In this document: piece by piece, positions 1 to 64,000 of the stretch
Layout of the letters: every line of letters begins with the position of its first letter
Numbering within the stretch: position 1 is the first letter of the stretch
Assembly: GCA_017467965.1 (NCBI GenBank)
Contig: JAFUJZ010000024.1
Span: forward strand, 7,342-71,341
Direction of reading: 5' to 3'
From: Clostridia bacterium
GTDB taxonomy: Bacteria; Bacillota_A; Clostridia; UMGS1883
Length of the DNA: 64,000 nt
Notes under the pieces: model-generated
The model's input: only the letters and a program-made list of their open reading frames with translations
Databases searched by the model: none
What the model was told of the DNA's origin: nothing
Made by a program: the position numbers and the translations under genes

Positions 1-108
1 TATCTGAAAGGACACCGTTGACTGTGTATACCCCAATGCCTGCGCCGCCTTTGTAAAACTGTTCATCTCGGCTACATATATAAAAGTAGTCAATGTTTTA
101 ATGTCCAT
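1..108 (-). CDS. LysR-family transcriptional regulator, N-terminal fragment
   Basis: Reading leftward from the ATG at 108 gives 36 codons running off the window edge, beginning MDIKTLTTFIYVAEMNSFTK and continuing AAQALGYTQSTVSFQI. This is the classic LysR winged-helix start: an opening helix, a (S)FTKAAQALG recognition region and a TQSTVSxQI turn. The effector-binding domain lies outside the window. The gene is divergent from the symporter at 224, with about 115 bp between start codons, so it may regulate that neighbour, as LysR genes often do; this is inference. No function can be given without the C-terminal domain. Confidence 0.85.
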   Translation of the reverse strand, partial: MDIKTLTTFIYVAEMNSFTKAAQALGYTQSTVSFQI

Positions 109-158
109 AACTTAACCCTCAATCTAATTTTTCTATCATGTTTACAAGTATTATCAAT

Positions 159-187
159 TTGACTTATTCTTGGTTATAGTATATACT
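159..187 (+). promoter_or_regulatory. Sigma-A promoter of the symporter gene
   Basis: TTGACT (159-164), a 17-bp spacer and TATACT (182-187) precede the ATG at 224. It lies in the divergent spacer with the LysR gene. Confidence 0.7.
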
Positions 188-223
188 GTCTTTGTTAAAA
201 TTTCAACAGAAAGGAACAGGAAA

Positions 224-1612
224 ATGGATATTTTTAAAAAAATAATTGATTTTATTTATTACATTTTCTCGGATGCCAGCTTCATCACCTTTACTCTCCC
301 CAATGGTTTTTCAATTGGCATCCCGCTTTTGGCAATCCTTTTGATTCCAACAGGCATTTATTTTACAGTTAAAACAAAGGCACTTATCGTGCGTTTCTTC
401 CCCGAAATGCTCCGTCTCACAGTCGAAAAGAAACCCGACAACCAAAAGGGCGGTCTTTCGGGCTTGCAGGCACTTATCGTGTCCACCGCAACAAGAGTTG
501 GTATGGGTAACCTTCTTGGTGTTGTAGCGGCTATCGCATTCGGCGGTGCGGGTAGTGTTTTCTGGATGTGGGTTACAGCTCTTCTAGGCACCTCCACAGC
601 TTATATTGAAGCAACTCTTGCACAGCTCCACAAGGAAAAAGACCCTCTCTACGGCGGTTTCCGTGGCGGTCCTGCTCAGTATTTACACGCTCTTTTTGCA
701 AAGGCACAGGGTAAGAAAAAATCCATAATTGCAGTTTTATTTGCTGTCAGCGCACTTTTGTGTTGGGGCGGTATCAGTCAGGTTATCGGCAATAGCGTTG
801 CATCTGACCTTAAGTCTACATTTAATATTGACCCATTGTACACATCTATTGCACTTGTGGCTATCTGTGCTGTTATAGTTCTTCGTAAGAACACAACAGT
901 AAAGGTTCTTGATATTATGGTCCCCATTATGGCTATATTGTACTTTGTTGCTACAATTATTTTCATGGTTATTAACTACCAGGCTATTCCCGGTGTGTTT
1001 GAGCGTATTTTTGACGAAGCATTCGGTTTAAGACCTGCTGTAGGTGGCACTTTGGGTGCGGTTATATCCATGGGCGCACAGCGCGGTCTTTTCTCCAACG
1101 AAGCAGGCTCCGGTTCAGCTCCCTGTGCGGCAGCTGCAGCAAATATTGACAACCCCGTAAAGGGCGGATTACTCCAAGCATTCGGCGTATTTATTGATAC
1201 AATCGTTATTTGTACATGTACTGCAATGCTTGTACTTATCGCAAATCCTGCACATAGTGATGACCCCTCCATTATCTTAAACGAAGCTATGAACTTCCAC
1301 ATGGGCTATATAGGTGAAGTATTCATGTCCGTGATTTTGTTCCTCTTCTGCGTATCTACACTTTTGGGTGTACTTTTCTACGCAAGAAGCAACGTAGCAT
1401 ATCTCTTTGGAGACAACTGGACAAGTCAGACATTATACAAAATATTTGCACTCGCAATGCTTTTCATGGGCGGTCTTTCAACAGCTGCCGACACATGGCA
1501 TCTTGCAGATATCGGCATTGCACTTATGACAGTATTCAATCTTATGGCACTTTTCCCCATGGCAAAAGAGCCTTTAAGATTACTCAAAGAATATAAAAAG
1601 ATTAAAAAGTAA
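224..1612 (+). CDS. Amino acid:sodium symporter, AGCS (AlsT/DagA) family
   Basis: The 462-residue product is a polytopic membrane protein that should import alanine, glycine or a similar amino acid with sodium. Family signatures are TRVGMGNLLG with the following glycine-rich helix in the first third, and QRGLFSNEAGSGSAP around residue 290. The length fits the AGCS family. I start at the ATG at 224 and not the upstream in-frame start at 170, because AAAGGAACAGG lies just ahead of it and the upstream start would fall inside the promoter. The neighbours are a divergent LysR regulator and a downstream terminator, so it is probably monocistronic. The exact substrate cannot be read from the sequence. 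Confidence 0.9.
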   Translation: MDIFKKIIDFIYYIFSDASFITFTLPNGFSIGIPLLAILLIPTGIYFTVKTKALIVRFFPEMLRLTVEKKPDNQKGGLSGLQALIVSTATRVGMGNLLGVVAAIAFGGAGSVFWMWVTALLGTSTAYIEATLAQLHKEKDPLYGGFRGGPAQYLHALFAKAQGKKKSIIAVLFAVSALLCWGGISQVIGNSVASDLKSTFNIDPLYTSIALVAICAVIVLRKNTTVKVLDIMVPIMAILYFVATIIFMVINYQAIPGVFERIFDEAFGLRPAVGGTLGAVISMGAQRGLFSNEAGSGSAPCAAAAANIDNPVKGGLLQAFGVFIDTIVICTCTAMLVLIANPAHSDDPSIILNEAMNFHMGYIGEVFMSVILFLFCVSTLLGVLFYARSNVAYLFGDNWTSQTLYKIFALAMLFMGGLSTAADTWHLADIGIALMTVFNLMALFPMAKEPLRLLKEYKKIKK

Positions 1613-1620
1613 TTGATTTT

Positions 1621-1660
1621 AAAAGCCTTTGAGAATATAATATTCTCAAAGGCTTTTTGT
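1621..1660 (+). terminator. Rho-independent terminator after the symporter
   Basis: AAAAGCCTTTGAGAATA pairs with TATTCTCAAAGGCTTTT, followed by a T-rich end. It lies nine bases after the symporter stop. Confidence 0.85.
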
Positions 1661-1721
1661 ATGGGTCGATGCCCACATCGACCCGCAATTTTCCTGCATT
1701 CTTTGAAAGGCGGTTTTATTT

Positions 1722-2342
1722 ATGAAGGTATTATTAATTAACGGCTCACCCCACAAGGAAGGCTGTACATATACCGCACTCTCTGCGGTAGCAAATGCAC
1801 TGGGCGAGGACGGTATCGAAACTGAAATCATCAACATTTCAAAAACAAACTCAGGTTGTATGGGTTGCGGGTACTGCTTTAAAATGGGCAAATGCGTAAA
1901 TGACACAGACTGCGTAAATGAGGTTATTGCCCGTCTTAACGAATTTGACGGCTTTGTTTTCGGTTCTCCTGTACATTATGCCTCTGCATCGGGTGCTATC
2001 ACATGCTTTATGGATAGGCTCTTTTATTCCGGCAGTAAGGATTTACGCTATAAGCCCGGTGCTGTAGTTGCATCTGCTCGTCGCGGCGGCACAACAGCAA
2101 CGCTTGACCAATTAACAAAGCACCTTACTATCTCCAATATGCCTGTGGTATCCTCATCATATTGGAACATGGTGCATGGCTCAACACCCGAGGATGTTTT
2201 AAAGGACGAAGAAGGCATGCAGACAATGCGGACCTTGGGTCACAATATGGCATGGCTTTTAAAGTGTATTGAATTGGGCAAAGAAAACGGCGTTCCCCAC
2301 CCCACGCCAGAAACAAAGATTAAAACTAACTTTATAAGATAA
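1722..2342 (+). CDS. Iron-sulfur flavoprotein / NAD(P)H-dependent FMN reductase family
   Basis: This 206-residue flavodoxin-fold protein opens with the FMN-binding loop LLINGSPHKEGCTYTAL. It has a compact cysteine motif CMGCGYCFKMGKC near residues 47-59 (C-x2-C-x2-C-x5-C), typical of Methanosarcina-type iron-sulfur flavoproteins that carry one 4Fe-4S cluster next to FMN. A second flavodoxin motif, GSPVHYASASG, follows. Such proteins move electrons between ferredoxin or NAD(P)H and small acceptors in anaerobes; the partner here is unknown. It stands alone between two terminators. Confidence 0.85.
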   Translation: MKVLLINGSPHKEGCTYTALSAVANALGEDGIETEIINISKTNSGCMGCGYCFKMGKCVNDTDCVNEVIARLNEFDGFVFGSPVHYASASGAITCFMDRLFYSGSKDLRYKPGAVVASARRGGTTATLDQLTKHLTISNMPVVSSSYWNMVHGSTPEDVLKDEEGMQTMRTLGHNMAWLLKCIELGKENGVPHPTPETKIKTNFIR

Positions 2343-2379
2343 AAAATGGTGCAAACTAAAAGTTTGCACCATTTTTTAT
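2339..2379. terminator. Terminator overlapping the flavoprotein stop codon
   Basis: A perfect 19-bp inverted repeat (2339-2357 / 2361-2379, core AATGGTGCAAACT) with a 3-nt loop and a T-run on both strands. The left arm begins inside the TAA stop of the upstream gene. Confidence 0.85.
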
Positions 2380-2389
2380 TGTGAATTTT

Positions 2390-2483
2390 CAAACCTACTG
2401 TTTGAAGTGAAGTTAAGTTTGCACTTGGCCATAGGCGAAACTTCACTACGAAGCAACTTCACTTGCCCGTAGGGCAAACTTAG
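2390..2483. repeat. Cluster of short inverted repeats with AACTTCACT cores
   Basis: AGTGAAGTT (about 2406-2414) is inverted relative to AACTTCACT at about 2439-2447 and 2455-2463. A small hairpin TTGCCCGTAGGGCAA follows at 2463-2477. The stretch is non-coding and follows the stop of the leftward hydrogenase. It resembles dispersed palindromic repeat units of gut Firmicutes, from memory only. It may help to end the leftward transcript, for which no clear T-tailed terminator is visible. Confidence 0.5.
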
Positions 2484-2508
2484 TCAACAAAGCTGCAGTG
2501 CAGATTTG

Positions 2509-3951
2509 TTAAATCATAACTGCATCAACGGCATCCTTAATAGATTTTTCCATTGCTTCCTTGCCGTATTTGTCAACTTCCATTTTATTTTTTACTTCGC
2601 TGTGAGTAAGACAGCCTGCACCGTTGATACATCCGCCCAAGCATGCCATACCTTCAATGAAATTGTATTCAGGCATCTGTCCTGCCTTAAGCTTCTTTGA
2701 CGCTATCATAAGAGCCTTCATACATTCTTCAATACCGTTGCAAACCAAGGGCTTTGCTTCAAAGTCAATATTCTGTTCTTTTAATGCCTGTGCCGCAGCT
2801 TCACTTACGCCACCGCTACGGGCAAAAATTCTGCCGTAGTAGGACGCATTGTCAAGCACATCCTCGGGGAGACTTTCAAGCTCAATATCACGGCTGTCAA
2901 AAAGTGCCTGCAATTCTTCAAAGGTCAGCACCTCGTCTATATGCGGTCTGCTCTTTTCAAGCTTAGCTTCGCCCTTTTTAGCAGTACAGGGGCCTATAAA
3001 CACGCATCTTGCGTCCTTGTCGGTTTCCTTTATGAACTTTGCCATTTCAACCATGGGCGAGAAATTGTGAGAAACATGCTCAACCATATCGGGCATTGCA
3101 GATTTGATATATGCCACAAATGCAGGACAGCAGGAGGTTGTCAAAAAGCCCTTTTCTGCTAATTCACGGCTTTCCTTAAGTGCGACCATATCGCCGCCTA
3201 ACGCAGCCTCTACAACAGTGTGAAAGCCTAAGCTTTTAAGACCCGACACAACCTGTCCGAGCTTTGCATACTTGAACTGGCTGTAAATAGCAGGTGCAAC
3301 GATTGCATAAACCTTGCCCTTGCCTTCCTTGCTCTTTTTAAGTATATCAATTACGTTGAGGATATAGCTCTTGTCCGTAATTGCACCAAAGGGGCACTTA
3401 TATACGCACGCACCGCACTGAATACACTTGGAGTTATCAATGACAGCACTCTTACCGCCCTCGGCACTAATTGCCTTAACTTTGCAGGCTTTCATACAAG
3501 GACGTTCTCTCTTAACAATAGCGGAGAACGAGCAGTTTTGTGCACACTGACCGCAGTTTTTGCACTTATCCTTGTCGATATGAGCTCTGTGGTCACGGTC
3601 AAAATATACTGCACCGAACTTACAGGATTCTTCACAGCTGTGGGCAAGGCAGTTACGGCAGCTGTCTGCCACAACCTCGTAGCCACTCGCTGGGCACTTG
3701 TCACATGCCATAGGCAAAACCTCAATATTGTTAGGGTTTTCCCTTGTTCCTCCCATTGCCATTTTTACTCTTTCAAACAAAATGGCTCTTTCTTTATTGA
3801 TACAGCAACGCATAGTGGGCTCTTCCCCGGGTACAATAATCTTGGGAATCTCCATAAAGTTTTCAAGTAAGGTATCGTCCCACGCCTGGCGGGCAACCTC
3901 TCTCAAAACTTTATATTTCAGATGCTGTACTTTAGTGTCAAATTTTCTCAT
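2509..3951 (-). CDS. [FeFe] hydrogenase, group B type
   Basis: The 480-residue soluble protein should reversibly reduce protons with ferredoxin electrons. It has a cysteine-rich N-terminus, two 4Fe-4S ferredoxin motifs (around residues 130-140 and 176-186) and the H-cluster domain: TSCCPAF (272-278), GPCTAKK (320-326) and GMACLGGCINGAGCL (434 onward). The L1 motif TSCCPAF (not TSCCPxW) and the overall order match the monomeric group B hydrogenases of Clostridia. It is the last gene of the operon that carries the sensory group C hydrogenase, the usual pairing. Direction of catalysis and partner are not shown by sequence. Confidence 0.92.
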   Translation of the reverse strand: MRKFDTKVQHLKYKVLREVARQAWDDTLLENFMEIPKIIVPGEEPTMRCCINKERAILFERVKMAMGGTRENPNNIEVLPMACDKCPASGYEVVADSCRNCLAHSCEESCKFGAVYFDRDHRAHIDKDKCKNCGQCAQNCSFSAIVKRERPCMKACKVKAISAEGGKSAVIDNSKCIQCGACVYKCPFGAITDKSYILNVIDILKKSKEGKGKVYAIVAPAIYSQFKYAKLGQVVSGLKSLGFHTVVEAALGGDMVALKESRELAEKGFLTTSCCPAFVAYIKSAMPDMVEHVSHNFSPMVEMAKFIKETDKDARCVFIGPCTAKKGEAKLEKSRPHIDEVLTFEELQALFDSRDIELESLPEDVLDNASYYGRIFARSGGVSEAAAQALKEQNIDFEAKPLVCNGIEECMKALMIASKKLKAGQMPEYNFIEGMACLGGCINGAGCLTHSEVKNKMEVDKYGKEAMEKSIKDAVDAVMI

Positions 3952-3985
3952 AATTATTCACATAGCCTTTCTGCCACAAATAGAA

Positions 3986-5158
3986 TTAGAAATAACTCAC
4001 CTTGATTCTTTTACCCATTTGTCTCAAACTGGAGCTGAGCTCTTCAACAAGATTCATCTTGATGTTGAAATTAATGGGCAAATCGGGGTTCTGGTGCGCA
4101 GGGTTAATTGCTCTTCCCACATAAAAATTGATGTCTGTCGCCTCTTCAAAGAGTAGCCTCGAAATCAAAGCCGCACCGTCACGCTTAAAATTCCAGTTTT
4201 CATAAAGGCGGTTTTCGCCAATATAGTCCTTTGCGTATTCAACCACCTTGTTAATTGTGATAACGCCCTCCGTAACAAGGTCAACGCCTTCGATTTCGGC
4301 AATCGGAGGTATATCTGAGCGTTCAAAGTTAAGGCTCGCTTTAAGCGGCTTACCAAGGTATTTTGCTGCAATAGAGCTTGTAGTACCGCCGCATATAATA
4401 TGCTTGCCTTCCTTTGAAAAGAACAGCGCCATCATGCGATTACAGTCATCACGGTTAAAGGGCGGTCCAAACAAAAGATTCATCGGTTCACGTTTTCTTA
4501 TCCTTACAACGCAAGCCGTAGTATCGTCACCGGGTTTGTTGTTATAAAGCTTGTTGCATTCATCCACAAGGATTGTCGACAAATTCTTTGCCGTGTATCC
4601 GCAAATGCTCATCATTTCCATAAACTCGATGATTTCTTCTCTTTTCCAGCCAAAATTGTACGCCATACCAATCCCTGCATGAGGACAACCATCGCTCATT
4701 GCAATCAAAATATCGTTTTCGCACAGCTTTATGCTGGAGCGGAATATTTTTTTGCCGTCTATATTCATTTCTGTTTTGGGATAATCATAGTTTTTTCCGT
4801 CTCGGAGCATTATCACCTGAGGATTATCGTACTGGATAATGTCTGCGTTTTCGTCATCAATAAGATGAATAATCGTAAACGTCGAGTATGCAACGCCTCT
4901 TACGGAGCATACAGGAAGCGTTTCGGCAATGGTTTTTACACATTCTTCAATGCTCAAGCCTGCCGCCATCATGGTGGATATTATCTTTGATGTCAACGTG
5001 GAAAGAATACTTGCCTTTACGCCGCTTCCCAATCCGTCAGCAAGCACTATAACAGTCGAATTCTCGTCCTGTTGGGCTATATCCACGTGGTCTCCGCAGA
5101 GCTCTTCACCCCAGTGATTTATGCTTTTAAAGCCGATTTCAGCACATAAATCATTCAT
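3986..5158 (-). CDS. SpoIIE-type PP2C serine/threonine phosphatase
   Basis: The 390-residue product has the PP2C/SpoIIE metal-binding motifs VLADGLGSGVKAS (near residue 35), MSDGCPHAG and PGDDTTACVV, so it should remove phosphate from Ser/Thr of a partner protein using Mn or Mg. The C-terminal 170 residues lack a family I recognise. Its ATG overlaps the end of the sensory hydrogenase gene by 8 bp, implying coupled translation and a shared pathway: HydS senses H2 or redox state, and the phosphatase relays it. This pairing is known for group C hydrogenase operons; the phosphoprotein target is unknown. Confidence 0.88.
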   Translation of the reverse strand: MNDLCAEIGFKSINHWGEELCGDHVDIAQQDENSTVIVLADGLGSGVKASILSTLTSKIISTMMAAGLSIEECVKTIAETLPVCSVRGVAYSTFTIIHLIDDENADIIQYDNPQVIMLRDGKNYDYPKTEMNIDGKKIFRSSIKLCENDILIAMSDGCPHAGIGMAYNFGWKREEIIEFMEMMSICGYTAKNLSTILVDECNKLYNNKPGDDTTACVVRIRKREPMNLLFGPPFNRDDCNRMMALFFSKEGKHIICGGTTSSIAAKYLGKPLKASLNFERSDIPPIAEIEGVDLVTEGVITINKVVEYAKDYIGENRLYENWNFKRDGAALISRLLFEEATDINFYVGRAINPAHQNPDLPINFNIKMNLVEELSSSLRQMGKRIKVSYF

Positions 5159-6827
5159 CAGTTATCGACTCCTTCAATTTTGAAAGTGCAATCTTTGTTT
5201 CTGCTGCAGTTTCACCCAAAAGGGATGCAATCTCCTGCACTATTCGCATCTGCTTTTCAACAACCTTATCTGCAACCTCAACAGTCTGACGACTGATAGA
5301 TTCCTTCTTTTCTCTTTCGTTTTCTTCGTCTGTCACATCGCGGAGTATTGCAACTAGCATTCTGGATTCCTTGTCGTATACAATGGTCTGGTCTGCATAC
5401 CTTTTATATTCCGCAAGATAAACCCTCTTGTTGCGTACCTCCTTGCCGCCGCTCAATACATCCAAAAAGTCCTTCGGGTCAAGGATGCGAACAACAGGCT
5501 CACCCAAAATATCCGACGCATAGCGTATGTTCATCATACGTCTTGCCGCTTCGTTTATCTGTTGAACTTCTAAACTCTCGTTAAGTGCGATAAGTCCGTT
5601 AGGTGTATTCTTAACAATAGTATCAGAAAAGCTCTCGGCTTTTTCCTTTAAGAAAGGCAAGCACATGCTTACCTCTGCCTTGCCCTGGCAAACAGCAGTT
5701 GCCTTGTCACGGCAGGTGTTGTAGCCGCAAAGTCCGCAATTGAGCTCGTCTCCTATCTTAAACTTGCCCATTTGACGAAGAACCGAGGCAATCTCGTCCT
5801 CTGTGGGCATTTGAAGTCTTCTTTCGATATATTCAAAATTCTTTCTCAAATCAAATGCACCCGGCTGATTTACATCATAATCTTCCCTGCCTGCAAAATT
5901 CTTTACATTAATATAATCTCTCACTGGAGAGTATTTTTTCTTGCCCATTGCAGGGCCGTTCACGCATCCGCCTGTGCAGGCTGACATTTCAATAAAGCAC
6001 TTTGTAATATTGCCCTCTTCGATTTCCTTTAAAACCTCCATACAGTTTTCGATACCGTCGATTGCAATATAATCATAAGCGGGGTCCGTGCAGTCCATAG
6101 TCTTCAATACGCCGCCTGTCACAGGGAAAAACCTTGCTCTGCTCTTTTCCGAGGCTTCAACATTTTTCTCTAACTCAATGCCCTCTTCTCTGAACCAGTC
6201 CTCAAGCTCTTCAAATGTAAGCGTAGCATCAATAAATCCTTCGTAATGTTCTGCCTCATCCTTTTTTGCAATACAAGGTCCTATAAACACAACCTTTGCG
6301 TTTTCATAACGCTTTTTGATGTCAGCACCGTGAGCGAGCATGGGACTCAATACGTCCGCAAGATATCCAAGTGCCTTAGGATAATACTTTTGTATAAGTA
6401 AATTTATGCTATGACAACAGGAAGATATAATAATATCCCTGTTTTCTTCACGCAAAATTCTTTCGTATTCATTTTTTACAATTGTAGCACCTATGGCTGT
6501 TTCCTCCGCGTCAAAAAAGCCCAGCTTTTTAAGAGAATCTGCCATGGACTCAATGCCCACAGATTTAAACTTTGTTATAAAAGAGGGCGCAAGGCTTACA
6601 ACAACAGGGGCACCTGACTGAATAAGCACCTTTACCTTTTCAACCTCGCCTACAACTACCTTTGCATCCTGAGGACAGACAGTATAGCATCTACCGCACA
6701 AAATACACTCATTACCGATAATATGAGCCTGATTTCCCGAAAAGCGTATCGCCTTAACAGGACAATTACGTATACATTTATAGCAATTTTTACAATTGCT
6801 TTTTTTGCTCGTCATACAGTTTGGCAT
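5151..6827 (-). CDS. hydS: Sensory [FeFe] hydrogenase HydS, group C, with PAS domain
   Basis: The 558-residue protein combines two N-terminal 4Fe-4S motifs (Cys 12-22 and 41-51), an H-cluster domain with SSCC (135-138), GPCIAKK (183-189) and MSACTGGC (281-288), an extra four-cysteine cluster motif CGLCGYNTC...C (364-380), a PAS domain (about 400-500) and a helical tail. That layout defines group C hydrogenases, thought to sense H2 or electron pressure and pass the signal through PAS. The next gene, overlapping by 8 bp, is a PP2C phosphatase that should be its output. The atypical residues around the H-cluster fit a sensor more than a high-turnover enzyme. Confidence 0.92.
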   Translation of the reverse strand: MPNCMTSKKSNCKNCYKCIRNCPVKAIRFSGNQAHIIGNECILCGRCYTVCPQDAKVVVGEVEKVKVLIQSGAPVVVSLAPSFITKFKSVGIESMADSLKKLGFFDAEETAIGATIVKNEYERILREENRDIIISSCCHSINLLIQKYYPKALGYLADVLSPMLAHGADIKKRYENAKVVFIGPCIAKKDEAEHYEGFIDATLTFEELEDWFREEGIELEKNVEASEKSRARFFPVTGGVLKTMDCTDPAYDYIAIDGIENCMEVLKEIEEGNITKCFIEMSACTGGCVNGPAMGKKKYSPVRDYINVKNFAGREDYDVNQPGAFDLRKNFEYIERRLQMPTEDEIASVLRQMGKFKIGDELNCGLCGYNTCRDKATAVCQGKAEVSMCLPFLKEKAESFSDTIVKNTPNGLIALNESLEVQQINEAARRMMNIRYASDILGEPVVRILDPKDFLDVLSGGKEVRNKRVYLAEYKRYADQTIVYDKESRMLVAILRDVTDEENEREKKESISRQTVEVADKVVEKQMRIVQEIASLLGETAAETKIALSKLKESITDE

Positions 6828-6845
6828 AACAAATTTTCCTTTCGG

Positions 6846-7091
6846 TCAGTTTTTCTTTAAAACATGCTCGTTGAAAAACTCTTTAAATCCCTCAGGGGTA
6901 ATCCCTGTATAGATTTCGTCATCAATCTGTACGGTTACTCCGTCACGGTTGCATCTGCCTGTACAAAAGCTGCCCGCAAGTGTAACCTCTGCTTCCAAAT
7001 CGTGTGCTTCGATGGAATTTTTGAACTTTTCAACCAGCTCATACGAACCCTTTAAATGGCACGAACTGCCTATACAAATCTGAATAATCAT
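6846..7091 (-). CDS. Thioredoxin-like 2Fe-2S ferredoxin (second of a tandem pair)
   Basis: The 81-residue protein has CIGSSCHLKGS at its start and FCTGRC about 40 residues later, the four-cysteine pattern (C-x4-C...C-x3-C) of thioredoxin-fold 2Fe-2S ferredoxins related to NuoE and HydC. It should carry electrons to or from the hydrogenases in the same operon. Its first base overlaps the last of the upstream paralogue's stop. The two copies are clear duplicates but have diverged (GSFCTGRCN here against GTFCLGQC). Confidence 0.88.
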   Translation of the reverse strand: MIIQICIGSSCHLKGSYELVEKFKNSIEAHDLEAEVTLAGSFCTGRCNRDGVTVQIDDEIYTGITPEGFKEFFNEHVLKKN

Positions 7092-7330
7092 TATATTCTC
7101 GTCATAACCTCTCTTGTAAAAAAGTCTTCCGTACTGTCTTGGGTCAATGAATAAATCTTGTTATCCATTTCCACACAAACGCCGTCACGGCACTGCCCGA
7201 GGCAGAAAGTGCCGCCAAGCTCAACCTTGTCACCAACATTATTCTCCGCGATAAGTCTCTGCAGGTTCTCAACAACACCTCTTGAGCCCTTAACATGGCA
7301 GGAGCTTCCGATACATACTGTAATTTTCAT
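7091..7330 (-). CDS. Thioredoxin-like 2Fe-2S ferredoxin (first of a tandem pair)
   Basis: The 79-residue protein has CIGSSCHVKGS and FCLGQC, giving the four cluster ligands of the NuoE/HydC-like 2Fe-2S fold. It is a paralogue of the next gene, which it overlaps by one base. With HydS, the phosphatase and the group B hydrogenase downstream it probably forms the electron-carrier part of a redox-sensing operon. Having two such carriers in tandem suggests separate donors for the sensory and catalytic hydrogenases; that is inference. Confidence 0.88.
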   Translation of the reverse strand: MKITVCIGSSCHVKGSRGVVENLQRLIAENNVGDKVELGGTFCLGQCRDGVCVEMDNKIYSLTQDSTEDFFTREVMTRI

Positions 7331-7349
7331 TTTCCATTCCCCTTTTTTA

Positions 7350-8096
7350 TTAAAAATGAGATTTTTTTATCCAATCCAAAAGCTTTTCTTTGTCATCCGG
7401 ATTTGCATCCGTACTGAGTGCCGCCGCAACAATCGGGAACCATTTTTTAACGTACTCTTTATCTGCCGAGTTCTTCTTGCAGTATAAATCAACGTATTTT
7501 TCCGAAAGGTCGCCTCTATCTGCAAGAGAGAACAAAATACACGTTCTTGCAACATCGGCAGCGGCATTGCCCTGTGCTGCGTGCGACCAGTCAATAATAT
7601 ACATCTTACCGTCCTCGGCAACAGCAATATTTGACGGTGTAAAATCTCCGTGACAAATTTTTGTACGTGTGGGCATTTCAATTATTTTTCTGCAAAAATC
7701 AAATCTTGTTATGGCGTCTAAATCACTTGCCATAATTTTGCCTGTCAGCTTGTCATGAAGTCTATTCATAATTCTGCAAGGCTTTGAAATGATTTCAATA
7801 TGCAAATCTACCATTTGTTCCAAAAGTTCATCTTCTTTTTCGGGATTTTCCTCCATAAGCTGTAAAAGAGTTTTACCCTCAATATATTCAGACACAATAG
7901 CCCACTTACCGTCAATACATTCCACATCAATAATAGCGGGCACGTTAAGACCTGTTTCCTCAACCATTGCCTGATTAAGAGCCTCGTTCAAAACGTCAGC
8001 TTTTGTAAAGCTTTCATCAAACACTTTAATCTTTACGTCTCCGTCACGGTAAATCGTTTTATTGTTTCTTACTGCAACAACTTTTTCAAGTTTCAT
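7350..8096 (-). CDS. Aminoglycoside-phosphotransferase-fold kinase heading the hydrogenase operon
   Basis: The product (about 248 residues) is an APH/choline-kinase-fold phosphotransferase. It has the catalytic loop CHGDFTPSNIAV (HGDxxxxN) and the metal-binding IIDWSHAAQGN with a following DVART. The substrate may be a small molecule or a protein. I use the ATG at 8096, eight bases after AAGGAG; an in-frame TTG two codons upstream is less well placed. It is first in the operon, 19 bp before the ferredoxin pair, with its own promoter. Its sharing an operon with a PP2C phosphatase raises the idea of a kinase/phosphatase pair; this is inference. True antibiotic resistance looks unlikely from context. 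Confidence 0.82.
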   Translation of the reverse strand: MKLEKVVAVRNNKTIYRDGDVKIKVFDESFTKADVLNEALNQAMVEETGLNVPAIIDVECIDGKWAIVSEYIEGKTLLQLMEENPEKEDELLEQMVDLHIEIISKPCRIMNRLHDKLTGKIMASDLDAITRFDFCRKIIEMPTRTKICHGDFTPSNIAVAEDGKMYIIDWSHAAQGNAAADVARTCILFSLADRGDLSEKYVDLYCKKNSADKEYVKKWFPIVAAALSTDANPDDKEKLLDWIKKSHF

Positions 8097-8140
8097 ATGC
8101 AAGGCTCCTTTTCAAAGTTTTTCATATATACATATATTTT

Positions 8141-8169
8141 ATTTTATCATACTGTTACGCTATTTTCAA
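8141..8169 (-). promoter_or_regulatory. Promoter of the hydrogenase/kinase operon
   Basis: On the minus strand TTGAAA (8164-8169), 17 bp and TAAAAT (8141-8146), about 45 bp before the ATG at 8096. No TTGTTAA-type Rex palindrome was seen around it. Confidence 0.65.
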
Positions 8170-8188
8170 CGTCTTTCTACACAAAAAA

Positions 8189-8222
8189 ACAAGAGAAAGT
8201 TTCCTACTTTCTCTTGTTTTTC
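8189..8222 (-). terminator. Terminator built into the 3' end of the ttcA-like gene
   Basis: AACAAGAGAAAGT and CTTTCTCTTGTT flank a short loop; T-runs lie on both sides. On the minus strand the first arm encodes the last codons (KNKRK) of the TtcA-like protein. Confidence 0.8.
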
Positions 8223-8947
8223 TGTGCCGCGGCACTTGCTTCCTTCCAGCCCGAAATTCCTGCAGTGCACATAGCTGTAAAAAGCCTTTGCCTCAGTCCG
8301 GGGAATTTAGCTTCCATATCACGTAAAAGCTTTTTTACCTCTTCACGCATTGTATTGCCGTCTGCCTCGCATTTATTTTTTACAATGGGCAGTTCTTCTT
8401 TTTCTGCAAAGCTTTTTACAAACCACTCAGGCATATAAATCATAGGTCTTATAACCCAGACCTCCTTGCGGTCAAGGTATGTAACGGGCGAAAAGCACCC
8501 CAATCTGCCCTCAAAAATCTGATTCATCCAAAAGGTTTCCACAACGTCGTCATAGTGGTGCCCAAGTGCAACCTTGTTACTGCCTATCTCCTTTGCAGCC
8601 TCATTGAGTGCACCGCGACGCATGTTTGCACAAAGACTGCACGGATTTTTTTCGCGTCTTACATCAAATATGATTTCACGGATATCTGTCTTTTTAACAT
8701 AATAGGGCACATCGAGCTTTTCACACAGCTCTTTAATAGGCGAAAAATCCATGCCCTCAAAGCCCATGTCGATACTTATTGCAGACAGTGTAAACTTTTC
8801 GGGATAAAACCTTTTTAGTGCCGCCAGCGTCACCAAAAGAGTAAGGCTGTCCTTGCCACCCGATATTCCTACAGTAATATGGTCGCCTTCCTTTATCATA
8901 TTGTAATCTTCAACAGCTTTACGCATATAGCTCAAAGCTTTTCTCAT
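8204..8947 (-). CDS. TtcA-like tRNA 2-thiocytidine synthetase family, PP-loop ATPase
   Basis: The 247-residue protein has the PP-loop SGGKDSLT near residue 30, the conserved CSLCANMRRG and the HHYDDVVETFWMN motif, as in TtcA, which adenylates C32 of tRNA and inserts sulfur using a 4Fe-4S cluster. A third cysteine lies near CEAD, towards the C-terminus. The protein is somewhat shorter than E. coli TtcA, as is usual in Clostridia, where such paralogues are often annotated only as tRNA 2-thiocytidine family. The gene is monocistronic, and its last five codons form part of the terminator stem. Confidence 0.85.
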   Translation of the reverse strand: MRKALSYMRKAVEDYNMIKEGDHITVGISGGKDSLTLLVTLAALKRFYPEKFTLSAISIDMGFEGMDFSPIKELCEKLDVPYYVKKTDIREIIFDVRREKNPCSLCANMRRGALNEAAKEIGSNKVALGHHYDDVVETFWMNQIFEGRLGCFSPVTYLDRKEVWVIRPMIYMPEWFVKSFAEKEELPIVKNKCEADGNTMREEVKKLLRDMEAKFPGLRQRLFTAMCTAGISGWKEASAAAQKNKRK

Positions 8948-8964
8948 ATAATCACCTGCTTTTC

Positions 8965-9016
8965 AAGGCTCCCTTGTGTGAAGAGCGCTGTCGGCATCGC
9001 CGACTGAGGGATTGTC
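8965..9016. repeat. Dispersed palindromic repeat copy
   Basis: A compact nested palindrome: outer TCCCT...AGGGA and inner GTCGGC-atc-GCCGAC. I recognise the general pattern (GGCTCCCTTGTGT...GACTGAGGGATTGT) as one scattered through many gut Firmicutes genomes; that is from memory. It lies in the 320-bp non-coding stretch between the divergent ttcA-like and rplM genes. Confidence 0.6.
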
Positions 9017-9090
9017 TAAATCCTCAAATCTTCTTTATTATACAACGAATATTATCTCTCTGCAACACAATTTTTTCATTTTGCCTCGCG

Positions 9091-9133
9091 AGAAAACGAG
9101 AGATTTAAAGAGAAAACAAGAGAAAACCAGAGA
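9091..9133. repeat. Three direct repeats AGAAAACNAGAGA upstream of rplM
   Basis: AGAAAACGAGAGA (9091), AGAAAACAAGAGA (9111) and AGAAAACCAGAGA (9121) are near-identical 13-mers at 20- and 10-bp spacing, 37 bp upstream of the rplM -35. They could be helically phased protein sites or chance low-complexity sequence. Confidence 0.45.
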
Positions 9134-9169
9134 TACTCAAGACTTTTTTATTTTTTTATAAAAAAGGTG

Positions 9170-9198
9170 TTGACATTTTTAACCCTGTGTATTAAAAT
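9170..9198 (+). promoter_or_regulatory. Strong sigma-A promoter of rplM-rpsI
   Basis: Perfect TTGACA (9170-9175), 17-bp spacer and TAAAAT (9193-9198), with an A/T-rich run just upstream that would suit an UP element. Confidence 0.85.
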
Positions 9199-9268
9199 AC
9201 ATCATGCTGAAAGAAAAAAACCACAAACCAAGGTTTATTTCAAATATACAAAAACGGAGGTAATTTCA

Positions 9269-9706
9269 ATGAAAAGCTACATGGAAAATGCCGGCACAGT
9301 AAAGAGAAGCTGGTATATTATCGATGCTACAGGCAAGAGCTTAGGACGTGTTGCTGCAGAAGCTGCAAGCATCCTTCGCGGTAAGAACAAGCCCACATTC
9401 ACACCTCACGCAGACTGTGGTGATCATGTAATCATCCTCAACTGCGATGCAGCTGTACTTACAGGTAACAAGCTTAACCAGAAAATGTACCGTCACCACA
9501 CAGGTTGGGTAGGCGGCCTTAAGGAAGTATCCGCAAAGGATATGATGGCTAAGCATTCCGACAGAGCTATGTACATGGCTGTAAAGGGTATGCTCCCCAA
9601 GACAAGCCTTGGCGCTAAGGCACTTACTCGTCTTAGAGTATACAAAGGCGCAGAACACAACAACGCTGCTCAGATGCCCGTGGCATGGACAGGCGAAATT
9701 AAGTAA
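9269..9706 (+). CDS. rplM: Ribosomal protein L13
   Basis: The 145-residue protein matches L13 throughout: MENAGTVKRSWYIIDATGKS at the start, GKNKPTFTPHADCGDHVII, and VKGMLPKTSLGAKALTRLRVY near the end. It is an early-assembly protein of the 50S subunit. The start at 9269 follows GGAGG by eight bases and gives normal family length; the longer frame upstream would run through the promoter. It is co-transcribed with rpsI, 15 bp downstream, the usual pairing. Confidence 0.97.
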   Translation: MKSYMENAGTVKRSWYIIDATGKSLGRVAAEAASILRGKNKPTFTPHADCGDHVIILNCDAAVLTGNKLNQKMYRHHTGWVGGLKEVSAKDMMAKHSDRAMYMAVKGMLPKTSLGAKALTRLRVYKGAEHNNAAQMPVAWTGEIK

Positions 9707-9721
9707 GGGAGGTAATTAACA

Positions 9722-10117
9722 ATGGCAGTAACACAGTATTTCGGTACAGGTAGAAGAAAGAAGTCCGTTGCAAGAGTTCGTCTTGTACCCGGCACAGGTA
9801 ATGTTATTATCAACAAGAGAAGCCTTGATGATTACTTCGGTCTTGAAACACTCAAGGTTATCGTTCGTCAGCCCCTCACACTTACAGGTACAGTTGACAA
9901 GTTCGACGTAATCTGTAACGTTCAGGGTGGCGGTTTTACAGGTCAGGCAGGTGCTATCCGTCACGGTGTAGCTCGTGCACTCCTTAAGGTAGACGAAGAA
10001 GCATACCGTTCCGACCTCAAGAAGGCAGGTTTCCTCACAAGAGACCCCAGAATGAAGGAAAGAAAGAAGTACGGTTTGAAGGCAGCTCGTCGTGCTCCTC
10101 AGTTCTCCAAGAGATAA
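9722..10117 (+). CDS. rpsI: Ribosomal protein S9
   Basis: The 131-residue protein has the S9 signatures [38 protein letters not shown] and the basic C-terminal tail ending in QFSKR that reaches the ribosomal P site. GGAGG lies ahead of its ATG and it follows rplM by 15 bp. A strong terminator comes right after. Confidence 0.97.
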
Positions 10118-10138
10118 CAGATATACAGTTGTCTTTCT

Positions 10139-10172
10139 ACAGCAGGTTTTCTCAGGAAAACCTGCTGTTTTT
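10139..10172 (+). terminator. Terminator of the rplM-rpsI operon
   Basis: ACAGCAGGTTTT and AAAACCTGCTGT around a CTCAGG loop, followed by TTTTT. Confidence 0.9.
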
Positions 10173-10239
10173 ATATTCGCATAAGCATTTTGTACATTTT
10201 ATTTTCAAAAGACAGAATAATTTTTTTTAATTTTACCGA

Positions 10240-10268
10240 TTGAACTTTTTACATAAATGCGGTATAAT
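10240..10268 (+). promoter_or_regulatory. Promoter of the MATE exporter gene
   Basis: TTGAAC (10240-10245), 17 bp and a perfect TATAAT (10263-10268). The expected start lies only about 10 bp before the attenuator-like hairpin. Confidence 0.75.
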
Positions 10269-10284
10269 TTATCCATCGAGCAGC

Positions 10285-10325
10285 AAATGCGTAAGTCCAG
10301 ATTTGAGGACTTACGCATTTTTTGC
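10285..10325 (+). promoter_or_regulatory. Attenuator-like hairpin in the 5' leader of the MATE gene
   Basis: A perfect 14-bp stem, AAATGCGTAAGTCC with GGACTTACGCATTT around an 8-nt loop, followed by a T-rich tract, makes a full intrinsic terminator between the promoter and the MATE start at 10345. Transcription should mostly stop here unless something relieves it, so it is probably a conditional terminator. Confidence 0.65.
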
Positions 10326-10344
10326 GTTTTTAGGAGGTTTTTAA

Positions 10345-11751
10345 ATGGAACAAATCAATCAGGATTTTCTCGTTACGGAAAAACTCGGAAAGCTTATGAG
10401 GAAATATGCAATACCTTGTATTATTTCCTTACTTGTAGGAGCATTGTATAATATTGTTGACCAGATATTTATTGCAAACGCAGATTATCTCGGTTCATAC
10501 GGCAATGCCGCCAATACTGTTGTGTTTCCGCTTACAGTAATTGCTCTCGGCATCGCCGTCATGATTGGTGACGGCTCGTGTGCATTTGTCAGCATATCAC
10601 TTGGCGCAAACAGAAGAGATGCTGCGCACAAAAGCGTGGGAAGTGCTGTTCTTTTATGTATTATCAGCAGTATTGTATTAACAGCAATATATCTGCTTTT
10701 TATGGACCCCATTTTGACCGTGTTCGGCGGAAGAGTAAATGAAGAAACATTTGCTCATGCAAAGGAATATTTCTTTTGGATAGCACTTGGTATTCCTTTT
10801 TACATATTCGGGCAGGCAATGAATCCGATTATCCGCTCAGACGGCAGCCCTAAATTTGCGATGTTTGCTATCCTTACCGGTGCAATAACAAATATTATTC
10901 TTGATCCTATATTTATTTATCCATTGAAAATGGGTATGATGGGTGCCGCAGTAGCAACAGTAATCGGGCAAATCCTTACGGCGTTGCTTTCTCTTTGGTA
11001 TATCTGCCGTATGAAATCCTTAAAGCTTAGTAGACACAGCTTTGGATTTTTCGGTGGTATTATGAAAAGGTTTTTATCGCTTGGTCTTACGAGCTTTCTT
11101 GCACAGATTTCACTCGTTATTTCAATGGCGGCGGTACAGAATATGTGTACCAAATATGGTGCAATGGACAAAATTTTCGGTCAGCCTGAGTATTCACAAA
11201 TACCTCTCGCAGTTTTAGGTATAGTAATGAAATTTTTCCAAATCGCAATTTCAATTTCTATAGGTCTTGCCGCAGGTTGTATTCCGATTGTCGGATACAA
11301 CATTGGTGCGAACAGAAAAGACAGAGCAAAGAAGCTGTTCACCTACCTTCTTTTAGCTGAGGCAGCTATCGGTTTAATTGCATTATTTATTGTTGAAGTC
11401 TTTCCGCAACAGCTCATCGGCATTTTCGGTGCGGGAAACGAAAGCGTATATTATACTGAATTTGCAATTAAGAGTTTCCGTATTTACCTTTGCATGATGG
11501 TACTTGCAATGATAAACAAAGGCTCGTTTATATATTTACAGGCTCTTGGGAAAGCAGCTCTTTCTACAACAATATCTTTGACAAGAGAAATAATATTTGG
11601 CGTTTTTCTTCCGATTATTTTCCCTATTTTCTGGGGCTTGGACGGTATACTGTACTCTTTCCCTGCGGCAGATATACTAACTTTTGTTATAGCGGTCATT
11701 ATTATACGCAAAACTTATAAAGAGCTAAATTCCAATCCGTTAAAAAACTAA
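10345..11751 (+). CDS. MATE-family multidrug/cation antiporter
   Basis: The 468-residue protein is a 12-helix MATE exporter. Features include the opening RKYAIPCIISLLVGALYNIV with DQIFIA, a pseudo-repeat in the second half (from about residue 235) and AxxxGCIPIVGYNIGANRKDRAKK, the family motif near the loop between the halves. It should expel cationic drugs or metabolites against a Na+ or H+ gradient. AGGAGG precedes the ATG. The gene is alone, downstream of its own promoter and a terminator-like hairpin, which suggests induced expression. Confidence 0.9.
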   Translation: MEQINQDFLVTEKLGKLMRKYAIPCIISLLVGALYNIVDQIFIANADYLGSYGNAANTVVFPLTVIALGIAVMIGDGSCAFVSISLGANRRDAAHKSVGSAVLLCIISSIVLTAIYLLFMDPILTVFGGRVNEETFAHAKEYFFWIALGIPFYIFGQAMNPIIRSDGSPKFAMFAILTGAITNIILDPIFIYPLKMGMMGAAVATVIGQILTALLSLWYICRMKSLKLSRHSFGFFGGIMKRFLSLGLTSFLAQISLVISMAAVQNMCTKYGAMDKIFGQPEYSQIPLAVLGIVMKFFQIAISISIGLAAGCIPIVGYNIGANRKDRAKKLFTYLLLAEAAIGLIALFIVEVFPQQLIGIFGAGNESVYYTEFAIKSFRIYLCMMVLAMINKGSFIYLQALGKAALSTTISLTREIIFGVFLPIIFPIFWGLDGILYSFPAADILTFVIAVIIIRKTYKELNSNPLKN

Positions 11752-11776
11752 ATTTGTTATTTAATATTTTTAATTT

Positions 11777-11795
11777 ACCTATTGACAAAGTAGGT
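11777..11795. promoter_or_regulatory. Rrf2-type operator ACCTA-N9-TAGGT over the trpB2 promoter
   Basis: The 19-bp dyad ACCTATTGACAAAGTAGGT contains the -35 hexamer. It is the exact reverse complement of the operator at 17904-17922 upstream of metY, so the same regulator should bind both. Confidence 0.7.
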
Positions 11796-11810
11796 GTTTA
11801 GTGTTATTAT
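11782..11810 (+). promoter_or_regulatory. Sigma-A promoter of the T-box trpB2 operon
   Basis: TTGACA (11782-11787), 17-bp spacer and TATTAT (11805-11810), upstream of the T-box leader. The -35 lies inside the operator dyad. Confidence 0.8.
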
Positions 11811-11821
11811 CATATCAAAGT

Positions 11822-12084
11822 TAATAAACTTAAACCGTTGAGACAGAAAAAAGTCAGTCACCAATTCTTCCAGCGAGCGGATTACGGTGTGAGTTCCGCA
11901 GAATTGCCTGAGTAATATGGGCTGTCGAGGGCGGCGTTAAATGCGCTGACGTTAACTCGCGTTAGGAGTCGGAGATGTGTTGGCATCTCGCAGAGGGGTT
12001 TCAAAGCCCGAACCAAGGTGGCACCGCGGAATTATAAATTTTCGCCCTTGAATTGTATGTTTTTATGCAATTCAAGGGTTTTTT
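11822..12084 (+). promoter_or_regulatory. T-box leader responding to uncharged tRNA-Trp
   Basis: The conserved T-box AACCAAGGTGGCACCGCGGA is at 12011-12030, followed by a terminator (12045-12084: CCCTTGAATTG / CAATTCAAGGG plus TTTTTT). Stem I can be folded: GACAG (11842-11846) pairs with CTGTC (11922-11926), and CAATTCT pairs with AGAATTG above. The specifier position just above the lower stem, one purine before it, reads TGG (11918-11920), the Trp codon. The T-box bulge TGGC has a variable C matching the G73 discriminator of bacterial tRNA-Trp. Uncharged tRNA-Trp should therefore allow read-through into the operon. Confidence 0.88.
12045..12084 (+). terminator. T-box conditional terminator
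   Basis: Perfect 11-bp stem CCCTTGAATTG / CAATTCAAGGG followed by TTTTTT. It should compete with the antiterminator that contains the T-box sequence. Confidence 0.88.
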
Positions 12085-12184
12085 AATTTCCGCAAAGAAA
12101 GGAAGGTGTATTTTTACAAGGGGTGTCATATTATATCAAGCAGCACAAATAAGGCCGTATTAAATAAAGAAAGGATGTATTAAA

Positions 12185-13558
12185 ATGACAGAAAACAAAA
12201 TTCCCTACAAAATTTATTTGAACGAAAATGAGATGCCCACTGCTTGGTACAATATGCGTGCAGACATGAAAACCAAGCCTGCCCCTTTATTAAATCCTGC
12301 AACACTTAAGCCTATGGGCAAAGAGGAGCTTTCCGGTGTGTTCTGTGAAGAGCTTGTCGAGCAGGAGCTTGACGATACCACAGCCTATTTCCCAATCCCC
12401 ACCGAAATCCGTGATTTTTATAAGATGTACCGTCCTGCTCCGTTAGTTCGGGCATACTGCTTAGAAAAAAAGCTCGGCACACCTGCAAAAATCTACTACA
12501 AATTTGAAGGTAACAACACCTCTGGCAGTCACAAGCTCAATTCTGCCATTGCACAAGCCTATTACGCCAAAAAGCAGGGTCTCCGCGGCGTGACTACAGA
12601 AACAGGTGCAGGTCAGTGGGGCACGGCGCTTTCCATGGCATGTTCATACTTTGACCTTGACTGTAAGGTCTATATGGTAAAATGCTCATACGAGCAAAAA
12701 CCCTTCCGCCGTGAGGTAATGCGTACCTACGGTGCATCTGTTACTCCCTCTCCCTCTATGGAAACACAGGTAGGTAAAAAGATTTTACAGGAGTTCCCCG
12801 GCACAACAGGCTCATTGGGCTGTGCAATAAGTGAGGCTGTTGAAAAGGCAACAACCAGCGAGGGTTATCGCTATGTATTGGGCAGTGTACTAAATCAAGT
12901 GCTTTTGCATCAGAGCATTATCGGTCTTGAAACAAAAGCCGCACTTGATAAATACAATATCAAGCCCGACATAATCATCGGCTGTGCAGGCGGCGGCAGT
13001 AACCTTGGCGGTCTTATAGCCCCCTTTATGGGCGAAAAACTCCGCGGCGAAAAGGACTATCGCATTATTGCAGTAGAACCTGCCTCCTGCCCCAGTTTTA
13101 CAAGAGGCACATACGCATATGACTTCTGTGATACAGGCATGGTTTGTCCCCTTGCCAAGATGTATACCTTAGGAAGCGGATTTATCCCGTCTCCTAACCA
13201 CGCAGGCGGGCTCAGATATCACGGTATGAGCTCCACTCTGTCTGAGCTTTATCACCAGGGCTTAATGGAAGCCGTGAGCGTAAAGCAGACAGATGTTTTT
13301 GAAGCCGCAGAGCAGTTTGCCCGCGTTGAAGGCATACTTCCCGCTCCCGAAAGCAGCCATGCAATACGTGTTGCCATTGACGAAGCGTTGAAATGCAAGG
13401 AAACAGGTGAAGAAAAGACAATCGTCTTCGGCTTAACAGGCACAGGCTACTTTGACATGGTAGCTTATGAAAAATTCCATGAGGGACAAATGAGCGACTA
13501 TATTCCTACCGATGATGATTTAAAAAAGAGCCTTTCAAAGCTCCCTTATATTAGATAA
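12185..13558 (+). CDS. TrpB2-type tryptophan synthase beta-like PLP enzyme
   Basis: The 457-residue protein belongs to the longer TrpB-like (TrpB2) branch. It has the PLP-lysine motif GSHKLNSA (Lys about 117), ETGAGQWG, the phosphate-binding GCAGGGSNLGG and SSHAIRVA near the C-terminus. The reaction should be indole plus serine to tryptophan. No trpA or other trp gene is nearby, so it may salvage indole. It lies behind a T-box with a Trp specifier, which supports a role in Trp supply. An ECF S-component follows by 16 bp. Start chosen at the ATG after AAAGGATG. Confidence 0.9.
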   Translation: MTENKIPYKIYLNENEMPTAWYNMRADMKTKPAPLLNPATLKPMGKEELSGVFCEELVEQELDDTTAYFPIPTEIRDFYKMYRPAPLVRAYCLEKKLGTPAKIYYKFEGNNTSGSHKLNSAIAQAYYAKKQGLRGVTTETGAGQWGTALSMACSYFDLDCKVYMVKCSYEQKPFRREVMRTYGASVTPSPSMETQVGKKILQEFPGTTGSLGCAISEAVEKATTSEGYRYVLGSVLNQVLLHQSIIGLETKAALDKYNIKPDIIIGCAGGGSNLGGLIAPFMGEKLRGEKDYRIIAVEPASCPSFTRGTYAYDFCDTGMVCPLAKMYTLGSGFIPSPNHAGGLRYHGMSSTLSELYHQGLMEAVSVKQTDVFEAAEQFARVEGILPAPESSHAIRVAIDEALKCKETGEEKTIVFGLTGTGYFDMVAYEKFHEGQMSDYIPTDDDLKKSLSKLPYIR

Positions 13559-13574
13559 TAATGACGGTGATTTT

Positions 13575-14078
13575 ATGAAAACTTCTGTACAAAAAACAGT
13601 ATTTGCGTCACTTCTTGCAGCTCTGGTGTGCGTAGCTACGATGATTATTAAGCTGCCGTCTCCTTTGGGAGGCTATATGAACTTAGGTGATTGTGTAGTT
13701 CTCTTATCCGGTTGGATGCTAACTCCGTTCTACGGTTTTCTTGCCGCCGGTATAGGCTCGCTTCTTGCCGATATTTTCTCAGGCTTTATACTTTACGCCC
13801 CCATAACCTTTCTGACAAAAGGACTTATGGCAATCTGTGCACATTTTGTATTTAAGCTTACGGAGAAAAGAATGGGCAATTTCCCCTCAAGAATTTTAAG
13901 CGGCACCTTTTCAGAAATTATTATGATTTCCTCCTATTATATCTTCGAAGGCTTTTTATACGGATTTATACCTGCCTTGTCCAATATGCCTGCAAACATC
14001 ATTCAAGGCGTTTTCGGATTAATTTTAGGTATTATTCTTATAAAAATTTTTGAGAAACACATTATTCATCAGTTATAA
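13575..14078 (+). CDS. ECF transporter S-component, possibly for tryptophan or a precursor
   Basis: The 167-residue membrane protein has about six helices and the opening LPSPLGGYMNLGDCVVLLSGWML typical of small substrate-binding (S) components of ECF transporters. These use a shared EcfA/A'/T energising module, not encoded here. It follows trpB2 by 16 bp in the same T-box operon. By context its ligand should be tryptophan, indole or another precursor; TrpP-type S-like proteins are known for tryptophan. That assignment is inference from position, since the ligand cannot be read from sequence. Confidence 0.85.
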   Translation: MKTSVQKTVFASLLAALVCVATMIIKLPSPLGGYMNLGDCVVLLSGWMLTPFYGFLAAGIGSLLADIFSGFILYAPITFLTKGLMAICAHFVFKLTEKRMGNFPSRILSGTFSEIIMISSYYIFEGFLYGFIPALSNMPANIIQGVFGLILGIILIKIFEKHIIHQL

Positions 14079-14086
14079 ATCAACAT

Positions 14087-14117
14087 AAAAACCGCGGCTA
14101 AGTTAGCCGCGGTTTTT
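14087..14117. terminator. Bidirectional terminator between the ECF gene and rrf2
   Basis: AAAAACCGCGGCTA / TAGCCGCGGTTTTT around AGT, with T-runs for both directions. It encodes the last codons (KNRG, stop) of the leftward Rrf2 gene. Confidence 0.9.
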
Positions 14118-14510
14118 CATTAAATCCTCAAGGGTGATATTATCGAAATATTCATTTGCCATTTTATGAAAACCCTTCCACATAGGAAGCGTGGGACATT
14201 TTTCTGCCTTTTCGCACTTGGGTGCATCACATTCAAGGCATGCAACAGGTGCCAAGCCGTCTGTAAGACGTAAGATATCGCCCACACGATATTCGTGCGG
14301 TGCTTTTGACAGCTTATATCCGCCGCCCTTACCATGAACGCCCTCCACCATGTTATTCTTCGTAAGAATAGGCATAATCCGTTCAATGTATTTAAGCGAT
14401 AGCTCCAGTCTTTCGGCAACAGACTTCATGGGTATATACCCCTCGCTCCCATGCTCAGCAAGGTCGAGCAGTACTCTTAGGGCATATCGTCCTCTTGTCG
14501 AAATCATCAT
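14103..14510 (-). CDS. Rrf2-family Fe-S or redox-sensing repressor of sulfur genes
   Basis: The 135-residue protein starts MMISTRGRYALRVLLDLAEH, the Rrf2/IscR/CymR winged-helix opening. It has the recognition region SLKYIERIMPIL and wing GKGGGYKL, then a cysteine cluster ACLECDAPKCEKAEKC (Cys 91, 94, 99, 105) that could hold an Fe-S cluster or sense thiols. It lies 17 bp downstream of metF on the same strand, so it should be controlled by the metF promoter, whose operator it probably binds (autoregulation). Its likely targets are the ACCTA-N9-TAGGT sites at metF, metY-cysK and trpB2. It is closer to cysteine-bearing IscR than to B. subtilis CymR. Confidence 0.88.
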   Translation of the reverse strand: MMISTRGRYALRVLLDLAEHGSEGYIPMKSVAERLELSLKYIERIMPILTKNNMVEGVHGKGGGYKLSKAPHEYRVGDILRLTDGLAPVACLECDAPKCEKAEKCPTLPMWKGFHKMANEYFDNITLEDLMKNRG

Positions 14511-14527
14511 ATCATTTTCCTCCTTAG

Positions 14528-15406
14528 TTATTTACCTAAAATATCTGAAAGATTGCTTTGTATTTTCTGAGCAACATCGGGGTTGTTCATGGAATATACA
14601 TGCACATTTGTTATGTTGTTTGCATACAAATCTATAATCTGGTCCGTTGCATATGCAATACCTGCCTGCTTCATAGCGTTAGGGTCTGAGCCGAATTTGT
14701 CAACAATACTCTTAAATCGCTGTGGCATAAATGAGCCCGAAAGCTTGATTGCTCTTTCTACCTGCTTTGCGTTTGTAATCGGCATAATACCGGGTATAAC
14801 AGGCACGGTTATGCCTGCTTCGCGGATTTTGTAAAGGAAATTGTATAAAAGGTTGTTATCAAAAAACATCTGTGTGGTCAAAAAATCACAGCCTGCATCA
14901 ACCTTTTCCTTAAGATACTTTATATCCTCTTTTTGATTTATGCTCTCGGGATGTATCTCAGGATAGCACGCACCGCCTATGCAAAAATCACTGTTAGCAC
15001 TTTTGAGCTCGTGGATCAGCTCAACCGCATGTTTATAGTCCCATTTTGACCGATCTGTACCTTCAAGCTCCTTTGGTATATCACCGCGAAGAGCCATAAC
15101 ATTCGTAATGCCTGCATCTTTAATCGCTTGGATTTTTTCATGTACGGTCTCCTTTGTGGACGAAACACAGGTAAGATGCGCCAGTGTAGGCACATTGTAG
15201 AGCTGTTTTATGTTTTTTGCAATATCAAGTGTATATTTACTCGTTCCGCCGCCTGCACCGTATGTAACGCTCATAAATGACGGTTTGAGCTTTGCAATCT
15301 CCTCCGTTGCACTCTTTACGCTTTCAAAGCCCATTTCGGTTTTGGGCGGGAAAACCTCAAAGGATAAAGACAGTGTATCTTTTGTAACTAAATCTATAAT
15401 TTTCAT
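14528..15406 (-). CDS. metF: Methylenetetrahydrofolate reductase
   Basis: The 292-residue TIM-barrel protein has SLSFEVFPPKTEMGFES, SVTYGAGGGTSKYTLD and HLTCVSSTKETV near the start, and the FAD-binding and folate-contact region MALRGDIPKE. It reduces 5,10-methylene-THF to 5-methyl-THF for methionine synthesis. The end (CFIGGACYPEIHPES, LTTQMFFDN, VPVIPGIMPITN) is full length. It shares its transcript with the Rrf2 gene and has its own operator-promoter. Confidence 0.95.
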   Translation of the reverse strand: MKIIDLVTKDTLSLSFEVFPPKTEMGFESVKSATEEIAKLKPSFMSVTYGAGGGTSKYTLDIAKNIKQLYNVPTLAHLTCVSSTKETVHEKIQAIKDAGITNVMALRGDIPKELEGTDRSKWDYKHAVELIHELKSANSDFCIGGACYPEIHPESINQKEDIKYLKEKVDAGCDFLTTQMFFDNNLLYNFLYKIREAGITVPVIPGIMPITNAKQVERAIKLSGSFMPQRFKSIVDKFGSDPNAMKQAGIAYATDQIIDLYANNITNVHVYSMNNPDVAQKIQSNLSDILGK

Positions 15407-15434
15407 TTTTTTGCTCCATTACTGCTTTTTATTT

Positions 15435-15464
15435 ATTATACTACTTTTCAAGTAGGTTAGTCAA
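15435..15464 (-). promoter_or_regulatory. metF-rrf2 promoter with internal operator
   Basis: Minus strand: TTGACT (15459-15464), 18-bp spacer and TATAAT (15435-15440). The spacer holds the dyad CTACTTTTCAAGTAG (15441-15455), which matches the 3' half TAGGT and the centre of the sites at 17904 and 11777. Binding would block polymerase directly. Confidence 0.75.
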
Positions 15465-15468
15465 CTGT

Positions 15469-15506
15469 AAAAATGCCGACACTCATGCTAAGTGTCGGCA
15501 TTTGTT
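15469..15506 (-). terminator. Terminator of metY-cysK
   Basis: AAATGCCGACACT / AGTGTCGGCATTT around a 7-nt loop, with a T-run on the minus strand. It overlaps the cysK stop by two bases and separates it from the metF promoter. Confidence 0.85.
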
Positions 15507-16434
15507 ATTCTTGAAACAGCGGTGTCGAGAGGTATCTGTCTCCCGTATCAGGTAGCAGGACAACAATGTTTTTCCCTTCGTTTTCAGGGCGTAGTGCAAG
15601 CTGTATTGCCGCATAGGTTGCCGCGCCTGATGATATTCCTACAAGCACACCTTCGCTCTTGCCGATTAGTCTGCCTGTTTCAAAGGCATCCTCGTTTTCC
15701 ACCGTTATTATTTCATCATAAACATCGGTATTCAAAACATCGGGTACAAAGCCTGCACCTATCCCCTGTATTTTGTGTGCTCCTGAGACTCCCGTTGACA
15801 ACACGGGTGAATCCTTCGGCTCAACTGCCACAATTTTGACATCGGGATTTTTGGATTTTAAGTATTCACCCACACCTGTTATTGTGCCGCCCGTACCTAC
15901 GCCGGCAACAAAAATATCAACCTTACCGTCCGTATCTGAGTATATTTCGGGGCCTGTTGTTTCTCGGTGTGCTTTAGGGTTATTGGGGTTTACAAACTGC
16001 CCCGGGATAAAGCTGTGAGGGATTTCATTTGCGAGCTCTTCGGCTTTTGCTATAGCTCCCTTCATGCCTTTTGCCCCCTCTGTTAAAACAAGCTCTGCAC
16101 CGTAAGCCTTCATCAACTGACGGCGTTCAACGCTCATGGTTTCGGGCATAACAAGAATTATCCTATAGCCTCTTGCCGCGCTTACTGCTGCAAGCCCTAT
16201 GCCGGTATTGCCGCTGGTCGGTTCAATAATGACACTGCCTTCTTTTAGTTTGCCTTCCTCTTCCGCTGCGTCAATCATCGCCTTTGCAATACGGTCCTTT
16301 ACAGAGCCTGCGGGATTAAAATATTCAAGCTTTGCCAAAACCTTTGCCTTAAGCTTCAATTTCTTTTCAATATTGGAAAGCTCCAAAAGAGGTGTTTTTC
16401 CTACAATTTGATCCGCTGATGTATAAATACTCAT
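15505..16434 (-). CDS. cysK: Cysteine synthase (O-acetylserine sulfhydrylase)
   Basis: The product (309 residues) has the PLP-lysine motif [11 protein letters not shown], the [10 protein letters not shown] loop and [14 protein letters not shown]. It replaces the acetyl group of O-acetylserine with sulfide to make cysteine. I start at the ATG at 16434 ([19 protein letters not shown]), preceded by AAGGAGGGTTAAA and one base after the metY stop; the longer frame would run into metY. It is coupled to metY, forming a two-gene sulfide-assimilation operon. Confidence 0.95.
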
Positions 16435-16435
16435 T

Positions 16436-17725
16436 TTAACCCTCCTTAATTTGATTGAAAGCGTTTTCCAAGTCTGCAATAATATCATCAATATGCTCAG
16501 TACCAATCGAAAGACGGATAGTATTGTCCTTTATGCCCACACTTTCGAGTTCTTCCTTTGAAAGCTGGCTGTGAGTGGTGGTTGCAGGGTGTATTACAAG
16601 GCTCTTAACGTCTGCAACGTTGGCAAGCAGTGAAAAAATCTTCAAACTGTCAATAAACTCATGTGCTTCCTTTACACCGCCCTTGATTTCAAAAGTGAAA
16701 ATCGAAGCCCCTCCGTTAGGGAAATAATATTGATACAGATTATGGTCCGGATGTTCAGAGAGAGAGGGATGATTTACCCTTTCAACTAAGGGATGCTTTG
16801 ACAAATATTCAACAACCTTTTTTGTGTTTTCTGCGTGTCGTTCAAGTCTTAACGATAATGTTTCTGTCCCCTGCAGGAGCAAAAACGCCGCAAAAGGTGA
16901 AATTGCCGCTCCCGTATCACGCAAAAGGATTGCTCTTATATATGTAACAAAAGCCGCCTTTCCTACAGCTTTAGTAAACGAAACACCATGATAGCTGGGG
17001 TTAGGTTCGCTGATTTGAGGGTACTTGCCCGCCTTTTCCCAGTCAAACTTGCCCGAATCAACAATAATACCGCCCAATGTTGTTCCGTGTCCGCCTATAA
17101 ACTTTGTTGCGGAATGCACAACAATATCTGCACCGTGTTCGATAGGACGGATAAGGAAAGGTGTTCCGAAGGTGTTGTCTACAACAAGAGGAATGTTATG
17201 CTTATGTGCCAGAAGTGCCAAAGCATCAATATCGGGGATATCGCTGTTAGGGTTACCAAGCGTTTCAATATATAAAGCCCTTGTGTTGTCCCTTATTGCC
17301 TTTTCAACCTCGGTAAGATCATGTATATTTACAAAGCTTGAAGTAATGCCGAAGTTTGGCAACGTATGTTCAAGAAGGTTATAGCTTCCGCCATAGATTG
17401 TTTTTTGTGCTACTATGTGTCCGCCGTTTTGTGCTAACGCCTGGAGGGTATATGTAATAGCTGCTGCCCCTGATGCAAGTGCAAGCGCTGCAACACCGCC
17501 CTCCAATGCGGCAATACGCTTTTCAAAAACATCCTGTGTTGAGTTTGTTAATCTACCATAGATATTGCCTGCATCTTCCAGATTAAATCTTGCCTTTGCG
17601 TGAGCGGAATTATGGAACACATAGCTTGTTGTTGCATAAATCGGCACAGCACGCGCATCTGTTGCCACATCGGGTTCTTCCTGTCCTACATGGAGCTGGA
17701 GTGTTTCAAATTTATATTCTGACAT
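16436..17725 (-). CDS. metY: O-acetylhomoserine sulfhydrylase (Cys/Met metabolism PLP enzyme)
   Basis: The 429-residue protein has [20 protein letters not shown], the PLP lysine in [20 protein letters not shown] and the long C-terminal half of the MetY branch (longer than MetB at about 390). It makes homocysteine from O-acetylhomoserine and sulfide. cysK begins one base after its stop. It is preceded by an operator-promoter and a 130-bp leader that holds a small ORF. Confidence 0.92.
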
Positions 17726-17782
17726 AATTGTTACTTCCTTTCGGTAATATAATTGTATGTTTTTTTATTTTAATACATACCT

Positions 17783-17839
17783 TCACATTCGACCAAAACG
17801 GAAGTTTTCTCTTAAAAGTTCTTCAAAATACCTTCCCAT
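17783..17839 (-). CDS. Candidate 18-residue leader peptide ahead of metY
   Basis: In the leader on the minus strand, an ATG at 17839 opens MGRYFEELLRENFRFGRM followed by TGA. It lies about 40 bp after the predicted transcription start and 60 bp before metY. The ribosome site is weak (GAAAGAAGTG). It contains no Cys and only two Met, so classical codon-starvation attenuation is not obvious. I do not recognise the peptide. It could be chance, but its place in the leader of a sulfur operon deserves a check. Confidence 0.35.
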   Translation of the reverse strand: MGRYFEELLRENFRFGRM

Positions 17840-17858
17840 ACTGACACTTCTTTCATTT

Positions 17859-17877
17859 ACCTACTTTTTTGGTAGGT
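17859..17877. promoter_or_regulatory. Second Rrf2-type operator in the metY leader
   Basis: ACCTACTTTTTTGGTAGGT fits ACCTA-N9-TAGGT exactly. It sits about 5-23 bp downstream of the predicted transcription start, a roadblock position. Confidence 0.7.
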
Positions 17878-17888
17878 GGATTGTTTGT

Positions 17889-17922
17889 ATTTTATCACCT
17901 TTTACCTACTTTGTCAATAGGT
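17889..17922 (-). promoter_or_regulatory. metY-cysK promoter with Rrf2-type operator
   Basis: Minus strand TTGACA (17912-17917), 17-bp spacer and TAAAAT (17889-17894). The dyad ACCTACTTTGTCAATAGGT (17904-17922) covers the -35 and is identical, inverted, to the site at 11777-11795. Confidence 0.8.
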
Positions 17923-17936
17923 AAAATTAAAAATTT

Positions 17937-17967
17937 AAAAGCTTCGGAAAATTCCGAAGCTTTTTTT
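17937..17967 (-). terminator. Terminator of uppP
   Basis: AAAAGCTTCGGAA / TTCCGAAGCTTTT with an AA loop and T-rich flanks on both sides. It directly precedes the metY promoter. Confidence 0.85.
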
Positions 17968-17971
17968 GCTA

Positions 17972-18826
17972 TTATTTTAAAATAAAATACAATAACACTA
18001 TGATGCCCAGTACAATTCTGTACCAGCCGAACACTTTGAAATCGTGCTTTTTGATATACCCCATCAAGAATTTGATTGCTATTACCGAAACCACAAACGC
18101 TACAATCATGCCCACAATAAGCACCATAAGCTCAATCTGTGTAAAATCAAAACCGAACTTTAAAAGCTTGAGTGCACTTGCACCAAACATAACTGGGATA
18201 GCCAAAAAGAAAGTGAACTCTGCAGCTAATTCTCTTGACGTGCCGATTAATATACCGCCAATAATCGTCGAGCCGGAGCGGCTTGTGCCGGGCACCAAGC
18301 TCAATACCTGAAAAACGCCTATCAAAAGCGCGTCTTTAAAGCTCAAGTCCTTAAGGCTTGCTATCCTCGGAGTACGTTTTTTATTGTAGTTTTCAATAAG
18401 TATAAATACCACGCCGTAGAAAATAAGTGCTATTGACACCACAATACCGTTATGTAAATGTTCATCCATCCAGTCATCAAGAGGCAAGCCTATAATCATT
18501 GCAGGCAAGCATGCAATAACAATCTTAAACCACAAAACTATTTTGTCCATGTAGCAATAATTGTTTAAAAGGCTATCCTTTGCGTTTTTGTCCCTGTTTT
18601 TCTTTGTATGGAAAGGCCACAGCTTACTCCAATAAAGCACTACAACAGCCAATATTGCACCCAGCTGAATTACAACGTTGAACATTTCCATAAACTCAGC
18701 ACTCTGCTTAAGCTTGACGAATTCATCAACCAGTATAAGATGCCCCGTACTGCTTATGGGAAGCCATTCGGTAATACCTTCAATAATACCAAGCAATATA
18801 ACCTTAAACCATTCTGCTATATTCAC
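17972..18826 (-). CDS. uppP: Undecaprenyl-diphosphatase
   Basis: The multi-pass membrane protein (284 residues) has the BacA/UppP motifs [22 protein letters not shown] near the start and [16 protein letters not shown] in the second half. It recycles the lipid carrier for peptidoglycan synthesis and gives bacitracin tolerance. I choose GTG at 18826 (VNIAEWFKV), which has GGAGGAAGGGA ahead and normal family length. The ATG at 18844 would lie about 16 bp after the -10 with no SD. It is monocistronic with its own promoter. Confidence 0.92.
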
Positions 18827-18854
18827 TCTAATCCCTTCCTCCATGTTTTTGTAC

Positions 18855-18883
18855 TAATATAGTATACCATATTCACAGTAAAA
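18855..18883 (-). promoter_or_regulatory. Promoter of uppP
   Basis: On the minus strand TTGTTC, 17-bp spacer and TATACT with an extended TGG just before it, ending close to the GGAGGAAGG of the leader. Coordinates are good to a base or two. Confidence 0.6.
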
Positions 18884-18969
18884 GAACAAGATATATTTAT
18901 AATAGAAAGATGCTGCTTAATGCAACATCTTGTTTGTCTATGGAGACGCAAAATCGATGCAGAGTGAAA

Positions 18970-19013
18970 TAAAAGAGCTCTCGATTACTATGTGTACCTC
19001 AAGAGCTCTTTTT
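18970..19013 (-). terminator. Probable terminator after khpA
   Basis: AAAGAGCTC and GAGCTCTTT flank a 20-nt loop, with T-runs on both strands. It lies 30 bp downstream of the khpA stop. The long loop makes it less certain. Confidence 0.6.
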
Positions 19014-19041
19014 TGCTATGCGCGATTTATGCAAGCAATTT

Positions 19042-19275
19042 TTATTCTACGATTTCAACGGCAACCTTTTTGTTGTCCTTGTTTGCAGCGGCTTTCATAA
19101 CTGTTCTGATAGCCTTTGCAATTCTGCCCTGACGGCCGATTACTTTGCCCATGTCGGAGGAAGCCACCTTTAAGGAAAGAAGGATTTCGCCGTCTTCCTT
19201 TTCAGTTTCTGTTATTTCAACTTCCATGGGTTTTTCAACCAAGGGGAGAACTATTGTCTTTAAAAGTTCTTTCAT
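19042..19275 (-). CDS. khpA: KH-domain RNA-binding protein KhpA
   Basis: The 77-residue protein is a single KH domain with the RNA-binding loop GKVIGRQGRIAKAIRTVMKAAA (GxxG). KhpA with KhpB/EloR binds many transcripts and affects cell elongation in Firmicutes. It follows rpsP in the classical ffh-rpsP-khpA order, but rimM, trmD and rplS, which usually come next, are absent: a terminator-like hairpin comes instead. Confidence 0.92.
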   Translation of the reverse strand: MKELLKTIVLPLVEKPMEVEITETEKEDGEILLSLKVASSDMGKVIGRQGRIAKAIRTVMKAAANKDNKKVAVEIVE

Positions 19276-19339
19276 TTTCTTAGTCCTTTCGCCACAGTGA
19301 CTTATTGGAAGTCATGTAAATTATTGCGGAAATTTCGTT

Positions 19340-19400
19340 CAGATTGTTCCTTTGAGTATCGGGTGCTGTGCTTTTGCACCGCCCCGAGGTTCAAAGGGGT
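19340..19400 (-). other. Structured spacer between rpsP and khpA
   Basis: In the 138-bp spacer, CCTTTGA pairs with TCAAAGG and, inside it, GGTGC with GCACC, giving an interrupted hairpin without a T-tail. It is likely an RNA processing or stability element; no known family fits. The SRP RNA motif GGAAGCAGC is absent. Confidence 0.4.
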
Positions 19401-19413
19401 AATATGGACAAAA

Positions 19414-19659
19414 TTAACCAATAATTCCCTTCTTCTTAAGAAGAACCTTTACTGTATCTGTGGGCTGAGCACCCTTAGCCATCCACTGCTTAACCTTGTC
19501 AGCATCAACTGTGAATGTGGAAGGTTCTGTCATAGGATTGTAAGTACCTACTTCTTCGATGAATCTGCCGTCACGGGGATAACGGGAATCTGCTACTACT
19601 ACACGGTAGAAAGGAGCCTTCTTAGCACCCATTCTTCTAAGTCTGATTTTTACTGCCAT
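19414..19659 (-). CDS. rpsP: Ribosomal protein S16
   Basis: The 81-residue protein begins [19 protein letters not shown] and continues [19 protein letters not shown], the S16 signature of the 30S subunit. I start at 19659, preceded by GAGGTGTATTAAA; the five-codon extension upstream lacks an SD. It lies 62 bp after ffh and is followed by a structured spacer before khpA. Confidence 0.96.
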
Positions 19660-19721
19660 TTTAATACACCTCATTAAATAAAAATTTTTTATAGTAAACC
19701 GGGCTTTTGCCCTAATTTAAA

Positions 19722-21047
19722 TCAAAAGGGGAATCTCATTTTCTTGAGTTTTTTCGGGTCGGAGAACATTTTCATCATTTTTCTCATCTGCTCAAACTGC
19801 TTAAGGAGCTGATTTACTTCAAAAACCTCTGTACCGCTACCCTTTGCGATACGCTGTTTTCTGCTGTGGTTAATGATGTCGGGGTTTTCCCTCTCCTTTT
19901 GGGTCATCGACTTGATAATAGCCTCAATATGTGCCATTTTCTTTTCGTCGACCTTTGCATTTTTGAGTGCCTTAGAATCAACACCCGGGAGAAGCTTTAA
20001 CATGTTTTCCAAAGGACCCATGTTTTTCATTTGCTCGAGCTGTTCAAGATAATCGTTAAGGTCAAAGGTCTGTTCCTTGATTTTCTTTTCAAGCTCAATT
20101 GCCTTTTTCTCATCGATAGCTGCCTGTGCTTTATCAATAAGGCTCAAAACGTCGCCCATGCCCAGAATTCTCGATGCCATGCGGTCGGGATAGAAGGGAT
20201 CAAGGTCTGTAAGCTTTTCGCCCATACCTGCAAACTTGATAGGCTTGCCTGTTACCGCCTTTACGCTCAGCGCCGCACCGCCACGAGTATCACCGTCAAG
20301 CTTTGTGAGCACAAGTGCATCGATACCTAACTGCTCGTTAAAGCTTTCGGCAACGTTTACCGCATCCTGACCTGCCATAGAGTCAATTACCAAAAGTATT
20401 TCCGCAGGATGAGTTTCATTTTTTATATCAACAAGCTCGTTCATAAGAGTTTCATCAATATGAAGTCGACCTGCTGTATCCAAAATTATAGTGTCATACT
20501 TTGACAAATCGCAGTTTTTAACTGCTTTTTTTGCAATGTTGACCGGGTTCTTTTCGTCGTAGTCTGCGTATACATCACAGCCTACCTGACTACCTACAAC
20601 CTCGAGCTGCTTGATAGCCGCGGGACGATAAACGTCACAGCCTACCAACAAAACTCTCTTTCCGCCCTTTTTTAAAAGCGCACCGAGCTTTGCCGATGTG
20701 GTTGTTTTACCTGCACCCTGCAAGCCGACCATCATATAAACCGTCGGAGGCTTGGGAGACACAGTCAATTTGCTCACATTGCCGCCCATAAGCTCAGTGA
20801 GCTCATCGCGTACAATTTTGATAATCTGCTGACCGGGAGTAAGACTCTCCAGCACCTGACTGCCTACTGCTTTTTCAAAGACTCTTTTTTCAAAGTCCTT
20901 GACAACCTTGAAGCTTACGTCAGCCTCTAAAAGTGCCAGTCTGACTTCTCGCATGGCTTCCTTCAAGTCTTTTTCGGAAACCTTACCCTTGCCCGTCAGC
21001 TTTTTAAAGGTATTCTGTAGTTTTTCGCCGAGGGACTCAAAAGCCAT
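19722..21047 (-). CDS. ffh: Signal recognition particle GTPase
   Basis: The 441-residue protein has the N-domain, the GTPase G-domain with GLQGAGKTTTSAKL, DTAGRLHID and TKLDGDTRGG, and the methionine-rich M domain (from about residue 320, ending in MRKMMKMFSDPKKLKKM) that binds SRP RNA and signal sequences. It targets nascent membrane and secreted proteins to FtsY. It lies 17 bp after ylxM, the usual partner. Confidence 0.97.
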   Translation of the reverse strand: MAFESLGEKLQNTFKKLTGKGKVSEKDLKEAMREVRLALLEADVSFKVVKDFEKRVFEKAVGSQVLESLTPGQQIIKIVRDELTELMGGNVSKLTVSPKPPTVYMMVGLQGAGKTTTSAKLGALLKKGGKRVLLVGCDVYRPAAIKQLEVVGSQVGCDVYADYDEKNPVNIAKKAVKNCDLSKYDTIILDTAGRLHIDETLMNELVDIKNETHPAEILLVIDSMAGQDAVNVAESFNEQLGIDALVLTKLDGDTRGGAALSVKAVTGKPIKFAGMGEKLTDLDPFYPDRMASRILGMGDVLSLIDKAQAAIDEKKAIELEKKIKEQTFDLNDYLEQLEQMKNMGPLENMLKLLPGVDSKALKNAKVDEKKMAHIEAIIKSMTQKERENPDIINHSRKQRIAKGSGTEVFEVNQLLKQFEQMRKMMKMFSDPKKLKKMRFPF

Positions 21048-21064
21048 TTACCTCTTCCTTTCTG

Positions 21065-21412
21065 TCATCTGAGTTTTTGTGCGGAGGTAACAATATCGCC
21101 TGCAAGAGTGTCGATAGTTTTGTTACTCCATGCGCCAAGGTTAATCTGTCTTATCTTTGCGGCGTTTTCTTCGATTTTTTCAATGAGTTTTGTTTTCTCG
21201 TACAAGCCGAGCTTTTCCTCATATAAATCCAAAAGCTCCTCGCCGCGCTTTATAAAATCTCTCACACCCTGACGGCTTATGCCTGTATTTTCGGCAATCT
21301 CACCTAAAGAAAGATCCTCGTCATAGTAGTATTCCATTGTGTCAAGCTGTTTTTCTGTTAAAAGTGCTCCGTATATTGACAAAAGGGCACTGTATCTGAG
21401 ATTTTTTTCCAT
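21065..21412 (-). CDS. ylxM: YlxM-like SRP-associated HTH protein
   Basis: The 115-residue protein has a sigma-like helix-turn-helix: LLTEKQLDTMEYYYDEDLSL, then GEIAENTGISRQGVRDFIKR. This is the UPF0122/YlxM family that sits ahead of ffh in most Firmicutes and in streptococci modulates SRP GTPase activity. Spacing to ffh is 17 bp. Confidence 0.9.
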   Translation of the reverse strand: MEKNLRYSALLSIYGALLTEKQLDTMEYYYDEDLSLGEIAENTGISRQGVRDFIKRGEELLDLYEEKLGLYEKTKLIEKIEENAAKIRQINLGAWSNKTIDTLAGDIVTSAQKLR

Positions 21413-21455
21413 AATTTACACCTCGTGTAAAGCATTTTAACTTTACATCTCTGCT

Positions 21456-21484
21456 ATTTTACACTACATTACCCCTCCTGTCAA
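21456..21484 (-). promoter_or_regulatory. Promoter of the ylxM-ffh-rpsP-khpA operon
   Basis: Minus strand TTGACA (21479-21484), 17 bp and TAAAAT (21456-21461), divergent from the ispE promoter. Confidence 0.8.
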
Positions 21485-21527
21485 GTGTTTTTTTCGATAA
21501 TTTTTCACCTTTATTCGTCCTTATCGG

Positions 21528-21556
21528 TTGCATAATTTGTCACTTTTTGATATAAT
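21528..21556 (+). promoter_or_regulatory. Promoter of ispE
   Basis: TTGCAT (21528-21533), 17 bp and TATAAT (21551-21556), about 30 bp before the start codon. Confidence 0.75.
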
Positions 21557-21587
21557 TTATATAATATTATTGAATCGAGGGATTATG

Positions 21588-22457
21588 ATGGATAATCTTA
21601 CAGTAAAGGCTTTTGCAAAAATCAATCTATCGCTTGATGTATTGGGCACTCTTCCCAATGGCTATCACGAGGTCAAAATGGTTATGCAGACAGTTTCGCT
21701 GTTTGATACGGTTGAGCTTACAAAAAAGGACGAGGGCATCAGCTTGGGCTGTTCGTTAAAGTTTTTGCCCACAGGACCCGAAAACCTTGCATACCGTGCC
21801 GCAGAGGCGTTTTTCCGTGAAAGCGGTATATCGGGCGGTGTAGATATTTATCTTAAAAAGCATATTCCCGTTGGGGCAGGCTTGGCAGGAGGCAGTAGCA
21901 ATGCGGCGGCTGTGCTCACAGGTCTTAACCGTCTTTATGACGCACACCTTTCAACACACAAGCTTTGTGAAATCGGCAAAACATTAGGTGCCGACGTACC
22001 CTACTGCATTATAGGCGGCACACGCCTTGCAGAAGGCATCGGCGAAAAGTTATCTCCTCTTCCCAGACTTCCGAGATGCTACATTGTGCTTGTAAAGCCT
22101 CCGTTTTCAATTTCTACAAAATGGGCATACGATAACATTGACTCATGCCCCGACATTGTTCATCCCCCCACTGACAAGCTTATCGAAGCGTTGCATAATT
22201 GTGATATCCATGCAATATGTAATAATATGGGCAATGTATTGGAGGATGTAAGCATCGCTCACCACCCCATTCTCAGTGAAGTGAAGGAAAACCTTATCTC
22301 TTTAGGTGCAATCGGTGCACAGATGTCCGGCAGCGGCCCTACAGTTTTTGGCATTTTTGAAGACGAGGAAAAAGCCCGTGCCGCTAAAGATATTTTATGG
22401 AAAAAATATAAAACGGCGTACGTTTGCCGCGGTATAAACCCCTCAAACAGACGATAG
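21588..22457 (+). CDS. ispE: 4-diphosphocytidyl-2-C-methyl-D-erythritol kinase
   Basis: The 289-residue GHMP kinase has AKINLSLDVLG, the ATP loop PVGAGLAGGSSNAAAVL (about 85-101) and QMSGSGPTVFGIF near the end. It phosphorylates CDP-methylerythritol in the MEP isoprenoid pathway; ispD and ispF are at 61.8-63 kb. Two ATGs are adjacent; I use 21588, seven bases after GAGG. The heparinase-like gene follows by 11 bp. Confidence 0.95.
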   Translation: MDNLTVKAFAKINLSLDVLGTLPNGYHEVKMVMQTVSLFDTVELTKKDEGISLGCSLKFLPTGPENLAYRAAEAFFRESGISGGVDIYLKKHIPVGAGLAGGSSNAAAVLTGLNRLYDAHLSTHKLCEIGKTLGADVPYCIIGGTRLAEGIGEKLSPLPRLPRCYIVLVKPPFSISTKWAYDNIDSCPDIVHPPTDKLIEALHNCDIHAICNNMGNVLEDVSIAHHPILSEVKENLISLGAIGAQMSGSGPTVFGIFEDEEKARAAKDILWKKYKTAYVCRGINPSNRR

Positions 22458-22468
22458 GAGATTGAAAA

Positions 22469-25096
22469 GTGCAGCTTTCAGAATTTTTCAGTATTTTTAA
22501 TCTTAATACTCCCAACATGGAAAAGGTGAACTATTACGTTTGTTCAAACGATTTTCAGAGTGCGAAGCGTGAGCTTTTGAACTATTTCATCTTCCGAAAA
22601 AAGAACCGCCTTTCCTCTTCTGAGCCTATACGTGAAAGCGACCGCAATTTTTCACAGGCTTACATTTCCCGTCATTTTATTCTCTCGGGTCCTAATGAGG
22701 CTGATTTGTACTTATCCTCCATGTTTTTGTCCGGCAGTGAAGAATATACAACAATGGACGTTTTGCCCTTTATACGTGAAAAACTTTCGTTTATGATAAT
22801 GAGCAGACAAAAGGACAATAACGGTGCACTTTTATATTCGCCGTCGTCTATTTTTCCGCCCTATATTCTCATAACCGACAACGAAGGACAGGAAATTAAA
22901 ATCGCTCCCGAAAAATACGCATACATATCCTCAGCGTCTCCTCATGCACCGCTTTCAGAGGAGGATATTTACGAAATATGCGAGGAAAGCGACGACCCTT
23001 CTTCCCCCTACGGCGAGCATACAGGCAGGGTTTATCTTGGCTTTGATTTTTCAAAAATCGATCTTTCTCTCATTAAGTCTGCCCGTTTTTGTGCCAAAAT
23101 CACTCTTCCCTCATGTGAAATGAAGGAGCTGTTGTTTTTTAATATAAACGACTATTCATGGCAGAACAATCTCACATGGGCAAACGTCAAGGGCAATGTA
23201 TATTCGTACGAGTCCTCCCCAACAGGTCCCGAATGGATACAGCCCGAATATGCCGATAGCGAGTATCTTAACGTTACCTGCCGCTTCTGGTTTGCACGGC
23301 CTATGGCATACCAGTATCTGTCTGACGTTGAAAAGAATGCAGTATACGGCGAAAAACTTCTTTTCCTTATGGATGCCTTTTCGTCAAAAAAAGAAGGTGG
23401 CTTCAACCGCGTGCTTGAAACGGGCGAAAGACTTTCGAATTTTGCCTCTGTGCTCAATGCACTTGTTGATACGCCGGCTATGACGCCCGATTATCTTATA
23501 TCCATTTTGTGGATGATGTATCGGGATATGAAGCATCTTATCGAAAACCCTGATTTAGGCTGGAGCAACTGGGCGGTAGTACGCACTAGCGGACTGAGTA
23601 AGGCTATAGATTTCCTCCCGGAGCTAAAAGAGCACGAAGAATGGAAATCACATACCCGAAATATCATGAACGACCTTTTGGACAAAATGTACTCACCTGA
23701 CTTTTCGTTCCGTGAATCGGGGCTTGCATATTCGTTCTGGTGTCTTAGTTTGTTTAGTTCGGCGTTTTATTCTGCCGAATTAAATAACGACCCTTACAGT
23801 GCATTCATGCGCAGTCGTCTTGAAAAGATTTTTGACGCATCAATCGACGCACTTTATCCCAATTTTTATGATACAAATATAGGTGATAGTAACTACAACG
23901 ACAAAACAGGGTACCTCCGTGAGCTGAGTAATCTCTTTTCAACAAAAAAGCTCAAGGCATTTGTTGCGGGGTCAAATGACCAGTCAGTGCCCGCATCTAT
24001 GGCATACCCCTACTCCGGCAGCGTTATTATGCGAAACGGCTTTGATAGGGATAAATCTGTTTATCTTGCCCTTCATGCGCTCAAATTTGACGGTCATGCC
24101 CACGACGATTTAGGCAACCTTATCCTTTATGCATACAACCGTCCGCTTGTATGTGATACGGGCAGATACGGCTATTCACACACGAGCATCGGCGATTATC
24201 TTAAGAGTGCCCGTGCACACAACACGGTGGAAATTGAAGGGGTAAAATACCTCCCCCATTCAAAGAGCAATGCAAATATTGACCGCTTTGTATCAAATTC
24301 CGCCTTTGACTTTGCGACGGTTTCATTTAACCCCTGTGAGGGCGTGCATCACGTACGCCGTGTGCTTTTTGTGAAAAATAATCCCTTTGCAATAGTCAGC
24401 GACTTTATCCAATCCGAGGAAGAGATAAAGATTAATCAGAACTGGCATTTTATGCCCCAAAGTAATTTAGCGGTAGATTTTAACAATCATATCAAAACCG
24501 ACTTTAAAGAAGGTGCAAACATTAAAATAGTTTGTCCCGACTCCTGCATTGCAACAATCGAAGATGATATTTTTTCCTCAGGCTACGGCATGGCAGAGGC
24601 GTCTGAGAGGGCATCGTTTACTAAATTTGGCTCTGATTTATCTCTGACAACGCTTCTTTTGCCGTACACCGAGTCTGAGCCTAAGGTTTCGGCAGTGTCT
24701 TTATCTTCAACAGAGGCATCATCTGCGGCAGTTTTTGATATCAATACCACACGCGGTGTGTTCTATGTCAAAAATACTGATTGTGAAAATTTTGCTTTCT
24801 ACTCCTTTGACGGAGATATGGCTTATATTTCCGGTGACCGTATATTTATTTCCGGCGGCAAAAAATTCATTGCAAACTCTGTTACGGTCATTGAAAGCCC
24901 CGACACAATAAACGATATGAGCGTACGCATATCAGGCGGCATTGTGGAGATTGAAAGCTCTTCTCTTTTGCCATCTACAAAACGCGAGGAAGCCGTGAAA
25001 ATTTACTCACCTAAAACAACTCATGTACTCTTAAATGGCAAATCCGTGCCGTTTACATTGTATTCAGATTACGTGTATGCAGTAAAATCTAAATAA
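22469..25096 (+). CDS. Heparinase II/III-family protein, apparently cytosolic
   Basis: The 875-residue protein starts at GTG after ATAGGAGATTG. Residues about 320-500 look like the helical toroid of polysaccharide lyases. Around 540 lies HAHDDLGNLILYAYNRPL with CDTGRYGYS, the heparinase II/III active-site region, followed by a beta-rich C-terminus. Between the N-terminus and the toroid (about 190-265) a stretch with NDYSWQNNLTWANVKG resembles a DNRLRE/CBM96-like beta module. No signal peptide is visible, so it may act on imported oligosaccharides. It follows ispE by 11 bp with no obvious metabolic link. The substrate is unknown. Confidence 0.75.
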   Translation: MQLSEFFSIFNLNTPNMEKVNYYVCSNDFQSAKRELLNYFIFRKKNRLSSSEPIRESDRNFSQAYISRHFILSGPNEADLYLSSMFLSGSEEYTTMDVLPFIREKLSFMIMSRQKDNNGALLYSPSSIFPPYILITDNEGQEIKIAPEKYAYISSASPHAPLSEEDIYEICEESDDPSSPYGEHTGRVYLGFDFSKIDLSLIKSARFCAKITLPSCEMKELLFFNINDYSWQNNLTWANVKGNVYSYESSPTGPEWIQPEYADSEYLNVTCRFWFARPMAYQYLSDVEKNAVYGEKLLFLMDAFSSKKEGGFNRVLETGERLSNFASVLNALVDTPAMTPDYLISILWMMYRDMKHLIENPDLGWSNWAVVRTSGLSKAIDFLPELKEHEEWKSHTRNIMNDLLDKMYSPDFSFRESGLAYSFWCLSLFSSAFYSAELNNDPYSAFMRSRLEKIFDASIDALYPNFYDTNIGDSNYNDKTGYLRELSNLFSTKKLKAFVAGSNDQSVPASMAYPYSGSVIMRNGFDRDKSVYLALHALKFDGHAHDDLGNLILYAYNRPLVCDTGRYGYSHTSIGDYLKSARAHNTVEIEGVKYLPHSKSNANIDRFVSNSAFDFATVSFNPCEGVHHVRRVLFVKNNPFAIVSDFIQSEEEIKINQNWHFMPQSNLAVDFNNHIKTDFKEGANIKIVCPDSCIATIEDDIFSSGYGMAEASERASFTKFGSDLSLTTLLLPYTESEPKVSAVSLSSTEASSAAVFDINTTRGVFYVKNTDCENFAFYSFDGDMAYISGDRIFISGGKKFIANSVTVIESPDTINDMSVRISGGIVEIESSSLLPSTKREEAVKIYSPKTTHVLLNGKSVPFTLYSDYVYAVKSK

Positions 25097-25140
25097 AAAT
25101 AACAGCAAGGCGTTGCCTTGCTGTTATTTTTATTTAGATT
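25086..25140. terminator. Perfect 26-bp inverted repeat, bidirectional terminator
   Basis: Arms 25086-25111 and 25115-25140 are exact reverse complements around a 3-nt loop; the core is AACAGCAAGGC. The left arm contains the last codons and stop of the heparinase-like gene, and the right arm stops two bases before the end of the convergent HMA gene. It is much longer than termination needs. Confidence 0.9.
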
Positions 25141-25142
25141 TT

Positions 25143-25370
25143 TTAAAACAAACCTTTTTTAACCTTTACTTCGATAGGCTTAAAGCCTGCAAGCTCCACA
25201 CAATCCATAAGTGCCTTGTCAACTACATTGCCCTCAAGCTTAAGGGTTGCACATTTATTTTTAAGGTCGATTTTGCAGCTTTCAACACCAACCATTTTTT
25301 CAAAAGCCTCTTTCATGCTCTTTGCACAGCCTTCGCACATCATGCCTTCAATATAAACTATCTTTTTCAA
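25143..25370 (-). CDS. Heavy-metal-associated (HMA) domain protein, CopZ-like
   Basis: The 75-residue protein is one HMA ferredoxin-like fold with GMMCEGCAKSM (M-x-C-x2-C) for Cu(I) or another soft metal. I choose the TTG at 25370 (MKKIVYIEGMMC), eight bases after GGAGG; the longer frame would place the SD inside the gene. No copper ATPase is nearby, so it may be a free chaperone. A further cysteine (VESCKID) lies at the usual strand position. Confidence 0.85.
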   Translation of the reverse strand: MKKIVYIEGMMCEGCAKSMKEAFEKMVGVESCKIDLKNKCATLKLEGNVVDKALMDCVELAGFKPIEVKVKKGLF

Positions 25371-25476
25371 AAAATCACCCTCCAAAAAAACATTAACTTT
25401 ATCTTTTGAGGTATTATATCATATCTTTACCGATTTTTCAATAATAATATTACGAAGCTTTTTTGGAGTGAGTCAA

Positions 25477-26064
25477 TTGAAAAATCCTGTACAAATACAC
25501 CCGTCAACCCTTGTATTTTTCACCATAATGTTTTTCACGCCTTACAAAAGCCGTTTCTTTGTTCTTTATTTTTTTATTTTACTTCATGAACTTACGCATA
25601 TGCTCACAGCATTAATCCTCGGTGAAAAAATTTATAAAATACATCTTTTGCCCTTTGGCTGTATGCTCTCTTTATCAAGTGTGCCGTCAAATGCAAAAAG
25701 CCTTATTATTGCACTCTCGGGACCGCTTTTTAACATTTTAATGTTTGCGTTTGGGATTTTTCCTCGTGAAAACCTGACCCTTGCGCTTTTCAACCTTATT
25801 CCCGTATTGCCTCTTGACGGCGGCGTTATCTCAGGGGTGCTTTTTCCGCGTTTTTCTTTGTTGTTTTCGGTTTTGTCTGTTGTCGGATTGAGCATATTTT
25901 GTGTTGTAAGCCGCAAAAATCCCCTTCTTCCTATAACACTTTTTATAGTTCTTGTCATCTCGGAAAAGAATAAAATCGAAAAAAAAATCAATTCACGCGT
26001 TATAACTCATTTTTTTGTTGAAAAAAAGGCAGAAAAATTATATAATACAATAGATAAATTATGA
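25477..26064 (+). CDS. SpoIVFB-like M50 site-2 protease
   Basis: The 195-residue membrane protein has the zinc motif HELTHM (HExxH) near residue 37 and NLIPVLPLDGG (NxxPxxxxDGG) near 109, diagnostic for intramembrane metalloproteases. SpoIVFB cleaves pro-sigma-K in sporulation. Short size and lack of CBS domains fit the group, but the true substrate is not shown. Start: TTG at 25477, eight bases after GGAG. Confidence 0.82.
   Translation: MKNPVQIHPSTLVFFTIMFFTPYKSRFFVLYFFILLHELTHMLTALILGEKIYKIHLLPFGCMLSLSSVPSNAKSLIIALSGPLFNILMFAFGIFPRENLTLALFNLIPVLPLDGGVISGVLFPRFSLLFSVLSVVGLSIFCVVSRKNPLLPITLFIVLVISEKNKIEKKINSRVITHFFVEKKAEKLYNTIDKL
26018..26046 (+). promoter_or_regulatory. Promoter inside the end of the M50 protease gene
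   Basis: TTGAAA (26018-26023), 17 bp and TATAAT (26041-26046), within the last codons of the protease and just before the radical SAM gene. Confidence 0.6.
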
Positions 26065-26077
26065 AAGGAAATAAACT

Positions 26078-27916
26078 ATGCTTAATATAGATAATATTTT
26101 GAAAAATGTACAAAAGCCTGCTGCATATACAGGCGGCGAATTAAACAGCGTTGTGAAAAATCCCGATGAGGTTAAAATCCGCTACGGTTTCTGCTTTCCA
26201 GATAATTACGAGGTAGGCATGAGCCATTTGGGCATCAAAATTCTTTATCATGATTTGAATCTTCGTCCCGACACATGGTGCGAAAGAGTTTTTGCACCAT
26301 GGATTGACATGGAAGAGGAAATGCGTAGAACAAATACTCCTCTCTTCGCCTTAGAGAGCCGCGAGAGCGTAAGGCATTTTGATTTTTTAGGCTTTACTCT
26401 CCAGTACGAAATGAGCTATACAAATGTTCTCAATATGCTTGATTTGGCAGGCGTGCCGCTTTTGTCCCGCGACCGTGGCGAGGGCGACCCCTTTGTCAAC
26501 GCAGGCGGCCCTTGTGCGTATAACCCTGAGCCTCTGGCTGAAATCTGTGACTTTTTCACCATGGGTGAAGGCGAAGAAGTTATAAACGAGCTTATGGACG
26601 CTTATATCGAATGGAAAAATGAAGGCGGCAAGCGTATTGACTACCTTAAGAAGATTGCAAAAATCGAAGGTATTTACGTACCTTGTCTTTACGATGTGGA
26701 ATATAAAGAGGATAACACAATTAAATCCTTTACCCCCAACTGTCCCGAAGCACCTAAAAAGGTAACAAAGCGTATTATCCGTGAGCTTGATAAGGTTACT
26801 TTCCCCGACAAATTCATTGTTCCCTACACAAATATAGTACACGACCGTATTTCTATCGAGGTTTTCCGTGGTTGTATACGCGGTTGCCGTTTTTGTCAGG
26901 CAGGCATGATTTACCGTCCAGTACGTGAAAAGAACTACGAAACCCTTACAAAAGATGCAGTTAACCTCATTAACTCTACAGGCTATGAGGAATTAAGCCT
27001 TTGCTCGCTTTCCACAAGTGACTATACAGAGTTTGAGGATTTGGCAGAAAATCTTCTTAAGATTACCGAAAAAGAAAAAATCGGTCTTTCCCTTCCCTCA
27101 CTTCGTGTAGACAATTTCTCCCTTGATTTAATGGAAAAGGTACAGAAAGTACGAAAGAGCGGTCTTACCTTTGCCCCCGAGGCAGGCACACAGCGTATGC
27201 GTGACGTTATAAATAAAAATGTTACCGAAGAGGATTTATTAAGAAGTGCCCGCCTTGCCTTCCGTGGCGGTTGGACAACCATTAAGCTCTACTTCATGAT
27301 TGGTCTCCCCTACGAAACAGACGAGGATATCTTAGGCATTGCTGATTTGGCGCACAAGGTTGTTGAGGCATACTACGAGGTAACTCCCAACAAAAAACGT
27401 CCTCCCAGTGTAAACATAGGCGTATCGAGCTTTGTTCCCAAGCCCTTCACTCCCTTTGAGTGGGCTGCACAGAACACTCGCGAAGAATTAAGACGTAAAC
27501 AGCAGCTCTTGAAGAGTGCTATCACAAACCGTCACGTAAAATACAGCTATCACGAAAGTGACGTGAGTGTATTGGAAGGCATTTTTGCCCGCGGTGACCG
27601 CAGGCTCAATCGTGTACTTATTGAGGCTAACAAGTTAGGCTGTAAGTTCGATGCCTGGAACGAAACCTTCTCTATGGAAAAATGGTATCAGGCATTTGAA
27701 AATGCAGGCGTTGACATGGCTTTCTATACACGTGAGCGTGATTATAGTGATTTATTCCCCTGGGATTTTGTAAATATCGGTGTTACAAAGGATTTCCTTA
27801 TGCGTGAAAACGAAAAAGCAAAGGAAGCATCTACTACTCCCAACTGCCGTGAAAAATGCTCCGCTTGCGGTGCAAATACTCTTTGCGAAGGAGGAAAATG
27901 CAGTGTTACAAAATAA
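26078..27916 (+). CDS. B12-binding radical SAM protein (TIGR03960-type)
   Basis: The 612-residue protein has an N-terminal B12-binding-like region (to about residue 190), then the radical SAM motif FRGCIRGCRFCQAGMIYRP (C-x3-C-x2-C) near residue 265, and a C-terminal cysteine cluster CREKCSACGANTLCEGGKC. It is nearly always encoded with the DUF2344 protein that follows, here overlapping by 14 bp. A role linked to tRNA or ribosome maturation has been suggested because the pair normally precedes rng and rplU-rpmA; that is not the case here, where ligA follows. Confidence 0.9.
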   Translation: MLNIDNILKNVQKPAAYTGGELNSVVKNPDEVKIRYGFCFPDNYEVGMSHLGIKILYHDLNLRPDTWCERVFAPWIDMEEEMRRTNTPLFALESRESVRHFDFLGFTLQYEMSYTNVLNMLDLAGVPLLSRDRGEGDPFVNAGGPCAYNPEPLAEICDFFTMGEGEEVINELMDAYIEWKNEGGKRIDYLKKIAKIEGIYVPCLYDVEYKEDNTIKSFTPNCPEAPKKVTKRIIRELDKVTFPDKFIVPYTNIVHDRISIEVFRGCIRGCRFCQAGMIYRPVREKNYETLTKDAVNLINSTGYEELSLCSLSTSDYTEFEDLAENLLKITEKEKIGLSLPSLRVDNFSLDLMEKVQKVRKSGLTFAPEAGTQRMRDVINKNVTEEDLLRSARLAFRGGWTTIKLYFMIGLPYETDEDILGIADLAHKVVEAYYEVTPNKKRPPSVNIGVSSFVPKPFTPFEWAAQNTREELRRKQQLLKSAITNRHVKYSYHESDVSVLEGIFARGDRRLNRVLIEANKLGCKFDAWNETFSMEKWYQAFENAGVDMAFYTRERDYSDLFPWDFVNIGVTKDFLMRENEKAKEASTTPNCREKCSACGANTLCEGGKCSVTK

Positions 27917-28538
27917 TTTTTATGCCCGCTATAAAAAATTTGGCAGGGCAAAGTATATCTCTCATTTGGACATGGTGCGTGTTTTTAACCGTGTTTTCCG
28001 TCGCGGAGGGATTCCGGTAGCATATTCCGAGGGCTTTAACCCTCATCCCAAAATCTCCTTTGCGTTGCCGCTTTCTGTTTTTTACGAAAGCGAATGCGAA
28101 ATTCTCTTGTTTTCCCTGTCTTCTCCCATGAGCACACAGGAGCTGACAGAAAGGTTTAACAGCGCAATGCCCGAAGGACTTGAGGTTATATCTGTTACAG
28201 AGGGTAAGCCCGACGTAAAGCATCTTTCCTATTGCCTTTACAATGTTTATTGCTCTCTTCCCACACAAGGTCAGCTTGACGCATTTTTGGCACTGGGCAA
28301 CATGGTTGTGCCCAAGAAGACAAAAAGTGGCATAAAGGATACGGATATCAGATGCGATATTGCAGATATTAAAATAGAGGATAACTGTCTTAGCATGCTA
28401 CTTAGTGCAGGAAGCAGTGCAAACCTCAAGCCCGATGTTGTTATAAAAGCCATGAATAAATATATCGAAGGCTATTCCTCGGGCGACTGCGAATATTTAA
28501 GAAAATCAATCTATACAAACGATATGGTGGAAATTTAA
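27903..28538 (+). CDS. DUF2344 protein (TIGR03936-type), partner of the radical SAM enzyme
   Basis: The 211-residue protein has the family opening NFYARYKKFGRAKYISHLDM and the GGIPVAYSEGFNPHPKISFA block. Function is unproven; it is thought to work with the upstream B12-radical SAM protein. I start at GTG 27903, eight bases after AAGGAGG; this gives family length and a 14-bp overlap with the gene before. ligA begins on the next base after its stop. Confidence 0.88.
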   Translation: MLQNNFYARYKKFGRAKYISHLDMVRVFNRVFRRGGIPVAYSEGFNPHPKISFALPLSVFYESECEILLFSLSSPMSTQELTERFNSAMPEGLEVISVTEGKPDVKHLSYCLYNVYCSLPTQGQLDAFLALGNMVVPKKTKSGIKDTDIRCDIADIKIEDNCLSMLLSAGSSANLKPDVVIKAMNKYIEGYSSGDCEYLRKSIYTNDMVEI

Positions 28539-32242
<3,704 letters not shown>

Positions 32243-32244
32243 TT

Positions 32245-32286
32245 AAAATAAAAATGGCATTGCTTTTGCAATGCCATTTTTATTTT
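32245..32286. terminator. Perfect 19-bp inverted repeat between convergent genes
   Basis: Arms 32245-32263 and 32268-32286 (AAAATAAAAATGGCATTGC and its complement) with a TTTT loop; T-rich on both strands. It serves the ABC gene and the leftward SBP gene. Confidence 0.9.
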
Positions 32287-32290
32287 GGTT

Positions 32291-34408
32291 TTATTCAACT
32301 GTTATCTGGATTTTTTCTTCTGTTCTGTTGCCTACAAAGTCTTCTACATAGATTATTACATCATATGTACCCTTTACGGTAACATCAAGATAAGATACAT
32401 CTGCTTTTACAAAGCCCTTGAGGTCTACTCCGTTTACGTCCTCTGCAATTTCAACATACTGCTTTGCCCAGTCTACCGTTGAGGTATCTGTTTCAAGTGC
32501 AATGTTGGGTTTTGTTTCCTTAAGTACCAGCTTAGGTGTAACTGTGCTGTTTTCGTCGTAAATATATGCCGTAAAGTTACGTTCATATGTATTGCCGAAG
32601 GTATCAGTTACAGAAACATGTATTCCGTCAACATAGCCGCCCGTGGTATTAAAATCAACACCCGAGGCGTCAACAATCATCTTGTCTGCCATATAGTCCC
32701 ACTTTTTCTTTGTAGTGGTATCATCAGAGAGAGGATTAGGTTTTATGAGTATCTTGCCGTCCTCCATTTTGAGGGTATATTCGCCGTCAACGTTATCGCT
32801 TGCCACAAAAACAGTCGTCCAGTCAATTTCGTCGGAGATTGTACCCTGCGGGAAAACTATCGGCACATTAGCATTTTTCTGTGCTACGCTCGGTGCCACG
32901 GCATCAACCGCATTTTCGCTCTTAAGAGATTTTGCTATATTATCAATTCGGTCCATAAGACCTGCTTTTTTGGATTTAACTGCAATAGGGTACTTGGGAG
33001 AGCCGTCAATACCGTAAACGCTCTTACCAAAAATATTTACGCCGTAGTCACCAAGAAGACCCATATTTTCACTGAATTCGTTTGCAGGGAGACTACCTAA
33101 AAGTTCAAACACCTTAAGGTTGTCTTCACCGCAGCCGGGGTGGAAAATATCTATACCAAATGTAAGTGCTTCACTGGGAGCCATAGATTCGCGGTATTCT
33201 GCAATAGAGTCAACTCTGCCCATATTCTTGTAAAGCTCCTGAGTATAGAGTACATACGCTTTTACCGCAAGGAGGCTTTCGTCGTGGTCAAAACCGCGGA
33301 GAAGACCGATAGCATCGCAGGCAGGCTTGCTGATTTCGTAACTGGAGGCACCGGGAATGTATTCTTCGCCTGTAAAGGGAACATCATCGGGACGAGGCCA
33401 GAAAATAATACCCATGCTTTCGCCACGTCCTGCCAGAACGTTACTTGCACCGCCCATTCTCCAACGAGCCATGTGTGTAAATACGGATTCGCTGTTACGG
33501 AAATAGCCGTCAATACCTGTACCGCCGTTTGCCGCAGAAGAACCGAAGGATGCCGCCGTACAGCTTACAAGACCTTTTTGCATCAGCATATCAAGATGCT
33601 CTGCCGCCTCAACTGCTTCGGGCGTATCAATGGGCATTGCATTACCGTCATAAATAGCAGCACCGTTTGAATGGAGCGCCATTTGGATAGCATATATATA
33701 GTTAGTGTTAAAAGGCACTATATCGTTACCTGCAACACCTTGTTTACCTGTGTAATAGTTTTTGATTTTTGTGAGATAATCTTCAAAAACACTCCATGTC
33801 CACTTACCCTCACGGTACAAATCGTAAGGATAAATTGTGTTACCTTCCTCGTCCTTTAAATCGGGCACTTCTTCAATAAGATTGATATTGAAAACCATAG
33901 GCCAGTCAGTAACATAGATAAGGTCACGTTCCATGAAATAATGGTTGCCGAAAACCTCGGGCATAAGTATCCATTCTGCATCTGGGCCTTCAAAAGCCTC
34001 AAGATACGGGTCAAGGGGCTGGAGTACGTTCTGAGTCAAAACCGTTGCCTGTGCACTACCTGACAAAACCGCCATGTGTGCATAGGGGTCACCTGCAAGC
34101 ACTGTCTGCAAGCAGTCGCGTGTTGCACCGCCTACCCAGCCTTTCCATTTGATATCCACGCCGAGCTCTTCTTTAACTGTTGCAAGAGCAGCCAATGCAC
34201 ATTTCATTTTATCGGGTGCCATAGTAGGCTCACCTGTGATAGGGTCAACATATGTGGGGTCAATTTCCGGTATGTAGTGGTGTCCTATATAAATTGTATC
34301 AACAACCGGCCCTGTCTGTTCTTCTTTTTTTGCACATCCGGGCATAAAGGACACTGCCATTATAATCACTAAAATTAAGGCTGTTATTTCTTTTAATGCT
34401 TTTCTCAT
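32291..34408 (-). CDS. Extracellular solute-binding lipoprotein with C-terminal Ig-like region
   Basis: The 705-residue protein has a lipoprotein signal (hydrophobic run to SFMPGC, Cys about 25). The body (about 40-500) looks like the family 1 extracellular solute-binding fold: short YAIQMALHSNGAAIYDG, GTGIDGYFRNSESVFTHMA and repeated aromatic substrate-cleft segments. From about 520 there are beta-rich, Ig-like segments ending in VTVKGTYDVIIYVEDFVGNR. No permease or ATPase genes are near, so it is an orphan binding protein for, probably, a sugar or oligosaccharide. It has its own promoter. Confidence 0.8.
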   Translation of the reverse strand: MRKALKEITALILVIIMAVSFMPGCAKKEEQTGPVVDTIYIGHHYIPEIDPTYVDPITGEPTMAPDKMKCALAALATVKEELGVDIKWKGWVGGATRDCLQTVLAGDPYAHMAVLSGSAQATVLTQNVLQPLDPYLEAFEGPDAEWILMPEVFGNHYFMERDLIYVTDWPMVFNINLIEEVPDLKDEEGNTIYPYDLYREGKWTWSVFEDYLTKIKNYYTGKQGVAGNDIVPFNTNYIYAIQMALHSNGAAIYDGNAMPIDTPEAVEAAEHLDMLMQKGLVSCTAASFGSSAANGGTGIDGYFRNSESVFTHMARWRMGGASNVLAGRGESMGIIFWPRPDDVPFTGEEYIPGASSYEISKPACDAIGLLRGFDHDESLLAVKAYVLYTQELYKNMGRVDSIAEYRESMAPSEALTFGIDIFHPGCGEDNLKVFELLGSLPANEFSENMGLLGDYGVNIFGKSVYGIDGSPKYPIAVKSKKAGLMDRIDNIAKSLKSENAVDAVAPSVAQKNANVPIVFPQGTISDEIDWTTVFVASDNVDGEYTLKMEDGKILIKPNPLSDDTTTKKKWDYMADKMIVDASGVDFNTTGGYVDGIHVSVTDTFGNTYERNFTAYIYDENSTVTPKLVLKETKPNIALETDTSTVDWAKQYVEIAEDVNGVDLKGFVKADVSYLDVTVKGTYDVIIYVEDFVGNRTEEKIQITVE

Positions 34409-34432
34409 GCTCTTTTCCCTCCTAATAGTAAC

Positions 34433-34461
34433 ATATTAACACACTATCACATATTTGTAAA
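34433..34461 (-). promoter_or_regulatory. Promoter of the solute-binding protein gene
   Basis: Minus strand TTTACA (34456-34461), 17 bp and TAATAT (34433-34438). Confidence 0.55.
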
Positions 34462-34544
34462 TGTTATTTTGTTGTTCTTACTTATTAAAATATGGTTTTT
34501 CTGTATTTTTATTGTTTCATTTTTGTTAAATTTCACAAAACCTA

Positions 34545-34573
34545 TTGCAATGAAAATAATATAATTGTATAAT
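34545..34573 (+). promoter_or_regulatory. Promoter of hpf-rnmV
   Basis: TTGCAA (34545-34550), 17 bp and TATAAT (34568-34573), about 50 bp before the hpf start. Confidence 0.75.
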
Positions 34574-34623
34574 ATACACAAAGAAAGATGTTTCTTTCTT
34601 AAAAGACACAAGGAGGCTACTGT

Positions 34624-35148
34624 ATGAAGATTACTATCACAACAAGGAAAACATTCGTTAACGAACTCGACCGCGAAATGATCGAAAAAAAGATTGGCAA
34701 GCTGGCTAAATTTTTTAACGATGACGCAGAGGCAACAATTACAGTTTCCTCTCAGAAAAATGATAAAATTGTTGAAACCACAATTTTTGCAAATGGTATT
34801 GTTTACCGTGCTGAGGAACGCAATGAGGATTTACTTGACGCTGTGGACAAGGCTGAAATTGCTATCGACCGTCAGATAAGACGCAACAAGACAAGACTTG
34901 AAAAGGCTATCAGACGCGAAGCCCTTGCTCCCGAGGTTGAAGATGCTCCCGTTGAAGAAGAAAAGGAATTCAACATTATCCGTACAAAAACTCATTTCTT
35001 AAAACCTATGACACCCGAAGAGGCTATTTTGCAGATGAATCTTTTGGACCATGAGTTTTTCATTTTCTTTAACGCAAACAGCGAGTCTACAGATATCGTA
35101 TACAAGAGAAAGGACGGTAACTACGGTCTTATCGAAACTAAGTTATGA
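34624..35148 (+). CDS. hpf: Ribosome hibernation promoting factor, long form
   Basis: The 174-residue protein has the N-terminal beta-alpha domain that binds the 30S A/P sites, a linker (about 105-118) and the C-terminal dimerisation domain IIRTKTHFLKPMTPEEAILQM...NLLDHEFFIF. Long HPF makes 100S ribosome dimers in stationary phase. It overlaps rnmV by 4 bp, an unusual neighbour. GGAGG precedes the ATG. Confidence 0.93.
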   Translation: MKITITTRKTFVNELDREMIEKKIGKLAKFFNDDAEATITVSSQKNDKIVETTIFANGIVYRAEERNEDLLDAVDKAEIAIDRQIRRNKTRLEKAIRREALAPEVEDAPVEEEKEFNIIRTKTHFLKPMTPEEAILQMNLLDHEFFIFFNANSESTDIVYKRKDGNYGLIETKL

Positions 35149-35726
35149 TTAAAATAAAAGAAGCTGTCATTGTTGAGGGTAAATACGATAAAATGCAGCT
35201 TAAGAAGGTGTGTGATGCCTTAATTATCACAACAGACGGCTTCCGCATCTTCCGTGACAAAGATAAGAGAGAGTTTTTAAAAGCCCTTGCCAAAAGGCAG
35301 GGGCTTTTAGTTCTGACTGATTCTGACCGTGCAGGCTTTGTCATAAGAGGGCATTTAAAGAGCTTTATACCCCCCGAACAAATAAAAAACATTTATATCC
35401 CCGATATACCCGGCAAGGAAAAACGCAAGGACAAGCCCTCCAAGGAGGGGCTTTTGGGCGTTGAGGGTATTGACGAGGAAACTCTTGCCTCTCTTTTGCA
35501 GGAAGCCGAAGCAACAAGCATGGATATAAAGGGGCCTCCTATCACAAAAGCCGATTTGTATGAGTTGGGGCTTTCGGGTCAGACGGGTGCAAACGCTCTC
35601 CGTCAGGCTCTTATCAAAGAGTTGTCGCTTCCTTCCCGTCTTACAACAAATTCCCTGCTCGAAATTCTTAACTCCGCTTTCACTCGGGATGAATTTTTTG
35701 ATTTTGCACATAAAAACCGCTCATAG
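35145..35726 (+). CDS. rnmV: Ribonuclease M5 (5S rRNA maturase)
   Basis: The 193-residue protein has a Toprim domain: AVIVEGKYDKMQLKK (catalytic Glu) and LVLTDSDRAGFVIRGHL (DxD), followed by the M5 C-terminal region with EGLLGVEGIDEETLASLL. It trims 5S rRNA precursors. Usually paired with ksgA, here it is translationally coupled to hpf by an ATGA overlap. Its last codons (KNRS) form part of the terminator. Confidence 0.9.
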   Translation: MIKIKEAVIVEGKYDKMQLKKVCDALIITTDGFRIFRDKDKREFLKALAKRQGLLVLTDSDRAGFVIRGHLKSFIPPEQIKNIYIPDIPGKEKRKDKPSKEGLLGVEGIDEETLASLLQEAEATSMDIKGPPITKADLYELGLSGQTGANALRQALIKELSLPSRLTTNSLLEILNSAFTRDEFFDFAHKNRS

Positions 35727-35737
35727 AGCGGTTTTTT
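35713..35737 (+). terminator. Terminator overlapping the rnmV stop
   Basis: AAAACCGCTC / GAGCGGTTTT around ATA, then a T-run. It includes the last three codons and TAG of rnmV. Confidence 0.85.
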
Positions 35738-35739
35738 AA

Positions 35740-35768
35740 TTGACAAGCGTTTTTCTCTTTGGTACAAT
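35740..35768 (+). promoter_or_regulatory. Promoter of the SLH lipase gene
   Basis: TTGACA (35740-35745), 17 bp and TACAAT (35763-35768). Confidence 0.75.
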
Positions 35769-35797
35769 TTTATCAAACTGTAAAAGGACGAAAACAA

Positions 35798-37588
35798 ATG
35801 AAAAAACGTATTATATCCGCAATTTTATCATTAATAATATTATTATCTGCGTGCAATACCGCTTTTGCAAAGGAGGATGTTTCCGTCACGGTGTCAAACG
35901 GCTTTGGCAAAGCTACAAGCACCACTATTGTTTCATGGGACGAGGGTTGGTTTTTGTCACCCTCTTCAAGCTACAACCACTCCCTTGCCGCCTTCAGTAT
36001 GGCACTGAGCGGCGCGGCATATGTTGCCACATACAACAAAAGTCTCGAAACCCCGCTTATTAATTCGGGCTTTGGCAACGTTACGCCCTATTACTCAACT
36101 CCCACGCGTGATGACTGCGACACAGTGTCCTACACCTTTGCATCACAGTATCTTTCCGACAACAGCTTGCTTGTCGCCATTGTAATAAAAGGTACAAGCG
36201 GCAATGAAGAATGGTACAGTAATTTCAACATAGGCTACGACTTGACCCATACAGGCTTTAAAACAGCATCGGATAAACTTATCGAAAATTTCAACCTTTA
36301 TATAGATTCCGTAAATACCGACAATTCTTCCGTTAAGGTGCTTGTAACAGGGCACAGTCGCGGCGGCGCAGTAGGTAATATTGTTGCCGCTTCCCTTACA
36401 GACGCTTTAGGCTCTGACAATGTTTACGCATACACCTTTGCAACACCCAACGTAACAGTGTCTGAAAATGCCCGTTCTGACAGCTATTCAAACATTTTCA
36501 ACATCATAAACCCCGAGGACTTTGTCTCCAACGTCCCCCTTTCCGGCTGGGGCTACACACGCTACGGCGTAGATATGTATCTCCCCACCGTAAATGTGGA
36601 TACATATGACAATTTCCCCATTTTATATGAACGCATGAAAGCAAGTTTTTACGCTATGACAGGCGAAGAATTTGACGGCTATGAGAACGGCACAAGGAAA
36701 ATTGAAAGCCTTACACAAAAGGCTTTGAGACTTGCTCCCACAGTTAATGACTACTACACAAAAGAGCATTATCTTGTTTATCCTAATCCGATTTTTAAAG
36801 AGGCAGAATACGCAACCGCAAATGATTATTTCAATTTTCTTGCCGCTTTTTGTGCCGAAGGCGACCTTAATGCTCTCAAATCAATGGGCAAAGCTTTAAC
36901 AGGTGAATTTGCCTCCATTTCAGCATTTTTTATCACCCAATCGGGTGCAGGAATAGGTGATTTAAAATTTAATGCAAGCGTGTGGTGCGCTCATTGCCCG
37001 GCTACTTATTTAAGCTGGCTGTTAACTTCTTCTGAATCAGAGCTTTTTGGCTATGAAAAAGCTTTCCCCTTCAATGATGTTCCTACATATTCCCCTTATT
37101 ATGACTCAATATCTTACATGTACAAAAACAATTTAATGACAGGCATATCAGAGGCTACCTTCTCCCCCGCATCCTCTACCACAAGGTCAATGATTGTGAC
37201 GATTCTTCACCGTGCGTCGGCATCTCCCAATGCTACAGTAAGCAATGCTTTTTTGGATGTTAAAAACGATTTCTGGTATACGGATGCCATTTGCTGGGCA
37301 AATGAAAATAGCATTGTAACAGGCTACGGCAATTCTAATTTCGGCCCCGACGATAACATAACACGCGAACAGCTTGTAACAATTTTGTACCGTTATGCCC
37401 TCTTAAAAGGCTTTGATACAAAGATATCCGATAAATTTACGAGCGACCTTGACGTAAGCGAATACGCAAAGGAAGCTTACGCATGGGCAATTTCAAAGGG
37501 GCTTATTGACCAGACCCTTTCTCCCAAGGCTGACGCAACCCGTGCCGAAGCTGCCTACGCCATAGCAAATTTAATAATAGCCAATTAA
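35798..37588 (+). CDS. Secreted class 3-type lipase with S-layer homology domains
   Basis: The 596-residue protein has a signal peptide (MKKRIISAILSLIILLSACN; a lipoprotein box is possible at LLSAC). It has an alpha/beta-hydrolase domain with the nucleophile elbow VLVTGHSRGGAVGN (Ser about 188), and three SLH repeats from about 425 (NDVPTYSPYYDSISYMYKN, LDVKNDFWYTDAICWANEN and SEYAKEAYAWAISKGLID). SLH domains bind pyruvylated cell-wall polymers, so it should be surface-attached. Substrate may be lipid or ester. I start at 35798, after AAAGGACG; the longer frame begins inside the promoter. Confidence 0.88.
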   Translation: MKKRIISAILSLIILLSACNTAFAKEDVSVTVSNGFGKATSTTIVSWDEGWFLSPSSSYNHSLAAFSMALSGAAYVATYNKSLETPLINSGFGNVTPYYSTPTRDDCDTVSYTFASQYLSDNSLLVAIVIKGTSGNEEWYSNFNIGYDLTHTGFKTASDKLIENFNLYIDSVNTDNSSVKVLVTGHSRGGAVGNIVAASLTDALGSDNVYAYTFATPNVTVSENARSDSYSNIFNIINPEDFVSNVPLSGWGYTRYGVDMYLPTVNVDTYDNFPILYERMKASFYAMTGEEFDGYENGTRKIESLTQKALRLAPTVNDYYTKEHYLVYPNPIFKEAEYATANDYFNFLAAFCAEGDLNALKSMGKALTGEFASISAFFITQSGAGIGDLKFNASVWCAHCPATYLSWLLTSSESELFGYEKAFPFNDVPTYSPYYDSISYMYKNNLMTGISEATFSPASSTTRSMIVTILHRASASPNATVSNAFLDVKNDFWYTDAICWANENSIVTGYGNSNFGPDDNITREQLVTILYRYALLKGFDTKISDKFTSDLDVSEYAKEAYAWAISKGLIDQTLSPKADATRAEAAYAIANLIIAN

Positions 37589-37590
37589 CA

Positions 37591-37648
37591 TCAACTTTGA
37601 AGACTAAAAAAAGAGCCTGTAGGCTCTTTTTTTAGTCTTCAAAGTTGA
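37591..37648. terminator. Perfect 28-bp inverted repeat between convergent genes
   Basis: Arms 37591-37618 and 37621-37648 are exact complements around a 2-nt centre (core AAAAAAAGAGCCT). It starts three bases after the lipase stop and contains the last five codons and stop of the leftward DUF1292 gene. Confidence 0.9.
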
Positions 37649-37931
37649 ATTCGTCCTTATACTTTTCTTTGAATGCTTCGAATACAGCTGTAAGTGTTTC
37701 GTCATCTTCAACGGGAGAGTAAACATCCTCTTCGTCGTTAAGCTCTTCTAAAAGCATGATAACTACTTCGTTATCATCGGGAGGAAGCATAACAGCATAG
37801 CTGTCGCCTTCGTAATCGATAACATCCAAAAGCTCAAACTCGATTTCTGTACCGTCTTCATCAAAGAGGGAAACCATTTCGGGTTCGTATTCTTCCATGT
37901 TCATATCTTCATTGTTGTTGATATCTGCCAT
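37632..37931 (-). CDS. DUF1292 acidic small protein
   Basis: The 99-residue, strongly acidic protein has the DUF1292 (YrzB-like) core: LFDEDGTEIEFELLDVIDYEGDSYAVMLP, then VVIMLLEELNDEEDVYSPVEDDETL. Common in Firmicutes, often near ruvX/mltG, with no known biochemical role. I start at 37931 after AAAGGAGTTTTAGAA. Its last five codons (FNFED) are part of the long inverted repeat. Confidence 0.88.
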   Translation of the reverse strand: MADINNNEDMNMEEYEPEMVSLFDEDGTEIEFELLDVIDYEGDSYAVMLPPDDNEVVIMLLEELNDEEDVYSPVEDDETLTAVFEAFKEKYKDEFNFED

Positions 37932-37962
37932 TTCTAAAACTCCTTTGCGTTTAATTACACTC

Positions 37963-37991
37963 ATTATATAAAAACAACGGCAGATTGTCAA
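37963..37991 (-). promoter_or_regulatory. Promoter of the DUF1292 gene
   Basis: Minus strand TTGACA (37986-37991), 17 bp and TATAAT (37963-37968), just beyond the end of the SleB gene. Confidence 0.8.
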
Positions 37992-38003
37992 GGTCATATC
38001 AGT

Positions 38004-38660
38004 TTACGAACAGAACACGTGCTTCCCTATGGTGAGAATAATTGGTCGCGACCGTATCCATTTATTTGTGGCGGTCACAGGGTTATAGTAGTATATTGCC
38101 CCGCCAGTGGGATCCCAGCCGTTAAGCGCATCACGAGCGGCTCTCTCGCAGCTCGATGTCATCGCGGCATCAATCTGTCCGTCGTCAACAGCGGTGAAAG
38201 CCCCGGGCTGATATATGACCCCTGCAACAGTGTTGGGAAAAGACGGATGCTTAACACGGTTTAATATGACAGCACCCACTGCGACCTGTCCGGCATAAGG
38301 CTCACCGCGAGCCTCGCCGTTAATGGCTCTGGCTAAAAGATACACGTCATTATTTGCAGCACTTGACCCGGATACTGAGCTTATTCCCATTGCAGCCAAA
38401 GTTGCACTGCCTGCAATACCGTCAGCGGTAAGACCGTTTTTCTTTTGAAAATCCTTTACGGCTTTTTGTGTTTGTGAGCCGTACTTGCCATCAACCGAGC
38501 CTTTATAATAGCCCCAGTTTTTGAGCCTTGTCTGGATTTTGGTGACCTCGCTGCCTGTTGAACCGAGCCTGGAGAGTGCATCTGTGGTGCGGTTGTTATA
38601 AAAATGGGCACCTGTTAAGAGTAATGTACTTGCTATAATAAAAGAAATAATTTTTTTCAT
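38004..38660 (-). CDS. sleB: Spore cortex-lytic enzyme SleB-like cell wall hydrolase
   Basis: The 218-residue protein has a signal peptide, a peptidoglycan-binding domain (about 35-92, GSEVTKIQTRLKNWGYYKGS, VDGKYGSQTQKAVKDFQKKN) and a hydrolase_2 domain (about 105-218) with ARAINGEARGEPYAGQVAVG and VILNRVKHPSFPNT. SleB is a lytic transglycosylase for muramic-lactam cortex in germination. Its SD is within the hairpin at 38667-38706. Confidence 0.9.
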   Translation of the reverse strand: MKKIISFIIASTLLLTGAHFYNNRTTDALSRLGSTGSEVTKIQTRLKNWGYYKGSVDGKYGSQTQKAVKDFQKKNGLTADGIAGSATLAAMGISSVSGSSAANNDVYLLARAINGEARGEPYAGQVAVGAVILNRVKHPSFPNTVAGVIYQPGAFTAVDDGQIDAAMTSSCERAARDALNGWDPTGGAIYYYNPVTATNKWIRSRPIILTIGKHVFCS

Positions 38661-38666
38661 AAGAAA

Positions 38667-38706
38667 AAACCTCCTCGGTGGTTAGTCTTTACCACAGAGG
38701 AGGTTT
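38667..38706 (-). terminator. thrS terminator hairpin holding the sleB ribosome site
   Basis: AAACCTCCTC pairs with GAGGAGGTTT (10 bp), one G-A mismatch, then GTGGT with ACCAC (5 bp), loop 8 nt; T-run on the minus strand. The GGAGG at 38670-38674 is the sleB SD, paired in the stem, nine bases before its ATG. Confidence 0.75.
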
Positions 38707-38713
38707 ATATTCA
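38683..38713 (-). promoter_or_regulatory. Possible sigma-G-like promoter for sleB
   Basis: Minus strand TGAATA (38708-38713), 18 bp and AAGACTA (38683-38689). The -35 matches the sigma-G consensus TGAATA and the -10 matches five of seven in CATACTA. Transcripts from it would start after the 5' arm of the hairpin. A guess from sequence only. Confidence 0.4.
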
Positions 38714-38714
38714 T

Positions 38715-40652
38715 TTATCTTGTTTTATTTGCGATTTCTTCCATAAGAGCAAGGATAAAGTCATTAACCTTCATGCTGCCCTTGTCGCCTTCCTTACGGC
38801 TACGTACAGCTACTGCGCCATCTTCCATTTCCTTGTCGCCTACAACAAGCATGTAAGGAACCTTTTCAAGCTGAGCTTCACGAATCTTGTAACCGATTTT
38901 TTCGCTTCTGTCGTCAACTTCACTACGGATGCCCATGTTTATAAGGCGAGTATTAAGCTCACGGCAGTATTCGCGGTGGCCTTCACCGATAGGAAGCAAC
39001 TTAACCTGAACGGGTGCCATCCATGTGGGGAACGCACCTGCATACTTTTCAATAAGAAGAGCAAGTGTTCTTTCATAGCAACCGATACTTGTACGGTGGA
39101 TGATGTAAGGATGCTTCTTTGTGCCGTCAGCATCTGTATAAACCATACCGAACTTTTCTGCAAGCATCTGGTCAATCTGAAGAGTTATGAGAGTATCTTC
39201 CTTACCGTGAACGTTCTTAATCTGAATATCAAGCTTAGGACCATAGAAAGCTGCTTCGCCGATACCTACAACATAAGGAATTTCAAGGTTGTCCAAAATT
39301 TCCTTCATCATGCTCTGAGCTTCAGCCCACTGTTCGTCTGTACCGATATACTTTTCACGGTCGTCGGGATCCCACTGACTGAAGCGGTAGGAAACGTCCT
39401 CGTAAAGCCCGAGAGTTTTAAGCATATAGATTGCCAATTCAAGACAGCTCTTGAATTCATCTGCGAGCTGTTCGGGAGTACACATAAGGTGACCTTCACT
39501 GATTGTGAACTGTCTTACACGGATAAGTCCGTGCATTTCGCCACTTGCCTCATTGCGGAAAAGAGTACTTGTTTCACCGTAGCGGAGGGGCAAATCACGG
39601 TAGGAACGGGCACGGTTAAGATATGCCTGATACTGGAAGGGGCATGTCATGGGACGGAGTGCAAAAACTTCCTTGTCCTTATCTTCATCGCCCAAAACAA
39701 ACATACCGTCCTTGTAATGGTCCCAGTGACCTGAAATCTTATAAAGATCGCTCTTTGCCATGAAGGGTGTTTTTGTTCTAAGCCAGCCACGTCTTGTTTC
39801 TTCATCTTCTACAAAACGCTGCAAGGTCTGCATGATTGCAACACCCTTGGGAAGCATAATCGGAAGACCCTGACCGATAACCTCGCTTGTTGTGAAGAGC
39901 TCAAGCTCACGTCCTAATTTATTATGGTCGCGCTTTTTAGCCTCTTCAACCTGTGCGAGATATTCTTCCATATCAGCCTTCTTTGTAAAAGCTGTTGCGT
40001 AAATACGTGTAAGCATCTTGTTCTTTTCACTTCCGCGCCAGTAAGCACCTGCAGTGGAAGTAATCTTGAACGCTTTTACTGCACCAGTACTGGGCACATG
40101 AGGACCTGCACAAAGGTCAGTAAATTCGCCCTGCTTATAGAAAGAAATTACTTCTCCTTCGGGCAAATCGTTTATGAGCTCAACCTTATAGGGTTCATTT
40201 GCTTCTTCCATAAGCTTAAGTGCTTCTTCACGAGGAAGTTCAAAGCGGACAATGGGATGATTTTCCTTAACAATCTTCTTCATTTCAGCTTCAATCTTTG
40301 ACAAATCATCAGGAGAGAAGCCCTTGTCGAGGTCAAAATCGTAATAAAAACCGTTTTCAATGGCGGGACCGATAGCAAGTTTTGCTTCGGGGAAAATACG
40401 CTTTACTGCCTGAGCGAGCACATGGCTTGCACTGTGGCGGAGTGTATTTTTACCCTCGGGGGTATCAAAACCTTTAAATTCAACGGTTGCATCAGTGGTA
40501 AGGGTTTCATACAACCCTACTGTTTCTCCGTCTTTTGTTGCGCAAAGAACGTTTCTTGCTAAGCCTTCAGAAATGCTCTTTGCAATGTCCATATACGTAA
40601 CAGGTGCTTCAAATTCACGCACATCGTCACGCAATGTAACCTTAATTACCAT
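38715..40652 (-). CDS. thrS: Threonyl-tRNA synthetase
   Basis: The 645-residue protein has a TGS domain (to about 65), the editing domain with HSASHVLAQAVKRIFP and the class II catalytic core: RPMTCPFQYQAYLNRARSYR, FRNEASGEMHGLIRVRQFTI, and an anticodon domain. I start at ATG 40652 after AAGGAG. No T-box leader is seen upstream, although thrS often has one: only 55 bp separate the start from the preceding gene. Confidence 0.97.
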   Translation of the reverse strand: MVIKVTLRDDVREFEAPVTYMDIAKSISEGLARNVLCATKDGETVGLYETLTTDATVEFKGFDTPEGKNTLRHSASHVLAQAVKRIFPEAKLAIGPAIENGFYYDFDLDKGFSPDDLSKIEAEMKKIVKENHPIVRFELPREEALKLMEEANEPYKVELINDLPEGEVISFYKQGEFTDLCAGPHVPSTGAVKAFKITSTAGAYWRGSEKNKMLTRIYATAFTKKADMEEYLAQVEEAKKRDHNKLGRELELFTTSEVIGQGLPIMLPKGVAIMQTLQRFVEDEETRRGWLRTKTPFMAKSDLYKISGHWDHYKDGMFVLGDEDKDKEVFALRPMTCPFQYQAYLNRARSYRDLPLRYGETSTLFRNEASGEMHGLIRVRQFTISEGHLMCTPEQLADEFKSCLELAIYMLKTLGLYEDVSYRFSQWDPDDREKYIGTDEQWAEAQSMMKEILDNLEIPYVVGIGEAAFYGPKLDIQIKNVHGKEDTLITLQIDQMLAEKFGMVYTDADGTKKHPYIIHRTSIGCYERTLALLIEKYAGAFPTWMAPVQVKLLPIGEGHREYCRELNTRLINMGIRSEVDDRSEKIGYKIREAQLEKVPYMLVVGDKEMEDGAVAVRSRKEGDKGSMKVNDFILALMEEIANKTR

Positions 40653-40689
40653 ACTGATCAACTCCTTAATTATTTTAATATACCATATT

Positions 40690-40718
40690 ATTTTATCCCT
40701 TTAAATTTAAATTGTCAA
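40690..40718 (-). promoter_or_regulatory. thrS promoter overlapping the radical SAM gene end
   Basis: Minus strand TTGACA (40713-40718), 17 bp and TAAAAT (40690-40695). The -35 is within the final codons of the upstream gene. Confidence 0.75.
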
Positions 40719-41684
40719 CACATATTTTCCGTCTATGCAAACACCCGAGAGGCTGTTATTCTCGGTTAAGGTATATGTGATACCCGCTTTTTCAAAATAT
40801 GCGAGATTTTCTTTTTTTTGACCGAGCACCTTGCTCAAAAAACGCTTGTTATATTCAATATGGGCACACCCCACCGCCGCAACTTTATGGCGAATTACTC
40901 TTGAATACACAATTTCGCCCAGGGCATCGTGGTAGAAACCTCCCACAACGCTCTCTTTGAGCCCTTCTGAATTTTGCAGTCCTATTCTTAAAATTTTAAC
41001 ATTGTTTTCAAAAAATATACTGTAACAGTCAGCCGCAGTATCAATAGCCTCGTCAAAGCTCATGGGGATATATTCTTTATCATTGTACATTTTTTCAAGG
41101 TGTGTATCCTTTATGATAACGGTGGGATAAATCCTCACCTCATCTGCCCCAAGTTCAACAAACCGTTTTGCGGTGTTAAGGCTTTTTTCATATGTATCCG
41201 AGGGAAGTCCTATCATCATCTGAAGCCCCAGCTTTATATTGCGCTTCTTTATCATCCTCGCCGCTTTTTCAACATCCTCTGCGCTGTGACCTCGTCTTGC
41301 GGCACAAAGCACCTCGTCGTCAAGGCTTTGGGCACCAAGCTCAATATTCGTAACCGAGTATTTTTCAAGTGTATCGAGGATTTTTTCGTCTATATAATCG
41401 GGTCTTGTGGAAAGTCTTATGCCGCTTATAAGCCCTTTAGCTACATATTTATGTGCAACACGGAGATACCCTTCCATTAAATCCTCACCAATGCCCGTAA
41501 AGCTGCCGCCGAAAAAAGCAATCTTATTGTCGTTACCCTCTAAGGTAGAGAGGTTTTCTTCTATTATTTTTTCCGTCTCTTCAAAGCTCGGAGCCACTAC
41601 TTTACCAGTAATGGATTTTTGATTGCAAAAAGCGCAGTCGTTTTTGCAGCCCACATGGGGTATAAAAATAGGAATATTTGACAT
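40707..41684 (-). CDS. Radical SAM protein, Elp3-like
   Basis: The 325-residue protein has HVGCKNDCAFCNQKS (C-x3-C-x2-C) at residue 10, then FFGGSFTGI, ELGAQSLDDEVL and LQMMIGLPSDT, the Elp3/coproporphyrinogen-oxidase-like radical SAM pattern without an acetyltransferase domain. The gene lies one base after rnc, a common clostridial arrangement. A tRNA-modifying or unknown role; no direct clue. I start at 41684 as the longer frame is in rnc. Confidence 0.82.
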   Translation of the reverse strand: MSNIPIFIPHVGCKNDCAFCNQKSITGKVVAPSFEETEKIIEENLSTLEGNDNKIAFFGGSFTGIGEDLMEGYLRVAHKYVAKGLISGIRLSTRPDYIDEKILDTLEKYSVTNIELGAQSLDDEVLCAARRGHSAEDVEKAARMIKKRNIKLGLQMMIGLPSDTYEKSLNTAKRFVELGADEVRIYPTVIIKDTHLEKMYNDKEYIPMSFDEAIDTAADCYSIFFENNVKILRIGLQNSEGLKESVVGGFYHDALGEIVYSRVIRHKVAAVGCAHIEYNKRFLSKVLGQKKENLAYFEKAGITYTLTENNSLSGVCIDGKYVLTI

Positions 41685-41685
41685 T

Positions 41686-42357
41686 TTACATTTCTCCCAA
41701 GGCTTTTTTTGCAGCCTGCTGCTGTGCCTCCTGTTTCGTTCTGCCGCTTCCTTCTCCAAGCACTTTCCCCCACGCAGATACGCTCATGGTAAAACGCTTA
41801 TCGTGAGCAGGCCCCTCCTCACCGGTTAAGGTATATTCAATCTTTACGCTGCCCTTTTGCTGCAATTTTTCCTGCAGAGCCGTTTTATAGTCGGTATTAA
41901 GTTTACCCTGCGCGGCATTTTCAATAATATGTCCGTAGGCGTCGAAAATAATCTCCCTCGCCTTGTCTATGCCTCCGTCAAGGTACACCGCAGCTAAAGT
42001 TGCTTCCACCATATCAGCCAAGATAGACGGGCGGTTTCGTCCGCCTGTAAGCTCCTCGCCCTTGCCGAGCCTTGCATGCTCATTAATGCCTATTTTGTAC
42101 GCAATCTGCGAAAGCGTTGCCTCGCATACAATATTTGCACGCATCTTGCTCATTTTACCCTCGGGGAATTTAGGATAATTCACATATATATACCTGCTCG
42201 TTAGCATTTGGAGCACCGCATCACCCAAAAACTCAAGCCTTTCATAGCTCTCAACCCCACGCTCGTTTGCGTATGAAGTATGCGTAAGCGCAGTTTCAAT
42301 CAGATTTTTATCTTTAAACTCATAACCGAGTTTTTTTTCGAATTCTTTTATGTCCAT
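41686..42357 (-). CDS. rnc: Ribonuclease III
   Basis: The 223-residue protein has the signature ERLEFLGDAVLQMLTSRYIY and the acidic residues of the catalytic domain, and a C-terminal double-stranded RNA-binding domain (about 155-222, DYKTALQEKLQQKGSVKIEY and KQEAQQQAAKKAL). It cleaves rRNA precursors and structured RNA. Own promoter upstream. Confidence 0.97.
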   Translation of the reverse strand: MDIKEFEKKLGYEFKDKNLIETALTHTSYANERGVESYERLEFLGDAVLQMLTSRYIYVNYPKFPEGKMSKMRANIVCEATLSQIAYKIGINEHARLGKGEELTGGRNRPSILADMVEATLAAVYLDGGIDKAREIIFDAYGHIIENAAQGKLNTDYKTALQEKLQQKGSVKIEYTLTGEEGPAHDKRFTMSVSAWGKVLGEGSGRTKQEAQQQAAKKALGEM

Positions 42358-42392
42358 AGCTATCCCTCTATATCAAATTATTAGCTACTGAT

Positions 42393-42421
42393 ATTTTATA
42401 ACATTTCCATTTAAAGGTCAA
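42393..42421 (-). promoter_or_regulatory. Promoter of rnc
   Basis: Minus strand TTGACC (42416-42421), 17 bp and TAAAAT (42393-42398). Confidence 0.65.
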
Positions 42422-42484
42422 TATTTTTTAAAACAAGCCAAACTCCCCATTTTTCGGCATTTTCCGCGGGTTGGTTTTTAAAAA

Positions 42485-42681
42485 TAATTATGTAAACCTT
42501 TGCGTTTTTGCAAAAAATTCACCCTGTGGAAGTTTTGAGTTTTCCACAAGGTGAAAATGCTTATTTGGCGGTTTTGAACAGACTTTTCCACATCTTCCAC
42601 AATTAAAACAATCGTTTTTTGTGGAAAGTTTGAAGTTTTCCAAACCCCCAAAACCCAGTAAAATAAAGGTTTACATAATTA
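42485..42681. repeat. 197-bp element bounded by 17-bp inverted repeats, with clustered TTCCACA boxes
   Basis: TAATTATGTAAACCTTT (42485-42501) and AAAGGTTTACATAATTA (42665-42681) are exact complements. Between them are five TTCCACA boxes, in both orientations: about 42524-42532 (reverse), 42540-42548 and 42584-42592 (TTTTCCACA), 42593-42601 (TCTTCCACA), and 42620-42628 (reverse). TTTTCCACA differs by one base from the DnaA box TTATCCACA. No gene lies here. It may be a DnaA-binding cluster or a small mobile (MITE-like) element. Confidence 0.6.
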
Positions 42682-42750
42682 GTTTTTCTTTTGATTTTTC
42701 AAAACATTTCATCGCTTTGTATTTTTATGCAGGTCTCATAAAAATAGGTG

Positions 42751-42779
42751 TTGCAAAATCCTTTAAATAGGGATATAAT
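42751..42779 (+). promoter_or_regulatory. Promoter of the hisD-like cassette
   Basis: TTGCAA (42751-42756), 17 bp and TATAAT (42774-42779), 40 bp before the start. Confidence 0.75.
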
Positions 42780-42820
42780 GTAATTTAATAATATTTTTTT
42801 CAAAAAAGGAGTCATTTAGT

Positions 42821-44113
42821 ATGAATATTTATAAACTTTCCGAAATGTCTGCTTGTGATAAGGCTCGCATCATGAAGCGTGCTGAAACAGATATCACAGA
42901 GCAGATGAAGCTGGCAAAAGAGGTTTCCGACGATGTTCGTGACAACGGCGATGCCGCAGTCTTGAAATATACCGAAAAATTTGACAAGGTTACTCTCACA
43001 CAGGACAGAATCAAGGTAACAGAAGAAGAAATCGAAACAGCTTATAACCGTCTTGACAAAGAAACAAGAGAAGCTATCGAATACGCATACAAAAACATTT
43101 ACGATTTCCACGAAAAGCAGCTCCCTGAGGAAATGTGGTTCACAAACGTTGATAAAGGTCTCATGGTAGGCGAAAAGACAACTCCCATAGTTGACGTTTG
43201 CCTTTATGTTCCCGGCGGCAAGGGCAGTTTCCCCTCGGTACTTCTTATGCTTGGCGTTCCTGCTCGAGTTGCAGGGGTAGAAAAAATCGTTGTTGTAACA
43301 CCTCCCAATTCTAAGGGTGAGGTTGACGACGCAATCCTCACAGCAGCAAAGATTATCGGCATTAAGGAAATATACAAGGTAGGCGGTATTCAGGCAGTAG
43401 CAGCCGTTGCTTACGGTACGGAAACTATCCCCAAGTGCCACAAGATTATAGGCCCCGGCAACAGCTACGCAACAGCCGCAAAGAGAGTGCTCGCTCAGCA
43501 GATTGACGCAGGTCTGCCCGCAGGCCCCAGTGAAGTTATCATCTTAGCCGATGAAAAGGCAGACCCCGAAAAGGTTGCCCTTGACTGGATGATTGAAGCA
43601 GAACACGGTCCCGATTCGTCCGCACTTTTGGTTACTCACTCAAAGGAGCTTGTGGACAAGGTTCTTCCCATTATCGAAAGACAGAAAGAAAAAATCTCCG
43701 AAAGAAGACGCATGTTCATCGAAACTGTTGAAAATAACTATGGTGGTGTAATTCTTACAGATTCTCTTTCTGAGAGCGTACAGTTTGTCAACGACTATGC
43801 TCCCGAGCACATGGAGGTTATGTGTGATAAGCCCTTCGACGTTTTGCCCGATATCAAAAACGCCGGTGAAATCCTCTTGGGTGAATACACACCCGTAACA
43901 CTCTGCAACTTCCTTTTAGGTCCTAATGCAATTCTTCCTACAGGTGGTTTTGCAAAGACATATTCTTCTGTATCCGTATTTGACTTTTTAAAGCGTTCTT
44001 CCATTGGCTACGCATCTCGTGAAGGCTTTGAAAGAGTACGTGATTACGCATATAAGATGGCAACAGTTGAAGGCTTTGATACTCACGGCTTAGCCGTTAA
44101 GGAGAGAAAATAA
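42821..44113 (+). CDS. HisD-family dehydrogenase with altered catalytic residues
   Basis: The 430-residue protein is clearly HisD-like: GPGNSYATAAKR, AGPSEVIILAD, APEHME and LPTGGFA. Compared with E. coli HisD from memory, several key positions differ: the zinc ligand Gln259 is Glu (MIEAEHG), Asp360 is Asn (LCNFLLG), and His367 is Ala (GPNAILPT). Glu326, His327, Glu414 and His419 are kept. A plain histidinol dehydrogenase would be expected to keep the zinc set. It is first of a three-gene cassette with one-base overlaps. It may oxidise another polyol or amino alcohol; not determined. Confidence 0.8.
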   Translation: MNIYKLSEMSACDKARIMKRAETDITEQMKLAKEVSDDVRDNGDAAVLKYTEKFDKVTLTQDRIKVTEEEIETAYNRLDKETREAIEYAYKNIYDFHEKQLPEEMWFTNVDKGLMVGEKTTPIVDVCLYVPGGKGSFPSVLLMLGVPARVAGVEKIVVVTPPNSKGEVDDAILTAAKIIGIKEIYKVGGIQAVAAVAYGTETIPKCHKIIGPGNSYATAAKRVLAQQIDAGLPAGPSEVIILADEKADPEKVALDWMIEAEHGPDSSALLVTHSKELVDKVLPIIERQKEKISERRRMFIETVENNYGGVILTDSLSESVQFVNDYAPEHMEVMCDKPFDVLPDIKNAGEILLGEYTPVTLCNFLLGPNAILPTGGFAKTYSSVSVFDFLKRSSIGYASREGFERVRDYAYKMATVEGFDTHGLAVKERK

Positions 44114-44727
44114 TGATTAAGGTTACGCGCAAAACTTCTGAGAGCACAATGCAGGTAATTCTTTCCGACGGGCCTGTAAAAAAGGACTACAGAAGCAAAA
44201 TAAAAACTCCACTCCCCTTTTTAAACCACATGATTGAGCAGACAGTATGGAGATCGGGCTTCAATATCGAAGCTGAAGTTAACCTTACTGATTTTTGCCT
44301 TGCTCACCTTGTAACAGAAGATTTGGGACAGGCACTGGGTAAGGCTTTTGCCAAAAAGCTCGAGACAACAGATGCTGTTATGGGCTTTGGTGATGCCTTT
44401 GGTATGATTGATGAAGCACTTGCTCATACAACCATAAGCTTTGAACAGAGAGCGTTTTTCGGTTTTTATCCGTCTGTTACTATCCCCGAAAACGTTGAAG
44501 GCATGGCAAGCGAAGAGCTTCTTGTTTTCCTTGACGCATTTTGTCAAGGTGCATGCTGTACAGTGCAGATTGACCTTACAAGAGGTGAAAACACTCACCA
44601 CATCTGGGAGGCTGTTTTCCGTTCCTTTGGTTCTGCGCTCAAAAACGCATTTACCGTTGATGAAAGCCGCCAAGGTATGACAAGCGGTGTAGCAGGCAAG
44701 GTTACGTTTGAAGTAGAGGAAATCTGA
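44113..44727 (+). CDS. HisB-like dehydratase with altered metal ligands
   Basis: The 204-residue protein follows imidazoleglycerol-phosphate dehydratase along its length (FLNHMIEQ, VTEDLGQALG, MIDEALAH, ENTHHIWEAVF). But the DDHHTVED motif reads LAHLVTED (second His, H72, is Leu), the H143 position in VEHFF is Val (LLVFLDAF), His in SHG is Arg and the C-terminal PSSKG is not kept. H45, H71, E75, HH167/168 and E171 remain. It probably does a related metal-dependent elimination on a different substrate, or is a weakened HisB. It overlaps the upstream gene by 1 bp. Confidence 0.78.
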   Translation: MIKVTRKTSESTMQVILSDGPVKKDYRSKIKTPLPFLNHMIEQTVWRSGFNIEAEVNLTDFCLAHLVTEDLGQALGKAFAKKLETTDAVMGFGDAFGMIDEALAHTTISFEQRAFFGFYPSVTIPENVEGMASEELLVFLDAFCQGACCTVQIDLTRGENTHHIWEAVFRSFGSALKNAFTVDESRQGMTSGVAGKVTFEVEEI

Positions 44728-45770
44728 TGACTAAAGTTGCACCCTTTTTAGACAAATACGAATATATCATTTTTGACATGGACGGTGTTATCACCAGCGA
44801 GCAAAATTACTGGGACATCGCCGCACTTACGGTATACGAGCTTTTAAATGGAGCACACTATTACGGAAACGAAAAATTTGACCCCGTTAACGCCCTCTGC
44901 CGTGTTAAAGAAATAAGAAACGATGTTTTTTACGGCGATAAAACAATCACTCTCGTAAAAGAACGCGGGGTGAATTCAAACTGGGATTTAGGCTATATTG
45001 TATTTGCGTATATTCTCACAGGTAAATGCCCACATTACAAAGCTGTTTATGACTATATATCCCAAAGCAGTCTTATGGCGTTTGACCTTTATGAGGAATG
45101 CGCCCGTCTTTTATCTGAAAAGCTCAACTTACCCATTGAGGTGTGTCGCAGGAATGAGCCTATCTGGAATATGTGCCGAGACTGTTTTCAGGAATGGTAT
45201 TTCGGAAGTGGCGAGTTTGAGGTTTTTTATAACACCAAGCCCCGCTTGGCAAATAAAGCATCCATGGAAATGCGTGAAATTCCCGCAATAGAGCTTGAGG
45301 ATATTATCTTGGTTTTAGAAACACTTAAGCAAAACGGCAAAAAGCTTATGATTGCCACAGGCAGAAGTGACCGAGATGTTTCAAACCCCATGAAGCTCTG
45401 GAATATAAGAGGTTATTTTGAAGCCGATGCAATTGCGACCTACACCCATATTATGAAAGCTGAGGAGCATTTTTCCTCGATGGGCAAAAAGGTGCTTCTC
45501 ACAAAGCCCGAGCCTTATATTTTCCTTAAGGCTCTCTGTAGAACAGATTTCCCCGACGAAAAAATCATAGCGGGCGAATATGATAAGAGCCTTCTTTCGA
45601 AAACACTTGTTGTAGGCGATGCAGGCAGCGACCTTTTTGCGGCAAAGCGCATGGGCTGTGACTTTTTGGCGGTTTTGACAGGCGTCAGTGGCAAAAAGGC
45701 ACAAAGCTTTTTTGAAAATGAAAATGCTGAGTATATTCTTCCCTCAATTAAGGGAATGATTACATATTGA
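44727..45770 (+). CDS. HAD-superfamily phosphatase, third gene of the His-like cassette
   Basis: The 347-residue protein has HAD motifs FDMDGVIT (residues about 15-22), MIATGRS, a lysine in LLTKPEP and VVGDAGSDLFAAKRMG (GDxxxD). A very large cap insertion (about residues 30-190) makes it longer than typical phosphoglycolate phosphatases. A one-base overlap (TGATG) with the HisB-like gene argues for a shared pathway. It might dephosphorylate the product of the HisB-like enzyme, or stand in for histidinol-phosphatase. Substrate is unknown. Confidence 0.82.
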   Translation: MTKVAPFLDKYEYIIFDMDGVITSEQNYWDIAALTVYELLNGAHYYGNEKFDPVNALCRVKEIRNDVFYGDKTITLVKERGVNSNWDLGYIVFAYILTGKCPHYKAVYDYISQSSLMAFDLYEECARLLSEKLNLPIEVCRRNEPIWNMCRDCFQEWYFGSGEFEVFYNTKPRLANKASMEMREIPAIELEDIILVLETLKQNGKKLMIATGRSDRDVSNPMKLWNIRGYFEADAIATYTHIMKAEEHFSSMGKKVLLTKPEPYIFLKALCRTDFPDEKIIAGEYDKSLLSKTLVVGDAGSDLFAAKRMGCDFLAVLTGVSGKKAQSFFENENAEYILPSIKGMITY

Positions 45771-45795
45771 CTTTTTAGTTAATAATGAATATAAT
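45767..45795 (+). promoter_or_regulatory. Promoter of the DUF1858 gene
   Basis: TTGACT (45767-45772), 17 bp and TATAAT (45790-45795); the -35 overlaps the HAD stop. Confidence 0.75.
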
Positions 45796-45830
45796 TGTGT
45801 AAAGCAAATTTTTTAATGGAGGTATTTACT

Positions 45831-46034
45831 ATGGCACAGGTAACTAAGGATACAATTATTATGGACGTTTTGAGAATTGACCCCGAAACAGCTCCTATTT
45901 TCTTTGAGATCGGCATGCACTGCCTCGGTTGCCCCTCTGCAAGCGGCGAAAGCTTGGAGCAGGCAGCACTTGTTCACGGTGTTGACCCCGATGAACTTGT
46001 ACAGAAGATTAACGATTTTCTTGCAAGCAAGTAA
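45831..46034 (+). CDS. DUF1858 redox-disulfide protein (hybrid-cluster associated type)
   Basis: The 67-residue protein has the DUF1858 form: DTIIMDVLRIDPETAPIFFE, then GMHCLGCPSASGESLEQAA with a CxxC pair. Such proteins are predicted thiol-disulfide or metal-binding partners, often found near hybrid-cluster proteins. I start at 45831 after GGAGGTATTTACT. No hybrid-cluster gene is here. Confidence 0.85.
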   Translation: MAQVTKDTIIMDVLRIDPETAPIFFEIGMHCLGCPSASGESLEQAALVHGVDPDELVQKINDFLASK

Positions 46035-46038
46035 TACA

Positions 46039-46067
46039 AAAGAGTGCGAATTATCGCACTCTTTTTA
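46039..46067 (+). terminator. Terminator of the DUF1858 gene
   Basis: AAAGAGTGCGA / TCGCACTCTTT around a short loop, then T's. Confidence 0.85.
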
Positions 46068-46121
46068 TTATATAGGAAATCGCGCGCAAAATGTGCGCAT
46101 ATTTGCTTATAAAATAAAAGC

Positions 46122-47129
46122 TTACCTTTTCATCCCCCAAGATTGGGAGACGAGGGGGTTGAAGCATTGAAAATGCTTTTTTATTTTACGGAAAATCAAG
46201 CATCCGCTTACTATTACACAAACCGCACATAAACTAAGTACCAGCACATCAAAACGACCTTTCATCACAAGCAGTGTGCTGTATGTAAAGATATATGCAA
46301 AAACCCCCGTCAGGGCTTTTCCCACAATGCACCTTGTCATTTTAAAATTATGCTTCGCACACACGGCGCCGCACTGTACAAAAACGCTTACTCCCCCAAA
46401 GGCAAAAAACAGTGCCGCAAGAGAAAGGCTATTTACCTCCGAGGCGTAGTTAACGCCCTTTACAATTTCACAAAGTCCTGCCAAAAACGGGTACCTTTCC
46501 AATCCTATCGCCTCTATTAAGGCATAAAAAACAACAAAAGCCGACACTATATTTATAAGCATTACCCCTCCCGATGCAATGCTTTTTCCAAAAACCGCCA
46601 TATATGACGGTTTTTCTTTTTTGCATTTTTCTATCCGTGCTGTAATATCTACGGTTTTTACGCTTCCCCTTGACATTATACACCCTGTAAGCAGTGCACC
46701 TAAAAGCTGAAACACCCACACCAAAACACCTGCAAAGATGCTTGAAAACGCTATTTTCCCGATAATATTTATCGCAAAAATTATACCTCCGTTATTTGCG
46801 TAGGCGAGAATATCCTCCGCTTCTTCTTTGCCAATAAGCCTTTCTTCGTACATATCGCACACAGCACCCGCCCCTGTGGGGTACCCACCCAATGCGGAAG
46901 AAAAAAACGCAACTGAGCCGTAAGGGTTAAGGCGAAGCTTTTTAAAAAATGGTGAGCACAGCGCACCTATAACCCGCCCTTGTCCCGAGCGTATCAGTGC
47001 CGACGCCGCCACCGCAAAAGGAAGAACGGAGCACACAACCGTATTAAAACCCACCTCTAAGCCTTCTCGTGCCCCCTCTGCCGCCGCGTCGGGAAAAATA
47101 AGCAAAACAATACACACGATTAAAAACAT
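46122..47129 (-). CDS. YlbJ-like sporulation integral membrane protein
   Basis: The 335-residue polytopic protein has the family block FFSSALGGYPTGAGAVCDMYEER and LAYANNGGIIFAIN, of the nucleoside-recognition (gate) domain proteins such as YlbJ and SpmA, which are needed for spore cortex or dehydration. It is divergent from yqfC, another sporulation gene. The C-terminal tail after the last helix (HFQCFNPLVSQSWGMKR) is read through two small hairpins and may be an extension into former non-coding DNA. Confidence 0.78.
   Translation of the reverse strand: MFLIVCIVLLIFPDAAAEGAREGLEVGFNTVVCSVLPFAVAASALIRSGQGRVIGALCSPFFKKLRLNPYGSVAFFSSALGGYPTGAGAVCDMYEERLIGKEEAEDILAYANNGGIIFAINIIGKIAFSSIFAGVLVWVFQLLGALLTGCIMSRGSVKTVDITARIEKCKKEKPSYMAVFGKSIASGGVMLINIVSAFVVFYALIEAIGLERYPFLAGLCEIVKGVNYASEVNSLSLAALFFAFGGVSVFVQCGAVCAKHNFKMTRCIVGKALTGVFAYIFTYSTLLVMKGRFDVLVLSLCAVCVIVSGCLIFRKIKKHFQCFNPLVSQSWGMKR
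46160..46182 (+). terminator. Second plus-strand terminator within the ylbJ-like 3' end
   Basis: AAGCATT-GA-AAATGCTT then TTTTTATTTT. It should catch rightward transcripts from the DUF1858 gene. Confidence 0.55.
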
Positions 47130-47194
47130 AATATCCTCCTTCCTTTAATAAATATATGTAAAGTTTATCTTTGCATACCGAAAGGATGATTATA

Positions 47195-47476
47195 TTGAAA
47201 TTTAATGCACTCCGAAATTCTCTACTTTCAAAAACCGAAGCCGCACTTGATATGCCCGAGGGTATTTTGCGCGACGCACCTAACATTGTACTCTACGGCA
47301 CATCGCTTGCCGAGATTGACAATTTTAAAGGGCTTATAGATTTTTCGGACAGCTCTATGCGTATCAATACAACCTCAGGGCTTATCCGTATTGACGGAGT
47401 GTCGCTTTTTATATCCTCCATGACGGACGACAACCTTTGCGTAAAGGGTACGATAAAAAACATCAGCTTTGAATAA
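47195..47476 (+). CDS. yqfC: Sporulation protein YqfC
   Basis: The 93-residue protein matches YqfC: LDMPEGILRDAPNIVLYGTS, INTTSGLIRIDGVSL and LCVKGTIKNISFE. It is a sigma-E-controlled protein required for sporulation in Bacillus. I start at TTG 47195, eight bases after AAAGGA, which gives the same length as B. subtilis YqfC. It is first in the yqfC-to-era operon. Confidence 0.88.
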   Translation: MKFNALRNSLLSKTEAALDMPEGILRDAPNIVLYGTSLAEIDNFKGLIDFSDSSMRINTTSGLIRIDGVSLFISSMTDDNLCVKGTIKNISFE

Positions 47477-47496
47477 AGGGGACGATTTTTCTGAAA

Positions 47497-48678
47497 ATGC
47501 AGTTAATGGATTTTGTCCGCGGCAGGTGGGAATTATGTGCCGAGGGCACTTTTTGTGAGCGTATCATAAACATTACCAAGGAAATGGGCATTTTTATACA
47601 GGGCATAAAGTCCGACGGCGATAAAAAAATCCTTTTCACCGTAAGTTACAAGGGTGCAATGAAGCTTTTTTCATCACCTTTACCGGAGGATATTACCCTT
47701 TGGGTAAAAAGCCGTAAGGGACTTCCTGCCATACTTGAAAACAACAAAAAGCGTTACGCCCTTTTTTTGTGTCCGGTTTTTATATTCCTGCTTATATTTT
47801 TGTCAACTAACATCATTTGGCATGTAAATATCATAGATGCAGACAGAGAAACCGAAGAGTTTTTATTACAAGAGCTTGAAAAGCTCGGCGTAAAAAAAGG
47901 TGCGTTTACTTTTCTTATAGACCAAAGCGATGTTAAAAATCAAATGCTTATAAAGCATGAAAAGCTTCAATGGATATGGGTGGATATAAAAGGGGGTACT
48001 GCGCTTGTCAGGTTTTCTTTTAGGACAATGCCACCTGACGTTTTTGACGAGGATGCTTTTTATAACGTATGTGCAACCCATGACGCCACCATCACCCGCG
48101 TTTTGGCGACAAACGGCGAAAGCCGTGTAAAGGAAGGCGACAAGGTTTTCAAGGGGCAGATTTTGATAGAAGGTGTTATGCCAAAGGATAGTGAGGAGAA
48201 AAAATTCATCCATGCCTCGGGCAAGGTTTTCGGCATAGCTGAGTTTGAAAAAACCATAACTGTTCCCTCAAAAACACAAATCCGCACCCCAACAGGAGAA
48301 AAAATCGAACATTTATCAATAAATTTTTTAAATTTTAACATAAAACTTTTCATAAACAGTAGAATTTTGTACCCGGAATATGATATTATAGAGTATAATA
48401 GGCATATAGGCTTTTTGCCCGTCAGCTTCAACAAAAAAGTTATACAAGAGGTGGATGTGTCCTACAAGGAAAACGACATACATCTTATGGCACAGAAAAG
48501 TGAGGCAAACTTTAAGAAAGAGCTTGAAAACGAAGGCAAAAAGATAACCTATATCGAAACTTTTACTTCTCAAAGCGGCGATGAATATATTATCACAACA
48601 CATGCTCTTTGTGAGTTTGACATCGCCCAGGAACGGAGGATTAACCTTGGAGAAAATTATCCAGTCACAGACAATTGA
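47497..48678 (+). CDS. yqfD: Sporulation protein YqfD
   Basis: The 393-residue protein has YqfD features: an N-terminal cytosolic part, a single transmembrane segment near residues 90-110 (LFLCPVFIFLLIFLSTNIIW) and a long exterior domain with VRFSFRTMPPDV and RVKEGDKVFKGQILIEGVM. It is a mother-cell sporulation protein. A CTG at 47491 has better SD spacing and could be the true start. It overlaps phoH by 32 bp. Confidence 0.85.
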   Translation: MQLMDFVRGRWELCAEGTFCERIINITKEMGIFIQGIKSDGDKKILFTVSYKGAMKLFSSPLPEDITLWVKSRKGLPAILENNKKRYALFLCPVFIFLLIFLSTNIIWHVNIIDADRETEEFLLQELEKLGVKKGAFTFLIDQSDVKNQMLIKHEKLQWIWVDIKGGTALVRFSFRTMPPDVFDEDAFYNVCATHDATITRVLATNGESRVKEGDKVFKGQILIEGVMPKDSEEKKFIHASGKVFGIAEFEKTITVPSKTQIRTPTGEKIEHLSINFLNFNIKLFINSRILYPEYDIIEYNRHIGFLPVSFNKKVIQEVDVSYKENDIHLMAQKSEANFKKELENEGKKITYIETFTSQSGDEYIITTHALCEFDIAQERRINLGENYPVTDN

Positions 48679-49606
48679 CGAAACTATTGCCCTGTTCGGC
48701 AGTTTTGATTTTAATGTAAAGCTTATTGAAAAAGCCTTTAACGTAAGGATTTCAAACCGCGGCGAAATCATCAAGATAACAGGTGATGACGAAAACGTTG
48801 AAAAAGCCTCAAACGTGTTTGAAAATCTTTTTGCTCTTTACCGTAACGATGAAGAGGTTAACGAGCAGGCTGTGCGCTATGCTATTGATATGGCGCAGGC
48901 GGGGCTTAGTCCCGATTATGCAAAAAGTGCCGACACCATCTGCATCTCCAGCAAAGGCAGACCCGTAAAGTGTAAAACAAAAGGTCAGCAGAGCTATGTT
49001 AACAAAATCAAAGACAACACAGTTGTAATTGCAATAGGCCCTGCAGGTACAGGTAAAACATACCTTGCCGTTGCAATGGCTGTAGACGCTTTCCGTAAAA
49101 AAGAGGTGTCGCGTATTATCCTAACACGTCCTGCTGTGGAAGCAGGCGAAAAGCTCGGCTTTTTGCCCGGCGACTTACAGATGAAGGTTGACCCCTATTT
49201 AAGACCATTGTACGACGCACTTTCCGATATGCTCGGTTTTGAAAACTATCAGAAATACGTAGAGCGCGGCTCTATCGAGGTTGCACCACTTGCGTATATG
49301 CGAGGCAGAACACTTGACGATGCCTTTATTATCCTTGACGAAGCGCAGAATACTACTCCCGAGCAGATGAAAATGTTCCTCACACGTATCGGCTTTGGTT
49401 CAAAATGCGTCATCACAGGTGACGTTACGCAGATTGACCTTCCCGACGGTAAACGCAGCGGCCTGAAAGAAGCCGTTAAAATATTAAAGGGTATTGAAGG
49501 ATTGGAGATATGTCATCTTTCCGCATCCGATATCGTCCGTCATCCTCTTGTACAAAAAATCATCGCAGCATATGAACGCTTCGAATCAAAACGTAACACA
49601 AGATAA
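48647..49606 (+). CDS. phoH: PhoH-like ATPase
   Basis: The 319-residue protein has the PhoH Walker A VIAIGPAGTGKTYLAVAMAV and RPAVEAGEKLGFLPGDLQMKVDPYLRPLYD, then AFIILDEAQNTTPEQMKMFL and TGDVTQIDLP. The N-terminal part is KH-like. It is thought to be an RNA helicase/ATPase linked to YbeY. Start: TTG 48647 seven bases after GGAGG. Confidence 0.93.
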   Translation: MEKIIQSQTIDETIALFGSFDFNVKLIEKAFNVRISNRGEIIKITGDDENVEKASNVFENLFALYRNDEEVNEQAVRYAIDMAQAGLSPDYAKSADTICISSKGRPVKCKTKGQQSYVNKIKDNTVVIAIGPAGTGKTYLAVAMAVDAFRKKEVSRIILTRPAVEAGEKLGFLPGDLQMKVDPYLRPLYDALSDMLGFENYQKYVERGSIEVAPLAYMRGRTLDDAFIILDEAQNTTPEQMKMFLTRIGFGSKCVITGDVTQIDLPDGKRSGLKEAVKILKGIEGLEICHLSASDIVRHPLVQKIIAAYERFESKRNTR

Positions 49607-49618
49607 GGAGGTTTTCAG

Positions 49619-51646
49619 ATGTCACTCACATTACGTCAGAGAATTATATGCCTGTCCCTTGTTGCCATTACTGCACTGGCTCTTGTGGCAACGGTTGTTG
49701 CTCTTGGTCTTCCCAAGCAGTACGAGATTGCCGTAGGCGATTTTTCTCCCGAGACTATTTATGCCTCAAGACAAATCAACGACACTGTTACAACTGAGGA
49801 AAGGCGAAAAGCCGCTTCCGATATGATAACAGAGCAGTACAATCTTGACTTTACCGCATCGGAAAAAGCTATCAAAAATTTCGGTGCCGATATTACTGCC
49901 CTTACAACCGCAAGAGATAATCAAGGCATTGAAATTGACAATGCACTGCCCCTTCCCTTGCCCGTGACAAACAACTCGTCACTTTCGCAGGCGCTTTTCA
50001 ACAAAGCTATCAAGCTTTCTGATACCAATTTCAACATATTGAAAAACCATATTCCCACAATATTTGAAACCGTCATAAACGAAGGCGTTACAGACTCTAC
50101 TACAGGTATCGAAAGCTTTACGGCATATCTTGACAAGCAAAACATCACGAACTCTGATGTACGCGAAATTGCAATTGCACTCTGCACAACATCTATCGAG
50201 GTAAACAAAATCCCCGACCCCGAAAAGACAAAATCCATGCGTGCTGCAGAGGCTAACGGCGTGGAAACGGTTGTTTACCAGAAAAATCAGATTATCGTTG
50301 AAAAAGGTGAAAAAATCACAGAAGCACAATTCAGGATGCTCTCTGAACTCGGCTATGTAAAAGGTAAAAGCTACATTGATATTGTGCATGCGGTAAGCTC
50401 TGCTGCTCTTGCGCTTTTGGTGTTTGCACTGGTTATTGCGTATTACGTAATGGTGGGCAAAAATAATATGTCCACCTCCCACGTAACGGTTACAATTATC
50501 TGCACCTCTCTTATCATCTTAGGTGCACTCATGGTTTTCCTTGCAGGCAAAATGTCCGTTACCGTTATGTACATTCTTCCGGTGTCGGTTATTCCTGCCC
50601 TTATTGCGCTACTGCTTAATGCAAATCTTGCAAGCATGGTCAATATTATTATCGCCGTGCTTGTGGGCATACGTCTCAATGACTTTTCCGCATCCTTGGC
50701 AGTTATTATAGCAGGTACTGCAACGGCATACCTTTTTGCACAGGTAAGACGCCGTGCGCATCTCCTTCCTGCTACACTTATCAGTGCTCTTATTTATTCA
50801 TTCATGTATACAATCGCGCTTATGGATACTTCCAAGGGTGTTTTAGGATTCTTCTTGATGCTTGTTTATTCCTTCCTCGGCGGTTTCCTCGGCGGTATTT
50901 TGACAATAGGCACTATCCCCTTCATGGAGGCAATATTTGACGTTATCACTCCCATGAAGTTAGGCGAGCTTAGTAATCCCGAGCACAAGCTTCTTAAAAA
51001 GCTGTTACTTAAAGCTCCCGGCAGTTACCACCACGCACTTACCGTTGCCAACATGGCGGACGCCGCCGCGGCAGCTATCAACGCAAACGCACTTTTGGCA
51101 CGAGTGGGTGCATATTATCACGACATAGGCAAAATGGAAAACCCCTACTATTTCAAGGAAAACCAGTTTGCTGACGAAAACCCCCACGATGAGCTGCCTC
51201 CCGAGGAAAGTGCTCAGATTATCATAAGCCACGTATCTGACGGCGTACATTTGGCAACACAGTACCGCCTCCCCAGCATAGTGCGCGATATAATCATGCA
51301 GCACCACGGTACAACAACCGCGTCATTCTTCCTTTACAAGGCACGTGAGAAAAATCCCAACGTAGACCCCTCTATTTTCACATATGACGGTCCTACTCCC
51401 CAGAGCAAGGAAGCAACAATTATCATGCTTGCAGACGCCTGCGAAGCAGCAGTACGAGCTATGCGTGAAAAAGGTTATGAGGATGTCTCCAAGATAGTAA
51501 ATGACATTGTAGCGTCCCGAATTTCGGACGGTCAGCTTGCATCGAGCGAGCTTACCTTCTCGGATCTTGACAAGGTAAAAGCATCCTTTGTCACAACGCT
51601 TGAGCAGTATTTCCACAAGCGTATAATCTATCCTCAGAACAAATAA
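49619..51646 (+). CDS. yqfF: 7TMR-HDED family cyclic-di-AMP phosphodiesterase PgpH/YqfF-like
   Basis: The 675-residue protein has a short N-terminal helix, an extracytoplasmic HDED domain, seven helices (about residues 255-435) and a C-terminal HD domain: PGSYHHALTVANMADAAAAAI, VGAYYHDIGKMENPYYFKEN and HHGTTTASFF. Homologues hydrolyse c-di-AMP. It belongs to the standard phoH-yqfF-ybeY order. Confidence 0.92.
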   Translation: MSLTLRQRIICLSLVAITALALVATVVALGLPKQYEIAVGDFSPETIYASRQINDTVTTEERRKAASDMITEQYNLDFTASEKAIKNFGADITALTTARDNQGIEIDNALPLPLPVTNNSSLSQALFNKAIKLSDTNFNILKNHIPTIFETVINEGVTDSTTGIESFTAYLDKQNITNSDVREIAIALCTTSIEVNKIPDPEKTKSMRAAEANGVETVVYQKNQIIVEKGEKITEAQFRMLSELGYVKGKSYIDIVHAVSSAALALLVFALVIAYYVMVGKNNMSTSHVTVTIICTSLIILGALMVFLAGKMSVTVMYILPVSVIPALIALLLNANLASMVNIIIAVLVGIRLNDFSASLAVIIAGTATAYLFAQVRRRAHLLPATLISALIYSFMYTIALMDTSKGVLGFFLMLVYSFLGGFLGGILTIGTIPFMEAIFDVITPMKLGELSNPEHKLLKKLLLKAPGSYHHALTVANMADAAAAAINANALLARVGAYYHDIGKMENPYYFKENQFADENPHDELPPEESAQIIISHVSDGVHLATQYRLPSIVRDIIMQHHGTTTASFFLYKAREKNPNVDPSIFTYDGPTPQSKEATIIMLADACEAAVRAMREKGYEDVSKIVNDIVASRISDGQLASSELTFSDLDKVKASFVTTLEQYFHKRIIYPQNK

Positions 51647-51666
51647 TAACCAAAAGAGGTATTATA

Positions 51667-52155
51667 ATGGTTGAATTTATTTTTGAAAACGAGCAGGACA
51701 AGCTCCCCTTTACAGATGAACTTGAACAAGTTATCCGCCAAGCTGTCGAGACAACACTTGAGGTTTTGGAATGGGGCGACGTGCTCTGCCAGGTCAGCGT
51801 TACCGTAACCGACAACGAAAAAATACGCGAAATCAACTCCATTTACCGCAAGATTGACCGCGAAACTGATGTCTTGAGCTTTCCTATAATTGAGTTTTCA
51901 CCTGACGGCGAAGCTCTTGTAACCGAAGGCGACTATGCAGGTGATACGCTTCTTTTAGGGGATATTATGCTCTCACTTGAAAAAGCAAAGGAGCAAAGTG
52001 AGGAATACGGTCATTCCCTTATCCGCGAGGTTGGGTTCCTTACATTACATTCTGCACTCCACCTTATGGGCTTTGACCACATGGAGGAGGAAGACGCAGT
52101 CGTTATGCGTAAGTTTGAAAAGGAAATTGCAGAAAAAATGGATTTGAGGAGATAA
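51667..52155 (+). CDS. ybeY: Endoribonuclease YbeY (16S rRNA maturation)
   Basis: The 162-residue protein has the zinc motif TLHSALHLMGFDHMEEED (H-x3-H-x5-H) and NSIYRKIDRETDVLSFP. It takes part in 16S rRNA 3' processing and ribosome quality control. Single bp gap to dgkA. Confidence 0.95.
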   Translation: MVEFIFENEQDKLPFTDELEQVIRQAVETTLEVLEWGDVLCQVSVTVTDNEKIREINSIYRKIDRETDVLSFPIIEFSPDGEALVTEGDYAGDTLLLGDIMLSLEKAKEQSEEYGHSLIREVGFLTLHSALHLMGFDHMEEEDAVVMRKFEKEIAEKMDLRR

Positions 52156-52156
52156 T

Positions 52157-52531
52157 ATGAAAAACAAAAGCTTTTTCTCCAGCTTTAAATATGCACTGAA
52201 AGGTCTTTGTACTGTTATTCGTGAAGAGCGTAACTTCCGTTTTGATTTGGTTATGGCTTTGCTCGTTGTTATATGTTCCTTTATGTTTCCGCTTTTAAAA
52301 TGGGAGAAATGCGTAGTATACGCCCTTTGTGCCCTTTGCCTTTTTGCAGAGTGTACCAACAGTGCCATTGAAAAGCTGACAGACCTTGCATCGCCCGACT
52401 TTCACCCACTTGCAGGACAAGCCAAGGACATTGCCGCGGCAGCGGCACTCATATGTGCACTTTTTTCGGCTTGTGTGGGGCTTTACATATTTGTGCCCTA
52501 TGGTTTAGACTGGCTCAGTACGCTATTTTAA
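52157..52531 (+). CDS. dgkA: Diacylglycerol/undecaprenol kinase family
   Basis: The 124-residue membrane protein has FKYALKGLCTVIREERNFR, EWxKC and ECTNSAIEKLTDLASPDFHPLAGQAKDIAAAA, the DgkA motifs. In Gram-positives it phosphorylates undecaprenol. Three helices. Its neighbours are ybeY and a small helical protein. Confidence 0.93.
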   Translation: MKNKSFFSSFKYALKGLCTVIREERNFRFDLVMALLVVICSFMFPLLKWEKCVVYALCALCLFAECTNSAIEKLTDLASPDFHPLAGQAKDIAAAAALICALFSACVGLYIFVPYGLDWLSTLF

Positions 52532-52543
52532 GGAGGAATACAT

Positions 52544-52864
52544 ATGAACGAAAAAACACTTTCACTGGATTTTGTGGTCAAAAGCTCAAACCTTTGTAGC
52601 TTTCTTTCCTCCGAAAAATCCGAAAACCTTATCTCAAAAAAGTTTTTTGATGCTGTGTGCCTTTTGTCGGAATGTGCATATTCAATAAAAAATCCACAGC
52701 TTTCCAAGGCAGAGACGGCAACGCTCCGAAAAGATGCGTCTCTTGCCTCCGACAGGATACAAATGTATCTTAACGTGCTTTACATGACAGGCTATCTGAG
52801 TGAAGCCCAAAAGGACAGCATGCTTCATTCACTTGGTACATTAAAAAAAGAAATCAATATATAA
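52544..52864 (+). CDS. Small helical protein, four-helix-bundle-like, in the era operon
   Basis: The 106-residue protein has no signal peptide or motif I can name securely. Predicted helices with heptad spacing (FFDAVCLLSECAYSIKNPQLS, LRKDASLASDRIQMYLNVLYM, SEAQKDSMLHSLGTLKKEI) recall the Avd/23S-IVP four-helix-bundle family. It holds the place normally taken by cdd between dgkA and era. AGGAGG precedes it and era follows by 11 bp. Function is unknown. Confidence 0.6.
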   Translation: MNEKTLSLDFVVKSSNLCSFLSSEKSENLISKKFFDAVCLLSECAYSIKNPQLSKAETATLRKDASLASDRIQMYLNVLYMTGYLSEAQKDSMLHSLGTLKKEINI

Positions 52865-52875
52865 GAGGTAAAAAT

Positions 52876-53775
52876 ATGAATAACTTCAAATCAGGCTTTG
52901 TTACAATCGTCGGTCGTCCCAACGTGGGCAAATCCACACTTTTAAATGCTCTCACAGGCGAAAAAATCGCTATTGTATCAAACAAGCCTCAGACAACACG
53001 TTCAAAGGTGCTTACTATTCTTACAGACGATACGTCACAGATAGTTTTTGTTGACACTCCCGGTGTACATGCTCCCCGCACAAAGCTCGGCGAGTATATG
53101 AACAAGGTTGTCATCGACGCGGTAGACAGCGTGGATGCAGTGCTTTTTGTAACCGAGGCAGGTCAAAAGCTTCAAAACAATGAAAAAGAAATGCTCGAAT
53201 CGCTTTTTTCAAAAAAGCTTCCAGTTATTCTTATCATCAACAAAGCCGACACGGTAAAAAACAAAGAAGACATGCTCATGCAGATTGCCGATGCCTCCCA
53301 GTGTGGCCAGTTCAGTGCAATAGTGCCGATTTCGGCGCTCAAAAAAGACGGCGTAAAGCTTGTTTTGGAGGAAATCAAGCGTCTTCTTCCCGAGGGACCC
53401 ATGTATTACCCCGAAGATATGATTACTGACCAGACCGAACGTGAAATAGTAAGTGAAATCATCCGTGAAAAAATGCTCCGTCTTCTTGATAAGGAGGTTC
53501 CCCACGGAACAGCCGTTGAAATCGAATATATGAAAGAGGGCGACACGCTAACAAAAATCGGTGCCGTTATCTACTGCGAAAAAGCAAGCCACAAGGGCAT
53601 TATCATAGGCAAGGGTGGCGAGATGTTAAAGCGCATCGGTTCATATTCAAGAACAGATATCGAAAAACTGCTCGATAAAAAAGTATTCCTCGAATTATGG
53701 GTAAAGGTTAAGGAGGATTGGCGCAACTCCAATTTCCTCTTAAAAGAATTCGGCTATCAGGAATCCGAAGAGTAA
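52876..53775 (+). CDS. era: GTPase Era
   Basis: The 299-residue protein has GRPNVGKSTLLNAL, the switch region KPQTTRSKVLTI, FVDTPGVHAPRTKLGEYM and NKAD, then a C-terminal KH domain with GKGGEMLKRIG. It binds the 3' end of 16S rRNA in 30S assembly. Last of the yqfC-era operon. Confidence 0.97.
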   Translation: MNNFKSGFVTIVGRPNVGKSTLLNALTGEKIAIVSNKPQTTRSKVLTILTDDTSQIVFVDTPGVHAPRTKLGEYMNKVVIDAVDSVDAVLFVTEAGQKLQNNEKEMLESLFSKKLPVILIINKADTVKNKEDMLMQIADASQCGQFSAIVPISALKKDGVKLVLEEIKRLLPEGPMYYPEDMITDQTEREIVSEIIREKMLRLLDKEVPHGTAVEIEYMKEGDTLTKIGAVIYCEKASHKGIIIGKGGEMLKRIGSYSRTDIEKLLDKKVFLELWVKVKEDWRNSNFLLKEFGYQESEE

Positions 53776-53813
53776 CAAACATACCACCTGCTGTTGCAGG
53801 TGGTATGTTTGTT
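53774..53813 (+). terminator. Terminator of the era operon
   Basis: A perfect 18-bp stem (53774-53791 / 53796-53813, core AACATACCACCTGC) that begins within the era stop, loop TGTT, followed by T-rich sequence. Confidence 0.9.
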
Positions 53814-53874
53814 TTTGTGTAAAGATATCACAATTTTTAGAATCTTTTCAAGCCTTGATTTACATTCAAATCTA

Positions 53875-53903
53875 TTGACATTTCTCTCCAAAAGTTATAT
53901 ACT
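53875..53903 (+). promoter_or_regulatory. Promoter of zur-znuACB
   Basis: TTGACA (53875-53880), 17 bp and TATACT (53898-53903). No clear Zur palindrome is seen; GATACT-TAGTCTC around the start may repay a look. Confidence 0.8.
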
Positions 53904-53941
53904 GATACTTAGTCTCAATTTCAAAGAAAGAGGTGTCCGAA

Positions 53942-54346
53942 ATGTCGGTTCATTACAATACAAAGCAAAAAACTATTATTCTTGAAGCTTTGGAAAACAA
54001 TCCAAATCATATAACAGCAGAAGAGCTTATCACTCTTCTCCACTCTTCCGGCGAAAAGGTTGGCAGAGCAACTGTTTACCGTTATCTTCGTGAGCTTGAG
54101 GAAATCGGCAAAGTGCGAAAATATACCCTCGGCGAAAAAAATACAGCCTACTATCAGTACACAGGCGAAGATACCACATGCCACGGTCATTATCACTTAA
54201 TGTGCGATATATGCGGCAGATTAGAGCATCTTGACAATACCGTTGCAGAGGCTTTTGCAAAAAGTGCACGCGAGAACTACGGATTTGAAGTTGATTGCAG
54301 TCGTACGGTATTTTACGGCAAGTGCAAACAGTGTCAGGAGGCGTAA
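53942..54346 (+). CDS. Fur-family zinc regulator (Zur-like)
   Basis: The 134-residue protein has a winged helix (AEELITLLHSSGEKVGRATVYRYL), then CHGHYHLMCDICGRLEHLD and a final CKQCQ, giving two CxxC pairs for structural zinc and a His-rich sensing site. It is 2 bp before znuA, so the regulated metal is probably zinc. I use ATG 53942, nine bases after AGAGG, over the GTG three codons before. Confidence 0.88.
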   Translation: MSVHYNTKQKTIILEALENNPNHITAEELITLLHSSGEKVGRATVYRYLRELEEIGKVRKYTLGEKNTAYYQYTGEDTTCHGHYHLMCDICGRLEHLDNTVAEAFAKSARENYGFEVDCSRTVFYGKCKQCQEA

Positions 54347-54348
54347 TC

Positions 54349-55254
54349 ATGAAAAAAATACTCGCTTTATTGCTTATCCTTACGATGCTTCCTTTGGCAG
54401 GCTGTGGTTGCTCACTGGGGCAAGATACAGGCAAAATCAAGGTTGTGGCAACGCTTTTCCCTCAGTATGACTTTGCCCGTCACATTGGCGGTAACAAGGT
54501 TGAGGTTACACTTCTTTTGCCTCCGGGCACAGAGAGCCACCATTATGACCCCTCTCCTTCTGACATGGTTTCCATTGCGGAAAGTCGGCTTTTTATATAC
54601 ACAGGCGACATGATGGAGGGTTGGGCAGGCGATATTGCTTCCTCTGTGGGTGACAGTGTTACAATCCTTGACGCATCGCGTGGTATTACTCTTTCAGCCG
54701 CAGACTTGTCTCACGACCATGACCATGCGTTAGACCCCCACATTTGGCTTGATTTTGACAAAGCCGCAAAAATGTGCGACAACATTGCCGAAGAGCTCAT
54801 AGCCGCATCTCCTGAGGACGAAGCGTATTTTAGGGCAAATCTTGAAAACTACAAGAAAAAGCTTGCCACACTTGATGCAGAATATGCCGCCACCTTTGCC
54901 CAAAAACCCTCTAAAGACCTTGTTTTCGGCGGTCGCTTTGCGCTTGGGTATCTTGTGGACAAATATTCTATCCCTCACAGGAGTGCTTATGATTCCTGCA
55001 GTGCAAATGACGAGCCAAGTCCCCAGACAATAGCTGCTCTTTCAGACTATGTCCGCGATAACGATGTTAAGGTCGTTTACTGCGAGGAATTTTCTGACCC
55101 TAAGGTTGCACGCGAAATCGCCAAGGCAAACAACGCCGAGGTGCTTGTACTTCATTCGGCACACAACCTCAGTAAAGACGAGCGCGACAAAGGGGTAACC
55201 TTTATATCCATAATGGAACAAAATCTCGAAAATATCAGAAAGGGGCTTGAATAA
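54349..55254 (+). CDS. znuA: Zinc ABC transporter substrate-binding lipoprotein
   Basis: The 301-residue protein has a lipobox (LTMLPLAGC), VATLFPQYDFARHIGG and PPGTESHHYDPSPSDM, a short metal-loop DHDHALDPHIWLDFDKAAKM and CEEFSDPKVAREIA. It binds Zn(II), or Mn(II), outside the cell. The context (Zur-like, ABC, permease) favours zinc. It overlaps znuC by one base. Confidence 0.9.
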   Translation: MKKILALLLILTMLPLAGCGCSLGQDTGKIKVVATLFPQYDFARHIGGNKVEVTLLLPPGTESHHYDPSPSDMVSIAESRLFIYTGDMMEGWAGDIASSVGDSVTILDASRGITLSAADLSHDHDHALDPHIWLDFDKAAKMCDNIAEELIAASPEDEAYFRANLENYKKKLATLDAEYAATFAQKPSKDLVFGGRFALGYLVDKYSIPHRSAYDSCSANDEPSPQTIAALSDYVRDNDVKVVYCEEFSDPKVAREIAKANNAEVLVLHSAHNLSKDERDKGVTFISIMEQNLENIRKGLE

Positions 55255-55934
55255 TGGAAATTTTATCAGCCTCACACGTCAGTATAAATTACGGTGCGGT
55301 AGTAGCCGTTGACGATGCAACATTCAGTGTAAACGAGGGCGATTACTTTTGCATTGCAGGCAGCAACGGTAGTGGCAAGTCCACCCTTTTAAAGGGGATT
55401 ATAGGTCTTGCGCCCATAAAAAACGGACATCTGCATGTTAATCTTCCCAAAGAGCAGATATCCTATCTTTCCCAGACAAACCGTGCCGACCGTGACTTTC
55501 CCGCAACTGTTTGGGAAATCATCCTCTCCGGTACACAAAAATCAGGCAAAAAGATTCCCTTTTATACAAAGGATGATAAACAGCGTGCAGAGGAATCCAT
55601 GATTAAGCTTGGTATGGAAAAGTTCAAGAACACACGTATCGGCAATCTTTCGGGCGGTCAGCAGCAGAGAGCACTCCTTGCCCGTGCGTTGTGCAAATCT
55701 CCAAAGCTGATGCTTCTTGACGAGCCCTTTGCAGGGCTTGACAGTGCAATTTCGGAGGAATTGTACGAGCTTTACAAAAACCTCAACAAAAATGGCGTAA
55801 CAATAATCATGGCATCCCACGATTATCAGGCGATAGGCAACTTTGCCTCCCGCGTTATGCTTATGAATAACTCACACGTGGATTTCGTGGGCACAAATGA
55901 TGAATGGAGGGAAAAACTGTGGCAGAAATCTTGA
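55254..55934 (+). CDS. znuC: Zinc ABC transporter ATP-binding protein
   Basis: The 226-residue ATPase has Walker A AGSNGSGKSTLLKG, Q-loop SYLSQ, signature LSGGQQQRALLARAL and Walker B LMLLDEPFAGLD, followed by ASHD. It powers import through znuB, which starts 16 bp before its stop. Confidence 0.93.
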   Translation: MEILSASHVSINYGAVVAVDDATFSVNEGDYFCIAGSNGSGKSTLLKGIIGLAPIKNGHLHVNLPKEQISYLSQTNRADRDFPATVWEIILSGTQKSGKKIPFYTKDDKQRAEESMIKLGMEKFKNTRIGNLSGGQQQRALLARALCKSPKLMLLDEPFAGLDSAISEELYELYKNLNKNGVTIIMASHDYQAIGNFASRVMLMNNSHVDFVGTNDEWREKLWQKS

Positions 55935-56740
55935 GACTTTTATCCTATCCTTTCATATCACGAGCACTTATAACAGGTACGGCTATTTCCTTTTGTGCGG
56001 CACTTTTGGGCGTTATACTTGTTTTAAAACGATATTCCATGATTGGTCACGGTCTTGCAGACGTTGCCTTTTGTGCAGTAAGTCTTGCGGTAACGCTTGG
56101 CCTTTCACCCACTGAACACATCCTTGTAACCTTGCCTGTTGTAATAATCGCCTCCTTTGTTATTATGAGCATCACAAAAAAAGGCGGCAAGGGCGACATT
56201 GCTATAGGTATGGTTTCAACGGGTGCACTTGCACTGGGTATTATCATAACCCGACTTGGCTCGGGCTTTAACGTTGACGTTACCGACTATATGTTCGGCA
56301 GTATACTTGCCTCCTCCGATACAGATATGTACATGAGCATTATACTTGTTATAATTGTTCTTGTTATGTTTGTTATCTTTTATAACAGACTTTTCCTCAT
56401 CACATATGACGAAAGCTTTGCCGAGGCGAGTGGCATCAACGTTACGTTTTATCAGTTCCTTATATCGTTTCTGACGGCACTTACGATTGTAATTGGCATG
56501 CGTATAATGGGTACTCTTCTTATTTCGAGCCTCATTATTTTCCCGGCTGTTACAAGCCGTCGTATTGTAAAAAGCTTCCGCTCGCTGATACTTTTGTCTG
56601 CGGCAATATCGGTTGTATGCTTCCTTGTAGGCTTTTTTGCATCCTACTATCTGGATTTACCTACGGGTGCGTCTATCGTAGGTGCAAATATTGTTGTCTG
56701 CACCGTTGTTACACTTTGCACATTACGAAAAAACAGTTAA
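55919..56740 (+). CDS. znuB: Zinc ABC transporter permease
   Basis: The 273-residue protein has about eight helices and ABC-3 features: LKRYSMIGHGLADVAFCAVS and GTLLISSLIIFPAVTSRRIV. I start at GTG 55919, eight bases after GGAGG; the longer ATG frame puts the SD inside. It overlaps znuC by 16 bp and is followed by an acetyltransferase after 10 bp. Confidence 0.9.
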   Translation: MAEILRLLSYPFISRALITGTAISFCAALLGVILVLKRYSMIGHGLADVAFCAVSLAVTLGLSPTEHILVTLPVVIIASFVIMSITKKGGKGDIAIGMVSTGALALGIIITRLGSGFNVDVTDYMFGSILASSDTDMYMSIILVIIVLVMFVIFYNRLFLITYDESFAEASGINVTFYQFLISFLTALTIVIGMRIMGTLLISSLIIFPAVTSRRIVKSFRSLILLSAAISVVCFLVGFFASYYLDLPTGASIVGANIVVCTVVTLCTLRKNS

Positions 56741-56750
56741 GGAGTATATT

Positions 56751-57368
56751 ATGGACATAAACGAACTTAAAAGAAAAGTACACTCTACCGAGCTCTACTT
56801 TGAGAGCAGTGAGTTTTTAGGTGAGCAGCGTGACTGTCTGGAGCTTTTGTATGATTTCAATCAGACACGCCCCTCTGAATATAAAAAACGTCAGGAGCTT
56901 TTGAAAAAAATGTTTGCTGAGCTTGGGGAAGGCTGTTACATAGAGCCTCCGCTTAGGTCCAACTGGGGCGGAAAGCATATTCATTTCGGCAATCACGTAT
57001 ATGCAAACTTTAACCTCACTGCAGTTGACGATACACATATATACGTAGGCGACAACACAATGTTTGGCCCCAACGTCACAATTGCAACAGCCGCACATCC
57101 CATATATGTGCCTCTTCGCGAAAGGGGCTGTCAGTTCAATGCACCTGTTAAAATAGGCAAATGCTGTTGGATTGGTGCCGGAAGCATTATTCTTCCCGGT
57201 GTTACAATCGGTGACGGCACGGTAATCGGTGCAGGCAGTGTTGTAACACGCGACATCCCTGCAAATGTTGTCGCAGTGGGCAATCCCTGCCGCGTTATGC
57301 GACCTATCGGCGACAAAGACAAAGAATACTATTTCAAGGATTTGAAAATCCCCGAGGAATTAAAATGA
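56751..57368 (+). CDS. Maltose/galactoside-type O-acetyltransferase
   Basis: The 205-residue protein has the Maa/LacA N-terminal helical part and a left-handed beta helix of hexapeptide repeats (IYVGDNTMFGPNVTIATAAHP, with catalytic His, then GKCCWIGAGSIILPGVTIGD). It acetylates sugars from acetyl-CoA. It is translationally coupled to the MFS gene (4-bp overlap) and near the zinc genes, without a clear link. Confidence 0.9.
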   Translation: MDINELKRKVHSTELYFESSEFLGEQRDCLELLYDFNQTRPSEYKKRQELLKKMFAELGEGCYIEPPLRSNWGGKHIHFGNHVYANFNLTAVDDTHIYVGDNTMFGPNVTIATAAHPIYVPLRERGCQFNAPVKIGKCCWIGAGSIILPGVTIGDGTVIGAGSVVTRDIPANVVAVGNPCRVMRPIGDKDKEYYFKDLKIPEELK

Positions 57369-58537
57369 AACTTAACTACAACCACACTCTCTATGCCTGC
57401 TTTATAGGCTATATAACACAAGCGGTGGTCAATAATTTTGCGCCGCTTCTTTTTCTTATTTTCCACACCCAGCTTGATATTAACCTTACAAATATTACAC
57501 TGCTTGTAACGGTCAACTTTTTAGTTCAGCTGACGGTTGATTTTATCTCTCCGTTTTTTGTGGACAAAATCGGCTATAAGCCAAGCATCATAATCGCACA
57601 CATTTTTTCGGCGGCAGGTCTTATTATGCTAGGTACTCTGCCCTATATATTGCCGCCGTTTCCCGCTCTTTTAATATCAGTTATTGTGTATGCTGTAGGT
57701 GGCGGTATTATCGAGGTTTTGATAAGCCCTATTGCCGAAGCTTGCCCTACTGATAACAAGGCGTCTGTTATGAGCCTGCTTCATTCTTTCTACTGCTGGG
57801 GCACAATGGCTGTTGTTATAATCTCCACGGCTTTTTTGTATTTTTTCGGCAAGGAAAGCTGGTATATCCTCTCCTGTATATGGGCGTTTCTCCCAATATT
57901 TAACGCCTTTTACTTTGCTTTAGTACCCGTTAATCAGCTTACGGAAGAATCCAGTCAAATGAGCCTTAGAGACCTTTTTTCGGCAAAGGCATTTATATTA
58001 TTTATTTTTCTTATGATAAGTGCAGGCGCAAGCGAGCAGGCAATGAGCCAGTGGGCATCCTTCTTTGTTGAAAGTGCTTTAGGAGTACCCAAAGCCTTGG
58101 GCGACCTTTTAGGCATTACAACTTTTGCACTTATGATGGGCATTGCACGCTTGGGATATTCAAAGCTTGGACATAAGCTCAACATAAAAAAAGCGCTTAT
58201 AATAAGCGGACTTTTAAGCGTTGTGTCATATATAGGTGTTTCTATTTCGCCCGTGCCTGTGCTGTCGCTTGTTTTTTGTGCATTGTGCGGTTTGTCGGCA
58301 GGCATTCTTTGGCCGGGAGTTTTCTCCATGGCGTCGGAGCATTTTCCCACAGGTGGTACACTCATGTTTGCCTACCTTGCTTTAGCCGGTGATTTAGGTT
58401 GCAGTGCAGGTCCTACGCTGACGGGCTTTGTATCGTCAATGTTTTCCGACAACCTTAACATAGGACTGCTTTCCGCAACAGTTTTCCCGTTAATATTAAT
58501 ACTTTCTGCATTAGCATTAAAAAAGCGTAAGTCCTAA
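57365..58537 (+). CDS. MFS transporter
   Basis: The 390-residue protein has 12 predicted helices and MFS features such as FFVDKIGYKPSIIIAHIFSA in the loop between helices 2 and 3 and a repeat of the loop in the second half. Similar proteins carry sugars or small metabolites; substrate is unknown. It overlaps the acetyltransferase by four bases, and its last codons (KKRKS) are part of the terminator stem. Confidence 0.85.
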   Translation: MKLNYNHTLYACFIGYITQAVVNNFAPLLFLIFHTQLDINLTNITLLVTVNFLVQLTVDFISPFFVDKIGYKPSIIIAHIFSAAGLIMLGTLPYILPPFPALLISVIVYAVGGGIIEVLISPIAEACPTDNKASVMSLLHSFYCWGTMAVVIISTAFLYFFGKESWYILSCIWAFLPIFNAFYFALVPVNQLTEESSQMSLRDLFSAKAFILFIFLMISAGASEQAMSQWASFFVESALGVPKALGDLLGITTFALMMGIARLGYSKLGHKLNIKKALIISGLLSVVSYIGVSISPVPVLSLVFCALCGLSAGILWPGVFSMASEHFPTGGTLMFAYLALAGDLGCSAGPTLTGFVSSMFSDNLNIGLLSATVFPLILILSALALKKRKS

Positions 58538-58552
58538 GACTTACGCTTTTCC
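58519..58552 (+). terminator. Terminator built into the MFS gene end
   Basis: AAAAAGCGTAAGTC / GACTTACGCTTTT around CTAA. It includes codons KKRKS and TAA of the MFS gene. Confidence 0.85.
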
Positions 58553-58572
58553 TTACTTATTCCCTCAAAGCT

Positions 58573-59457
58573 TTAAAGTTTTGATCTATCGTCACCCATA
58601 AAGAACAGTGCCAATGTCCCCTGACCTGTATGAGATGCGATAATAGTACCTATATCAAAAATCCTAACTTCAACATTCTTAAACTTTTCTTCAATCATTG
58701 CTTTGACAGTGTTTGCATCGTCAAGACAATTCGCATGACAGATAAAGCACTTGCCGGAATAGTTATATCCGTTCTGTGCATGCTCTTCCATTACCTTTAC
58801 AGTTTCTATCATAGCTTTTTTCTTACTGCGAACCTTGCCGTAAGCAAAAATGCTGCCTTCAGCATTCAGTCTCATAATAGGGCAAATACCCAGGATTGTA
58901 CCGAGCATTGCCGCAGGACCGGACACTCTGCCGCCACGCTTTAAATGGAAAAGGTCTGTTGCATATATCTGGTGATGCAAATTGAGACGGTTTTCGAGCA
59001 CCCATGCTTCGATTTCTTCCATAGTGCTACCGGCATCACGCATATCTGCCGCATAGTCAACAAGCATACCGTAACCTGATGCACTTGCCAAAGTATCAAC
59101 AACAATAAGCTTTTTATCTGGGTACTTTTCTCTCAATTCGTTTGCCGCGTTCTGCGCATTGACAACAGATGCTGACATGCCTCTTCCGAAAGCCAGATGC
59201 AACACGTCACCCTTCTGGAGAAGCTCTTCAAAATATTCAAGGTAAGTGTAATGATTAATCTGAGATGTTGAGGGCATCTTACCTTCTTTGAGCATACGGT
59301 GGAATTTGGGTAGTGCTTCGGGGTCTCTGCCCATATCGTCAACATATACTTCACCGTCAACGGTATAAGTATAAAAAGTAACAGCGATATCTCTTCCTGT
59401 TATATAAGAATAGGGCATGTCTACAGTGGATTCGCACGACAGCTGGAATTTACTCAT
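58573..59457 (-). CDS. DegV-family fatty-acid-binding protein
   Basis: The 294-residue protein has the DegV opening LSCESTVDMPYSYI, the fatty-acid loop TSQINHYTYLEYFEELLQKG, LHLAFGRGMSAS and DTLASASGYGMLVDYA. Homologues (FakB) present fatty acids to FakA kinase; no fakA is seen here. Confidence 0.9.
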   Translation of the reverse strand: MSKFQLSCESTVDMPYSYITGRDIAVTFYTYTVDGEVYVDDMGRDPEALPKFHRMLKEGKMPSTSQINHYTYLEYFEELLQKGDVLHLAFGRGMSASVVNAQNAANELREKYPDKKLIVVDTLASASGYGMLVDYAADMRDAGSTMEEIEAWVLENRLNLHHQIYATDLFHLKRGGRVSGPAAMLGTILGICPIMRLNAEGSIFAYGKVRSKKKAMIETVKVMEEHAQNGYNYSGKCFICHANCLDDANTVKAMIEEKFKNVEVRIFDIGTIIASHTGQGTLALFFMGDDRSKL

Positions 59458-59487
59458 AAAATCACCTCATATAATCCTCTTTTGTTA

Positions 59488-59516
59488 ATTTTATCATTTG
59501 TGCGAATGCTTTTCAA
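59488..59516 (-). promoter_or_regulatory. Promoter of the DegV gene
   Basis: Minus strand TTGAAA (59511-59516), 17 bp and TAAAAT (59488-59493), about 30 bp before the start codon. Confidence 0.65.
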
Positions 59517-59527
59517 TAAACAATTTA

Positions 59528-59559
59528 AAACAGAGTGTTGAAAATTCAACACTCTGTTT
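59528..59559 (-). terminator. Terminator of the DUF4353 gene
   Basis: AAACAGAGTGTTGAA / TTCAACACTCTGTTT around AA, T-rich on both sides. Confidence 0.85.
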
Positions 59560-59563
59560 ATTT

Positions 59564-61729
59564 TTACCAGCCTTTTCGACCGCCACCAAAGCCGCCAAAA
59601 CCGCCTGCGTTACCTACAAGCGTTACATTGGTTGTCATTTCAATTGTGTGCACTGTTTCGCCGATTGTAACGGTATATGTTTCACCAACCTTAAGCTTGT
59701 CGGAGGAATACACAACGCTGTTGCCTGTCTTTTGGGTAGTGTAAGAATATATTTCTTCGCCTTGTGCGTTCTTTATAACAATTTTACTGCCCGCGGTAAT
59801 ATTAGCGTCTGTTACAAGACGGAAGCACGCCTGCATTGAATCACTGTCGGGTACTTCTGCCATGCCTGATGCGCCAAGCGCAATAAGTGTACCACCGTTC
59901 ATCTTAATAACACCGCCGGAATCAAGAGAACCGTTGCCGTTATTTGTGGGGCCTTCCACAATAATGTCGCCGCCCGTAATAATCATCCTGCCGTTAGCGT
60001 CAAGACCGTCACCCTGTGCGTTTACAAAAATAGTACCGCCATTGATTGTAAGGTCATGACCTGTTGCAGCATTTTTGTCGTTGCGGTTTACAACGTCTCT
60101 GCCGCCTGTACCGCCTGCATTGATGCCGTCGTCGGAGCCTGTTATATTGATAATGCCGCCGTTAATTGTAAGGTTGGTTTTGCTTTCCAAACCTTCGGAG
60201 GATTTAATGATATTGATTGTTCCGTCCTGAATTACAACATCACCGTGTGCGGAAATACCCTTGCCTTTGTCGCTTGACAGATTCATTTCGCCGCCTTTAA
60301 TGGTAAGAGTAGCAGCACAATGAATTGCATGGTCTGCACTGTTAACGGTTATCTTGCCGCCCTCAATTATGATATCGGTACCTGCCTTGATGCCTTTTGT
60401 TGCGGTTGCTTCATCCTCTGCAGCGGCATCAGTGGTCTGACTTTGCATCTCTCTGCCAAAGCCTTCGGGAGGCGTCATGCCTTCCATTCCTTCGGGAGGC
60501 ATCATGCCTTCCATGCCCTCGGGAGGCATCATATCTTCCATGCCCTCGGGAGGTGTCATACCTTCCATTCCCTCGGGAGGTGTCATGTTTTCGTTACGGT
60601 TAAAACGGTCTTTTCCGCCTCTACCACCAAAACCGCCCTGAGGCATTTCTCCGCCAAAATCGTTCTTGTTACCCCAACCGCCCATGGAATTTACGACTTC
60701 GCCCGTGGTGGTAACATTGATTTCACCGTCTTCAACAATAATATTTTCTTCTGCCTGTATACCGTCGCCATAGGCTGTAACGGTTATACTGCCTCCTTTT
60801 ATTTTGATTTCGTTATTTGCGTGAATACCGTCTTTTTTGTCGGCAGTAAGCACCAGTGTACCCTCTTCGATTTTTATGTCGTCATCACTTGCAATGGCAT
60901 GATGAGCTTTACTTGTAACGTACAAAGCACCTGCACCTTTAATCTCAATATCATCGTTTGAGAAGATTGCCGCCTTTGCGTCAACAGAATATTCTTCGCC
61001 GTCTGTTACAAAGTTTTCGCTCTCTTTGCTGATAGTTATAAGAGCCTCGCCTACATTTTCAAAGAAAATTGCAGGACCTGTGGGGTTTGTCAGTTTAATG
61101 CCCGACAGTCTCAGCTTTACCTTTTCCTTTGTATCAACGTATATCATGGCGTTTCCGTTTTCACCTGTTATGGTAAAGTCGCCGCCGTCAGTGATTTTAA
61201 TTACGTTATCTGTAACGGAGGCACCCATACCTGTTACCGAAAGCTCGGTAAGGTCAATTGTACCGAGGTTTTCTTTCCATTCGTCCTTACTTGCCTCGTA
61301 TTCTGCCGTTGTAATCTCAACGCGACGCTTTTCATTATTCCATACAACCTCTGCGTCAAGGCTTTCGCTGACAGCTCTCACTGGGACAAGTGTTGTATCG
61401 GATGCAATATAGGGTGCAACATCCATTTCCACCTTTTCGCCGTTAACATAAAGTGTTTTTTCGCCCACAGTCAGCTTTATAACGCTGTCACCCTTTGTTG
61501 CGGTAACGCTTTTTTCTTCGTTATTCCATTCAACGTCCATGCCGAAAGCTTCAAAAATCGCACGCATGGGAACCATAGTACGACCGTTTTCTATTCGGGC
61601 AGGCACCGGACATTCAACTTTTTCGTCATCAAGTCTGATGGTTATTTCTTCAGCAAAGCTCACCGTTTGAAAACTTACAATAAGCATGCTTACAAGTAAA
61701 ATTGCACATATGATTTTTTTAGTTTTCAT
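59564..61729 (-). CDS. Exported beta-helical carbohydrate-binding (DUF4353) protein with copper-amine-oxidase-like stalk
   Basis: The 721-residue protein has a signal peptide (to about 26) and two copper-amine-oxidase N-domain-like repeats (to about 150: GRTMVPMRAIFEAFGMDVEW and DTTLVPVRAVSESLDAEVVW). Then follow beta-helical repeats of the DUF4353 type (for example GAGALYVTSKAHHAIASDDD, IEEGTLVLTADKKDGIHAN), a Met/Pro-rich tandem repeat (about 382-426) and more beta-helix to a GGFGGFGGGRKGW tail. The domain name carbohydrate-binding is a database label; binding is not shown. The protein should be secreted or wall-associated. Confidence 0.82.
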   Translation of the reverse strand: MKTKKIICAILLVSMLIVSFQTVSFAEEITIRLDDEKVECPVPARIENGRTMVPMRAIFEAFGMDVEWNNEEKSVTATKGDSVIKLTVGEKTLYVNGEKVEMDVAPYIASDTTLVPVRAVSESLDAEVVWNNEKRRVEITTAEYEASKDEWKENLGTIDLTELSVTGMGASVTDNVIKITDGGDFTITGENGNAMIYVDTKEKVKLRLSGIKLTNPTGPAIFFENVGEALITISKESENFVTDGEEYSVDAKAAIFSNDDIEIKGAGALYVTSKAHHAIASDDDIKIEEGTLVLTADKKDGIHANNEIKIKGGSITVTAYGDGIQAEENIIVEDGEINVTTTGEVVNSMGGWGNKNDFGGEMPQGGFGGRGGKDRFNRNENMTPPEGMEGMTPPEGMEDMMPPEGMEGMMPPEGMEGMTPPEGFGREMQSQTTDAAAEDEATATKGIKAGTDIIIEGGKITVNSADHAIHCAATLTIKGGEMNLSSDKGKGISAHGDVVIQDGTINIIKSSEGLESKTNLTINGGIINITGSDDGINAGGTGGRDVVNRNDKNAATGHDLTINGGTIFVNAQGDGLDANGRMIITGGDIIVEGPTNNGNGSLDSGGVIKMNGGTLIALGASGMAEVPDSDSMQACFRLVTDANITAGSKIVIKNAQGEEIYSYTTQKTGNSVVYSSDKLKVGETYTVTIGETVHTIEMTTNVTLVGNAGGFGGFGGGRKGW
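60452..60586 (-). repeat. Five tandem 27-bp units coding for M(T/M)PPEGME(G/D)
   Basis: Within the DUF4353 gene, five 9-residue units follow one another (MTPPEGMEG, MTPPEGMED, MMPPEGMEG, MMPPEGMEG, MTPPEGFGR). Near-identical 27-bp DNA units suggest recent expansion and likely copy-number variation between strains. Confidence 0.85.
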
Positions 61730-61801
61730 GTCAATCTACCCCCTTGTCTTAAGAATACCAATTCATTATCTACGCTTTGACACGCAAAAATGAACAATTT
61801 G

Positions 61802-62269
61802 TTAATTAATAAGAGCAACAGCTCTTGTTTCGATACCTTCTTCTCTGCCGGTAAAGCCCATATGCTCATTCGTCTTTGCCTTTACATTTATCTGCGATGG
61901 GTCAATCCCCAAGGTTTTTGCCAGTGTTTCTGCCATAAGAGCTTTATAGGGAGCCATTTTGGGTTTTTGTGCAATAATAATCGTATCAATATTTACGATT
62001 TCATAGCCTGCCGCTTTGACTCTCCTGCCCGCTTCCTCCAAAAGTATTAAGGATGATATATCCTTGTACTTCATGTCTGTATCTGGGAAAAGCGTGCCTA
62101 TATCGCCTAAGCCTGCCGCACCTAAGAGTGCATCGATTACAGCATGGGTCAGTGCGTCTGCATCCGAATGACCCAAAAGCCCCTTTGTGTGTTCTATCTC
62201 AACTCCGCCCAAAATAAGCTTTCTGCCCTCTGTAAGGCGGTGAGTATCGCATCCTATACCTATTCTCAT
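61802..62269 (-). CDS. ispF: 2-C-methyl-D-erythritol 2,4-cyclodiphosphate synthase
   Basis: The 155-residue protein has GIGCDTHRLTEGRKLILGGV (zinc ligands), HSDADALTHAVIDALLGAAG and the end MGFTGREEGIETRAVALI. It makes the cyclic diphosphate in the MEP pathway. It follows ispD by 13 bp; ispE lies at 21.6 kb. Confidence 0.97.
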   Translation of the reverse strand: MRIGIGCDTHRLTEGRKLILGGVEIEHTKGLLGHSDADALTHAVIDALLGAAGLGDIGTLFPDTDMKYKDISSLILLEEAGRRVKAAGYEIVNIDTIIIAQKPKMAPYKALMAETLAKTLGIDPSQINVKAKTNEHMGFTGREEGIETRAVALIN

Positions 62270-62282
62270 AACTGTCTCCTTT

Positions 62283-62978
62283 TTATAATGTGCCTCTTCT
62301 TCTGAGTATTTCCTGCATATAAAGTACGTCCTCGGGATATGTAAGCTTTATATTTTCACGTCCTGTTATAACTGTTTTAATGGGATGATTGCATCTTTCC
62401 ACAAGCATACATTCGTCCGTGCCTTCAAAGCCGTCCATGAGTGCTTTTTTGTGAGCTTCAAGAAGTATCTCCTTTTTAAACATCTGAGGTGTTCTCACCT
62501 GTACGGTTTTTTCGCGGTCAACGGTTGAAACTATAAGTCCGTTTTCATCAATGCCCTTAAGTGTGTCAACGCTCATGACAGATGCCACAGCACCGCCGTA
62601 CTCTATAGCTGCCTCGGCAACCAGCTTTATGGATTCGTCCTTAATAAGAGGTCTTGCACCGTCATGCACCGCTATGTATTCGCACTCGTCGCTGATTGCT
62701 TCTAGTGCATTTTTAACACTTTCTTGCCTTGATGCACCGCCTGCTACAATCGCTGACACTTTACCGTAACCGTTCTTTTTTACGATTTCACGGTAATCTG
62801 CGGTAGTTTCATGCGGTGTCGCAATAATAATCTCGTCTATAACATCGGATTCTTCAAAGGCTTCTACAGTGCGTTCAAAAACAGTTTTGCTGCCAATGGG
62901 TAAAAGCATTTTGTTATATCCCATTCGCTCAGATTTGCCCGCAGAGAGAATAATCGCCGTAAAAAACTTTTTTTCCAA
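62283..62978 (-). CDS. ispD: 2-C-methyl-D-erythritol 4-phosphate cytidylyltransferase
   Basis: The 231-residue protein has AIILSAGKSERMGYNKMLLP, the nucleotide loop VAGGASRQESVKNAL and VAVHDGARPL (here YIAVHDGARPLI). It makes CDP-methylerythritol from CTP. ispF is downstream. The final LTYPEDVLYMQEILRR is complete. Confidence 0.96.
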   Translation of the reverse strand: MEKKFFTAIILSAGKSERMGYNKMLLPIGSKTVFERTVEAFEESDVIDEIIIATPHETTADYREIVKKNGYGKVSAIVAGGASRQESVKNALEAISDECEYIAVHDGARPLIKDESIKLVAEAAIEYGGAVASVMSVDTLKGIDENGLIVSTVDREKTVQVRTPQMFKKEILLEAHKKALMDGFEGTDECMLVERCNHPIKTVITGRENIKLTYPEDVLYMQEILRRRGTL

Positions 62979-63030
62979 TCAAATCACACCTTTCTGTATA
63001 ATGAATATTATATGCCTCTTTTACGTAAAA

Positions 63031-63052
63031 ATGCGACCGCACACGGCGGTCG
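63031..63052 (-). terminator. Terminator of carD
   Basis: GCGACCGC / GCGGTCGC around an ACAC(G) loop; ATTTTT follows on the minus strand. ispD would then need its own promoter. Confidence 0.75.
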
Positions 63053-63080
63053 CACAGGTATCAATCTAACATAAACCGCC

Positions 63081-63587
63081 TTAATCGGCTTTTTGTTCCT
63101 GCAGCATTTCGTTTTCTACAATCGCACGAAGCTCTTTATCCACAACCTCGTACGTTGTATTTTTCGAAATAACAATTTCACTTATTAAAATTTGTTTTGC
63201 GTTTGCAAGCATTTTTCTTTCGCCTGTTGAAAGCCCCTTTTGCTTATCACGCATCATAAGGCTCTTTACAACCGAGGCTACCTCATAAATGTTGCCGCTT
63301 TTGATTTTCACCATATTTTCGCGGAACCGTTTATTCCAGTTAAGCCCTGCATCACATTCAACAATTTTGAACTCTTCAATAACCTTATCGGCTTCTTCCT
63401 CGGTGATGATATCTCTCACGCCGATTTTTTCGGCACTATCTACAGGGATAAGAACTTTCATATCCCCTAAAGGTATGCGCATGGCATAATAACGGTGCAT
63501 AAGGCCCGAAACCTCACGCTCTTCAATAGCTTCAATTGTTCCCGCTCCGTGCAAGGGATAAACAACGCTGTCGCCTATGCCGTACAT
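63081..63587 (-). CDS. CarD/CdnL-family RNA polymerase-binding regulator
   Basis: The 168-residue protein has the CarD_CdnL_TRCF Tudor-like domain (MYGIGDSVVYPLHGAGTIEA, YYAMRIPLGDMKVLIPV) and a helical DNA-contact domain (NWNKRFRENMVKIKSGNIYE, RMLANAKQIL). It binds the beta subunit and stabilises open complexes at weak promoters such as rRNA ones. It is monocistronic. Confidence 0.92.
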   Translation of the reverse strand: MYGIGDSVVYPLHGAGTIEAIEEREVSGLMHRYYAMRIPLGDMKVLIPVDSAEKIGVRDIITEEEADKVIEEFKIVECDAGLNWNKRFRENMVKIKSGNIYEVASVVKSLMMRDKQKGLSTGERKMLANAKQILISEIVISKNTTYEVVDKELRAIVENEMLQEQKAD

Positions 63588-63628
63588 ACTCTTATCACAC
63601 CCTTTCTAATTTACCACCGAACACCTTA

Positions 63629-63657
63629 ATTATAGCACATTTTGAAAGATTTGTCAA
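63629..63657 (-). promoter_or_regulatory. Promoter of carD
   Basis: Minus strand TTGACA (63652-63657), 17 bp and TATAAT (63629-63634), the strongest match in the window. Confidence 0.85.
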
Positions 63658-63726
63658 AGAGATTTTTTTGAGAATTTGTTATAGTATCATATTACAATCT
63701 AAAAAGCAAGTCTTTTTTGTGACAAT

Positions 63727-64000
63727 TCATATTTTTTTAAAGTTTCCCGCATATTTGTAGCTTTTTGCGTACTTTTTGAGCTCGTCCAATGCTTTTTTCA
63801 TGTTTTCGTCATTGATATTACCCTCAAGCTCTGCGAAGAAGAGGTATTCGCCTATGCGGTCAATAACAGGTCTTGATTCCAGCTTTGCAAGGTTTACGCT
63901 GTTACGTGCAAAAATCTGCAACGCAGATACAAGTGATCCCGATACATGGGGTACCGAGAAAATAACAGCTGCCCTTGTTGATGTAGTATCAACCACAGGG
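63727..64000 (-). CDS. Prephenate dehydratase, C-terminal ACT domain (fragment)
   Basis: The leftward frame is open to the window edge. About 90 residues are visible: TRAAVIFSVPHVSGSLVSAL, then VNLAKLESRPVIDRIGEYLFF and a helix with the end FKKI. The ESRP block and GSLVSALQIF are the ACT domain signature of prephenate dehydratase (pheA), where Phe binds for feedback. The catalytic part lies outside. A chorismate mutase fusion is possible. Confidence 0.85.
   Translation of the reverse strand, partial: PVVDTTSTRAAVIFSVPHVSGSLVSALQIFARNSVNLAKLESRPVIDRIGEYLFFAELEGNINDENMKKALDELKKYAKSYKYAGNFKKI

Follow-up and report, generated by a model that had tools for sequence, protein, structure and literature searches.

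A HisD-HisB-HAD gene trio in Clostridia probably serves the late half of histidine biosynthesis through divergent enzymes

The last steps of histidine biosynthesis are usually regarded as chemically fixed, and the metal ligands of HisD and HisB as diagnostic of these enzymes. In HisD, the amino nitrogen of the substrate coordinates zinc, and in the Medicago enzyme (HDH, 5VLB-D) the backbone carbonyl of His408 touches the substrate. For HisB, the reference structures are those of Arabidopsis IGPD (2F1D/4MU0), where His55 and Arg99 contact phosphate and His145 is a Mn ligand (PMC4509728), and of Medicago HISN5, where His142 is a metal ligand (PMC10978614). HisD also has a repurposed paralogue, the sulfopropanediol dehydrogenase HpsN (8V35; DHPS 3-dehydrogenase). 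HpsN keeps Gln248, His251, Asp352 and His411* and carries a G-R-Y-A/S-H motif with the sulfonate-binding His126 (PMC11382572). Several unrelated phosphatases are known to act on histidinol phosphate (PMC5516325; PMC5764234), and the known enzymes of this step include the HAD-IIIA domain of HisB-N, PHP HisJ, IMPase HisN and SerB-like enzymes. GapMind found histidinol-phosphate phosphatase to be the commonest low-confidence step, in 42 of 148 organisms.

Within the window, the 64,000-nucleotide stretch of clostridial DNA analysed here, three plus-strand genes encode a HisD-like dehydrogenase of 430 aa (42821..44113), a HisB-like dehydratase of 204 aa (44113..44727) and a HAD-superfamily phosphatase-like protein of 347 aa (44727..45770). 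We refer to them as the trio. As the first-pass annotation had stated, the genes overlap by single bases, one common to each pair (junctions TAATG and TGATG), and no other his gene is nearby: in the window, BLAST with nine reference his proteins matches just the HisD-like and HisB-like genes. The HisD-like gene is preceded by an AGGAG at 42807..42811 (+), its likely ribosome binding site. The promoter-like TTGCAA-17-TATAAT 5' of the cassette (42751..42779, +; 10/12 consensus matches) is rated weak because the same scan of the region gave 12 promoter-like sites where shuffles gave 7.5 ± 2.4. A terminator-like hairpin lies 3' of the cassette (46038..46065, +), one of 4 such sites against 3.6 ± 1.7 in shuffles. 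In the open-access literature searched, we found no earlier description of the altered trio.

The HisD-like protein passes both curated cut-offs (PF00815, 509.8 versus 27 bits; TIGR00069, 480.1 versus 243.8 bits). Like E. coli and Medicago HisD it has the fold profile, and the catalytic Glu326 and His327, the imidazole anchor Glu414, His262 and His419 are kept in 78/78 aligned rows. The alignment has rows from 78 of 81 trio loci; L052 and L066 gave no match, and L020 gave a fragment under the 200-bit limit. Unlike those enzymes, it is encoded outside the his operon and differs at several central positions. The changes first read by eye, Gln259 to Glu, Asp360 to Asn and His367 to Ala (E. coli numbering), are real: they occur in 78/78 rows, and in the window the codons are Glu259 (GAA, 43595..43597, +), Asn363 for Asp360, adjoining Cys362 for Gly359 (43904..43909, +), and Ala370 for His367 (43928..43930, +). 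All 18 canonical clostridial HisD rows have Gln, Asp and His at these positions. Two of the four zinc ligands (Gln259, His262, Asp360 and His419*) are thus altered throughout the family. Three further changes had escaped the first-pass annotation: E356V/I, G359C and S258I. Along with Q259E and D360N, the fixed changes at 356 and 359 lie, in sequence, at or near the zinc that binds the substrate amino nitrogen. Since Q259E and D360N together swap acid and amide between two ligands, zinc may be kept. His367 had been called catalytic; it is indeed changed to Ala, but a constant offset of 41 would equate it with Medicago His408, and a substrate-contact role fits better. Oxidation of L-histidinol to L-histidine is a putative activity of the protein.

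The HisB-like protein passes Pfam PF00475 (108.4 versus 27 bits) and matches 13 NCBIfam HisB models, none over its cut-off (best 109.1 versus 189 bits). It shares with Arabidopsis and Medicago HisB the profile, the catalytic Glu21 and Glu173, six of eight metal-ligand positions and Arg121. E21, H47, H73, E77, H169, H170 and E173 are kept in 81/81 rows. Unlike canonical HisB it has lost one of the four Mn ligands (three His and one Glu) of each metal, so that two His and one Glu are predicted to remain at each site. The first loss is at Arabidopsis H74, a ligand mapped from Medicago His142, which is V, L or I (Leu66 in the window, 44308..44310, +); this change and H55 to Arg (Arg47, 44251..44253, +) are fixed in 81/81 rows. 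The second is at position 145, which is Thr, Val or Ala in the trio (Val138, 44524..44526, +) and Glu in 18/18 canonical clostridial HisB. Of the early claim that two ligands and the THG histidine are changed, the H74 and H55 parts stand; loss of the His at 143, which is Arabidopsis H145 under a -2 numbering, is not itself trio-specific, as the canonical clostridial residue is Glu, and the trio has lost that carboxylate too. Further changes absent from the earlier reading are R99G/S (Gly91, 44383..44385, +), K177R and, in the C-loop, Lys to Ala plus a one-residue insertion, the Lys two residues further on being kept in 56/81. Among the phosphate contacts Q51, H55, R99, R121, K177, S199 and K201, R121 is kept and position 51 is Gln or His.

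Could these proteins be decayed, non-functional remnants in histidine auxotrophs? The lost metal ligands would fit, but trio HisD proteins share on average 80.5% identity in pairwise comparison (18 sequences), while HisG (13) and HisF (8) from the same genome set share 73.5% and 74.6%, and the catalytic residues are invariant. We disfavour decay because of this conservation, and consider it very improbable. Slow evolution of HisD as a sign of a special role is itself weakened, since conservation is high for HisG and HisF in these genomes too.

The HAD protein scores 43.7 bits against HAD_2, and its closest solved relative is S. aureus 1QYI (structural-genomics target ZR25), by sequence (E 3e-39) and as best fold match (E 2.5e-23). 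The two share the HAD superfamily, but fold-match identity is 26% and the PDB name is 'hypothetical protein'; in the open-access literature searched, we found no paper that mentions 1QYI together with HAD and phosphatase. Residues D17, D19, K260, D298 and D302 are invariant in 28 rows, and we take them to be the catalytic Asp pair, Lys and acidic motif IV of HAD phosphatases. The protein thus has the residue set of an active HAD phosphatase, and is a putative one. It could fill the same step as the known histidinol-phosphate phosphatases; unlike the HAD-IIIA domain of HisB-N, it falls under the HAD-IIIA cut-offs (TIGR01656, 21.7 versus 84.15 bits; TIGR01662, 29.2 versus 44.6 bits) and that of the Histidinol-ppas profile.

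How widespread are the variants, and what else do their genomes encode? We sampled 243 class-mate Clostridia genomes, requested at 90% completeness (actual values were not reported): 149 have canonical HisB, 53 lack HisB, and 41, about one sixth, have the variant. The last were separated by eye at a gap in HisB E-values (1.4e-27 to 9.7e-40 versus at most 3.7e-56). All 190 HisB-positive genomes have exactly one HisB, so the variant is the sole copy in its 41, and the variant HisD, with E259, N360 and A367, is the only HisD in 41/41. The trio HisB residues are present in 37/37 of the HisB proteins read from these genomes, the four whose HisB genes do not adjoin HisD being left out. A second, canonical hisD or hisB, looked for in these sampled relatives, was found in none of the 41. 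HisG is present in 40/41 variant, 148/149 canonical and 4/53 HisB-less genomes, so that the variant follows HisG just as the canonical enzyme does. An initial set of 20 trio genomes gave one HisD and one HisB in 19, among them the complete genome of Petroclostridium sp. X23, and two of each in G018; HisG occurs in 19/20 and the HisA/HisF family in 20/20. These counts describe trio-bearing relatives rather than the window's own genome. The his loci of trio genomes carry hisZ, G, H, A, F and IE, and in 20 such loci (19 genomes, stretches of 4 to 20 kb) BLAST found neither canonical hisB, hisC nor hisD; its one match to such genes was the trio close by in G016. Because the trio proteins all fall into a single clade, the 41 genomes do not count as independent cases, and Fisher tests on co-occurrence, which ignore shared ancestry, give p-values that overstate the case.

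Sole copies of HisD and HisB in genomes with the first half of the pathway probably make histidine, with changed and perhaps re-ordered chemistry. We therefore read the trio as a set of divergent enzymes that, in one clade of Clostridia, perform the late half of histidine biosynthesis, with a probability of about 0.76. Gene content, co-occurrence and fixed residue changes are the observations, and from them we infer every reaction; by their genes, these organisms would be histidine prototrophs. HisZ-G-H-A-F-IE would make imidazoleglycerol phosphate, which the HisB-like protein, as a di-metal enzyme with two 2-His-1-Glu sites, would dehydrate. The HAD protein, or another phosphatase where it is missing, would remove the phosphate before or after the dehydratase, and the HisD-like protein would convert the primary alcohol into the acid by two NAD-dependent oxidations. 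An aminotransferase other than HisC would act before HisD, as in the canonical order, or after it. Against this reading stand the Asn at zinc ligand Asp360, given that the related HpsN D352A had no detectable activity (PMC11382572), and the lost metal and phosphate contacts and sub-cut-off NCBI scores of HisB. In addition, the trio is unlinked to other his genes: these occur nearby at 1/81 loci (L054, within its stretch), which by rough estimate is about chance, and linkage was rejected as evidence. Contig C57 of genome G006 is collinear with the window and carries hisZ-G-H-F ~39 kb downstream of the trio, beyond the point matching the window's end.

The HAD protein is the weakest member of the proposed pathway. 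At E ≤ 1e-40 it is found in 40/41 variant genomes and in 4/202 others of the sample, but of 14 genomes without the gene next to the HisD/HisB pair, 7 have no copy at all, and in 5 more of the 41 the gene lies away from HisD. Given these absences and the relatives present in four canonical-HisB genomes, it may not be the phosphatase, or not always, and we rejected it as an exclusive marker of the trio.

The first-pass annotation had proposed that the three steps were repurposed for an unrelated substrate. The three-gene unit is conserved and its correlated change in both enzymes is borne out; these fixed changes would fit repurposing. Trees, each built from 23 trio rows, 18 canonical rows and one from E. 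coli, give one trio clade per protein, with long stems (2.94 for HisD and 2.52 for HisB, as drawn with a midpoint root) and short tips, the shape expected of a functional shift. HpsN, which shares the catalytic Glu/His pair, is a real precedent for a repurposed HisD. What finds no support is a pathway other than histidine. The first-pass annotation had itself named a sole HisD/HisB pair in a histidine-prototrophic genome as evidence against its view, and by gene content the variant genomes show just that. No other HisD or HisB accompanies the HisG and HisA/HisF retained there, the imidazole anchor is kept, and unlike HpsN the trio has neither the retained ligand set nor the G-R-Y-A/S-H motif, the window having G-K-G-S-F. 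A route outside histidine biosynthesis is thus improbable, and a shift of substrate inside it, such as oxidation that precedes transamination, is possible.

Which order, then, do the steps follow? In one version, HisB-like dehydration would yield imidazole acetol phosphate, a non-HisC aminotransferase histidinol phosphate, the HAD protein, as a new phosphatase, histidinol, and the HisD-like protein histidine, with the active-site changes simply tolerated. We give this a little less than even odds. It accounts for the same gene content, the acid/amide swap may preserve the zinc, and this phosphatase step is already known to be filled by unrelated enzymes. It sits less well with fixed changes on several zinc and metal ligands, with long stems in both clades, and with the fact that HisC is mostly missing too. 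HisC (TIGR01141) is over its cut-off in just 4/41 variant genomes against 37/39 canonical ones (39 of the 149 tested). Judged by eye from the ORF starts, the neighbours are aroF-tyrA-aroA-like genes for two of the four and mutS/miaB-like genes for the other two. Another 13 variant genomes have only sub-cut-off matches (E ≤ 1e-50); five of these were inspected and sit among cobalamin-type genes, and we do not count them as HisC.

This pattern would fit a special case of the histidine reading in which the aminotransferase acts last. The HisB-like and HAD proteins, in either order, would give imidazole acetol, the HisD-like protein would oxidise it to imidazolepyruvate, and a general aromatic aminotransferase would form histidine, bypassing histidinol, HisC and histidinol phosphatase. 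The HisD changes fall, in sequence, at or near the zinc to which the substrate amino nitrogen binds, with the imidazole anchor spared. On the other side, another aminotransferase family could make histidinol phosphate, and GapMind has reported a diverged HisC elsewhere, so missing a cut-off does not prove absence. We regard this order as a tentative and rather unlikely option. On the histidine reading, a large clade appears to run the late pathway with altered forms of both enzymes and, in most genomes, no recognisable HisC; if true, it would offer a concrete, testable example of a re-ordered pathway and of a di-metal dehydratase pared down to 2-His-1-Glu sites.

Regulation adds a suggestive element only. 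Scanning with the published HisR consensus gave a clear signal before hisZ: 10/19 trio genomes have a site of at least 11/14 upstream of that gene (-26 to -190 relative to its start), and an eleventh genome has one at +37. Before the trio, one of 73 hisD genes (L079) has a site of at least 12/14, a result equalled by 9.5% of 400 shuffles, which have at least one. T-box and riboswitch scans of window positions 36000-50000 gave sub-threshold matches only, and the 4 matches in seven his loci included no T-box or cis-regulatory his element. Upstream of the trio, dnaK-dnaJ occur in 34/80 anchored loci (cluster names come from one Pfam-scanned member each); we set this aside as housekeeping synteny. 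In one annotated record, from Monoglobus, the trio is named hisD, hypothetical protein and HAD hydrolase, and annotation of this kind hides the difference from the canonical enzymes.

Exactly one HisB is encoded in 190 of the 243 sampled Clostridia class-mates, and a clean score gap splits these into 41 genomes with the weak, trio-type variant and 149 with canonical HisB. HisG occurs in 40/41 variant and 148/149 canonical genomes, and in 4/53 of those lacking HisB. Every variant genome has a single HisD (41/41), and all read Glu259/Asn360/Ala367 (E. coli numbering). In four of the 41 (G072, G115, G155, G172), HisB lies apart from HisD and the HAD gene is on another contig, but all three are kept. 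Among 20 trio genomes, PF00815 and PF00475 have one match each in 19 and two each in G018; all 20 have the HisA/HisF family, and 19 have HisG. The his loci fetched from 19 trio genomes hold varying sets of hisZ, G, H, A, F and IE, and BLAST found no hisB, hisC or hisD in them except the trio of G016. The order in Petroclostridium is hisZ-G-H-A-F-IE, and on G006 contig C57, which is collinear with the window, hisZ-G-H-F lies ~39 kb downstream of the trio. Given that these are the sole HisB and HisD where the route to imidazoleglycerol phosphate is encoded, finishing histidine is most likely their only economical role. We found no account of this HisD/HisB variant in the open-access literature searched.

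HisG sits inside open frames of 551-619 aa in G003, G016, G033, G063, G108, G129, G149, G185 and G219, which suggests that some members of the trio clade have hisZ fused to hisG. Frames of 548-559 aa also occur in three canonical genomes (G054, G119, G201).

The HisD-like protein (42821-44113, + strand; PF00815, 509.8 bits) belongs to a family in which, aligned against 18 canonical clostridial HisD, all 78 rows carry Gln259 to Glu, Asp360 to Asn, His367 to Ala, Gly359 to Cys and Ser258 to Ile; Glu356 is Val in 70 and Ile in 8. No row of either set departs from His262, Glu326, His327, Glu414 and His419. PMC5585171 describes the Zn of Medicago HDH as held by Gln299, His302, Asp401 and His460* and bound by both amino and imidazole nitrogens of the substrate, with Glu455* gripping the imidazole. 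By numbering offset, these ligands fall at E. coli 259, 262, 360 and 419, and Glu455* at 414. An imidazole substrate would fit the anchor that is kept. In canonical HisD the amino group binds at this Zn. HisC exceeds the curated cut-off in 4/41 variant versus 37/39 canonical genomes tested, and this shortage of HisC, with the altered Zn surroundings, suggests that oxidation may now precede amination in trio genomes. PHP histidinol phosphatase exceeds its cut-off in 4/20 trio genomes.

In the HisB-like family (44113-44727, + strand; PF00475, 108.4 bits), equivalents of Arabidopsis E21, H47, H73, E77, D108, R121, H169, H170 and E173 are kept in 81 rows. H74 is V/L/I, and position 145 is T/V/A versus Glu in 18/18 canonical clostridial rows. 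The Mn sites are described as H73/E77/H145/H170 (PMC4509728) and, carried over from Medicago HISN5, H47/H74/H169/E173 (PMC10978614); each would drop one ligand, leaving two His and one Glu. H55 and K177 become Arg, the C-loop Lys becomes Ala, and R99 is Gly in 79 rows and Ser in 2. An unphosphorylated substrate would fit the loss of both R99 and the C-loop Lys, but the positive residues R47, R113 and R170 (window protein numbering) are fixed, and a Lys near the C-loop position is kept in 56/81, so the phosphatase may act either before or after the dehydratase.

Trio HisD and trio HisB each form one clade with support of 100/100. Stems are long (2.94 changes per column for HisD and 2.52 for HisB in the drawn trees, where midpoint rooting divides the HisB stem at an arbitrary point) and tips short. 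Taken with the residue changes, this pattern resembles a single shift of working conditions and strong constraint thereafter, rather than decay.

The three + strand genes overlap by one base at both junctions (TAATG, TGATG). A promoter-like site 5' and a hairpin 3' flank the unit, but carry little weight given how often such sites arise in shuffles (12 versus 7.5 ± 2.4 and 4 versus 3.6 ± 1.7, respectively). Across 81 loci (80 of 151 relatives kept from a scan of genome contigs, plus one Monoglobus record), HisD and HisB adjoin on the same strand in 77 of the 78 where both are usable, and in 65 of the 81 the HAD gene begins no more than 600 bases from HisB. In 34 of the 80 anchored loci the trio lies directly 3' of hrcA-grpE-dnaK-dnaJ (e.g. 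L007:1002-5770), and may there be transcribed with this heat-shock operon.

The HAD protein (44727-45770, + strand; HAD_2, 43.7 bits; predicted model mean pLDDT 95.8) has as its nearest solved relative 1QYI, named only 'hypothetical protein'. It is found in 40/41 variant genomes versus 4/202 others, and within 6 kb of HisD in 35/41. Fourteen trio loci lack a neighbouring HAD gene and seven of their genomes lack any match, which weighs against HAD being essential; all seven are titled MAG, so the gene might sit on a missing contig. Of the four canonical genomes carrying a relative, G116 and G094 have an altered nucleophile motif in it (FELDG, FEPEG); these two relatives (L129:5034-6074, L130:7350-8369) are possibly inactive.

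A Fumerase_C-like gene (PF05683), absent from the window, lies just downstream of the trio in 53/80 anchored loci; in most trio loci this fumarase-beta-like gene follows HAD or HisB. By eye, a similar gene also adjoins the HAD relative in two canonical-HisB genomes (L129, L130). In L001 (14940-15482) it is annotated 'Fe-S-containing hydro-lyase'. That 518 kb record, NZ_OY725736.1, is filed as a Monoglobus pectinilyticus plasmid and carries uvrC, proB, sigH, pta and an acetate kinase gene; it is probably a chromosome piece.

Scanning with the HisR consensus as given in PMC9413887 placed HisR-like sites ahead of hisZ in 10/19 trio genomes. The HisR-like palindrome TGCTTTATCGTAGTAAAGTG (L079:8571-8590) lies ~101 bases upstream of a trio hisD. 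Among 73 trio hisD genes L079 alone has a site of at least 12/14 upstream, and 9.5% of 400 shuffles yield at least one, so the palindrome is only a hint of HisR control in L079.
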